A stretch of 38,852 nucleotides of DNA from the NCBI GenBank assembly GCA_004322275.1, contig SCTA01000024.1, positions 1-38,852 of the forward strand, written 5' to 3'. The notes under the pieces were generated by a model. That model saw only the letters and a program-made list of their open reading frames with translations. It was not told the origin of the DNA and did no database searches. This document shows, piece after piece, positions 1-38,852 of this stretch. The position numbers and the translations under genes were made by a program. Position 1 is the stretch's first letter. Each line of letters starts with the position of its first letter. Source of the DNA: a bacterium (GTDB lineage Bacteria > Desulfobacterota > Deferrisomatia > Deferrisomatales > BM512).

Positions 1-118
1 CGCATCCGGCTTTTGGCCCGCTTTTGCCGCTCATCAATCGCAAAACCTCGCCGTAGAACAACTACGCCTGCGGTTTTGCTCAGTCTTCGCGACAAAATCG
101 CTCTCAAAATCCGGCGCG
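1..118. repeat. Long imperfect palindrome (intergenic repeat, family A copy 1)
   Basis: The two halves are inverted copies around a centre near base 59. A CCGG-cTTTTG / CAAAAt-CCGG outer pair, a GCAAAACC / GGTTTTGC pair and a CGTAG / CTACG centre can be read directly. The RNA would fold into a hairpin of about 110 nt. It lies just beyond the 3' end of panC and could act as its terminator, although no U-tract is visible. The centre (gtag, a few bases, ctac, then gcctgcg) resembles that of the element at 4036-4134. Confidence 0.6.
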
Positions 119-149
119 ATCTCCGAAAGGCCTATTTACGGACAAGCCC

Positions 150-992
150 TTACTTTCCGATTATCCGGTTGTCTATCAGTCTTGTCTTTCCAACGAACCC
201 GGCCAGAGCGAGCAGCGCCCCGCCGGAGGTGTTTTCAACCGCCTTGAGGTTCTTCGGGTCCCGAAGCTCGACGTAATCCACGCGCACCCCGGCCTCCTCC
301 AGCCGCCCCCTCACCCCTTCGACTATCTTTCCCGCCTCCGCGACGGAGGTTTTCGCAACCTCTTCGGCCCACGAGAGGGAACGGTTCAGCGATAGCGCAA
401 TCTCCCGTTCTTCTGCCGAAAGGTAGACATTCCTGCTGCTCATGGCAAGGCCGCCGGGCTCGCGCACAATCGGCGCTCCGGCTATTCTCGCAGAGAGATT
501 CAGGTCGCGGGCCATCGTCTCTATAACCAGAAGCTGCTGGAAATCCTTCTGCCCGAAAAAACCCGCGTCCGGCTCGACTATGTTGAAAAGTTTCAGCACC
601 ACAGTGGCTACGCCGTCGAAGTGGCCGGGACGGCTGGCCCCGCAAAGGGGGGTTGAAATCTCTCCCACGCTTACGGTTGTCTGAAATCCCTCGGGGTACA
701 TATCCCCGGCCAACGGAGCGAAGATCGCGTCCACCCCCGCCTCGCGGCATAGTCTTTCGTCCCGCTCCATGTCTCTGGGGTAACGGGAGAGGTCTTCCTT
801 CGGCCCGAACTGGATGGGGTTCACGAAGATCGAGAGGACGACCGTCTCGCATTCCTTCCGGGCCATTGAAACGAGGGAGAGGTGCCCCTCGTGGAGAAAC
901 CCCATCGTCGGCACGAAGCCGATTTTCTTGCCCTCGCTTTTCGCCGCGCGCGAGTATTCGCGCATGGCGGAGGCGGTGGTGATTGTGATCAT
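150..992 (-). CDS. panC: Pantothenate synthetase (pantoate--beta-alanine ligase)
   Basis: Cytoplasmic enzyme that joins pantoate and beta-alanine with ATP to make pantothenate, the CoA precursor. At 280 residues it has the normal family length. The N-terminal PTMGFLHEGH segment (about 29-38) is the HIGH-type nucleotide-binding motif. FVNPIQFGP, FGQKDFQQ and MSSRNVYLS (the KMSKS-like loop) are all present, so the enzyme should be active. The ATG at 992 is preceded by a weak AGGG too close to the start; Met10 is an alternative, but the sequence before it (ITITTASAMREY) matches the usual family N-terminus. No panB or panD lies beside it. It diverges from coaD, another CoA-pathway gene, across a 269-bp spacer that carries terminator-like hairpins on the panC side. 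Confidence 0.97.
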   Translation of the reverse strand: MITITTASAMREYSRAAKSEGKKIGFVPTMGFLHEGHLSLVSMARKECETVVLSIFVNPIQFGPKEDLSRYPRDMERDERLCREAGVDAIFAPLAGDMYPEGFQTTVSVGEISTPLCGASRPGHFDGVATVVLKLFNIVEPDAGFFGQKDFQQLLVIETMARDLNLSARIAGAPIVREPGGLAMSSRNVYLSAEEREIALSLNRSLSWAEEVAKTSVAEAGKIVEGVRGRLEEAGVRVDYVELRDPKNLKAVENTSGGALLALAGFVGKTRLIDNRIIGK

Positions 993-1014
993 CCCTATGC
1001 TTTGCCCCTGAACG

Positions 1015-1088
1015 AAAAAACGCGCCTGTCTTTTGACGGGGCGCGCAATAAACCACCCTGCACGCGGTTTTGACTGCGGCAGGGTTTA
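1015..1088 (-). promoter_or_regulatory. Two-hairpin leader with terminator-like stem upstream of panC
   Basis: Read on the minus strand, a first stem-loop (1088-1049, arms TAAACC..CTGC / GCAG..GGTTTA) is followed by a GC-rich hairpin (1046-1021, CGCGCC / GGCGCG arms around a short A-rich loop) and a run of six T at 1020-1015. This is the layout of an intrinsic terminator 23 nt before the panC start codon. It could be an attenuator in the panC leader or the end of a small minus-strand RNA. No open reading frame or known riboswitch consensus was recognised. Confidence 0.5.
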
Positions 1089-1198
1089 GCGGTTAGAATT
1101 CCATGCGTCCCGGTCCTTTTACGGATCCAAGCGTCAATTCGTCTCTACCACGTCAGGGAGGATTGTGTCAACCTCCGCGCAGGGGTAAAGTCTTTCGC

Positions 1199-1227
1199 TT
1201 TACACAGACGTGACCTGGCAGTATAAA
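1199..1227 (+). promoter_or_regulatory. Sigma-70-type promoter of coaD
   Basis: TTTACA (1199-1204), a 17-bp spacer and TATAAA (1222-1227) match the sigma-70 consensus well. They lie 34 bp before the coaD start codon. A small inverted repeat (GTAAAG, 7 nt, CTTTAC; 1185-1203) overlaps the -35 box and could be an operator; that role is inferred only. Confidence 0.6.
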
Positions 1228-1261
1228 AGTCTACCGAAAAAACATCTCTCCGGAGGGAGCC

Positions 1262-1762
1262 GTGAAAGATTCTATCGCCGTCTATCCCGGAAGTTTCGAC
1301 CCCATTACGAACGGCCACATGGACATCATCCTCCGGGGCGCGCAGGTCTTCGACAAGGTTATCGTGCTGATTGCGGTAAACTCGGAGAAGAACAACCTCT
1401 TCACCCTTGAGGAGAGGCTCGACCTCATCCGCGATATTTTCAAGGACAACCCCAAGGTCGAGGTCGATACCTTCGACGGCCTGCTGGTAAAATACCTTCA
1501 CGCCAATTCGATTCACGTCGTAATAAGGGGGCTTCGCGCCGTCTCCGATTTCGAGTACGAATTTCAGATGGCTCTCATGAACCGGAGGATGTACGAAGGG
1601 GCCGAGACTTTTTTTCTGGCCGCCAGGGAGGATTACTCCTACGTCAGCTCACGCATCGTGAAGGAGATTTTCAGCCTCGGCGCCTGCATCAAGGATCTGG
1701 CGCCGCCTCAGGTGGTTGAGGCGATGAAGGCAAAATACGCGTCAAAGCAAGCGGCTGTTTAA
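1262..1762 (+). CDS. coaD: Phosphopantetheine adenylyltransferase
   Basis: Catalyses the fourth step of CoA synthesis: ATP plus 4'-phosphopantetheine gives dephospho-CoA and pyrophosphate, in the cytoplasm as a hexamer. The 166-residue length is typical. YPGSFDPITNGHMD (8-21) holds the TxGH nucleotide-binding motif, RGLRAVSDFEYE is the conserved central block, and YVSSRIVKEI is the C-terminal ATP-binding block. Translation starts at GTG 1262 behind a clear GGAGGGA ribosome-binding site. The aminotransferase gene follows 151 bp later. A RsmD-type methyltransferase gene, a common upstream neighbour elsewhere, is not present here. Confidence 0.97.
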   Translation: MKDSIAVYPGSFDPITNGHMDIILRGAQVFDKVIVLIAVNSEKNNLFTLEERLDLIRDIFKDNPKVEVDTFDGLLVKYLHANSIHVVIRGLRAVSDFEYEFQMALMNRRMYEGAETFFLAAREDYSYVSSRIVKEIFSLGACIKDLAPPQVVEAMKAKYASKQAAV

Positions 1763-1913
1763 AAACGTCGAGAGAAGCCCCGGATTCGAGGAGACGCGTA
1801 GCGAGAAGCGAGACATAACCGGGCGTTAGGCGAAGCTTCGAGCGAGCACGCGACGAAGAAGACTGGGCTCGCAACAGTTTTTACTCGTAACAACATTTTT
1901 AAGGGGTATTAAA
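1763..1913. repeat. GC-rich repeat-like intergenic spacer
   Basis: The 151-bp spacer between coaD and the aminotransferase is rich in GAAGC/GCTTC and CGAG/CTCG short inverted pairs, including CCGG..CCGG arms around 1780-1825. It resembles the palindromic intergenic DNA elsewhere in the window, but no second copy was found. The last 40 bases are AT-rich and end in the AAGGGG ribosome-binding site for the next gene. Confidence 0.3.
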
Positions 1914-3125
1914 GTGCAACTCAGCAAAAGAGTACAGAGCCTGCAACCCTCCGCCACCCTTGCAATCGCGGCAAAAGCCAAGCAGCTGAAGGCCGAAGGA
2001 ATCGACGTTATCGATTTCGGCGTCGGAGAGCCGGATTTCGCGACTCCGGCCCACATAGTCAAAGCCGCGATCAAGGCGCTCGAAGCGGGAGACACCCACT
2101 ACACCCCCGTCGGCGGCTCCCCCGCCCTGAAAAAGGCGATAATCGCCTACATGAAGCGGGAGTACGGGCTCGATTACTCCCCTGCGGAGGTCTTCGCTTC
2201 CTGCGGCGCGAAGCACACCCTCTACAACATATTCATGTCGATAATCGACCCCGGCGACGAGGTGATAATTCCCTCGCCCTTCTGGGTGAGCTACCCCGAG
2301 CAAGTCTCTCTGGCGGAAGGAACGCCGGTAATCGTTACGGCAAGCGCGAAAGAGGGGTTTTTGCTCACCCCCGATCAGCTTGAAAAGGCGATTACCAAAA
2401 AGACGAAGGCTATAATACTAAACAGCCCCTCCAACCCATCCGGCACCATGTACACCCCGGAAAAACTCGCGGGGCTTGCCGCAGTGCTAAAGGGCAGGGA
2501 CATAATAATCGTCAGCGACGACATCTACCACAAGCTGGTCTACGACGGCGAGAAGTTCGCCTCCATCCTGGAGGTCGAGCCCTCCCTTCGCGACCGCACC
2601 GTCATCGTAAACGGCGTCTCCAAAAGCTACGCCATGACCGGGTGGAGAATCGGATTCGCCGCCGGTCCTGCGCAGCTCATGGGGGCTCTGGACAAGATAC
2701 AGGGGCAGGCCACCTCGAACCCGACCAGCTTCGCACAGGCCGGGGCCATCGAGGCTCTCACCGGCGACCAGTCCTGCGTCGGGGAGATGAGGGAGGTCTT
2801 CGACAAAAGGCGAAAGATCGTGGTCGAGAAGCTCAACGCCATCCCCGGCGTTACCTGCGCCTCGCCGGCGGGAGCCTTCTACGCCTTTCCCTTTGTAAGC
2901 TCCTTTTACGGCTATCTGAACAAGGGCTCGGTGCTGAAGGACTCGATGGACGTCGCCTCCTACCTCCTGGAAGAGGCGAGGATAGCGGTAGTGCCCGGCG
3001 AACCCTTCGGCGCACCCGAAAACATTCGCCTCTCCTACGCCACCTCCGAAAATTCCATCATCGAGGGTATTCGCAGGATGGGAGAGGCTCTCTCAAAACT
3101 TCAAAAGCCTGCGGGCCGGATTTAA
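1914..3125 (+). CDS. aspC: Class I pyridoxal-phosphate aminotransferase (aspartate aminotransferase type)
   Basis: Transfers the amino group between aspartate (or a related amino acid) and 2-oxoglutarate using PLP. The 403-residue protein has the class I fold-type signatures: the N-terminal GVGEPDFATP block, NSPSNPSG (the Asn that binds the cofactor ring), SDDIYHKLVYDG with the PLP-binding Asp and Tyr, and SKSYAMTGWRIGF with the Schiff-base lysine at about residue 237. The C-terminal RLSYATS contains the Arg that binds the substrate carboxylate. It belongs to the AspB/Thermus AspC subgroup, so prephenate or aromatic aminotransferase activity cannot be excluded. The GTG start at 1914 follows AAGGGG. 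Its stop codon directly abuts the ATG of the SEC-C gene, implying a shared transcript. Confidence 0.92.
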   Translation: MQLSKRVQSLQPSATLAIAAKAKQLKAEGIDVIDFGVGEPDFATPAHIVKAAIKALEAGDTHYTPVGGSPALKKAIIAYMKREYGLDYSPAEVFASCGAKHTLYNIFMSIIDPGDEVIIPSPFWVSYPEQVSLAEGTPVIVTASAKEGFLLTPDQLEKAITKKTKAIILNSPSNPSGTMYTPEKLAGLAAVLKGRDIIIVSDDIYHKLVYDGEKFASILEVEPSLRDRTVIVNGVSKSYAMTGWRIGFAAGPAQLMGALDKIQGQATSNPTSFAQAGAIEALTGDQSCVGEMREVFDKRRKIVVEKLNAIPGVTCASPAGAFYAFPFVSSFYGYLNKGSVLKDSMDVASYLLEEARIAVVPGEPFGAPENIRLSYATSENSIIEGIRRMGEALSKLQKPAGRI

Positions 3126-4019
3126 ATGAACCAGACCGGGATATCAAATTTCAAAGCTCTCACCGACGGCGAACTGATAGAACTTCTCTTCATCTCCGGC
3201 GATTCGCTTTCGCATGACGCCGTAGACGAATTTCTGGAACGCGGACAGAGGATGATCCCTCTTCTGAATCATATCGCCGCGGACAAGAATTCCTGGACGC
3301 GCCCCATGCCGGAGTGGTGGGCGGTCGTCCACGCTACCTACATTCTGGGCTCTTTCGAGTCGACCGACACCCTGCCCGGCCTTTTGGGCGCGCTACGATG
3401 GGCGGACGCCTTCGACAACGAGTGGGTCACCGAGGACCTGCCTTCCATTTTCGGAAAAGTGGGACGCCCGGCTTACGGACACCTGCTCGCGGTGGCGCAG
3501 GATTTTTCGGCGGGCTGGGGGGCGAGGTCGATCGCCCTTTCCGGACTCGCGGCAATCGGCATCCGCGACAAGCTCCTGCTTCCGGGGGTTCTGGATTTCG
3601 CCGCCAAGATCGTGGAAAACGAAACGGAACCGCTTCCCTTCAGGCAGACGGCGGCAAACGTGCTCCTGGACTTCCGTTCAAAGAGGCACTCCCGCATTTT
3701 AAAAAAGTTCGGCAGGGAAGAGGCTCTCCGGCGCGACGAAATAGCCAGCTACGAGGGGTCCTTCTACGACTGGGAGGTGGACGAGTTCCTCTCCTCGGAC
3801 AACAACGACCTGGAATTTTACGAACGGGACTGGCTTTCCTTTTACGACCCGGAAGAACGGCAGAGGCGTCAGGAATACTGGGAGGAAGAAAGGGAGACGA
3901 GGGACCGCGAAGACAAAGATAACGGCAGGGCGCTCTTCCCTTCCCAGCGCGAACAGTCAAACTGCCTGTGCGGTTCGGGGCTTCCGTATGAAGACTGTTG
4001 CATGAGGAAAGTGCATTAG
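3126..4019 (+). CDS. SEC-C motif protein with HEAT-like helical body
   Basis: A 297-residue cytoplasmic protein of unknown role. The C-terminus carries a SEC-C zinc-binding motif, CLCGSGLPYEDCC (Cys280, Cys282, Cys291, Cys292), like the tail of SecA. The first ~200 residues are helix-rich and include blocks (ATYILGSFESTDTLPGLLGAL; ARSIALSGLAAIGIRDKLLLPGVL) that look like HEAT/DUF1186-type repeats. A highly charged segment with many E, R and D residues (about 230-270) links the two. The gene starts at the base after the aminotransferase stop, with no spacer, so it is probably translationally coupled. SEC-C proteins often contact ribosomes or chaperones; whether this one does is not visible here. 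Confidence 0.8.
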   Translation: MNQTGISNFKALTDGELIELLFISGDSLSHDAVDEFLERGQRMIPLLNHIAADKNSWTRPMPEWWAVVHATYILGSFESTDTLPGLLGALRWADAFDNEWVTEDLPSIFGKVGRPAYGHLLAVAQDFSAGWGARSIALSGLAAIGIRDKLLLPGVLDFAAKIVENETEPLPFRQTAANVLLDFRSKRHSRILKKFGREEALRRDEIASYEGSFYDWEVDEFLSSDNNDLEFYERDWLSFYDPEERQRRQEYWEEERETRDREDKDNGRALFPSQREQSNCLCGSGLPYEDCCMRKVH

Positions 4020-4035
4020 GGACCCGGCTTCCTCT

Positions 4036-4134
4036 TTCGGCGAATGGCTGCGTCGTTTCTCGGGCGCGGGTCTTGGCGTAGTTCCGCTACTGCCTGCGAC
4101 CACGCGCCCTGTGGACTCCTTGCCCTTCGCCGAA
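4036..4134. repeat. Long imperfect palindrome (family A copy 2)
   Basis: TTCGGCGAA at 4036-4044 pairs with TTCGCCGAA at 4126-4134. Inside, GGGCGCGGGTC pairs with GACCacGCGCCC, and GGCGTAG / CTACtGCC closes on a 5-base loop at about 4082-4086. The transcript would form a hairpin of nearly 100 nt. The centre is shared with the element at 1-118, so they appear to be two members of one family. It lies 17 bp after the SEC-C stop codon and could terminate that operon. Confidence 0.65.
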
Positions 4135-4290
4135 ATAGTTTGCCGGACTTTTATAAAACCTTCCCACGCCGCAACTTTCGGGGAGGAAGCAGCCGCAGCC
4201 TTTAGAGCACACCGGCGCGGCTTTCCGTTCCCGGCAAGGAATCCCGCAGCGAGAGGGTGAGACAGTAGCAGCGCTACGGCGAACCTAACA
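4135..4290. other. Non-coding spacer between two repeat elements
   Basis: No credible gene on either strand. The GC-rich sequence has several short inverted pairs, such as GCCGCaactttcggg and ggcgcggctttccg. Nothing else was recognised. Confidence 0.3.
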
Positions 4291-4452
4291 GTGTCCTATG
4301 CGGCTAGTCCCTTCCGATTTGTCCGCCGCTTCATCCCGAGCCGCGTTGTCGCTCATCGCCCGAAGAGAGCCTGGCTATTCCGGCTCTTCGCTTCTATCGG
4401 CTCGGGCGAATCGACGTCCTCATTTCCGGAAGTCACTAGCCGCACTGGACAC
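4291..4452. mobile_element. MITE-like element, copy 1 (162 bp)
   Basis: The ends are inverted repeats: GTGTCCTATGCGGCTAGT on the left and ACTAGCCGCACTGGACAC on the right, one mismatch over 18 bp. The interior matches the reverse complement of the element at 36631-36891 over most of its length, for example the shared CGCTTCATCCCGA, TCGCCCGAA and TCGGGCGAATCG blocks. No transposase is encoded, so it would be mobilised in trans if at all. It sits 45 bp beyond the 3' end of the Nudix gene. Confidence 0.75.
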
Positions 4453-4497
4453 CAGCGAGGACATGACGACGCCGGGGGCGGAAAGGATGCGCCGGTA

Positions 4498-4947
4498 TCA
4501 GACGGGCCTTTTACCGCTTTCAAGGTATCTCTTAACATCCCCCAGAATCTTGCCATGATCGAAACACAGCGGAGCGGGAAGCTCGCTCCAGGGAAAGACG
4601 CGGGCTTCGAGCGCGTCGTCCGCGCCGGCGGGAGTTCCCTTCGCTTCTGCCAGAAATACCGTTGAGATTGTGTGGCGGCGCGGATCCCTTTCGGGATCCG
4701 AATAGGTGTGAAACTGCTCTTTGAGGGTGACCTTAAGGCCGGTCTCCTCGAAGGCCTCCCGCGCGGCCGCAGCTTCAAGGGTCTCGCCCGATTCGACGAA
4801 CCCTCCTGGAAGCGCCCAGCCGTAAGGCGGATTTTTCCTCTTTACGAGTACTATTCCGCCCCCGCTGAAAATCACGATATCGACGGCGGGCAGGGGATTT
4901 ACGTATTTTTTTTCAGGGGCCGGACAGTGACGCCCGCGGCAAGCCAT
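4498..4947 (-). CDS. Nudix hydrolase
   Basis: Hydrolyses a nucleoside diphosphate linked to another moiety, with Mg2+; the substrate is not determinable but may be ADP-ribose or a damaged nucleotide. The complete Nudix box runs from Gly49 to Leu71 (GFVESGE, then REAFEETGL), with all catalytic Glu residues present. The 149-residue length suits a single-domain enzyme. The N-terminus ([18 protein letters not shown]) looks like the residual half of the zinc ribbon found in NudC-like and ADP-ribose Nudix proteins, keeping only one Cys pair. The ATG at 4947 lies 8 bp after the decaheme cytochrome stop codon, so it is the last gene of that run; a functional link to it is not evident. Confidence 0.9.
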
Positions 4948-4955
4948 CCGTTTCT

Positions 4956-6758
4956 TTAGCGCCTTCTTCTGGGGGGAGGCTTGGGCTTGGCTCTCTGCTG
5001 CTGCTCTTCTTCGGCGGCGGCTTCCTCTTCGTCAGCCTGAGAGTCGTCCGTGACCTCTTCGTCGCCGGTCTGGCCGTCTTCACCCGCGCCTGACACATCC
5101 TGTTCGGAGGCATTCCCCGTGGCCGCTCCGGCTTCGCCTTCGGCGGGCGGTGGCGGCGGCGGAGGGGCGAGGGCTTTTTTCAGAGCGTCGTGACAGCCGT
5201 TGCAGCCGCCCTTGAAGGTCGTCAGCCTTGCTTCGTCCGAAGCATGGGGATCGTGGCAGGATTTGCAGTTCAGCTCGCCCTTCTTGTCGAGCGGCATTCC
5301 GTCGATTTTCGCCGGCGGAGGGCCGCTGGTCGGATGAGAGTGGCGGGCCATCTTGTCCTGGGTGTGGCACTTGAAGCAGAGTTTCTCGCCCGACCCTACA
5401 AGGAAATATTCAGGGTTGTCCGAGGAGTGGGGATCGTGGCAGTTCGTGCACTGTTCCTGTGCGACCGGTTTATGCACGACGAACTTGCCTACCTTCTCCC
5501 TCATATCCTCGTGGCAGCTTATGCAAAGCGAGGCCTGCGAGGCCCTAAGCTGGAACTTGTAGGGCGCGCTGTGGGGATTGTGGCAAACCGCGCAAAGCCC
5601 CATTGCGACCGGCCCGTGGACGGTATCACGCTGAAACTTGGCTTTTACGTCGCCGTGGCAGGTGAAGCAAAGCTCGGACCCCTCGTCGGTAAGCGTGTAG
5701 CGGTGGGGTTTTGAATTGAAATCGTGACAGGCGGGGCAACCGCCCACCGGTATGGGACCGTGGACGAACTTTTCCTCTGTCTGGTAGCCGTGGCAGGTCT
5801 GGCAGGAGGTCGACATGCCCGCCTTGGCCTCCTCCGGGTTCGGCGCCATCTCATGGCAGCCGGCGCAGACTTTTTCCTTTTCCGGCATGTGGAGCTTGTA
5901 CTCGGGAAAGTTTACCCCCGAGCCCTCGCCCATTCGCGGGTCTCTGAAGAGCACCACAGCCTGGGTACCGGTTACATCCCCTTTAGGGTAGCTTACCTCA
6001 ATGAAATTCGAGCCGTAACAGAGCGGGATTCTGACCTGAAAGGAATCGCCGTTTATCTTCGCGGTCTTCGGCGAACCGCCGTTCAGCTTGACTGTAAAAG
6101 GCCCCTTGTTTCCGTTTGCGGACCCGACGACCCACATGTTTGACTGGTAGGTCATCGTGAAATTACTCGGCGAAAGAACCGCTATTTCCGAGCCCACCTT
6201 CGTTTCCGCCGCAGCGAGGGATTCACCCTTTATGACCTTGTCGATGATCGAATCCATCTTCGCCCGGTTTTCCTCATCGTAACCGACTATGGTGGACACG
6301 ATCTTGCCGTCTTTGTCGATTATGATGTAGGTGGGCAGGGTGATTACGTTGAACTGGTTTGCTATGGCGAGGCTTTTATCGAGCAGTATCGGAAAATTGA
6401 GGGCGCCGCTGAAGGCGGAAAAGAACTTCTTTACCCGGCCGATGCCGGAAGTGTCCAGGTTTACGCCGACGATTTTGACCTTTGAACCGTACTGCTCCTG
6501 GAGGACTATCAGGTGGGGTATGGATTGAACGCAGGTCGAACAGTAAATGGAGCCGAAATCGAGTACGATGGGGACCTTGCCGAGGTAGGGATCGAGGGAG
6601 AACTCGTCGTTGGTGTAAGTCCACCCCTTGAAAGACTCGATTTTTGCGCCGGTATCGGCTGCGGCGCAGGAGGTTGCGGCGCAAAAGAACAAAGCCAGAA
6701 CCAAAGCGGCTACGCCGGCGCGAAACCCCCCGCTACGGCTGCTCTTTCGGGGAAGCAT
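4956..6758 (-). CDS. Thioredoxin-like domain fused to decaheme c-type cytochrome
   Basis: A 600-residue exported protein. Residues 1-33 form a signal peptide, possibly of lipoprotein type (ATSC, Cys31). Residues 40-180 are a TlpA/ResA-type thioredoxin fold with redox motif C73-S-T-C76 and the cis-proline block LPTY (about 141-144). Residues 190-285 look like a beta-rich linker domain. From 298 to 523 there are ten CXXCH haem sites (Cys298, 319, 341, 364, 389, 412, 437, 461, 498, 519) arranged as five doubled-CXXCH units with extra His residues as likely second ligands. The end is unusual: polyproline (532-538), an acidic D/E/Q stretch, then [10 protein letters not shown]. The start is directly next to the TlpA gene stop. 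The protein may pass electrons between thiols and a haem wire; that is inference. Confidence 0.93.
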
Positions 6759-7331
6759 TTATTTTCCCAGAGTTTCTGTGATCGCCTTTTCCAGTTCTTC
6801 CTCGCCGACCCTGCCTACCCTGGAAAAAACTATCTTCCCTTCGGGGCTCACAATGTACAGCGTCGGCGTTCCGGGGATGAAGTAGGCATCCGAAACCACG
6901 AGCGAACCGTCTTCGTTTTCCTTGTCAAGAAGGAGGGTGAAGGTATAGCCCTTTTCCTTCGCGAACTGGGTTATGCTCTTGCCCATGTCGTCGCCGTCAA
7001 GGGCGACCGAAAGGACTCTGAGTCCCTTGTCCTTGTAGCGGTCGAAGAGGCTTTGGATAAGAGGCATCTCTTCGCGGCAGGGCTCGCAGAACAGCGACCA
7101 GAAAACGAGCAGCGACCCCTTGGAATCCTTTCCGGAGAAATGGAACGGCTTTCCGGCGGTATCCTTCACGTCGAAATCGGGAGCGTCCGCGCCCGGTTTC
7201 AGGGCCTCGACCCCCTGAAGCGTAGGGATGTCAAGTGGCGTCATCGCCTGGTCTGCGGCGGTGGCGATCATAGCCCCCGAAAAAAACATTACCGCTGCCA
7301 GAACCATGAATTTCATCTTCCGCATACCCAT
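6759..7331 (-). CDS. TlpA/ResA-family thiol-disulfide oxidoreductase
   Basis: A periplasmic thioredoxin-like protein of 190 residues. A hydrophobic signal sequence (about 6-26) precedes the AhpC/TSA-TlpA fold. The redox motif is C82-E-P-C85 in FWSLFCEPCREEMP, characteristic of ResA and CcmG proteins that reduce apocytochrome c haem-site cysteines. The cis-proline is in GTPTLYIV. Start choice among Met1, Met3 and Met6 is open; GGAGAGGAAG lies just before Met1. Its stop abuts the ATG of the thioredoxin-decaheme gene. The neighbourhood suggests it reduces that cytochrome's CXXCH cysteines or exchanges thiols with its thioredoxin domain. Confidence 0.9.
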   Translation of the reverse strand: MGMRKMKFMVLAAVMFFSGAMIATAADQAMTPLDIPTLQGVEALKPGADAPDFDVKDTAGKPFHFSGKDSKGSLLVFWSLFCEPCREEMPLIQSLFDRYKDKGLRVLSVALDGDDMGKSITQFAKEKGYTFTLLLDKENEDGSLVVSDAYFIPGTPTLYIVSPEGKIVFSRVGRVGEEELEKAITETLGK

Positions 7332-7402
7332 CTTCCTCTCCCGCGCCCCTTGAAAGGCAATTTCCTTCTTGAGGCAAAACGGCTTATGGAGTGCCGCAAT
7401 CC

Positions 7403-7431
7403 ATTATAATTTATTTGCGCTCGTAATACAA
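7403..7431 (-). promoter_or_regulatory. Internal promoter for tlpA-cytochrome-nudix
   Basis: On the minus strand TTGTAT (7431-7426), a 17-bp spacer and a perfect TATAAT (7408-7403) overlap the last codons of the NHL gene and point towards the TlpA gene, 72 bp downstream. The -10 box is perfect and the -35 box matches at three positions. It would let the redox genes be expressed apart from the barrel, lipoprotein and NHL genes. Confidence 0.5.
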
Positions 7432-8340
7432 AACGCGCTGTTTCCCCGCATCCGCCAGGAATATGTCCCTGTGGTCGTTTACTGCGACAGCCACGGGTTT
7501 TACGTTCGCTTCCGGTTTCACCTCCGTCTGCAGGGCGCCGTCGGCGTTCAGCGCAAGAACGGTGCCGGAGGCTGCGTCCAGCAGAAAAACCCACCCGAAA
7601 CGGCCGTCAACCCCAATGCCCGAGAGGCTGACCTTCCGTTCCACAACCTTTTCTACGTCCACGGACGCCTTCCAGTTACCGTCGAGATCGAATCGGCTTA
7701 TGACGCCGGAGCCCTCCTCCACCACCCAGACGGAACCGTCGTCAACCGGAGAAAACGCTATGGCTTTGGGCCTCTGGAAATGCCCCTTGAGGGAGACATC
7801 ACCCGGCGACCACTTGTCGAGATACTCGCCCCGGTTGGAAAAGATCTCTATCCTGCGGTTGCCGGAATCGACAACGTAAATCCTGCCGGTACCGGAGGCG
7901 GCCACGGAGCCGGGTGAACGGAAGTCCCCTTTCCCGAAGCCGTGGCTTCCCGGGGTCATCTGAATGGAGCCGTCTTTTTCAAGCACGACAAGCCTGTCGT
8001 TGCCTGTATCGGAGAGCCAGATTCTCTCCCGGCGGTCAAAGCAAAGCCAACGAGGGGTGTCGAATACCCTTCCCGAGCGGCCCTTCTCAGCGCCTATCGT
8101 CCTTTGCCAGCGCCCATCCTCGTCGAAGAGCACTACCGCGTTTCGCTTGTCGTCGGCTACCGCAAGTATGCCCTTTTCAGATATCGCCAGTCCGGCGGGG
8201 CTTTCCAGCTCGTTTCTGCCCTCGCCGTGCTCCCCGTAGACCTTCCTTAATTCATATACCGGCTTTGAGGCGGCGGATGCGCCGCCCGCCAGAAGTAGTA
8301 GTAGTATAAGTATAAACCACGTAGCCGCCCGTAGCGTCAC
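7411..8340 (-). CDS. Secreted NHL-repeat beta-propeller protein
   Basis: A 309-residue protein with a strong signal peptide (hydrophobic core about 8-20, cleavage near GGASAAS). The rest is NHL repeats: LESPAGLAISEKG, FDTPRWLCFDRRERIWLSDTGNDRLVVL, FRSPGSVAASGTGRIYVVDSGNRRIEIF, FQRPKAIAFSPVDDGSVWVVE and the closing VKPVAVAVNDHRDIFLADAGKQRVLYY. This gives a six-bladed propeller that probably acts as a scaffold or ligand-binding module in the periplasm or outside the cell. NHL proteins are commonly encoded beside multihaem cytochromes in Geobacter-like genomes. The GTG start lies 3 bp after the lipoprotein stop, so the two are probably coupled. Confidence 0.85.
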   Translation of the reverse strand: MTLRAATWFILILLLLLAGGASAASKPVYELRKVYGEHGEGRNELESPAGLAISEKGILAVADDKRNAVVLFDEDGRWQRTIGAEKGRSGRVFDTPRWLCFDRRERIWLSDTGNDRLVVLEKDGSIQMTPGSHGFGKGDFRSPGSVAASGTGRIYVVDSGNRRIEIFSNRGEYLDKWSPGDVSLKGHFQRPKAIAFSPVDDGSVWVVEEGSGVISRFDLDGNWKASVDVEKVVERKVSLSGIGVDGRFGWVFLLDAASGTVLALNADGALQTEVKPEANVKPVAVAVNDHRDIFLADAGKQRVLYYERK

Positions 8341-8343
8341 AGC

Positions 8344-9081
8344 TTACTTGGGCTTGACCTTGAGCAGGATTTCCTCGGCGTTACCCTCGTCAGCTTCCTG
8401 GGTCTTTTCCGCTTCAATATCCTTGGCCTCTTCCGTGGCCATCTTGGTCTCTTCCTTCTGCTGCTCGAATATCTGTTCGAGTTCCAGTTCGCGGTTGTCG
8501 GTCAGGTGGACGGCCAGTTCGTCGGAGAGCTGAATGACTCCCCGCTGGGCAAGCTCGTTGACCGAGGGCCCCTCGCTGAGGCCGAAGACCTCGGCCACGG
8601 TGGTGTTTGAATGGATAAAGGCCCTCGACGACCATACGAGATCCCCGGTTTCGACGACCAGCATGTCGAGGAACATCGAGAATTCCACGCTGGTGGACTT
8701 CTCCTCTTCGCCGTTGAGCATGAGGCCGCCGCAAAGGACCGCGTCAACCTGAAGCTCTTCGCCGATCTTCCGGACTATTTCCCTGTCGAGGGATTCAGTG
8801 TTCCGGAGCTTGAGCTTCTTCATCAGGCCGGCCACGTAGCGCGGCTCCTCGATGCTTTCAAAGATCCCCTTGGAGAGGAGCTCCTGCACCAGCATCAACT
8901 CAGCGTGCTTTGGCCCGACGGCGCCCTCAGCCAGAGAGTCGAAAGGCAGTACGGCTACTCTCTTTATCCCGGTGTAAACCGGCTCGGGAGTAACGGGTTT
9001 TGAATAGGTCTGCACCTGCAACCCGGAACAGCCCGTAGCCAGCAGCGCAAGCACGATAAGCCCCGCCCACAAAGTCCGCAT
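8344..9081 (-). CDS. CsgG/LpoB-like outer-membrane lipoprotein
   Basis: A 245-residue lipoprotein. The start at 9081 is chosen because AGGAGG lies 8 bp upstream and it begins the signal sequence MRTLWAGLIVLALLATGCSG, with lipobox Cys at 18; an in-frame start at 9177 would bury the signal. Residues 40-190 (KRVAVLPFDSLAEG, then ELLSKGIFESIEEPRYV and LQVDAVLCGGLM) have the pattern of the CsgG/GNA1162/LpoB-type periplasmic domain. The C-terminus is a charged, coiled-coil-like tail rich in E, K and Q. It may stabilise or gate the adjacent beta-barrel protein; a true CsgG pore is uncertain because no clear transmembrane hairpins were seen. Confidence 0.75.
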   Translation of the reverse strand: MRTLWAGLIVLALLATGCSGLQVQTYSKPVTPEPVYTGIKRVAVLPFDSLAEGAVGPKHAELMLVQELLSKGIFESIEEPRYVAGLMKKLKLRNTESLDREIVRKIGEELQVDAVLCGGLMLNGEEEKSTSVEFSMFLDMLVVETGDLVWSSRAFIHSNTTVAEVFGLSEGPSVNELAQRGVIQLSDELAVHLTDNRELELEQIFEQQKEETKMATEEAKDIEAEKTQEADEGNAEEILLKVKPK

Positions 9082-9163
9082 ATTATGTTCCTCCTTATAT
9101 CCCGGAAACCCTCTCGAGTCGCAGGGGTCCGGCCTCCATATCAGGCAACAAAACAAGAGATTA

Positions 9164-11029
9164 TCAAAATTTGCCACTTACCTCAACAAGATAGCTTTCG
9201 GAATCGTTCTTTTCCCCCTCTATCTGCGTTTCAAATCCATATTCGAACTTGAATTTCAGGTGATCCCTGTAGATGGGAAAAGACAGTGAAACGTCATAGG
9301 ATTTCTTGTCCTCGGAGGTGGAGTTTCTTGTGTAGCCGTGATCGACGGCGAAATCGTAAATGCCGAGCGCTTTCCAGCCGTAAGACAGGTCAAGGGTATA
9401 CTCGAATTCGGGGGGGGCGTCGTCCTCGCTCTCGTCGGACGCCTTATGCCCGTACTCGGCCTTGGCTGTCATGTTCTTGAAAAAATCCTTCAACTCCAGC
9501 GCAAACTTCGTATCGTCCTCGCGCTTTATGAAGTTGACCTCTTCCTCGGGATAGGTGGCCGTTCTGGAGTATTTGTGGTCAACTGAAAACTTTGTAACGT
9601 CACCCAGTTCAATCGTATATTTGGCCGCTACTTCCCACTTGCTTTCTTTTCCGGAGTCGGCGCTGACCGTGTAGACGGGTTTCAGTTCCAGTCCGGGAAT
9701 GTCTTTAAGCTCGAGGTTGCCCTCGAAATCCCAGACGACATCCGTGTTGGTTCTATCGCCGTTTTCCCACTCGTAGGAGAAATTGCGCGTCGCCTTGAAT
9801 TTGATCTGGTCTTCCCAGACCTTCCACTCGCTCTCCAGCTTGTACTCGTCCTTGCGTTTTCTTATGCTGCTTTCGTCTTCCGGACTTTCGTGGTCGTAGG
9901 TCCAGTCGTAAGAAAAAAGCAGACTCACAATATCCAGGGGCTTGTAGGTCAGCTCGGCTCCGGCGCCCTGTGAGGTGGTGGTCGTATCCGCGTCGGTCCC
10001 CTCTTTGTTTTCCAGCGTGTAAACGTAGTCCGCCTTAACGTCGATGAATTCGCTGGGTTTTGGGCTTACCTTCACCTCCCCTTCCCACTTGCGGCTCACC
10101 TCGGTGGGCTCTTCGACCATGAAATCCTTGTCCCATTTATTTTCCTGGGTGACGGCGAAATCCACCCATTCGATGGTCTTGAACTCCAGCTTGGCCTTGG
10201 CCTCGTTGGTAAGCGTGTCGGACTTGTCGAGAAGGCGGTCGTCGCTGTCGAGGGTCAATCCCTGGTCGCGCTGATGCTTTGCCTCGGCGTCGAACTTCCA
10301 GGCGTCGCCCAGGTCGGTTTTGAATTTTGCGGTGGCCGCGAAGGAGCGGTCGTCGGTTTTGTCTTCTTCAGGACTGCGGGGAGTGGAGGTGTCTTTTTTG
10401 GCGTCAAGGCTAAATTCGACAAGGTCTTTGAGAAGTTTGTATTCAAAGGCGCCTTCGTAGGCCTTGTCGACGGTTTCGTCGCTGCGCTCGTAGGTGAAGG
10501 CGGCATCGGGAAGGATATCGTTTTTGGGCTCGGCCTTCGCCTCGAACTTGAGGGTGGTGTCGATCTCCGTGTCCGTTTCGGGGTCGTCGGATTCGGTGAT
10601 TGACTGCGACCATTCGCTCGCCGCTGACCACCAGGTGGCCTTCGCCTCTCCCTTGACGCTGTGATCGGTGGTCAGAGTGTCAAAATCCTCTTCCTTGTCC
10701 TCAAACGCCCGGCTCAGTTCATACCCGAGTTTTACATTAAAGTCGTAAGAGGTTTTGTGGTCGTAGCCGAAGGTGAACTTTCGGGTTTCCTTCTCGTCGA
10801 AGACAGACCCGCTCTCGTCCGCCTTCCTGTCGCCTTCTTTTGTGTAGGTGGCCTCGGCGGTGTATTCGGCGGCAAAAACCAGTCCGGGGGCAAAAAAGCA
10901 AAGGACGGCAACGGCGGCTGGCGCCATTAAACGGAAGGAAATGCACCCGCTTGGCCGTCCACAGTCAGGGACACCACCGGTTTTCACGCAAATTTGGCCG
11001 GAACCCGCCGAACGTGAAAAGATTTGCAA
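9164..11029 (-). CDS. Large outer-membrane beta-barrel protein
   Basis: A protein of up to 621 residues. After the signal (MAPAAVAVLCFFAPGLVFA, about 35-53) nearly the whole chain is alternating polar/hydrophobic strands such as KFTFGYDHKTSYDFNVKLGYEL and DHLKFKFEYGFETQ. These are separated by loops very rich in D, E, K and T, and the chain ends in the outer-membrane signature ...VEVSGKF. Length and strand density suggest more than 20 strands, comparable with MtrB/PioB or OmbB-type porins that sheathe multihaem cytochromes, though no family-specific motif was seen. The start is uncertain: TTG 11029 has an AAGGGA site, whereas ATG 10927 has no Shine-Dalgarno and gives a signal without a basic residue. 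Confidence 0.82.
   Translation of the reverse strand: MQIFSRSAGSGQICVKTGGVPDCGRPSGCISFRLMAPAAVAVLCFFAPGLVFAAEYTAEATYTKEGDRKADESGSVFDEKETRKFTFGYDHKTSYDFNVKLGYELSRAFEDKEEDFDTLTTDHSVKGEAKATWWSAASEWSQSITESDDPETDTEIDTTLKFEAKAEPKNDILPDAAFTYERSDETVDKAYEGAFEYKLLKDLVEFSLDAKKDTSTPRSPEEDKTDDRSFAATAKFKTDLGDAWKFDAEAKHQRDQGLTLDSDDRLLDKSDTLTNEAKAKLEFKTIEWVDFAVTQENKWDKDFMVEEPTEVSRKWEGEVKVSPKPSEFIDVKADYVYTLENKEGTDADTTTTSQGAGAELTYKPLDIVSLLFSYDWTYDHESPEDESSIRKRKDEYKLESEWKVWEDQIKFKATRNFSYEWENGDRTNTDVVWDFEGNLELKDIPGLELKPVYTVSADSGKESKWEVAAKYTIELGDVTKFSVDHKYSRTATYPEEEVNFIKREDDTKFALELKDFFKNMTAKAEYGHKASDESEDDAPPEFEYTLDLSYGWKALGIYDFAVDHGYTRNSTSEDKKSYDVSLSFPIYRDHLKFKFEYGFETQIEGEKNDSESYLVEVSGKF
10985..11023 (-). promoter_or_regulatory. 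Structured segment at the 5' end of the barrel gene
   Basis: On the minus strand GCAAAT and TTTTCACG are followed about 24 nt later by ATTTGC and CGTGAAAA. GCAAAT can pair with ATTTGC, and TTTTCACG with CGTGAAAA, but the two helices cross, so they are mutually exclusive or form a pseudoknot. The segment lies between the candidate TTG (11029) and ATG (10927) starts. It may be leader RNA if the ATG is used; this is speculative. Confidence 0.3.
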
Positions 11030-11123
11030 AAAATTCCCTTCCCGAAAGGGTAAATATAATCAATAGAAGGTATTGCCCGCATCCGCTCTTGACGCTTGTC
11101 TTCCCCGGAGCAAAGCTCAGATG

Positions 11124-11152
11124 GTTTTATCCCAACCATGAAACCTTGTCAA
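11124..11152 (-). promoter_or_regulatory. Promoter of the barrel-lipoprotein-NHL operon
   Basis: On the minus strand a perfect TTGACA (11152-11147), a 17-bp spacer and TAAAAC (11129-11124) form a sigma-70-type promoter just after the mltD stop codon. It would give the barrel gene a leader of roughly 90-190 nt, depending on which start codon is used. Confidence 0.55.
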
Positions 11153-11169
11153 CGACTTCAAGGTTTTTT
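11141..11169. terminator. Hairpin after mltD, terminator-like on the plus strand
   Basis: AAACCTTG (11141-11148) pairs perfectly with CAAGGTTT (11159-11166) around a 10-nt loop. The plus strand continues with T residues, giving an intrinsic-terminator shape. On the minus strand the hairpin follows the mltD stop directly but lacks a U-tract, and it overlaps the -35 box of the barrel promoter. It may block antisense transcription or stabilise the mltD 3' end. Confidence 0.4.
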
Positions 11170-13072
11170 AATTGGCTTCGGGGCCGAGCCGCAGGGTATC
11201 GCCGGGCCTGATTACGGAATCGGATTCCAGTGAGTTCCACAGGAGCAGATTGCGTATCGACACCCCCTTTGATTTGGCGATAGAGGAAATTGTGTCGCCT
11301 CTTGTCACGGTGTAAATCTGGGAGCCGCGGGAGGCGTACTCCTCCGCGAAGCCGGGTTTCGATACCACCAGAGTGTCGCCAGGCTTTATCGAAGCTTTTT
11401 TGCCGAGAGAATTCCAGGCGACTATCTCTTTGGCAGTGACCCCGAAATCCCTGGCGATGCCCCAGACTGTATCGCCCCGGCGGACTTTGTGGGTAAGGCG
11501 CTCCCCTTCCTCGCGGCTGATTTTCTCTACTGAAGCAATCATTCCGGGAGCGCAGGAAACCGCTATCTTCGAGCCTCTTTTCAGCTTTTTGGGGGCGTCC
11601 ATCCTGTTTAAATCGAGGAGAGCCGTTACTGTCGTGCCGAATTTACCGGCTATCTTCTCAAACGTATCTCCCTGCCTTACCGCGTAGGACTCGAAGACCA
11701 GTTTTTCCTCCTCGCCGAGACCCGCGATTGCAGCGCTGACGGCCTCTGCGCTGCCAGGAGGAACGCGAAGGGGATAGCCGGAGGTTTTAGGGGGAGTACA
11801 TCCCCTGAGAAGAGCGGGATTTAGCTGCTCCAGCAGTTTTTTGTCAACGCCGCTCTTCGCCGCTATCGTAGCGAAGTCCACCGCCGCGTCCACCGTTACG
11901 GTGTCGAACGTGTACTCCGGCTCCAGAGCGTTGACGAAGCCGTAGTGCGCCGGATCGCTGGAGATGAGCAAAAAGGCGTACAGCTTGGGCACGTACCTTA
12001 CGGTTTCCCTTCTCAGGCGTCCCGAGGCCGCTATGCCCCAGAAATCCTTCTTGCGGCACCTGTCCAGCGCGCGGGAGATTGTTCCCGACCCGGCGTTGTA
12101 GGCGGCTATGGCAAGCTCCCAGTCGCCGAACTTGGCGTAGAGGTCTTTTAGGTGTCTGGCCGCCGCCCTGGTGGAGAGCTCGGGGTCCATCCTCTGGTCT
12201 ACCCACCAGTCCACCTTGAGCCCGTAGAGCTTTCCCGTAGAGGGTATGAACTGCCAGAGCCCCCCGGCGCCGGAGGGAGATTTCGCGTTGAGGACGAAGC
12301 TGCTCTCGACCATCGCGACGATAGCCAGCTCTCCCGGCAGCCCCTCTTCACGCAGAATCCGGCTTATCGAGGGCAGATGTTTCCCCGAGCGATTGAGTAT
12401 CTTCTGCATGGTCTTGTGGTAAGGGCCTGTGAATTCGCGTAGAACGGATTTTATCGGCTCTCTGTCGGGGACAAGCCAGGCCGCGCCGGGGGGAACGGCC
12501 TCGATGTCGTCCACCACCAGTCCGGGAGGCGCCCCCTCCTCGGGTTCGACAAAGGGGAGGTCTTCTTCGGTTATGGCCCCGGAAACCTCTTCCCCGGCGA
12601 CAGCCGCCTCATCCAGCGAGGGATCCGAAAGCTCCGACACGGCTTTGTCTACAGCCTGAAGGCGGGCTTCCGTCTCGCTGTTAACGGGAAGTCCGGCATC
12701 GCACGCTTCACCGGAGTCTGAAGTAATATCCTTATTTTCCTCCGCCGGAGAAGCCGTCGCAGGGGTTGAAGGGGAAGCATCCTCTTCATTGACCGCCTGT
12801 TCGGAAACTTCAGGCGAAACCGTGCCGGAAGCTGAGGGGGACGGAACTTCGGCCGGGGGCGGAGTCGTCACGGAGGTTTCTTCGACTGCGAGGGGTGCGG
12901 GCGGTGCGGCGGGTTCCGCGACGGGAGCATGAATCGAAGCCTTATCGCGCGGGGCGACAGCAAAAGGAGAAGGCTCCTGACGCAGGAAGGTTTCGGCGTC
13001 CGGCAAAGCCGAGACCGAGCAGCCCGCCGCGAAGAAAGCCAGCGCCAATCCAACTATAGGGCGATACTTCAA
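11168..13072 (-). CDS. mltD: Membrane-bound lytic murein transglycosylase D (SLT + three LysM)
   Basis: Cleaves the MurNAc-GlcNAc bond of peptidoglycan, leaving 1,6-anhydro ends, at the periplasmic face of the outer membrane. The 634-residue protein begins with a lipobox (FFAAGC, Cys18), then about 180 residues of Pro/Ala/Ser/Glu low-complexity linker, longer than in E. coli MltD. The SLT domain follows with VESSFVLNAKSPSGAGGLWQF (catalytic Glu256) and AIAAYNAGSG. Three C-terminal LysM repeats bind glycan: YAVRQGDTFEKIAGKFG, HKVRRGDTVWGIARDFG and YTVTRGDTISSIAKSKG. It lies between the pilus locus and the envelope redox operon and could open the wall for either; that is only a positional suggestion. 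Confidence 0.95.
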   Translation of the reverse strand: MKYRPIVGLALAFFAAGCSVSALPDAETFLRQEPSPFAVAPRDKASIHAPVAEPAAPPAPLAVEETSVTTPPPAEVPSPSASGTVSPEVSEQAVNEEDASPSTPATASPAEENKDITSDSGEACDAGLPVNSETEARLQAVDKAVSELSDPSLDEAAVAGEEVSGAITEEDLPFVEPEEGAPPGLVVDDIEAVPPGAAWLVPDREPIKSVLREFTGPYHKTMQKILNRSGKHLPSISRILREEGLPGELAIVAMVESSFVLNAKSPSGAGGLWQFIPSTGKLYGLKVDWWVDQRMDPELSTRAAARHLKDLYAKFGDWELAIAAYNAGSGTISRALDRCRKKDFWGIAASGRLRRETVRYVPKLYAFLLISSDPAHYGFVNALEPEYTFDTVTVDAAVDFATIAAKSGVDKKLLEQLNPALLRGCTPPKTSGYPLRVPPGSAEAVSAAIAGLGEEEKLVFESYAVRQGDTFEKIAGKFGTTVTALLDLNRMDAPKKLKRGSKIAVSCAPGMIASVEKISREEGERLTHKVRRGDTVWGIARDFGVTAKEIVAWNSLGKKASIKPGDTLVVSKPGFAEEYASRGSQIYTVTRGDTISSIAKSKGVSIRNLLLWNSLESDSVIRPGDTLRLGPEAN

Positions 13073-13298
13073 ACTTTCTTCCCTTCGCTCAAAGATAACT
13101 TGAGATAATCGGCGAATTGGCCGATAAATATTTCAAACGCCTTGGGATTAACCTTTTTTGGATATATTTTAAACTTGTGTTGAAAACCGTTATCCAATCT
13201 TTGGCATCACTTCCCGGAGCTGATCCCCTGGCCGCGCCGACGCGGCTTTCCAGAGGGATTTTTATCAAAAACCCGCGTCCGGCTCAAGGAGAAAGACC
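13073..13298. other. Divergent regulatory spacer between mltD and the pilus ATPase
   Basis: 226 bp separate two divergent genes, with an AT-rich middle (13125-13200) where promoters for both strands are likely. One candidate on the plus strand is TTGGGA, 17 bp, TATTTT. The ribosome-binding site AAGGAG (13286-13291) for the ATPase lies at its end. No operator was identified. Confidence 0.35.
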
Positions 13299-13325
13299 GT
13301 GAAGGACGTGAAGGACGTGAAGGAC
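13299..13325 (+). repeat. Three tandem 9-bp repeats at the start codon
   Basis: GTGAAGGAC occurs three times in a row, encoding V/M-K-D, so there are three in-frame GTG codons spaced 9 bp apart. Only the first has AAGGAG at an ideal distance (7 bp). Gain or loss of a unit would keep the frame and move the other GTGs relative to the ribosome-binding site. Confidence 0.8.
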
Positions 13326-15104
13326 AAAAAGCGCATACATACTTCGCTGAACCTCGAAATGGCGTTGGCGGCCTGCTTTGAGAAAAATCTTCTGACCGAG
13401 AAGCAGGCGCGCTACATCTTCGAGAGATCGAAAATCCAGCGCGCGAAGATAGCCGCCCAGAGTTCGGAGGTCGAGGCGGACGATCCCGCGACTCTCATTC
13501 ATTCCTTTGAGTTCTCCCCGCCCTTTCGCGAAAACGAGCCTCTGGAACCGACTGAAATAGTCGAGGCTATCGCCGAAAAGCTAAGCGTCCCCACGATACA
13601 CATAGACCCCCTCAAGCTCGACAGCGAGGCGATAGTCAAATCCCTTCCCAGGGCGTTCGCTTTCAAGCACGCCTCCCTCGTACTCGATCCGAAAATAGAC
13701 CCGGCTCCCGTCGCCATGGCCAATCCGACGGATTTCGAGGCCCTGCACATAATAAGGGCCCGGCTCGGGAAAAGGGTGCGCATCTTCATGGCCCCCGCGG
13801 GCGAGATTCTTCATCTCATACGCGAGATTTACGGCTTCAAGACCTCGGTTGCCGCAGCGGAAAAGGATCTCTCGCAGCTTCCGGACATCCAGAACCTGGA
13901 GCAGTTCTTTTCGATGCGTTCGGAATCGGACGTGGACGTCAGCGACAGCCACATCGTCCGCGCCGTGGACCATCTGCTCCGCTACGCCTTCGACCAGCGA
14001 GCCAGCGACATACACATCGAACCCAAAAGGGAGCAGTGCGTCGTGCGGCTCCGCATAGACGGCGTCCTCCACACCGTACATACCTTTTCCAGAAGGGTTC
14101 ACTCGGGGATAGTTTCGAGGATAAAAACCCTCGCCCGGATGGACATAGCCGAAAAGCGCCTCCCGCAGGACGGCAGGATAAAGGCCCAACACGGACAGAC
14201 CTCCGTGGAACTTCGCGTCTCCACCCTTCCGGTGGCTTTCGGGGAGAAAGCCGTGCTGAGGATTTTCGATCCGATCCTTCTGGACAAGGATCTCTCGGAA
14301 CTCGGCCTCGCCGGGAGGGAGCTCGAACTCGTCGAAGGGTTTCTCGCGAGGCCCCACGGGATATTTCTGGTCACCGGCCCCACCGGCTCCGGCAAAACGA
14401 CAACCCTTTACACCGCCCTGAAAAAGATATCGACGGAGGCTTACAACGTCTCCACCGTCGAAGACCCTATAGAAAACATCTGCCCTGAATTCAACCAGGT
14501 AGGGGTGCAAAGCCACATAGGCCTCTCCTTCGCCAATGCGCTGCGGACCCTCCTTCGGCAGGACCCGGACATTATAATGGTCGGCGAGATACGCGACGCC
14601 GAAACCGCGAAGATGGCGATTCAGGCCGCCCTCACCGGCCATCTGGTCCTCTCGACCCTCCACACCAACGACGCTCCGGGGGCGATAAACAGGCTTCTGG
14701 ACATGGAGGTGGAGCCCTTTTTGCTTTCCTCCACCCTCCTTGGGGTGATGGCTCAAAGACTTGTGCGTACCCCTTGCAACAATTGCGCAGTAAATAGATT
14801 GATCGATCCCGACGAGGCCAGGCTGCTGTGCCTCCCTGGGGACACGCAGATTCTCGCCGGCGAGGGGTGCCCCCGGTGCAGGCGCACGGGATACCTCGGA
14901 AGGACAGGCATCTTTGAGATACTGGGGGTTTCGAGGGCGGTGGCGGACGCCATCCACCTGCGGGCCTCCACACAGGAGATTGAGGCGATCGGCCGTTCGG
15001 AGGGGATGCTTACGCTAATGGAAGCGGGAGTGGGAAAAGTGCTTTCGGGGATGACCACTCCCTCGGAGGTGCTGCGCCAGGCCTATATGGGAGAAAGCTC
15101 ATAA
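13299..15104 (+). CDS. GspE/PilB-family pilus or secretion assembly ATPase
   Basis: A hexameric cytoplasmic ATPase that powers pilin polymerisation or type II secretion. The 601 residues include a T2SSE-type N-terminal domain (about 80-190) and a complete motor: N2 region SDIHIEPK, Walker A GPTGSGKTTT (about 359-368), Asp box VSTVEDPIE, Walker B DPDIIMVGEIRD (about 422), His box TGHLVLSTLHTND (about 446), and the zinc-binding CNNC...CPRC pair (about 493-527) typical of PilB/GspE and absent from PilT. The GTG start follows AAGGAG. Minor pilins follow on the same strand, so a type IV pilus PilB role is favoured over GspE. No pilC, pilT, pilD or major pilin gene is in view. Confidence 0.93.
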   Translation: MKDVKDVKDKKRIHTSLNLEMALAACFEKNLLTEKQARYIFERSKIQRAKIAAQSSEVEADDPATLIHSFEFSPPFRENEPLEPTEIVEAIAEKLSVPTIHIDPLKLDSEAIVKSLPRAFAFKHASLVLDPKIDPAPVAMANPTDFEALHIIRARLGKRVRIFMAPAGEILHLIREIYGFKTSVAAAEKDLSQLPDIQNLEQFFSMRSESDVDVSDSHIVRAVDHLLRYAFDQRASDIHIEPKREQCVVRLRIDGVLHTVHTFSRRVHSGIVSRIKTLARMDIAEKRLPQDGRIKAQHGQTSVELRVSTLPVAFGEKAVLRIFDPILLDKDLSELGLAGRELELVEGFLARPHGIFLVTGPTGSGKTTTLYTALKKISTEAYNVSTVEDPIENICPEFNQVGVQSHIGLSFANALRTLLRQDPDIIMVGEIRDAETAKMAIQAALTGHLVLSTLHTNDAPGAINRLLDMEVEPFLLSSTLLGVMAQRLVRTPCNNCAVNRLIDPDEARLLCLPGDTQILAGEGCPRCRRTGYLGRTGIFEILGVSRAVADAIHLRASTQEIEAIGRSEGMLTLMEAGVGKVLSGMTTPSEVLRQAYMGESS

Positions 15105-15106
15105 AC

Positions 15107-15122
15107 TGGCATTATTCGCGCT
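15107..15122 (+). promoter_or_regulatory. Candidate sigma-54 promoter before the minor pilins
   Basis: TGGCAT followed by a GC dinucleotide exactly 10 bp after the GG satisfies the invariant spacing of -24/-12 promoters; the -12 part (GCGCT) is only a partial match. It begins 3 bp after the ATPase stop and about 110 bp before the first prepilin. Sigma-54 control of pilin genes is known in Pseudomonas and Geobacter. Confidence 0.3.
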
Positions 15123-15229
15123 TTTGTAATACATTACAGGATTAAGACGGTGCGTTTTGACCGGGCGTTTATAAAACACGATGACGTATCTTAACGGGCA
15201 GGCGCTGATTCAACAGCGGACGGCCGGGG

Positions 15230-15841
15230 ATGAACATGAGAGCCAGCGGGAACAGACAAGGGGGCTTTAGCCTCGTTGAACTTATGGTGACGGTAGCAAT
15301 TATCGCCGTCATCGGGGTCATCGCGGTCCCGGCCCTCAATCTTTACATACCGAAGTACCGCGTAGACAACGCCTCCAAGGTCGTCGCCTCGGAAATGCAG
15401 CTGGCGCGAATGCGGGCGATATCGAAAAATCTGCCCCAGATCGTCACCGTCGATACCGTCGCGCAAACCGTCGTCCTCGCCCAGATAAACGCCGACGACT
15501 CCCTTACCACCATAAACACCCTCTCTTTCGAGGGAAGCTCCGGCGTGCCGACCTTCGCTGGAGTCTCCATCGGAAGGATATCGGGTACGGGGGTTCCCGC
15601 CGACGCCCCCGTCTCGGAAGAGAGCGCCGCGGCGGCCTTCGGGGTGCCGGGGGGCTCGGAGGTCTATCCCTCCATAACCTTTCTGCAAAACGGCCTCAGC
15701 AACCGGAGCGGGCAAATCTATCTGATTCCCTCCGGGGACCTGACGAACTCGCGTTCCGACAGGACAAAAGCGGTCCAGGTCCTTCGGGCCGGAATGGTCC
15801 GCCGGTTCAAATACGACGGCTCGGTCTGGAAGGAGTACTGA
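15230..15841 (+). CDS. GspH/FimT-type minor prepilin
   Basis: A 203-residue prepilin. The cleavage site and stem helix are clear: GG|FSLVELMVTVAIIAVIGVIAVPAL, with the conserved Glu at mature position 5. The leader is 12 residues from Met1, or 10 if translation begins at Met3. The C-terminal beta-rich head (for example SGQIYLIPSGDLTNSR, AVQVLRAGMVRRFKYDG) matches the GspH/FimT family (the 'U' minor pilin). It would join the tip complex that primes pilus assembly after processing by PilD and insertion in the inner membrane. Its TGA overlaps the ATG of the next pilin gene by one base, so the two are translationally coupled. Confidence 0.9.
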   Translation: MNMRASGNRQGGFSLVELMVTVAIIAVIGVIAVPALNLYIPKYRVDNASKVVASEMQLARMRAISKNLPQIVTVDTVAQTVVLAQINADDSLTTINTLSFEGSSGVPTFAGVSIGRISGTGVPADAPVSEESAAAAFGVPGGSEVYPSITFLQNGLSNRSGQIYLIPSGDLTNSRSDRTKAVQVLRAGMVRRFKYDGSVWKEY

Positions 15842-16479
15842 TGGGACGCAAGGGCTTCACCCTCATCGAAGTTCTGGTGACGATGGTCATCCTTGCGATA
15901 GGCCTTTTAGCCATCGTCCAGATGACTCTCGTCTACGTCAACGCAAACACCTTCAACAACATGCTGAGCCAGGCCACGGTAATAGGGCAGGAGAAGATGG
16001 AGCATCTCACCTCCTACGCCCGCAGCGACCGGGCCGACACCTATTCGACTCTCGATTTCGATTACCTGATCTCCGCCAGCGGTAATTTCACCTCCCTGCG
16101 GGACGTTTCGGGCGGCTCTCCCGCCAGTTTCATAGTACACGGCCTCCTTTCCGGCGACAACGGCGGCGTCCCCGTCACCGCCCCCTGGGACGCGAACCTC
16201 GTCTTCCCGGTCCTCTACGACGACGGCGCCCACGACGACGTGGACGACGGCGACGGGATATACGGCCTGAAAGAGGTCATAGACGTTCCGGGCATGGGCG
16301 GCGCAGCGGCATTCCAGGTCGAAAGAATCCAGCGGGTACAGCCGATAAATCTTGAGCCGGATCCGAACCTGCCTCCCAGATTCGATCTTGCCAGAATCAC
16401 CGTGATCACATCCTGGACGGACAGGTACGGCAAAAAAAGAGACGTGACCCTGGACACCGTCGTCCACAGGAGGCAATAG
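15841..16479 (+). CDS. PilV-type minor prepilin
   Basis: A 212-residue type IV minor pilin. A very short leader (MGRKG) is followed by FTLIEVLVTMVILAIGLLAIVQMTLVYVN, with Glu5 present; the VILAIGLLAI signature is typical of PilV/GspI. The head contains an Asp-rich stretch, DDGAHDDVDDGDGIYG (about 128-143), which resembles a calcium-binding loop; metal binding is inferred. It ends in a strand-rich segment (RITVITSWTDRYGKKRDVTLDTVV) as expected for the family. It overlaps the upstream GspH/FimT gene and is followed 2 bp later by the PilX gene, so all belong to one operon. Confidence 0.88.
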   Translation: MGRKGFTLIEVLVTMVILAIGLLAIVQMTLVYVNANTFNNMLSQATVIGQEKMEHLTSYARSDRADTYSTLDFDYLISASGNFTSLRDVSGGSPASFIVHGLLSGDNGGVPVTAPWDANLVFPVLYDDGAHDDVDDGDGIYGLKEVIDVPGMGGAAAFQVERIQRVQPINLEPDPNLPPRFDLARITVITSWTDRYGKKRDVTLDTVVHRRQ

Positions 16480-16481
16480 CG

Positions 16482-18479
16482 ATGCGGCTCTCTGACAAGC
16501 GTGGAATAGTCCTCGTTACGGGGCTCCTGATACTGGCGATACTCTCCCTGCTGGGGGCGGGCTCGATTCTCAGCTCCACCATGGACACCAGCACCGTCGG
16601 CAACCAGAAGAGCGGCAAACAGGCTTTCTACGCCGCCGAGGCGGCGCGCAACGCGGCTATCCTCCAGATAATGGATTCCTACAACTCCACGGGGAACTTC
16701 ATCCCCCCCGATCCGGCCGACCCGCCGGTGGACGTAACCACGGGCGCTCACGGCTTCGACGGCTCGAATTTCAACGGCTACGCCCTCACCTACCGCGTCT
16801 CCTGGACGCCCCAGCCCGTGGGCATCGATCAGACCGCCAACGTCTCCTTTCCCACCAATGAAAACGGGATGGTGATGGACAACATGGCGCGCCAGTATGA
16901 GATCGAGGCTTTCGCGACGGGCGTCAACACTACCGACAGCGCGACGGTTCGCGAGACGATACGGGTGCTCACCCGCCCGCTGACCCAGTACCTCGCCTTT
17001 TACGAAGGCCACATGAACTGGCGTCCGCAGGCGGCGGCGCAGCTTACGGTGAACGGCGGCAGGGTGCATGCGAACGGCAGAATCTACCTCGCCCCCCAAA
17101 ACGGCATCCTCTTCGGCTTCGATCAAAACAGGGGCTCAAACGCCCTCACGGCCACGGGTTCGGTCGAATATCACATGGCCATACAGCAGGACAACTCCGA
17201 CTCCGCCGCGGGCGGAGGCACCCTCGAAATCACCGTCCCCGTCATTGGCGAAAAAGCAATCGCCCAGTCCATAACCCGCCTGAACAGGGGCCAGTACGAA
17301 AACGAATTCATGGTGGAAACCGATTCCGCCCTCCGGGTGGGCGTGGACAGATTGAGAGCGCCGGGAAGCGGGATTCTGGACCGGGGTGGAATCTTTGAAC
17401 TTCGGGCAGATAAAGACGCCTCGGTCCCTGCGGACCCCCTCGTCGATACCTTCCAGATAAACGACGACGGCGGGGCGCTCAACGTACTCTTCAGCGTCAA
17501 CGGCTCCGTTCCCGTGTCGTTCGCGAACGAGGTGGAGGGTTACCTCGATTCGACGGGGGCGCTTATGGCCCTCAACACCTGGGACGAGGCGAGGGTAAAC
17601 CCCGACGAATCCGGCATCGACGCGAACTTCGTCGCGAGGACGATAATCTACTCCAAGGAGCACCAGCCCCTTGAGGACCACACCCTGCCAATTCATGTTA
17701 CGTATCTGGATGACGCCGGGATCCTGATGAACAAGGACTACCCGACGATCCTCGAAGCCAACGACCCCCGGGAAACAAAACCGGTGGAGTTCATCGTAAT
17801 CGACCTCCAGCGCCTCCAGCACTGGTACGAGGACTACCTCGTCAGCATGGGGCTCAATCTCACCGGCAGATCCCTCCTCATCTATGCGGCAAAAACGCCC
17901 AACGCCTTTTCCATATCGGCGATAAAGATTATCGGCTCCCAAGGGGGAAGGGTCCGCACCGACACCGCCGATATTCAGGGCAACGCCACCCTCAAGGTTC
18001 CAACGATTATAGCCACCCCCAACCCGGTCTACGTCGAGGGCGACTTCAACTCGGTCGGCAGCCAGCCCTGCGTGATAGTCGCCGACGCCGTAACCTTCAT
18101 CTCCAACTCGTGGGGAGAACTCCATTATCCCCCGGCCGTAGCGGGCGTAACCAACGCCTCGCAGACAAGGTACAACGCCGCAATAATCGCCGGGCGCTAC
18201 GATTACATGACCGGCGGGTCGGCCACCGAAGCGGAGGGTGTGGAAGACCTCCCGAGGAAGATCGAGAACTGGGCGGGAATCGACCTCACCTTCACCGGTT
18301 CGCTCGCGAGCCCCTGGTTCAGCGAAATCGCGGATTTCCCCTTCAATCCGGCCATGGTCACCTCGCCTAACTACATAATCACCTACGACACCAGTCTGAA
18401 AACGTTGCCGGGCATGGGAATAGGTCCTTACGTTCCCTCCATCCATACGGTCGAAAGAGAGTCCTGGCGTGAAGAATAA
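16482..18479 (+). CDS. PilX-type pilus assembly protein
   Basis: A 665-residue protein with a PilX N-terminal domain: KRGIVLVTGLLILAILSLLGAGSILSS followed by STVGNQKSGKQAFYAAEAARN, the family signature. As in other PilX/GspK-like proteins the segment lacks a standard G|F-x3-E site. The protein is several times longer than Pseudomonas PilX. The extra region includes beta-helix-like strands (VNGGRVHANGRIYLAP; NPVYVEGDFNSVG), which recur in similar form in the giant PilW protein next door. It probably caps or matures the pilus tip together with the neighbouring minor pilins. The ATG is 2 bp after the PilV stop, preceded by AGGAGG within the PilV 3' end. Confidence 0.85.
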   Translation: MRLSDKRGIVLVTGLLILAILSLLGAGSILSSTMDTSTVGNQKSGKQAFYAAEAARNAAILQIMDSYNSTGNFIPPDPADPPVDVTTGAHGFDGSNFNGYALTYRVSWTPQPVGIDQTANVSFPTNENGMVMDNMARQYEIEAFATGVNTTDSATVRETIRVLTRPLTQYLAFYEGHMNWRPQAAAQLTVNGGRVHANGRIYLAPQNGILFGFDQNRGSNALTATGSVEYHMAIQQDNSDSAAGGGTLEITVPVIGEKAIAQSITRLNRGQYENEFMVETDSALRVGVDRLRAPGSGILDRGGIFELRADKDASVPADPLVDTFQINDDGGALNVLFSVNGSVPVSFANEVEGYLDSTGALMALNTWDEARVNPDESGIDANFVARTIIYSKEHQPLEDHTLPIHVTYLDDAGILMNKDYPTILEANDPRETKPVEFIVIDLQRLQHWYEDYLVSMGLNLTGRSLLIYAAKTPNAFSISAIKIIGSQGGRVRTDTADIQGNATLKVPTIIATPNPVYVEGDFNSVGSQPCVIVADAVTFISNSWGELHYPPAVAGVTNASQTRYNAAIIAGRYDYMTGGSATEAEGVEDLPRKIENWAGIDLTFTGSLASPWFSEIADFPFNPAMVTSPNYIITYDTSLKTLPGMGIGPYVPSIHTVERESWREE

Positions 18480-18566
18480 ACGTCACGAAGCCGAAAACAC
18501 ACGGTCCCGCACCTCGGGAGAGAACTTTTGCGCCCCTTTGAATGCCGGGCGCGCCGGAGCAGCGCC
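18480..18566. other. Short spacer between pilX and the giant pilin gene
   Basis: 87 bp with no terminator. It ends in CGGAG, 6 bp before the chosen ATG, which supports that start and continued operon transcription. Confidence 0.4.
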
Positions 18567-21500
18567 ATGAATACAAAAAGACGCAACCGCAAGGATCTTG
18601 GCTTTACGCAGGTCGAGCTGCTGCTTGCACTCGGCATAGGGATAATCCTTCTCGGACTCGCGGTCTTTCCCTTCTTTCTCTCCCAGATAAAGAGCTACAC
18701 GGTGCAGGACGAGACCGCCAAGATGCAGCAGCGCGCCCGTACCGCGCAGGATTTTATCGTCAGGTCGGTGCAGCAGGCGGGCGCTTTCGCCCTCACCGGC
18801 AGCGGCCCCATGTCCATACGGGGAAGACCGATACTGGGCGCGGGCGACAGGTTCATAGCCGTCCAGTACGACGACCCGGAATCAAACACCCCCGGCAGGA
18901 TAAGCGCCGACGAGGTGGTGATGTTCGCCCTGAGCAAGCCCGGCGGGACCACTACCGAAACGATCACCGTCGTTGATGCGAGCTTCGACCGGGACAACGA
19001 CGGGACCGTGGAAGAATCCGAGGAATTCAACTGGGAGGTGCCCCTCGCTCTCGGGGGCCCCCCCTACAACCTTTACCGGATCACCCCCGACCCCTCGGAC
19101 CCCACCGGCGACCCGATAATGGAGCTTGTGGCAACCAACGTAGACAACCTGATCTTCAAGTACTACGACGGTGACGGCAGGCGCATACCCTCCGAAAGCG
19201 ACGGCGAGCCGAGCCCGATGCCCTACGATCTCGACACCGAGGGCGAAAGGATCGGGGTCAAGACCGTAGAGGTGGAACTTGTCCTCGCCTCCGAAAAGCC
19301 CGACGACAAATACAGCCAGGATTTCGCGCTGGAGGACAATTCGGTGGGCACCTACACCACCGACGGAACGCCCCGCACCGGCTTCGTGCTGAGCAACCAG
19401 ACCGCCTACGTCGCGAGCGGAGCCCTGCCCAACCAGTTCCGGCGCAGAAACTACACCACGATCACCAGCATCCGCAACATAACCGCGACCGAATGCGGCA
19501 CCATAGAGTTATCGGCCAGCCCCGAGTCCCCGCGCTGCCCGGACCCGACCGTCGTCACCGCCACGGTGCTCAACGGCGAGGGAAACCCGGTCGCCGACGG
19601 CACCCCGGTAAACTTCACGATGCTCACCCCGGGCCCGGCCCTCACCCCGGCCTCTGCTACGACCGTAGGCGGTATTGCCACTACCACGATGAGCTATACC
19701 GGCGCCAAGAGTCCTTTCACCGTCGAGGCAGTGGCGATGATCGCCTGCGGTGACCCCCCTGAACTTCGCACGTCTAAAACGATAAACTTCGTAGAGGGCG
19801 ATCCCGTACAGGCAAAGATCACTCAAACCGGCTATACCATCGCCGACATGGCCGACCAGCCCGCTCCGCCGGACGCGAGTTTCGTCACCTGCCGCGACGA
19901 TTTCTTCGTCTTCAGCATCCTTGCCTACGACCAGTGCGACAACGTGGTCGACCCCACCGCGCCTCTTACCTTCCGCACCGTCGCCGGCACCGACGAACCG
20001 CTCGGAACCATCTCCGACAGCGACAATGTCGCGGGCGGCTGGGGCGCGCCGGGGGACACGGCAAGTTTTCAGGTTGGCAAAAACGCCTTCAGGATCGACC
20101 GCCCCACGGGAGCTATCGCCGCCACCGCCCCGACAGCCACCCCCACCGACGTCGCCACCGGAAGGTACGACATACTGGTCAGGGCGCAGGACGTGCTCCC
20201 CGCCTGGATTACGCAGGGGTTCTGGTTCATCAATCCCCTCACCGGGATAGAGGAAACGATCACGGGGCCTCCCTACAATGTCTTCACCATTCCACTTTTT
20301 CCGTGGCCGCCGGCGGATTTTACTATTATTTCGGATCCGGACAATCCGGACACCTCGAAAATAGTAAGCAACCTTGGAGTGAACTTCGCCACGCTCGATT
20401 GCAACACCGTACCGATTCCCGATTTCATAGCTCCGAATTACAGCGATCCCGAATACGACTACGTGGACACATTAGTCGTCACCGACTGCAAGGGCAACAG
20501 AGTTGCCAACATGAACTCGGTTGGAGGCTACTCCATCGATGCCTTCTTCACTCACACAACCGGGGTGCTCGGCCCGGAATCAATCGGGGGTCTCGGGAAA
20601 CCGCCGGTACCAGACCCTCCGAACCCCGTTACGAACCTGATAAATCTGGAGTCCGCCTACGCTAACTCCGAATACAAGGTTTTTTTCGCTAAAAATGGCT
20701 GCACCATCGATCCGGACCTTTACGCCGATTCAAATCCATATGTCGATTTCACCTTAAGATCCAATAACTTCGTCAATGACTCAGGTCCCGTAACCGTCAC
20801 GAAAACTTATCAAATAAATATGCGGCCCTGCAGAACCTGCGGGCTCACAACCGCGGCCGACATTGTGACCACCTGCGAGGGCTATGCCGACGTAACTGTT
20901 GGCGGTTGCGATTTCGTCAACAAGGATGTCCTTCTGACGATCGACGAGGTTCCGCTGCTGCCGGCTGCGGGCCAGCCCTATTGGGTTGACCGGGTAACCC
21001 ACCTGCCCCTCAACGGAATAAAATCCAGAGAAGCAACGGTGGTTACCGGCCCCGACGGCACGGTCACGGCCAAACTCTCCATAGGGGACGCCGCATCCCT
21101 CACTACCCTTACCGTCAGGGCAGGCTCCACCAGCGCCGAGGTTCCCCCCTGGTCCTGCCAGAACGAAGCCACAATAACCGTCAGCAACGAATGCATGGAT
21201 TTTCGCGCCTTCTACAAGACCGACATAGGCATTCAGGACATAGTCAACGGCGGCTCTTACTGCGCCCAGCAGCTCTCCACCCTCTTTTTCCAGATAGAGC
21301 ATTGCAGGCACGAGGGAGGCATCTTCCCCAATCCGGTGACTGTCATCATCAGGGACCAGTTCGGGCAGGATTTCGACATAGAGGATATAGATCTCATCGG
21401 CCTCGTCAGCACCGTCGACCCTGTAACCCCGCCCTACCGCTTCTTTGAAGGGGAGATCAAGGTCTTCCCCAACCCCTCGGCGCAGGGCAATCATCATAAC

Positions 21501-24500
21501 CTCAAGCTGGAGTACCCGCAGAACAAGGGATCCTCCATGATCATCAGGCCGTGGGTAAACGTCAACGACCCCTCCGACTCCTGCCCGGACAGCGGAGACT
21601 GGTCAACCACGCTGATACCCCCCCTGCCGCTCTGCTTCCCCAACGCCATCACCTCCGGCGGCGGCGCTTCGTGGAACGGCAACTTCAAGGTCCACTGGGG
21701 CGACGTCGTCGTTCGCGGGCAGGTCACGGTTCCGACGGCCAACAAGAGAATAGCCAAGAGCGCCGCGGGACAGTATGACGGCAACCCCTTCGGCGGCACC
21801 GGCAATTCCGACCGCCTCTTCGACCTCTACGTAGGCAAGGCGGGCACCACCAGCCTCGACGACGGTCTAATTCAGGGGCTGCAGCCGCCCGCCGGCCATA
21901 CCGGCGTCTATCAGCCCTTCAAGAACGACGTGCCCATCGGTTACGGCCACTACTTCACGAACATCTCCAGCTCGCGCATAAACGAGATGGTGGTTCTCCT
22001 GAACTACGATCTGATGCGCGGACTGGCGATGACCCACTCCAACAACTCCTACTGGTGCGCCATACCCACCACGCCGGGGTCGCTCTACAACCCGAGGAGA
22101 AAGGTTTCAACCACCTTCGCCGCCCTTATGCAGTACCCGAACGCGAACAACAACGGCGACTTCCTCTTTCTCGATTCCTGGTGCCAGGCCGGACCGGGCG
22201 GAGCAGGACCCTTGTGGATATCCGACACCGCCCTCACCGACGCCATAATAAACGCCACCCCGATGACCAAGCCCGCGGGCAAGACGATACTGGACGCCCT
22301 CCCCCGCTGGACGGCCTCGGGCAGCTTCTTCACCAAGGGCATAACCTACATCGCGGGCTCTCTCGAATTCGGCGGCCTCGGCGCGACCACCCCGGTAACT
22401 GTCAAGGCGCCTCCGAACAAGGATCTTCGCTACGACCACAACACGGCGGTATTCGACGAGAGCGAACTGCCGATACGTCCCGACCCGACGGCGGCCCGCT
22501 CAAGCTTCACCCTCGGCGTCCACGTCAACGGCGCTATCTACGTAGACGGTGAGTTCGCCGGAAACGGCAACCCCTCGGTCTTCGGCGCTATTAATTCGGA
22601 GCGCGGCTACAGCGGCAGCGGCTCGCCGGAGCTCTGGTACAACTACGCGCTCAACCAGTCTACAAGCGACGGCAACTCGCTGTGCGTCGATTGCTGCAAG
22701 ATCAATGCGACTCCGAGGGCGATCGACATGTCTCCCGGAGATACTACCTCCATCGACGTAAGGGATTTCACCGAACCTCTCATCTTCCAGACCTCCGACC
22801 CCGACATAGCCACGGTGACCGCCGGCGGCGTGGTCACCGCGGTCGCCCAGGGAACCACCTCCATATGGATCGTAGACAAGAACAACTGCTCCATAATGAT
22901 CCCCGTGCGGGTATCCACCCAGTGCGTGGGTCTGGCCCTTCGCCCCGACACCGTACCGGAAAATCCCGCCGTGCCCTTTGAACTCGTAGCGGGCGTCGAA
23001 CCCACTGCCTACCTGCAGGTGGTAGACGCGGGCGGCGAAACCTATCCCTTCGCGGCCTGGGCCTGGAGCGCGACTCCGAACGCGGTCGGTGAGACGGTGG
23101 TGGAAGTAAGCCCCGTCGCCTCCGGCGCCTACTCGGCCTGGATAACCGGCAAGAAGTGCGGTACCTCGGTCGTCACCGCAAGAGACACCCTTGAATACTG
23201 CACCGGCATCTACGAGTCCTTCGTAACGGTGTCCTCGGCCCTCGACATCTCGACGATAACGCCCCTCAAGGACGAGTACGAGGTCGGCGAAACGGTCACC
23301 CTCACCGCGACGGGCGGTTCCGGCACCCTCACCTGGCACGCCTCTCCCGCGGGAGCGGTGGAGTTCAACTCCTCCTTCGGCGCGACGGTAACCGCTACCT
23401 TCAAGCAGCCCGCAAGCCCGCTGCTCATCGATGTCTCGGACAGCCTGGACTGCGTCTCGGCTGGCAAGAATTTCTTCGTCAGGTGCCCGACCCCGACTCT
23501 CGTGACCGATTTCCCCTTCGACGGAAGCGAATGGGGCCTCGATTCTACTAACGGAAGGAACCTCTACTGGAAGATCACTCCGAGCGACGACCACCTCGTC
23601 GATCCGCTCGTTCCCTCGACAATGACCGACCAGCTGAACAAGGTCAATTTCACCATCACTCCCCCGGCCGGCGTCGTCTGGCCTCCCTATCCCCTCAACG
23701 CGGCGCCCAGAGACGAGTTCACGACCGAGTTCTGCGGCCTCGCGGGCGGAGACGTCTGCAGCAGCAACCCGACGGACATCTCATCCTGGAAGAGTGGCGA
23801 ATACACCTTTACGGGTACAGGCACGGCGACCTACACCGAGCCGCTGGTGATAGCCGCCTGCGGAGCGACGCGCAACGCATCGACCTCGATCAAGGTCAAC
23901 ATCGACAACTGCTTCCTCGATTACACCGACTACTTCACCTCGCTCACCCCTGAGTGGAGCCTTAACTGCCTGGACAACGGCTGCAACGCGGGATTGAGCT
24001 ACAGAAACATAATCAGCGGCGACTTACTCGCCGTCACCGCGGTAAACAACAACGCTTCGACGGGACCGGCGGTTCTCACCGTGGACAACGCCCTGTACCA
24101 CACGACCACCTCCAGCACCTTCGTGATCGAGGCGAGGATATCCGGCCTGACCGACACGGATCCCACTCCCGGCCTGATCTCGGGAGCCGGACTTGTAATG
24201 ACCACCGACAAGACCAAAGAGAAGGTGAACTCGGTGACCTTCGCCGGTTACGCGGACCCCAATGCGGCCTGGGACACCCCGCATAACCTGATAATGTATT
24301 ACTTCAACGGCGCATCGATGTCGGCTTTCAACACCGGCGTGATGCTTACGCCGCCCTACGACCTCCGTATCGAGAAAACGACCACCGGCGGTTACTTCGT
24401 ATTCAAGTACAAAAATTCCTCGGCTACGAACTGGACTACGGCGGTAACTTTGTCTTACGGCGCATACCCCGTCGGGGCTAACTTCTACTCCGGCCTCTTC

Positions 24501-24572
24501 GTGGACACCCCCAACACCGCCTCCACCAACGCCGAGGGGTGGTTCGACTACTACAAGCAGACCTGCTACTAA
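18567..24572 (+). CDS. Giant PilW-type prepilin fused to Ig-like and lectin-like domains
   Basis: A 2001-residue protein. The start at 18567 is chosen for its CGGAG site and a normal prepilin leader, MNTKRRNRKDLG|FTQVELLLALGIGIILLG, with Glu5 intact. Residues 1-305 are a PilW-like minor pilin. Residues 305-411 form a Big_1-like (invasin-type) fold (ATVLNGEGNPVADGTPVNFT, TTTMSYTG). Further beta-rich repeats follow to about 1030. At 1030-1370 there are PilX-like strands (VHWGDVVVRGQVTV; GVHVNGAIYVDGEFAGNGN). A Big_2-like domain follows at about 1381-1455 (SDPDIATVTAGGVVTAVAQGTT), then more Ig-like sequence to about 1641. A jellyroll/ConA-like domain spans about 1783-2001. Over 30 Cys residues are spread through the ectodomain. 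Typical PilW is 200-400 residues. It is probably a pilus-tip adhesin replacing PilY1; that role is inferred. Confidence 0.88.
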   Translation: MNTKRRNRKDLGFTQVELLLALGIGIILLGLAVFPFFLSQIKSYTVQDETAKMQQRARTAQDFIVRSVQQAGAFALTGSGPMSIRGRPILGAGDRFIAVQYDDPESNTPGRISADEVVMFALSKPGGTTTETITVVDASFDRDNDGTVEESEEFNWEVPLALGGPPYNLYRITPDPSDPTGDPIMELVATNVDNLIFKYYDGDGRRIPSESDGEPSPMPYDLDTEGERIGVKTVEVELVLASEKPDDKYSQDFALEDNSVGTYTTDGTPRTGFVLSNQTAYVASGALPNQFRRRNYTTITSIRNITATECGTIELSASPESPRCPDPTVVTATVLNGEGNPVADGTPVNFTMLTPGPALTPASATTVGGIATTTMSYTGAKSPFTVEAVAMIACGDPPELRTSKTINFVEGDPVQAKITQTGYTIADMADQPAPPDASFVTCRDDFFVFSILAYDQCDNVVDPTAPLTFRTVAGTDEPLGTISDSDNVAGGWGAPGDTASFQVGKNAFRIDRPTGAIAATAPTATPTDVATGRYDILVRAQDVLPAWITQGFWFINPLTGIEETITGPPYNVFTIPLFPWPPADFTIISDPDNPDTSKIVSNLGVNFATLDCNTVPIPDFIAPNYSDPEYDYVDTLVVTDCKGNRVANMNSVGGYSIDAFFTHTTGVLGPESIGGLGKPPVPDPPNPVTNLINLESAYANSEYKVFFAKNGCTIDPDLYADSNPYVDFTLRSNNFVNDSGPVTVTKTYQINMRPCRTCGLTTAADIVTTCEGYADVTVGGCDFVNKDVLLTIDEVPLLPAAGQPYWVDRVTHLPLNGIKSREATVVTGPDGTVTAKLSIGDAASLTTLTVRAGSTSAEVPPWSCQNEATITVSNECMDFRAFYKTDIGIQDIVNGGSYCAQQLSTLFFQIEHCRHEGGIFPNPVTVIIRDQFGQDFDIEDIDLIGLVSTVDPVTPPYRFFEGEIKVFPNPSAQGNHHNLKLEYPQNKGSSMIIRPWVNVNDPSDSCPDSGDWSTTLIPPLPLCFPNAITSGGGASWNGNFKVHWGDVVVRGQVTVPTANKRIAKSAAGQYDGNPFGGTGNSDRLFDLYVGKAGTTSLDDGLIQGLQPPAGHTGVYQPFKNDVPIGYGHYFTNISSSRINEMVVLLNYDLMRGLAMTHSNNSYWCAIPTTPGSLYNPRRKVSTTFAALMQYPNANNNGDFLFLDSWCQAGPGGAGPLWISDTALTDAIINATPMTKPAGKTILDALPRWTASGSFFTKGITYIAGSLEFGGLGATTPVTVKAPPNKDLRYDHNTAVFDESELPIRPDPTAARSSFTLGVHVNGAIYVDGEFAGNGNPSVFGAINSERGYSGSGSPELWYNYALNQSTSDGNSLCVDCCKINATPRAIDMSPGDTTSIDVRDFTEPLIFQTSDPDIATVTAGGVVTAVAQGTTSIWIVDKNNCSIMIPVRVSTQCVGLALRPDTVPENPAVPFELVAGVEPTAYLQVVDAGGETYPFAAWAWSATPNAVGETVVEVSPVASGAYSAWITGKKCGTSVVTARDTLEYCTGIYESFVTVSSALDISTITPLKDEYEVGETVTLTATGGSGTLTWHASPAGAVEFNSSFGATVTATFKQPASPLLIDVSDSLDCVSAGKNFFVRCPTPTLVTDFPFDGSEWGLDSTNGRNLYWKITPSDDHLVDPLVPSTMTDQLNKVNFTITPPAGVVWPPYPLNAAPRDEFTTEFCGLAGGDVCSSNPTDISSWKSGEYTFTGTGTATYTEPLVIAACGATRNASTSIKVNIDNCFLDYTDYFTSLTPEWSLNCLDNGCNAGLSYRNIISGDLLAVTAVNNNASTGPAVLTVDNALYHTTTSSTFVIEARISGLTDTDPTPGLISGAGLVMTTDKTKEKVNSVTFAGYADPNAAWDTPHNLIMYYFNGASMSAFNTGVMLTPPYDLRIEKTTTGGYFVFKYKNSSATNWTTAVTLSYGAYPVGANFYSGLFVDTPNTASTNAEGWFDYYKQTCY

Positions 24573-24590
24573 ACCGGCCGCAACACTTCC

Positions 24591-24622
24591 GAGGGCCGCC
24601 GGTTGGCGGCCCTCTTTATTTT
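24591..24622 (+). terminator. Intrinsic terminator of the pilin operon
   Basis: A perfect 10-bp GC-rich stem (GAGGGCCGCC / GGCGGCCCTC) with a 4-nt GGTT loop is followed by TTTATTTT. It starts 18 bp after the giant pilin stop and ends 7 bp before the glycosyltransferase ATG. Confidence 0.85.
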
Positions 24623-24629
24623 GGGAAAC

Positions 24630-25646
24630 ATGCCTTCGCCAAAAATCACCGTCATCCTTCCCGTACGCGACGGAGAGTCTTACCTCGGTCAGGCCCTCGA
24701 TTCCCTGAGCGCCCAGACGCTTGGGGATTTCAAATGCCTTGTCCTCGACGACGGCTCGAAAGACTCCACCCTTTCGATCCTCGAAGGCCACGCCCGCCGG
24801 GACAGCCGCTTTGCCGTCCTCAAAAACGGGAACTCCTCCGGTATAGCCGGGGCGCTGAACAGCCTTCTTGCGAGAGTCGAAACCCCCTTCACCGCCCGGA
24901 TGGACTGCGACGACCTCACAAGCCCCGAAAGGCTCGCCCTCCAGCTCGCCCACGCGGAAAAATTCCCCGGAATTTCCCTCTGGGGCGGGCTCGTCGAACC
25001 TCTCGGCGAGAGCGGCGCGGGGTGGGGCGAATACCTCGGCTGGCTCAACTCCATTTCAACTCCGGAAGAGATAATCCTCCACAGCCTCACCGAGAGCCCT
25101 CTCCCCCACCCGACCTGGTTTTTTCGCACAAAGGATGTCGTTGACGCGGGCGGCTACCGCGACGGCCCCTTTCCCGAGGACTACGAGCTTTTCCTCCGGC
25201 TGCTTGAAAGGGGTAAAAAATTCGGGAAGGTAGAGGCGAAGGTGCTCAAGTGGAGGGACCATCCGGCCAGAGAAACCTGGACCTCGAAGCGCTACTCCTT
25301 CGACGCCTTCCTCCGGCTGAAAAGCGGCTACTTTCCCCGGCTGAGGCGGGCGGGAGTCCTGCCCCACCTCCCGGACAGGCCCATAGCCGTGTGGGGCGCG
25401 GGGCGAACGGGAAGGGTCGCTGCGGGAGAGCTTCGGAAGGGAGGCGAGGGGATCAGATTTTTTATCGACCCCGTCCAGGCGGGCAAAACCGTACTGGGAA
25501 TCCCTGTTTTAACGCCCGAAGAAGCCCCATTAAAGGATGCTTTAATTCTCACCGCCGTGCGCTACAAGGATATCCGGACGCTGGTGGAGGAGTTCTACAG
25601 GGAAAAGGGGCTGGTTTTCGGCAGGGACTACATCTGGCTTTACTAG
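24630..25646 (+). CDS. Family 2 glycosyltransferase with C-terminal Rossmann-like domain
   Basis: A 338-residue cytoplasmic or membrane-associated enzyme. The start at 24630 (MPSPKITVILPVRDG) is chosen because an upstream in-frame TTG lies inside the terminator stem. Residues 4-220 form a GT-A fold: ITVILPVRDGESYL, LVLDDGSKDST, the metal-binding MDCDDL (about 90-95), and a PEDYELFLRLL acceptor block. From about 245 a second module begins, PIAVWGAGRTGRVAAGELR, with a GxGxxG dinucleotide-type loop, and continues through FIDPVQAGKTVLGIPVL to the end. This resembles the PglD or SAM/NAD-binding half-domain found on sugar-modifying enzymes. It may modify pilin or surface glycans, but the intervening terminator argues against strict co-expression. 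Confidence 0.85.
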   Translation: MPSPKITVILPVRDGESYLGQALDSLSAQTLGDFKCLVLDDGSKDSTLSILEGHARRDSRFAVLKNGNSSGIAGALNSLLARVETPFTARMDCDDLTSPERLALQLAHAEKFPGISLWGGLVEPLGESGAGWGEYLGWLNSISTPEEIILHSLTESPLPHPTWFFRTKDVVDAGGYRDGPFPEDYELFLRLLERGKKFGKVEAKVLKWRDHPARETWTSKRYSFDAFLRLKSGYFPRLRRAGVLPHLPDRPIAVWGAGRTGRVAAGELRKGGEGIRFFIDPVQAGKTVLGIPVLTPEEAPLKDALILTAVRYKDIRTLVEEFYREKGLVFGRDYIWLY

Positions 25647-25657
25647 CTGCAAACAAA

Positions 25658-25913
25658 CTACCTTCGAGTCCAAAAACATTTCATTATTTCGTTTTTGGAC
25701 GAGCCTTCCTTTCGTTCCCCTTCGGGGCCCGTAGGTGACGCAGGGAGCGGAGTGCGGAAAGGGCGGCGGGGGGGTTTTGCCCCTTCACGCCCCCGCCGCA
25801 GCGAGCGGCTCCTTCCGGGCCGATTTCTTGGGTACTTCTTTCTAAAAGAAGTACCAAGGGGAGCGGGGCGAAGTCCCGCAAACGTAGACCGGCGGGCCGA
25901 GCCCGCCCTACAA
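25658..25913. repeat. Composite palindromic repeat, family B copy 1 (256 bp)
   Basis: A near-copy of 33381-33673 in the same orientation, starting at CTACCTTCGAGTCC and ending in GGCGGGCCGAGCCCGCC. It is built of successive hairpins: CCAAAAAC / GTTTTTGG, GCCCC-ttc-GGGGC-like, a GGCGGGGG / CCCCCGCC pair, and GGTACTTCTTT / AAAGAAGTACC. It fills the space between the converging glycosyltransferase and pmbA genes and holds no gene. Confidence 0.8.
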
Positions 25914-25914
25914 C

Positions 25915-27249
25915 TCAACCTGAGATATCCATCCCTCCGACTAGCAGCGAAGGCGCTCCGAGCGACCCGTGAAAGGTCAGGTCCGAGCCGACGCCCTCCA
26001 CCCTCCTGAAAAGCTCCAGAATATTCCCCGCTATAGCCGCGCCGGTGACCGGGTGGCTTACCTTCCCGCCCTCCACCCAGAGTCCCGAACAGCCGAGGCT
26101 GTAATCGCCGGAAACAGGGTCGATGGTGTGCGCCCCCATCACCTCTCTCACCCAGAGCCCCCTTCCCATCGCCGCCAAAAGCTCTTCCGGCGAGCCGCCG
26201 GTTCCGGGAGCTATATAAAAGTTGGTCACGTCGGGAGAGACCGCCGAGCCGGGTGAGCCCGAGCCGTTGCCGGTCGAGCCCCTCCCCTCGCGAAGCCCGG
26301 AAGCGCGGTCGTACAAAAAGGCGCGCAGGACTCCCTCCTCGATGCAGGTATTCCTTCTTCTGGCGCTCCCCTCCTCGTCCACGGGCTGGGTGTCCATTCC
26401 GCCGTACAGTAGCCCGTCGTCCACTATCGTGACGGCCTTTGCCAGAACGCTTTCGCCGGGTGCCCCCCTGAAGATCGACTTGCCCTTCTGTTTGTTCCTG
26501 CCCAGCAGCGACGGGGCCAGAACTTCGAGAAACTCCCCCGCCACGCGGGCGTCGATGAGAGCCGGAAAGCTGCCTGTAGGAGCGCTTTTGCCTCCGAGAA
26601 GCTCGCAGGCCCTTCGCGCCGCCTCCTCTCCCACCGAGGCGGGATCGGCCAGCGAGAGTTTCCTGAAATCCCGCGAAGCCCAGGCGGATTCGGCGGATTT
26701 TCCCTTTCGCGCCGCCCCCTCCACTGAAAGCGAGTATTCGGTAGAGGTCCAGTAGACCCGGCTGCCCTCAACGGCTACGGCGCGAAGAGTGCGCGACCCC
26801 TCGAAAGCGGGTTTTCTCGCCGAAAAAACCCTTCGGTCGAAGCCGAGACAGGCGCGCCGGACCCCCTCCGCAAGCTCCTCCGCCAGTTCGGCGGTGAGCC
26901 TGGGCCACTCCCCGTCCTCTATGCCAAGGTCGATTTCGGGCGGCGTCTCGATCTCTTCGGGGAGTACGCGGAATTTGTCCTTTCCCATCACCGCGCCGCT
27001 GGCGAGAGCGCGCTCAAGAAGTCCGGGAGGGTCGAAGCCGCCTTCACCGGCGGGAGCTTCCGCGAAACCGGCCTTCCCCGGCGAAAGCTCGACTTCGAGG
27101 GTGACGAACCCGGAATTCCACCGCTCCAGCTCCGAAGGGCCTTCGCCCGGCTTTTCGGCCCGCAGCCCCTCCTCCAGCCAGACGTTCGCCAGCCATTTTC
27201 TGCCTGAAAGAGCTTCCGAAAGGTTGTCCAGTATCTCGTGAGGGGTCAA
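25915..27249 (-). CDS. pmbA: TldE/PmbA-family metalloprotease subunit
   Basis: Partner subunit of the TldD/TldE protease, which trims peptides such as microcin B17 precursor and CcdA in E. coli. The 444 residues match the family. Diagnostic blocks are the C-terminal MDTQPVDEEGSARRRNTCIE, TNFYIAPG and MGAHTIDPVSGDYSLGCSG, followed by the HPV segment. No HExxH motif is present, as expected for the TldE (PmbA) rather than the TldD side; tldD is not in the window. The TTG start at 27249 follows GAGGTG, itself within the last codons of the GNAT gene, and is only 2 bp after that stop. It is the last gene of the nadK-recN-GNAT-pmbA run. Confidence 0.9.
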   Translation of the reverse strand: MTPHEILDNLSEALSGRKWLANVWLEEGLRAEKPGEGPSELERWNSGFVTLEVELSPGKAGFAEAPAGEGGFDPPGLLERALASGAVMGKDKFRVLPEEIETPPEIDLGIEDGEWPRLTAELAEELAEGVRRACLGFDRRVFSARKPAFEGSRTLRAVAVEGSRVYWTSTEYSLSVEGAARKGKSAESAWASRDFRKLSLADPASVGEEAARRACELLGGKSAPTGSFPALIDARVAGEFLEVLAPSLLGRNKQKGKSIFRGAPGESVLAKAVTIVDDGLLYGGMDTQPVDEEGSARRRNTCIEEGVLRAFLYDRASGLREGRGSTGNGSGSPGSAVSPDVTNFYIAPGTGGSPEELLAAMGRGLWVREVMGAHTIDPVSGDYSLGCSGLWVEGGKVSHPVTGAAIAGNILELFRRVEGVGSDLTFHGSLGAPSLLVGGMDISG

Positions 27250-27251
27250 GC

Positions 27252-27713
27252 CTACACCTCGCGCATCACGGGAATTTCGTTGCAGTTCGGGAACTGGGTG
27301 CAGTGGATGCAGTCGAGCCAGACCTTGTGGGGAAGCTCGGACTTGTCCACCTCGTTAAAGCCGAGATTCTTGAAGAATTCCGCCCTGTAGGTGAGGGCGA
27401 AGACCTTCTTGATGCCCAGTTCCCTCGCGTCGGCGAGGCATCTTTCCACCAGCAGCTTGCCCACGCCCCTGCCCTGCCTGTCCTCGCGCACCGCCAGCGA
27501 GCGTATCTCGACGAGGTCGAACCAGAGGATGTGAACTCCCGCGAGCCCTATGACCTCGCCGTCCTCTCTGGCGACTATGAAATCGCGGATGCGCCCGTAG
27601 AGGTCGAGGCGGGAGCGGCTTAAAAGCTCTCCCTTCGCCGCGTACACGTCGAGCACCAGCTTCATCTGTTCCACGTCGGCCAGAGTGGCCCTTTCGATAA
27701 TTACTTCGCTCAC
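27252..27713 (-). CDS. GNAT N-acetyltransferase, probable short N-acetylglutamate synthase
   Basis: Transfers an acetyl group from acetyl-CoA to an amine; close relatives in deltaproteobacteria are taken to make N-acetylglutamate for arginine synthesis. The 153-residue GNAT fold has the acetyl-CoA loop Q80-GRGVG and the core strands EIRSLAVRED and KVFALTYRAEFFKNLGF. The C-terminus SELPHKVWLDCIHCTQFPNC is the hallmark of this subgroup, and its three Cys (135, 138, 144) could bind a metal. The amino-acid kinase domain of long ArgA is absent, which is normal for the short form. The GTG start overlaps the recN TGA (GTGA), indicating coupled translation. Confidence 0.85.
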   Translation of the reverse strand: MSEVIIERATLADVEQMKLVLDVYAAKGELLSRSRLDLYGRIRDFIVAREDGEVIGLAGVHILWFDLVEIRSLAVREDRQGRGVGKLLVERCLADARELGIKKVFALTYRAEFFKNLGFNEVDKSELPHKVWLDCIHCTQFPNCNEIPVMREV

Positions 27714-29380
27714 TTTGAAGACCTCTTTGAAAGCTCCAGCGCGTGCTGGTAGGCGGCGTTGTCCTGCCCTTCGGCCCCGAGCATCCTTGCCAGCTCGTCA
27801 ACCCTCCCCTTCTGATCCAGTTTTCGCACCCTCGTGAAGGTGCGCCCCTCTTCGGTGCTCTTCTCGACGAGGAAATGGGCGCTCGTCATGCACGCTATCT
27901 GCGGCAGGTGGGTTATGCAGATCACCTGGCAGCTCTCCGAGAGGAGCTTGAGGCGCTCACCCACCCGCTCGGCGACCCTGCCGCCTATGCCCGCGTCCAC
28001 CTCGTCGAAGACGAGGGTCTCGACAGCCCCGTCGCGCAGCGCGTTCTTTACCGCGAGGAGGATGCGCGAGAGCTCGCCGCCGCTGGCTATCCTCGAAAGC
28101 CTTTTCGGCTCCTCGCCGGGATTTGGCGCGAGGAGAAACCAGACCTCCTCCGCCCCCTCCGGCCCCGGTTCGGTCTCGTTTATCCCCACCAGAAAGGAGG
28201 AGGCGCCGAGGCCGAGAGCCGAAAGCTCCTCGCCGACGCCCTTCGATAGCGCTTCGGCCGCCCTGCTCCGCGCCGACGAGAGGGCGGCGGCGGCCTCCAG
28301 AAGCTCCTTGCGGGCAGCTTCCTTCGCAGTATGGGCGTCGATGAGAGCCGTGGTCCTGTTGTCCAGCTCCCAAAGCTCCTCTTCAAACTTCTTTAGCTTC
28401 TCCAGCAGCGCCTCTATCCCCTTGCCGTGCTTTCGCTCCAGCCTGCGGATGAGGGAAAGCCGCTCCTCAATCTCCTCCTGACGCGCCGGGTCGGAGCGTA
28501 TCTCCCGAAGGCGCGACGAAACAGCCAGCGCGGCCTCTTTCAACGGCACCAACGCCTCTTCCAGAAGGCGCAAGATCTCAGCCGCTCCGGGATCGTTGGC
28601 GAAGGCCTTCTCCACCGCCCTTTTGCCCCTCGAAAGTCCGTCGATGGAAGCGGACTGCCCCAGGGAAAGCTCCTCTTCGGCGGTGTTGTAGCACTCGGTG
28701 AGCTTTTCGGCGTGGGAAAGGAGCGACCTTTCCGCCTCCAGCGCCTCGTCCTCGCCCATTTCGAGGTTCGCCGCGCGAAGCTCTCCGGCCTGAAAGGAGA
28801 CGAACTCCCTGCGCTCGACTGCGTCGGCCTCCATCCTCTCAAGGCAGCTTACCTTCTGCGCCGCACCCTCATAGACCCCGAAGGCTTCCGCGTAGCGGCC
28901 GAGAGCGCGGATTCCCTCGCCGTCGAGGGCGCGGTCGAGAATTTTTATGTGGTTTTTGTCGTCGAGAAGCGCCTGATGCTGGTGCTGGCTGGAGACCTCG
29001 ACCAGCGCCGCCCCCGCCTCGGCGAGCACCGAAACCGGCACGGCGGAGCCATTGACGTGGGCGCGCCCCTTGCCGTCGGCGGTGACGGAGCGGGCTATTA
29101 TCAGCGGCTCCTCCCACTGGACTCCGGCGTTCTCCAGTATGCCCGAGACCACCCGTTTCGCCTCGCCCCTGAGGGCGAAAACCCCTTCGACGCGGGCCGC
29201 TTCGGCCCCGGTGCGCACAAGCTCCCTGCTGGACCTGTCTCCGAGAAGAAGCCCCAGCGCCTGAAGCAGTATCGACTTTCCCGCCCCCGTCTCCCCGGTG
29301 AGGACCATGAGCCCCGGCGGAAAGTCGATTTCGAGTCTGTCTACGAGCGCGAAATCGCGGATTTTGAGGGATTCGATCAA
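27710..29380 (-). CDS. recN: DNA repair protein RecN
   Basis: An SMC-like ATPase that acts in recombinational repair of double-strand breaks by tethering DNA ends. With the start used here the protein has 556 residues, normal for RecN. The N-terminus reads MIESLKIRDFALVDRLEIDF, then Walker A GETGAGKS (29-36). A long coiled coil (about 160-370, rich in E, A, L and R) follows. The C-terminal lobe carries the ASGGELSRILLAVK signature, Walker B TLVFDEVDAGIGG and ITHLPQIA. The TTG start at 29380 overlaps the nadK stop (TTGA) and has GGAGGG 6 bp upstream; longer in-frame starts run through nadK and are not credible. The nadK-recN pairing is conserved in many bacteria. Confidence 0.95.
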   Translation of the reverse strand: MIESLKIRDFALVDRLEIDFPPGLMVLTGETGAGKSILLQALGLLLGDRSSRELVRTGAEAARVEGVFALRGEAKRVVSGILENAGVQWEEPLIIARSVTADGKGRAHVNGSAVPVSVLAEAGAALVEVSSQHQHQALLDDKNHIKILDRALDGEGIRALGRYAEAFGVYEGAAQKVSCLERMEADAVERREFVSFQAGELRAANLEMGEDEALEAERSLLSHAEKLTECYNTAEEELSLGQSASIDGLSRGKRAVEKAFANDPGAAEILRLLEEALVPLKEAALAVSSRLREIRSDPARQEEIEERLSLIRRLERKHGKGIEALLEKLKKFEEELWELDNRTTALIDAHTAKEAARKELLEAAAALSSARSRAAEALSKGVGEELSALGLGASSFLVGINETEPGPEGAEEVWFLLAPNPGEEPKRLSRIASGGELSRILLAVKNALRDGAVETLVFDEVDAGIGGRVAERVGERLKLLSESCQVICITHLPQIACMTSAHFLVEKSTEEGRTFTRVRKLDQKGRVDELARMLGAEGQDNAAYQHALELSKRSSK

Positions 29381-30222
29381 CTGTCGCCCTCCGTGCGGAG
29401 CTTGTCCCCCCAGCGAAGCTTGGTGCGAAGGAGGGTGAAGTAATCCCTCTTGGGCGAGCGCACCATGAGCACGTCCTCTGCCGACCTCCTCACGGTGATT
29501 ATGTCCTCGTGTTCCAGCTCGAACCCCGACTGGCCGTCGAGGGTGACGAAGACCTCGCCGTTCTTCTTGCGTATCCGCACCTCGAACTTCGACTCGGGGC
29601 CGAGGATTATCGGCCTGTGGCTCATCGCGTGGGGGCATATCGGCGCGAGGACTATCGCCGGTACCGACGGGTGTACTATCGGCCCCCCCGCCGAAAGGTT
29701 GTAGGCGGTGGAGCCGGTGGGGGTCGAAAAGATGAGGCCGTCCGCCTGATAGAGCGCCAGAAAGAGGCCGTCCACCCAGACTTCGAGGTCGCTTATGCGC
29801 GCGAGGGCGGTCTTGCTGAAGACCACGTCGTTCAGCACGCGGAAGCGCTCCTTCACCTCGCCCCTGCGGGTCACCTCGCCTTCGAGAGTCATTCTCCGCT
29901 CTATCGGCGCGGTGCCCTCGTAGAGGGCCGTAAGGGTCTCGAAGAGCTCCTCGACCGCAATCTCGGTCAGAAACCCGAGGGAGCCGAGGTTGACCCCCAT
30001 GATCGGGATACGCCTCCCCCCTACCCAGCGCACGGCGCTGAGAAAGGTTCCGTCTCCGCCGAGCACGATGAGGAGGTCGGGGTCCGCGCCGGATCCGGCC
30101 GACTCGCCGTCGTCGAACGCCGTCACCCCCCTGCCTTCGGCCCATTTGTGCAGTTCCTCGGCGAGAAGGGCCGCCCTGCGGGAAGTCCTCTTCTTGAAAA
30201 TGCGGATATTCTCTATGCGCAC
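29377..30222 (-). CDS. nadK: NAD kinase
   Basis: Phosphorylates NAD to NADP with ATP (or polyphosphate) in the cytoplasm. The 281-residue length is typical. Conserved motifs are all present: GGDGT (55-59), VNLGSLGFLTE, LNDVV, and the NAD-binding TPTGSTAYNLSAGGPIVHP. Translation begins at ATG 30222, with GGAGGC shortly before. It diverges from mgsA across 45 bp and overlaps recN at its 3' end by 4 bp, making it the first gene of the minus-strand operon. Confidence 0.96.
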   Translation of the reverse strand: MRIENIRIFKKRTSRRAALLAEELHKWAEGRGVTAFDDGESAGSGADPDLLIVLGGDGTFLSAVRWVGGRRIPIMGVNLGSLGFLTEIAVEELFETLTALYEGTAPIERRMTLEGEVTRRGEVKERFRVLNDVVFSKTALARISDLEVWVDGLFLALYQADGLIFSTPTGSTAYNLSAGGPIVHPSVPAIVLAPICPHAMSHRPIILGPESKFEVRIRKKNGEVFVTLDGQSGFELEHEDIITVRRSAEDVLMVRSPKRDYFTLLRTKLRWGDKLRTEGDS

Positions 30223-30267
30223 GGAGCCTCCTTCGCCATTTCAGATTTAGTATGTTATTTTAATGCC

Positions 30268-31608
30268 ATGACGCTCTTCAAAGAAGACAATAAATTGAAT
30301 AAAAGAAAGTCCGCGCCGCTGGCCGAAAGAATGCGCCCCGAAACGATCGACGAAATCGTGGGGCAGGAGGAGGTTATCGGTGCCGATACCCCGCTCCGAA
30401 GGGCCATCGCCTCGGGCTCCCTCCCCTCGATTCTCTTCTGGGGGCCTCCCGGCAGCGGCAAGACCAGCCTCGCCCGGCTGATGGCCTCGGCGGCGGGGTA
30501 CCACTTCATCCCCCTCTCGGCGGTAAGCGCCGGGGTGAAAGAAGTGCGCGACGTGGTCGTAGAGGCGGGAAAGCTCGCGGAGGAGGGCAAGAAGACCCTC
30601 TTCTTTCTCGACGAGATACACCGCTTCAACAAGGCGCAGCAGGACGCTCTCCTCCCCCACGTTGAGGCCGGAACAATTACCCTCGTCGGCGCGACCACCG
30701 AAAACCCCGCCTTTCAGGTCAATTCAGCCCTCCTCTCGCGCCTTCTGGTTCTCCGCCTCGAACCACTGTGCGAAACGGACCTGCGGAAGATAGTAGAGCG
30801 GGCGGTAGAGGACGGTGAAAGGGGACTCGCGGGTTTGAAGGTTTCCCTGCCGGAAGAGGCTCTGGAAATGCTTTTGCGCTACTCCATAGGCGACGCGCGA
30901 AGGGCGCTGAACCTCCTCGAAGCGGCCGCCTTCGCCACCTCTCCCGGCGAGGACGGCGCACGGACGATAACCGCAGGAACGATGTCCAAGACCCTCCAGT
31001 CGCCCACCCTCTACTACGACACCGACGGCGACTGGCACTACGACATAATCAGCGCCTTCATAAAGACGATGCGCGGCTCCGACCCCGACGCGGCGCTCTA
31101 CTGGCTCGCGAGGATGGTCGAGGCGGGGGAGGATCACCTCTTCATAGCCCGCCGCATGGTCATCTTCGCCTCCGAAGACATCGGCAACGCCGACCCCGAG
31201 GCGCTCCGCGTCGCGCTGGCCGTCAAGGACGCCGTCCACTTCGTCGGGATGCCGGAGGGGTGGATACCGCTGGCGCAGGGCGTCGTCTACCTCGCCACCG
31301 CCCCCAAGTCCAACGCCTCCTACTTGGGCTACAAGGCCGCCAAGGGTGACGTCGAGCGGTACGGCAACGTGCCCGTGCCGCTCCACCTTCGCAACGCCCC
31401 CACCAAGCTCGCCAAACAGATGGGATGCGGAGAAGGCTACCTCTACCCCCACGACGACCCCGACGCCGTCGTCCCCCAGACCTACTTCCCCGACGCCGTC
31501 GGCAAAAAGAACTACTACCGCCCCAAAGGATTCGGCTTCGAGAAAACCATCGCGCAGAGGCTGGAGTGGTGGGAGAAAAAGCGGAAGGAAAAGGGGGGAA
31601 ACAGATGA
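30268..31608 (+). CDS. rarA: Replication-associated recombination protein A (RarA/MgsA AAA ATPase)
   Basis: An AAA+ ATPase that acts at stalled replication forks and is related to clamp-loader subunits. The 446-residue length from ATG 30268 is normal; longer in-frame starts would run antisense through nadK. Motifs in order are MRPETIDEIVGQEE, Walker A GPPGSGKT (59-66), Walker B TLFFLDEIHRFNKAQQDALLP, sensor 1 LVGATTENPAF and sensor 2 GDARRALNLLE. The C-terminal MgsA tetramerisation part includes ASEDIGNADPEAL and YLGYKAAKGDV. No strong Shine-Dalgarno precedes the start. Its TGA overlaps the ATG of the small TPR-like gene, the first gene of the AT-rich island. Confidence 0.95.
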   Translation: MTLFKEDNKLNKRKSAPLAERMRPETIDEIVGQEEVIGADTPLRRAIASGSLPSILFWGPPGSGKTSLARLMASAAGYHFIPLSAVSAGVKEVRDVVVEAGKLAEEGKKTLFFLDEIHRFNKAQQDALLPHVEAGTITLVGATTENPAFQVNSALLSRLLVLRLEPLCETDLRKIVERAVEDGERGLAGLKVSLPEEALEMLLRYSIGDARRALNLLEAAAFATSPGEDGARTITAGTMSKTLQSPTLYYDTDGDWHYDIISAFIKTMRGSDPDAALYWLARMVEAGEDHLFIARRMVIFASEDIGNADPEALRVALAVKDAVHFVGMPEGWIPLAQGVVYLATAPKSNASYLGYKAAKGDVERYGNVPVPLHLRNAPTKLAKQMGCGEGYLYPHDDPDAVVPQTYFPDAVGKKNYYRPKGFGFEKTIAQRLEWWEKKRKEKGGNR

Positions 31609-32042
31609 GTTATTTCAAGGACGTAGACACTTACGTTGTGATTGCTAAGAGCTCGGAATTATTGGACAGAGGCGAATACGAAAAGGCAATACAATCGATA
31701 AACGATGCGCATGCAATTTCGCCTCCAATGGAGGGTCTAGAGTCCTCAGCTCCAATGATGCTGGCGAAAGCTTATCGCGGTCTCGGTGACATCGACAGGG
31801 CGTTAATAGAAATAAAAAAAGCGTATGACTTGGATCGCAAGACGCGAAGTGAAAAATATTTTGGATTTGCAGTTTTTATTCTAGAGGAGTTTATATATTT
31901 ATTAGAGATAAAGGGAAACCACGACGATGAAGAACTGTTTTTGCTACGGCGCGAACTATCTGAAATAAATGCGGCGCTGGAAATAAACAAGAATAAATCA
32001 ATTATTAGTAAGTTTAAAAATTTTTTATTTTCTAACAAATAA
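31605..32042 (+). CDS. Small TPR-like helical protein, paralogue 1
   Basis: A 145-residue protein of unknown function, MSYFKDVDTY to ...NFLFSNK. The start at 31605 follows GGGGGGAA and overlaps the rarA stop (ATGA). Residues about 16-40 (SELLDRGEYEKAIQSINDAHAISP) and 52-75 (MLAKAYRGLGDIDRALIEIKKAYDLD) read as two tetratricopeptide-type helix pairs. A conserved block then follows (FAVFILEEFIYLLEI, LRRELSEINAALE) and a basic, aromatic tail. It closely resembles the protein at 32608-33042, with matching order and spacing. Base composition drops sharply to AT-rich here, unlike rarA, suggesting acquired DNA. No signal peptide is visible, so it is probably cytoplasmic. Confidence 0.75.
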   Translation: MSYFKDVDTYVVIAKSSELLDRGEYEKAIQSINDAHAISPPMEGLESSAPMMLAKAYRGLGDIDRALIEIKKAYDLDRKTRSEKYFGFAVFILEEFIYLLEIKGNHDDEELFLLRRELSEINAALEINKNKSIISKFKNFLFSNK

Positions 32043-32104
32043 TATATTGGCAAAAATGAATTGGCTGCACGGTAATGCACCCTCGAAAAAGGCGGGTTAG
32101 CCGA

Positions 32105-32266
32105 ATGAAAATATATCTTTCACTGATGTGTGCATATGCAGTGGTGCTTGTTCTAGCGCCGATCGGATACTTTATTCATAGCGACGCTTACAGATGGACG
32201 CTCACTACTATTTCCATAGTATTTTATTTAATCATCCTGGCTTTCGTTATTTCTTCAAAGCAATAA
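32105..32266 (+). CDS. Small two-span membrane protein
   Basis: A 53-residue hypothetical protein, MKIYLSLMCAYAVVLVLAP to ...LAFVISSKQ. Two hydrophobic segments (about 4-21 and 31-49) are separated by a short polar loop (HSDAYRW). The start at 32105 is preceded by AAGGCGGGTTAGCCGA, nearly the same leader as that of the TPR paralogue at 32608, which supports it. AT-rich like its neighbours. Function unknown. Confidence 0.5.
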   Translation: MKIYLSLMCAYAVVLVLAPIGYFIHSDAYRWTLTTISIVFYLIILAFVISSKQ

Positions 32267-32272
32267 AAGAAC

Positions 32273-32467
32273 GTGAGGCTGTACATCGCAAACTCATTCG
32301 TCCATATTTCATTCATGACGCTGTGCCTAATGCTGTTAACATGGAGAGACGTTATCATTCCAAACACTTCATATTTATTGTTATATACAATTGGATTAAT
32401 AATAACTTGGCGCATATCGGGTTTTGTGAAAGATAAGATCAGAAGAGAGGGGGATGACTCAATATAG
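32273..32467 (+). CDS. Small two-span membrane protein
   Basis: A 64-residue hypothetical protein starting at GTG 32273, six bases after the preceding stop. Hydrophobic segments lie at about 3-22 (LYIANSFVHISFMTLCLMLL) and 33-50 (SYLLLYTIGLIITWRI), followed by a basic tail (VKDKIRREGDD). The predicted topology is like that of its neighbour, with a similar length, although the sequences do not obviously align. No good ribosome-binding site is seen, so translation may depend on coupling. Confidence 0.4.
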   Translation: MRLYIANSFVHISFMTLCLMLLTWRDVIIPNTSYLLLYTIGLIITWRISGFVKDKIRREGDDSI

Positions 32468-32552
32468 AAGGGCTTATTTCCAAAGCGGGACGTACTTCAA
32501 GGTGCGACGGCGGCTACATGCATGACATCGGTTGAGATTAACCTCGGGGATT

Positions 32553-32578
32553 GATGCGTTACGCTACGCTAACGCATC
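32553..32578. repeat. REP-like palindrome upstream of TPR paralogue 2
   Basis: GATGCGTTA..TAACGCATC is a near-perfect palindrome with a short CG-rich centre, followed by CCTAC. It resembles widespread bacterial REP-type intergenic palindromes. A degraded similar sequence (GTAATGCACCCT) precedes the membrane-protein gene at 32105. Confidence 0.65.
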
Positions 32579-32607
32579 CTACCTGGCTGAGAAGGAGGGT
32601 TAGCGAA

Positions 32608-33042
32608 ATGAGTTTTTTGAAAGATTTGAAACTTTCGTGGGCGATTCCCAGGTGCGTCCGCTTATGGAGTAAGGGCGAATATACCGCCGCGATTAAAAAG
32701 ATAAACGAAACTCGTGAAATCTCACCGGATTCCGGCTCCGATGTCTCATTCCATTTATTGTTGGCAAAGTGCTATCGAGGCCTCAACGACCTTGATAGGG
32801 CATGGCTTGAAATCAACAAGGCTTACGTCTTAGAATCCTCTACAACAAGAAGCAACAACCTGCCATTTACCGTTTTTTTGCTAGAGGAATTTATTTATTT
32901 ACAGCAATTGCAGGAAAACCCTGACAATGAGAGATTGATTTCCCTCCAGCGTGAATTAGATGAAGTAAATGCAGCCATAGGAAACAAAAGAAAAAAATCC
33001 ATTATTTACACGTTGAAAAATATTTTTACTCGGAAAAAATAA
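32608..33042 (+). CDS. Small TPR-like helical protein, paralogue 2
   Basis: A 144-residue paralogue of the protein at 31605-32042. Shared features in order: GEYTAAIKKINETREISP, LLLAKCYRGLNDLDRAWLEINKAYVLE, FTVFLLEEFIYLQQLQENPDNERL, LQRELDEVNAAIG and a basic tail ending RKK. The start at 32608 is supported by GGAGG 9 bp upstream; an earlier in-frame TTG lies inside a palindrome and is rejected. A tandem duplication separated by two membrane-protein genes is the simplest reading. Function unknown; a regulatory or immunity-type partner role is only a guess. Confidence 0.75.
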   Translation: MSFLKDLKLSWAIPRCVRLWSKGEYTAAIKKINETREISPDSGSDVSFHLLLAKCYRGLNDLDRAWLEINKAYVLESSTTRSNNLPFTVFLLEEFIYLQQLQENPDNERLISLQRELDEVNAAIGNKRKKSIIYTLKNIFTRKK

Positions 33043-33380
33043 GCCACGTAGGGTGGGCCCGGCCCACCACATCCGACAAAACATTAATGTAATTCTATAG
33101 TTGCGGGGCTGTTCGCCCCTGCGCCCCAACACCGCTTCTTTTGACCGCCCAAAAGAAGCGGTGGGAAGAAAAGGCGCGCTCCCGTTGTGCCCAAAGCTCG
33201 CTCACTCGTCCGCTCGGCGAGCTCCTATTCGCTTCGCTCAGAAGCAGCTCGAAATCCTCTCGCTACCTCGTTCGCTGGGCACCGGAGAGCGTGGGGGACG
33301 AAAAGAAGGCTCGAACAAAAGCGAAATCGTTTTGAGCTTTTGTTCTCGAAGGTATTCTTTTTACACTTACGATAAAAAAC
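33043..33380. repeat. Palindrome-rich gene desert
   Basis: No convincing gene. It holds a GTAGGG + GGGCCCGGCCC palindrome (33048-33068), a GGGGC / GCCCC hairpin near 33110, and a perfect 13-bp stem ACCGCTTCTTTTG / CAAAAGAAGCGGT (33131-33143 / 33150-33162). A GAACAAAAGC / GCTTTTGTTC stem lies near 33315-33345, and a TCGAAGGTA / TACCTTCGA pair leads into the family B repeat. Reading frames through it are arginine-rich and artefactual. Confidence 0.65.
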
Positions 33381-33673
33381 CTACCTTCGAGTCCAAAAAC
33401 ATTTCATGATCTCGTTTTTGGACGAGCCTTCACTTCGTCCTCCTCGTGGCCCGTAGGTGACGCAGGGAGCGGAGGCGGAAAGGGCGGCGGGGGGGTCTAG
33501 TGAGCGCAGCGAACGAGTGCCCCCTCACGCCCCCGCCGCAGCGACCGGTCGCTCGCAGAGCGAGCGGAACCTCCCGGGCCGATTTCTTGGGCACTTCTTT
33601 CTAAAAGAAGTGCCAAGGGGCTTGGGGCAGAGCCCCAAACAAAGCAAATTGGCGGGCCGAGCCCGCCCTACAA
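33381..33673. repeat. Composite palindromic repeat, family B copy 2 (293 bp)
   Basis: Same order of blocks as 25658-25913. The shared parts include CCAAAAACATTTCAT, GACGAGCCTTC, CCCGTAGGTGACGCAGGGAG, GGGCCGATTTCTTGGG, CACTTCTTTCTAAAAGAAGTG and a terminal GGCGGGCCGAGCCCGCC. It carries two extra inserts, including a GGTCGCTCGCAGAGCGAGCG segment near 33546. It lies downstream of the M16 operon and of the AT-rich island. Confidence 0.8.
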
Positions 33674-33718
33674 AAAGGTTTGTCGGCTTTCGTTCCTCAA
33701 GCGCGACCTACATGATTA

Positions 33719-35116
33719 TTATTCCGCTTTAATTACCCTGAACCCCCTGAAAACCTCATTCTTCTCCTCCACCTCCCCGATTACAACCAATATCCCCGAA
33801 TCGGGCCGGTAGACCTTGGCGGCTTCTCTGACCGCCTCCCTGCCCGTGGCCTTGAGTTCCTCGAACTGTTTCTCCGCGAGATCGGGCGGAAGCCCGATGA
33901 GCGAAAGCCCCATTCTTCGCTGCAAAATCGAGGCGTTGTCCCGGTAGCGGAAGATCTGGCTGTTAGCCATCGACTCCTTCGCCCTCGAAAGCTCCTCCTC
34001 GCTCACCCCATCGCTGGAAAGCGCCTTCATCTCCTCGGCCATTATCTCCCAGACCTTCGGGAGGTTTTGGCTCGAAGTCTGTCCGCTGACTCCGGCCACG
34101 CCGAACTCCCGAAACGGGCTGTAGAAGCTGGACACGGAATAGGAAAGCCCTTCGTCCGTGCGTATTCTCCGCATCAGCCGCGACTGGAAGCCTCCCCCGC
34201 CGAGGAGGTAATCCGCGAGGTCGAGGGGGGTCTTTTGCGGGCTTTCGAGGCTGGGGGCGAGATCGGCCCAGAGAAGGGTCGCCTGCCCGGGCTTCCCCGG
34301 CACGACGATCATCGTGGGCTCCGGCTCGGCGGGCGGAGGAGGCGGGATGAAGGAGGGGCCTTCCCCCGGAAGGGAGCCGAAGCGCTTTTCGAGCAGGGTT
34401 TTCATCGCCTCGGGGTCGAAATCCCCAACGACGCCGATCACCCAGGCCGAATTTTTCAGCAACTCGCCGTGGAGTTTCTGTGCGTCCTCCCTCGTTATCG
34501 CCTCGACCGTGGCGACGGTTGGGACGACTCCGCGCGGAGTGCCCCTGTACATCGCCCGCCGAAACTCCCTGAAGACGAGCGCCTCGGGGTTCTCCTCCTC
34601 GCGCAGGACCGTCCCCTTTACCTGCTCCATCGCGAGCGCCAGCCGCTCTTCGCCGAAGGCCGGGGTGAAAAGAAGCTCGGCGAGAAGATCGAGCCCGGTT
34701 TCGAGGTCTCTTGAAAGAACGTCGAGGTGGGCCGCGCCCGTCTGCCTGCCGAGGGAAAGGCCGACCTCTATCGCAAGAGAATCGGCAAGGTCGTCGAACT
34801 CGGACGGGGTTCTGGCGAGGGTTCCCCCGCTCCGCCAGGCTATCCCCGTCACCTGCGAAAGCCCCGCCTTCTCCGGCGGGTCGAAGATCGCCCCGCCCCG
34901 GAAGCTGAGATAGACCCGGACAAGAGGGATATCGCGGTCGGGCAGCAAAAAAACCTTCGCGCCGCCCGAAAGGGTCTCCTCGATTATCGCGGGAGGGGTG
35001 AAGGCCGGCACCGGGAAGGAGGCGGTTCGCGGATCAAGTTTTTTGTTTCCCGCGCAGCCGGAAACGGCAAGCAGCGCCGCGAGGGCGAAAGTTAACAGCT
35101 TCGGGAATATCTTCAT
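33719..35116 (-). CDS. M16 family peptidase-like lipoprotein, non-catalytic subunit
   Basis: A 465-residue lipoprotein (lipobox AVSGC, Cys21). It has the two-lobed M16 fold, with N-terminal AKVFLLPDRDIPLVRVYLSFRGGA and C-terminal LGGGGFQSRLMRRIRTDEGLSYSVSS, the latter holding the R/Y pair typical of the substrate-binding subunit. The metal site is missing: the expected HxxEH position reads GLSQVTGIAW. It therefore probably pairs with the active subunit encoded upstream, as in bacterial two-subunit M16B enzymes, here anchored in the envelope. Its ATG overlaps the stop of that gene (ATGA), giving matched expression. Confidence 0.9.
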   Translation of the reverse strand: MKIFPKLLTFALAALLAVSGCAGNKKLDPRTASFPVPAFTPPAIIEETLSGGAKVFLLPDRDIPLVRVYLSFRGGAIFDPPEKAGLSQVTGIAWRSGGTLARTPSEFDDLADSLAIEVGLSLGRQTGAAHLDVLSRDLETGLDLLAELLFTPAFGEERLALAMEQVKGTVLREEENPEALVFREFRRAMYRGTPRGVVPTVATVEAITREDAQKLHGELLKNSAWVIGVVGDFDPEAMKTLLEKRFGSLPGEGPSFIPPPPPAEPEPTMIVVPGKPGQATLLWADLAPSLESPQKTPLDLADYLLGGGGFQSRLMRRIRTDEGLSYSVSSFYSPFREFGVAGVSGQTSSQNLPKVWEIMAEEMKALSSDGVSEEELSRAKESMANSQIFRYRDNASILQRRMGLSLIGLPPDLAEKQFEELKATGREAVREAAKVYRPDSGILVVIGEVEEKNEVFRGFRVIKAE

Positions 35117-36630
35117 TTCCCCGCCTCCCCGGCCTTTTGGGCGGGCCTTCTGAGTATCGCCGTGGTTTCATTTTCCGGGGTGAAGTACCTGGCGGCGACC
35201 TTCGACACCTCTTCGGGAGTTATCGTCTCCATCACTTTGGGGTGCTCCTCGATGTAGCGCCAGTCACCGGCTACGGTCTGGAAAAAGGAAAGTCTGCGGG
35301 AAAGTCCGCCGTCGGAGAGGAGCCCTCTCACCCTGTCCGCCTCAAGGGCTCTCTTCACTTTTTCGAGTTCGGCGGGCGGCGGCGGTTCCCCGGCGAGGCG
35401 GCGAAGTTCCTCCCTCACCGCTTCGAGGGCGGTTTCCGGCTCCACTCCCGGCGCGGGCTCCACGTAGACCACGAAGAGGTTGTCGTAGCGCGCTCCCGGC
35501 GAGCCGTTTACCGTCGAGACCTGCGTCGCGACCTTTTTGTTTTCCACCAGCTCGCGCCAGAGGCGGGAGGAACGCCCGCCGGAGAGGATGCCGTCGACGA
35601 GGTCCAGAACGTAGTCGTCCCTGTCGGGGAGGGTGGGTTTGTGAAAGGCGATGACCGCCATCGGCTCGGCGTCGGAAAAAACCTCGACCCTTCTTTGCCC
35701 CTCCTGCAAAGGCTCCTTCGGAATCGGGGGAAAAGCGCCGCCTCTTGGGGGAATATCGCCGAAATATCTCTCCAGCAGGGCGAAAAAGACCTCGGGGTCG
35801 AAATCGCCGACGGCCACGGCCACGGCGTTGTCCGGCCCGTAGTGCTTCTCGAAAAAACTCCGGGTGACGTCGATGTCCAGCGTCCCGAAATCCTCCGGCT
35901 TGCCGATGACCGGGTACCTGTAAGGGTGGATTTTGAAGGCCGCGTCGAAAAGTCCCTCGAAGAGAAGGACGCTCGGCTCCGAATCGCGCCGCTGCAAACG
36001 CTCCTGTATGACCACCTTCCTCTCGTTGAAATACCCCCTGAACACCGGCTCGCGCATCCTCTCCGATTCGATCGCCGCCCAAAGCTCCAGCCGGTTCGAG
36101 GGGAGAGAGACTATGTAGCTTGTGAGATCGGAGGTAGTGAAAGCGTTAAAGCCGGTTCCCCCATTTCGTGAGTAGACGGCGTCGGTCTCGTCCTTTACGA
36201 CGAAGGGGGCCTGAAGGCCCTCAAGCTCCTTTAGCCTCTCTTCAAGAATGATGATCCGGGGCGCATCCGCTTCATCTCCCTTACGCTTCTCCGAGTCGAG
36301 CGCTTTTCCAACCGCCTCTATCTCGTCGAGAAGGGGTTTTTCCCCCTCCCAGTCGGAGGTGCCGAGGGTTTTGGTGCCCTTGAAGAGCATGTGTTCGAGC
36401 AAGTGGGCGACTCCCTTCGCGCCCTCCGGCTCGTCCACCGAGCCGACCTTGAAGGTCATCTGGAGGGTTACGACGGGAGCGCCCGCGCGGGGAAGCGCGA
36501 GGGCGACGAGGCCGTTGGAAAGCTTTTTCTCGTAGACCCGGCCCGAGAGATTCCCTGCGTCGCAAAACGCATTCGACGAGAGGGCGGCGAGCGCCAGAGA
36601 TATCGTAAGTAACCTTGCTAATAGACGCAT
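35113..36630 (-). CDS. M16 family zinc metallopeptidase, catalytic subunit
   Basis: A 505-residue exported protease. The signal peptide is about 1-23 (MRLLARLLTISLALAALSSNAFC). The inverted zinc motif is H76-LLE-H80, with the third ligand in FNERKVVIQER (Glu203). Between them lies an insertion of about 45 residues rich in K and E (about 110-155), seen in other proteobacterial M16 proteins, before GGTGFNAFTTSDLTSYIVSLP. The C-terminal lobe (GGRSSRLWRELVENKKVAT) is intact. The start codon directly abuts a MITE-like element, whose end supplies AGGA 6 bp upstream. It forms an operon with the non-catalytic lipoprotein subunit. Confidence 0.93.
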   Translation of the reverse strand: MRLLARLLTISLALAALSSNAFCDAGNLSGRVYEKKLSNGLVALALPRAGAPVVTLQMTFKVGSVDEPEGAKGVAHLLEHMLFKGTKTLGTSDWEGEKPLLDEIEAVGKALDSEKRKGDEADAPRIIILEERLKELEGLQAPFVVKDETDAVYSRNGGTGFNAFTTSDLTSYIVSLPSNRLELWAAIESERMREPVFRGYFNERKVVIQERLQRRDSEPSVLLFEGLFDAAFKIHPYRYPVIGKPEDFGTLDIDVTRSFFEKHYGPDNAVAVAVGDFDPEVFFALLERYFGDIPPRGGAFPPIPKEPLQEGQRRVEVFSDAEPMAVIAFHKPTLPDRDDYVLDLVDGILSGGRSSRLWRELVENKKVATQVSTVNGSPGARYDNLFVVYVEPAPGVEPETALEAVREELRRLAGEPPPPAELEKVKRALEADRVRGLLSDGGLSRRLSFFQTVAGDWRYIEEHPKVMETITPEEVSKVAARYFTPENETTAILRRPAQKAGEAGK

Positions 36631-36737
36631 CTAGTGTCCTGTGCGGTTAGTGGCTTCCGGTAATGTGGGCGGCGATTCGCCCGATCCGGCCCGCCCGGTG
36701 ATGCCTGAGAAGGTTGCACTATTATCATTTCGGCCAT
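36618..36737 (-). CDS. Possible 39-residue leader peptide inside the MITE-like element
   Basis: A small frame, MAEMIIVQPSQASPGG to ...DTRCVY, starts at ATG 36737 with AGGAG 9 bp upstream and ends 10 codons' worth of bases into nothing but the first 13 bases of the M16 gene, which it overlaps in another frame. Most of it runs through the terminal inverted repeat, so its sequence is constrained by that, not by obvious protein selection. The segment with its ribosome-binding site is absent from element copy 1. It could couple translation to the peptidase; it may equally be chance. Confidence 0.2.
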   Translation of the reverse strand: MAEMIIVQPSQASPGGPDRANRRPHYRKPLTAQDTRCVY

Positions 36738-36891
36738 TTTTTTAATCTCCTGCCGGACCTAGGGGAGCGGGCCGGGAACCGCGCGAAGTGAGGAGCCCGA
36801 ATACCTGGCCTGTATTCGGGCGACGAACGACAAAGCGGATCGGGATGAAGCGACGCCCATATAGGTAGTGACTAGCCGCACAGGACACTAG
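36631..36891. mobile_element. MITE-like element, copy 2 (about 261 bp)
   Basis: The ends are inverted repeats: CTAGTGTCCTGTGCGGTTAG and CTAGCCGCACAGGACACTAG, one mismatch in 20. In reverse orientation it aligns with 4291-4452 along both flanks. It additionally contains about 90 bp in the middle with an AGGAG plus ATG segment. No transposase is encoded. The left edge is the base next to the M16 start codon (36630). Confidence 0.8.
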
Positions 36892-37001
36892 CTCCCATCA
36901 CTAATATTTTGAGGAATAAACCCCTGCCATGTTAATCTATACGCAACCAAGGATTTAACAACCGTTTCGACATATTAAGACTCAAGAGGGAAGGATTACA
37001 A
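36892..37001. other. Upstream region of the DUF6178-like gene
   Basis: 110 bp, AT-rich, ending in GGGAAGGA 6 bp before the ATG. A promoter is likely between the MITE-like element and the gene; the boxes (for example TTGAGG near 36908) are too poor to assign. Confidence 0.3.
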
Positions 37002-38696
37002 ATGTCCAAGCTGACTTCCCCGAAAACCTCCAGAGCGGCCTCCATCCGCGAGGAAACGAGGCGCATCATCACGGCCCGGGGCACGGAGCGGGAAGAGCTC
37101 CTCGCCAATTCCGACAACCTTTCAGCCATCGTCCCGCTCATCCCGCCGGAAGAGCTTCTCTTCACCCTTCGGGAACTCGGCAGGGAAGACGCCGTGACGG
37201 TGCTCTCCCACGCTCGCGCCTTCCAGCTCCAGACCATCCTCGACCTCGAACTGTGGAACAAGGACAGGGTCCGGCCCGAGCGCGCCCTCTACTGGCTCCA
37301 GTTCATGGACGACTGCGGAGACAAGGCCGTCGTCAAGTGGATGAAAACCCTGGAACCGGAGGAGCTTTCCCTCCTCTTCGCGACAAACGTCCGCGCCTCG
37401 CTCGCCGACGAGGACGGCGGCCCCGAGAAGGACGCCGGCCCCGGCGAGATATCCTTCACTTTCGACGGCGTCTACTACTTCACCGCCCCCGAGAAGATAG
37501 CCGACCCGGTGCGGAAGATGCTCACCCTGCTTCGGCTGGAGGACCACTCCAAATACCTCAACGTCCTGGAGGCGATGCTCACCGGTTTCGACCATGAAAA
37601 GGAAGAGGAAGCCTTCGACCTTCGCGTAAGGCGCATCTCCGAGCGCGGCTTTCTTCCCTTCGACGAGGCCCAGGCGATCTACGCCCCGGTGCCTCCGGCA
37701 AGGCTCCCAACGATGCAAAAGCGCGTGGAGGGGTCGAAGGTCAAGCCCATCGGCGAAGCGCTTCAGCTCCCGGTGCCCCAAACCCCTTCCGGCATCCGCC
37801 TTCAGGGGCTTTTGAACCGCTTTATCGGCACCGAAGACGCCGGGCCGGTGATGTCCCAGCTCACCCTTCTCACCCACAAGGTCGTCGCCGCCGATTCCTT
37901 GGACGCCGGAGAGGCGAAGTCGTATTACCTCGCCGGGCGCAAGGTGGCGGGGCTTCTTCTCATAGCACTCGAAACGCTGGCCGGACAAGACGAAGAGAAG
38001 ATGGCCGCGCTGCTGAAATCGAGCTGGCTCGAACACCTCTTCCGCGTGGGCTGGTGGCGGGTCGAAAGCGCGAGCAAAAAGGCCCGGGCGATGGTGAAAA
38101 ACGGCTGGCCCGACGGAAAGATGGAGCGGCTTTTGCTCCTCGACGAGCCGATGGTTCAGGTCCTCAACGGCCTTCTGCGCAAAAGACCAAAGCTCTTCCA
38201 CCCGAATGCAAGCGAGGGGGAGTTTCTGGAATTTGAATCGATGGAGGATATCGCCTTCGCTGAAAGAACCGTGGAAAAGGCTGATTTTCTCGGCCGCTTC
38301 ATCCTCCGCGCGATAGATTTCTCACTCGGAGACCTGAAAAAGGCGCATCTGGGGATAGAGGACGACAATCTGAAGGGTTCGACTCTCTTTTTGACCTCTC
38401 TGGTGAACGCCTCCCTCGGCAAGGGGTTTCACTTCGGCCCCATCCAAAGGGAAAAGGTCCTGAAAGGGCTCTCCAAGCTCTGGGTAGAGAACAAGCCGCC
38501 GCGAAAGGTGCGCCCCGAACTGGAAGAGGAGGCAATCAGGTGGGCGGCGGATCTCATGTCGGCCTCCGAAGCCGAAACCCGTTTCCTGCGCGAATTCCTC
38601 GACGACGTTATAGCCCTTCTTGAGGAAGAGTACGGACACCTTGCCGTGAAGGAGTTGCCGGATCCGAGGTTCCTGAAGGGGATTTGGCTTACGTAA
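37002..38696 (+). CDS. DUF6178-like protein
   Basis: A 564-residue, probably cytoplasmic, mostly helical protein without signal or membrane spans. It resembles DUF6178-family proteins of Desulfobacterota; this is recognition by overall pattern. The N-terminal part (LIPPEELLFTLRELGREDAVTVLSHARAFQLQTILDLELW) recalls the MgtE-N type of helical repeat. Other notable blocks are RVRPERALYWLQFMDDCGD, FTFDGVYYFTAPEKIADPV and EAKSYYLAGRKVAGLLLIALE. The start follows GGGAAGGA. It is monocistronic here, flanked by repeat elements on both sides. Function unknown; no catalytic motif was found. Confidence 0.75.
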   Translation: MSKLTSPKTSRAASIREETRRIITARGTEREELLANSDNLSAIVPLIPPEELLFTLRELGREDAVTVLSHARAFQLQTILDLELWNKDRVRPERALYWLQFMDDCGDKAVVKWMKTLEPEELSLLFATNVRASLADEDGGPEKDAGPGEISFTFDGVYYFTAPEKIADPVRKMLTLLRLEDHSKYLNVLEAMLTGFDHEKEEEAFDLRVRRISERGFLPFDEAQAIYAPVPPARLPTMQKRVEGSKVKPIGEALQLPVPQTPSGIRLQGLLNRFIGTEDAGPVMSQLTLLTHKVVAADSLDAGEAKSYYLAGRKVAGLLLIALETLAGQDEEKMAALLKSSWLEHLFRVGWWRVESASKKARAMVKNGWPDGKMERLLLLDEPMVQVLNGLLRKRPKLFHPNASEGEFLEFESMEDIAFAERTVEKADFLGRFILRAIDFSLGDLKKAHLGIEDDNLKGSTLFLTSLVNASLGKGFHFGPIQREKVLKGLSKLWVENKPPRKVRPELEEEAIRWAADLMSASEAETRFLREFLDDVIALLEEEYGHLAVKELPDPRFLKGIWLT

Positions 38697-38751
38697 GCAT
38701 TTATAGCTGTTTATCGTCATTCCCGCGAAAGAAGGAACCAGGGGTAGTTCT

Positions 38752-38836
38752 GTAGGGCGGGCTCGGCCCGCCGATTTACAACTTGCGAGGCTTTGCCTCG
38801 CGCTCCTAGCCACCTTTTGAGTGAGCAAAAGGTGGC
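38752..38836. repeat. Palindrome cluster at the window end
   Basis: A GTAGGGCGGG + CTCGGCCCGCC palindrome (38752-38772) is followed by GCGAGGC-ttt-GCCTCGC (about 38784-38801) and a perfect 11-bp stem GCCACCTTTTG / CAAAAGGTGGC (38809-38836). It is similar in design to 33048-33162. It probably continues past the window edge. Confidence 0.65.
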
Positions 38837-38852
38837 CCAAAACTCAGCCCGG

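Follow-up and report, generated by a model that had tools for sequence, protein, structure and literature searches.

A conserved thioredoxin–Ig–decahaem fusion protein in an MtrAB-like gene cluster of Deferrisomatales, and its possible role as the thiol port of an outer-membrane haem conduit

When a thioredoxin-type dithiol and a string of haems are encoded on one polypeptide, the question arises whether the two also exchange electrons within it. The original prediction for the 38,852-nucleotide stretch of DNA analysed here (contig SCTA01000024.1, referred to as the window) placed a TlpA/ResA-like domain with an intact CSTC pair in one chain with ten CXXCH sites, and Pfam matches, Foldseek comparison and motif counting all bear this out; it was silent on the minus strand, the Ig-like domain and the five-gene operon described below. 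The fusion ORF (its product referred to as P0001) occupies window positions 4956–6758 on the minus strand and encodes 600 amino acids, the plus-strand frame over the same positions being interrupted by stops. P0001 starts with a Sec-type signal, seen in its sequence, and is thus predicted to be exported; the signal is followed by the thioredoxin domain (residues 38–178), the Ig-like domain (residues ~190–272), ten CxxCH motifs (residues 298–523) and a Pro/Glu-rich tail:

4956–6758, minus strand: thioredoxin–Ig–decahaem fusion protein P0001, 600 aa (ORF, Pfam, orthologues)
6225–6647, minus strand: TlpA/ResA-like thioredoxin domain, residues 38–178 (Pfam Redoxin/AhpC-TSA/Thioredoxin_8, AlphaFold, Foldseek match to ResA)
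6531–6542, minus strand: CSTC redox motif (Cys73, Cys76) inside an FGSIYCSTC block (CxxC in 25/26 fused proteins)
5943–6191, minus strand: Ig-like beta-sandwich spacer domain, residues ~190–272 (AlphaFold model, weak Glucodextran_B match)
5190–5891, minus strand: decahaem domain, residues 290–523, with ten CxxCH plus nine other His that are invariant (alignment, MtrA profile match)
4956–5180, minus strand: Pro/Glu-rich C-terminal tail (alignment), which is far shorter in most relatives

Together with the ORF and strand data, a mean of 0.03 CxxCH motifs in shuffled sequence (vs. ten in P0001) rules out chance or a misread frame as the source of the fusion, and an assembly artefact is ruled out by the occurrence of the fusion in a single frame in independent genomes.

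Residues 37–171 of P0001 were matched by the Pfam families Redoxin (4.7e-17), AhpC-TSA and Thioredoxin_8, while the AlphaFold model (pLDDT mostly 76–95 across residues 40–180) matched ResA/DsbE-type thioredoxins in Foldseek with target TM scores of 0.83–0.91. A peroxiredoxin reading of the Redoxin and AhpC-TSA matches was rejected, as the PxxxTxxC motif is absent (C–7 is Leu66 and C–3 is Ser70); CxxC and a cis-proline point to a thioredoxin. As in ResA, TlpA and CcmG, a thioredoxin fold, an export signal, a CxxC at the helix start and an invariant cis-proline (Pro142, in 26/26 fused proteins) are found together, but in the fused head CS[ST]C takes the place of CEPC, position C–4 is Gly where these proteins have Trp, and a decahaem chain is attached. 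Scores against the family models for ResA (69 bits, cut-off 170) and TlpA (26 bits, cut-off 230) both stayed below the cut-off.

Loss of the CxxC pair in most relatives, which the original prediction had named as speaking against it, was not seen: CxxC and the FGSIYC block are retained in 25 of the 26 fused proteins, at an overall identity as low as 35%. Moreover, residue 69 (C–4), which corresponds to Trp28 of E. coli thioredoxin, is Gly in exactly those 25. Among unfused relatives with an intact CxxC this position is Trp in all except L074, which is itself a fused protein broken in two by a frameshift. Because the fused proteins form one clade, the Trp-to-Gly replacement was probably a single change that has since been retained, rather than many independent ones.

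The Ig-like domain that follows has seven strands in the AlphaFold model and sits between the thioredoxin domain and the haems, with Glucodextran_B matching weakly over it in 11 of 19 relatives. The original prediction had also counted a long flexible linker against itself; the two halves of P0001 are separated by a domain rather than by a floppy linker, in a model whose haem part reaches a pLDDT of only 28–74 and contains no haems, too little to yield a distance from CSTC to a haem.

The CxxCH motifs start at residues 298, 319, 341, 364, 389, 412, 437, 461, 498 and 519, i.e., at spacings of 21–25 residues with one gap of 37, and residues 362–507 were matched by Paired_CXXCH_1 (5.2e-42) and by cytochrome c3/c7 families. 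The five doubled units in which these sites had been described are an acceptable reading of a repeat that is nearly even at ~23 residues. All ten motifs are invariant across a 19-member alignment (a plain motif count gives nine for L073, in which the aligned Cys and His are nevertheless present). Since nine further His residues (290, 333, 381, 396, 429, 444, 473, 475 and 505) are likewise invariant in this alignment, nine haems are probably bis-His ligated. The candidate tenth ligand, His352 (window 5703–5705), is Lys, Asn or Arg in several orthologues, and because of this variability the ligand site of one haem may be unusual, different or open. In profile comparison the best solved relative of the haem half was MtrA (6r2q_A, E 1.8e-19; this chain is labelled cystathionine beta-synthase in the PDB copy used, the entry title being that of the Mtr complex), and its score against the DmsE-family model was 79 bits (cut-off 192). 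By these profiles, the haem half is a relative of MtrA and not a member of the DmsE/MtrA family.

A homologue search for the same domain order, as the original prediction had advised, recovered the full-length fusion from 12/12 sampled genomes of the order and, by profile search, from 19/395 genomes of the phylum. Further copies were found in records labelled Deferrisomatales, other Deltaproteobacteria, a Rokubacterium and others. The pattern scan of contigs included part of the CxxC motif and was hence biased to intact copies; the phylum profile search, which is free of that bias, yielded a single cysteine-free full-length match, i.e., the L056 paralogue discussed below. A maximum-likelihood tree built on the haem half placed the fused proteins in one group, apart from those without a thioredoxin domain (support 90/92; two of the 28 rows in this group are members that are frameshifted or lie at a contig edge), and their separation from the Nitrospirota proteins had a support of 100/99. 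A search of a plasmid collection gave no match, and no description of a thioredoxin–multihaem fusion was found in the open-access literature, to which the search was confined. We conclude that the fusion is genuine and conserved, that it has no description within the reach of this search, and that it represents a variant of a porin–cytochrome type system.

The genetic context of the fusion is a tightly packed five-gene cluster on the minus strand, encoding in order a barrel, an LpoB-like lipoprotein, an NHL propeller, TlpA and, as the last gene, the fusion:

9164–11029, minus strand: outer-membrane beta-barrel, likely start near 10927 (AlphaFold model, fold match)
8344–9177, minus strand: LpoB-like lipoprotein with lipobox ATGC, likely start near 9081 (TIGR02722 at 3.3e-7, under the model's cut-off; conserved)
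7411–8340, minus strand: exported NHL beta-propeller protein (Pfam NHL 1.3e-15; conserved)
6759–7331, minus strand: separate exported TlpA-family thioredoxin with a CEPC motif at 7077–7088 (Pfam, ResA-like, conserved upstream position), its TAA stop codon immediately adjoining the ATG of the fusion

Distant members of the cluster add a SurA-like isomerase and a HAMP-type sensor (both named by sequence inspection only). The AlphaFold model of the barrel has 30 predicted strands (pLDDT 83.8, pTM 0.54) and a C-terminal Phe. MtrB (6r2q_B) came first in both structure comparisons, at a Z of 17.6 and an rmsd of 12.3 that tie it with unrelated TonB-type barrels. Pfam MtrB_PioB (PF11854) matched neither this barrel nor anything else in the whole genome, and a Pfam scan of ten barrels returned generic porins only. 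The cluster is therefore MtrAB-like in organisation, without being a member. As in MtrAB, PioAB and MtoAB, an MtrA-related ten-haem chain shares a cluster with a barrel gene, the top fold match of that barrel is MtrB and, as in PioA, the haem chain carries a long N-terminal extension. In contrast to these systems, the barrel lies outside MtrB_PioB and is predicted to have 30 rather than 26 strands, the extension is an intact thioredoxin domain plus an Ig-like domain, an extra TlpA partner is present, and the cluster contains no surface MtrC-type cytochrome.

The TlpA gene lies directly upstream in 24 of the 25 fusion relatives, mostly 0–30 bases apart or overlapping. The sole relative without it (L056:8979-10550, genome G037) is also the sole one without CxxC, which is replaced by STNG on a long branch that keeps all ten CxxCH; its surroundings contain no TlpA, NHL, LpoB or barrel gene, a 12-haem cytochrome gene adjoins, and a CxxC copy of the fusion coexists in its genome. 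In addition, Ig-decahaem proteins of ~400 aa that begin at the Ig domain were found by profile search in 5/296 Nitrospirota genomes. Their five operons (L206–L210) encode a barrel, an LpoB-like protein, NHL and Ig-decahaem, and no thioredoxin of any kind (the barrel was matched by profile in L206 alone and assigned by position and length in the others). Since these operons persist without both thioredoxins, gene content indicates that TlpA and the fused domain are a joint addition to, or a joint loss from, a barrel–decahaem core.

The same two types also occur as free thioredoxins (WSIYCxxC and WSxFCGPC) that stand side by side elsewhere in the host genome (G000) and in several others, and because of these free pairs the idea that the two types are redox partners is supported. 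One such pair in G000 (L175:5076-6306, contig C8; WSIYCVSC and WSIFCGPC) has no haem part and has conserved counterparts in G037 and several genomes of the order. Another contig of G000 carries a free Ig-decahaem protein without a thioredoxin domain (L180:4659-5816, contig C1).

These variants bear on redox control of cytochrome maturation, which had been offered as one purpose of the fusion. In its most concrete form, the thioredoxin head, fed by TlpA, would act in cis to keep the twenty haem cysteines of its own chain reduced until haem attachment, as ResA/CcsX and CcmG do in trans, with no electron transfer thereafter. Both thioredoxins are nearest to ResA-type proteins, the genome encodes ResB-type (System II) cytochrome assembly and CcdA, and, apart from the thioredoxin pairs, it is chiefly the haem cysteines that are conserved in the module. 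There is also a precedent in PioA, an MtrA homologue of which the ~200-aa N-terminal extension controls haem attachment and is later removed, but that extension has no recognised domain (PMC6831781). Against such a role, the Nitrospirota orthologues that lack both thioredoxins retain all ten haem motifs, as does L056 without its CxxC (though the CxxC-bearing copy that coexists with it might assist in trans), and the free Ig-decahaem protein of the host genome has no thioredoxin domain at all. Maturation in cis is the main rival reading, weakened by these proteins, and we consider it rather unlikely.

Leaving aside the lipobox Cys of the lipoprotein, cysteines are conserved in the module only within CEPC, within CSTC and at the haem sites; the mature barrel and the NHL protein have no conserved cysteine. 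The thiols would either serve the haem cysteines, i.e., in maturation, or exchange electrons with the haems. A regulatory role was also weighed, in which the disulfide state of CSTC, set by TlpA, would alter how the decahaem chain docks to the barrel or periplasmic donors, thereby gating the conduit, with no electrons passing between dithiol and haem. We regard such a switch as improbable: the obligate TlpA pairing, the altered active-site surroundings (Trp to Gly) and the Ig-like spacer would all fit, but the conserved cysteines offered no partner for a regulatory disulfide, and a whole thioredoxin domain with its cis-proline is not obviously needed for it.

The reading that we favour, at somewhat below an even chance, is that TlpA and CSTC form the thiol port of an outer-membrane haem conduit. 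The beta-barrel and the MtrA-related decahaem chain, with the LpoB-like and NHL proteins as accessories, would build this conduit, which in the fusion lineage would have gained a port of two thioredoxins, TlpA as a free protein with its CEPC and the CSTC domain joined to the haems via the Ig-like domain. TlpA would swap disulfides with CSTC, the CSTC dithiol would exchange electrons with the nearest haem, and periplasmic thiol equivalents would exit through the haem wire or enter from it. Exit is judged the likelier direction because the dithiols of ResA-type proteins are low in redox potential, so that flow from thiol to haem should be the easier.

The electron exchange originally proposed is supported in part. 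A functional link between the dithiol couple and the haem chain is well supported indirectly, by the conserved CxxC, the retained Trp-to-Gly change, the obligate TlpA pairing and the existence of a counterpart without both thioredoxins. What the data establish directly are the sequences, the conservation of the cluster and of CxxC, and the fact that the two thioredoxins are present or absent together. We infer that the haem chain assembles with the barrel, that TlpA and CSTC exchange thiols, and that electrons pass directly between dithiol and haem, as well as the direction in which they pass. That envelope disulfide chemistry is coupled directly to extracellular electron exchange via the decahaem wire, discharging into it or being charged by it, is a possibility that we hold tentatively. 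Counting for the thiol port are the MtrA match of the haem half combined with MtrB as top fold match of the barrel, the free pair of the same thioredoxin types, and a host genome with many multihaem cytochromes. Counting against it are the Ig-like domain, which stands between CSTC and the haems and may hold them apart, and a barrel that falls outside MtrB_PioB and resembles unrelated barrels as much as MtrB. Furthermore, since a dithiol donates electrons in pairs and a haem accepts them singly, direct transfer would need a radical step or two nearby haems.

Electrons might also run the opposite way, from the haem wire to a CSTC that reduces disulfide, polysulfide or S0 as terminal acceptor. 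Cultured Deferrisoma reduce both sulfur and iron, and their sulfur reduction would suit such a reductase. The multihaem outer-membrane cytochromes of the Shewanella Mtr system support the reduction of extracellular disulfides (PMC10986466), which makes haem–disulfide exchange at the cell surface chemically reasonable. A sulfur-species reductase nevertheless leaves the obligate TlpA partner unexplained and has to contend with a fused head that presumably faces the periplasm, and we consider it very improbable.

Among published systems, the Uet (undecahaem electron transfer) pathway of Tenderiales and Gallionella comes nearest in composition, with barrel UetC, NHL proteins UetHI, the doubled-CxxCH multihaem protein UetJ and peptidyl-prolyl isomerase UetB (PMC10734462), the likeness being drawn from the published description. 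Both have a barrel and NHL, and an isomerase (SurA-like) occurs only in some distant members of the cluster described here. The latter differs in having ten haems rather than eleven or twelve and no separate surface tetrahaem or trihaem genes, and the published description of Uet mentions no thioredoxin (PMC10734462). A further parallel is found in Geobacteraceae and Nitrospirota clusters (L084, L087, L093, L099–L101, L104, L113 and others) that encode a 13-haem cytochrome, a cysteine-free thioredoxin–TPR protein and often an Ig-octahaem protein. These also set an Ig-type multihaem protein beside a thioredoxin-fold protein, but there the cysteines of the thioredoxin fold are gone, and its fusion partner is a set of TPR repeats instead of haems. 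In G000 itself, L177:4887-10176 (contig C15) contains genes for ResB and a CcsA-like protein, then a 13-haem cytochrome, then a 337-aa protein resembling a cysteine-free thioredoxin fold. Elsewhere in the window, positions 13299–24572 hold a type IV pilus-type run (a PilB-like ATPase and GspH-, PilV- and PilX-like pseudopilins) that leads up to a pilin-headed protein of 2014 aa, and two related TPR-like proteins stand in tandem at 31425–33042, at the start of a low-GC patch (0.48 vs. about 0.60).

Finally, the fusion bears on how anaerobic metal reducers balance their periplasmic thiols and on whether dithiols can feed a multihaem wire. Since dithiol and haems lie within one polypeptide, exchange between them becomes testable there, and a ready comparison exists among versions of this operon that have the thioredoxin pair, versions that lack it, and a paralogue whose head is dead. 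Direct exchange between dithiol and haem, if true, would connect two-electron with one-electron chemistry in an unusual way.
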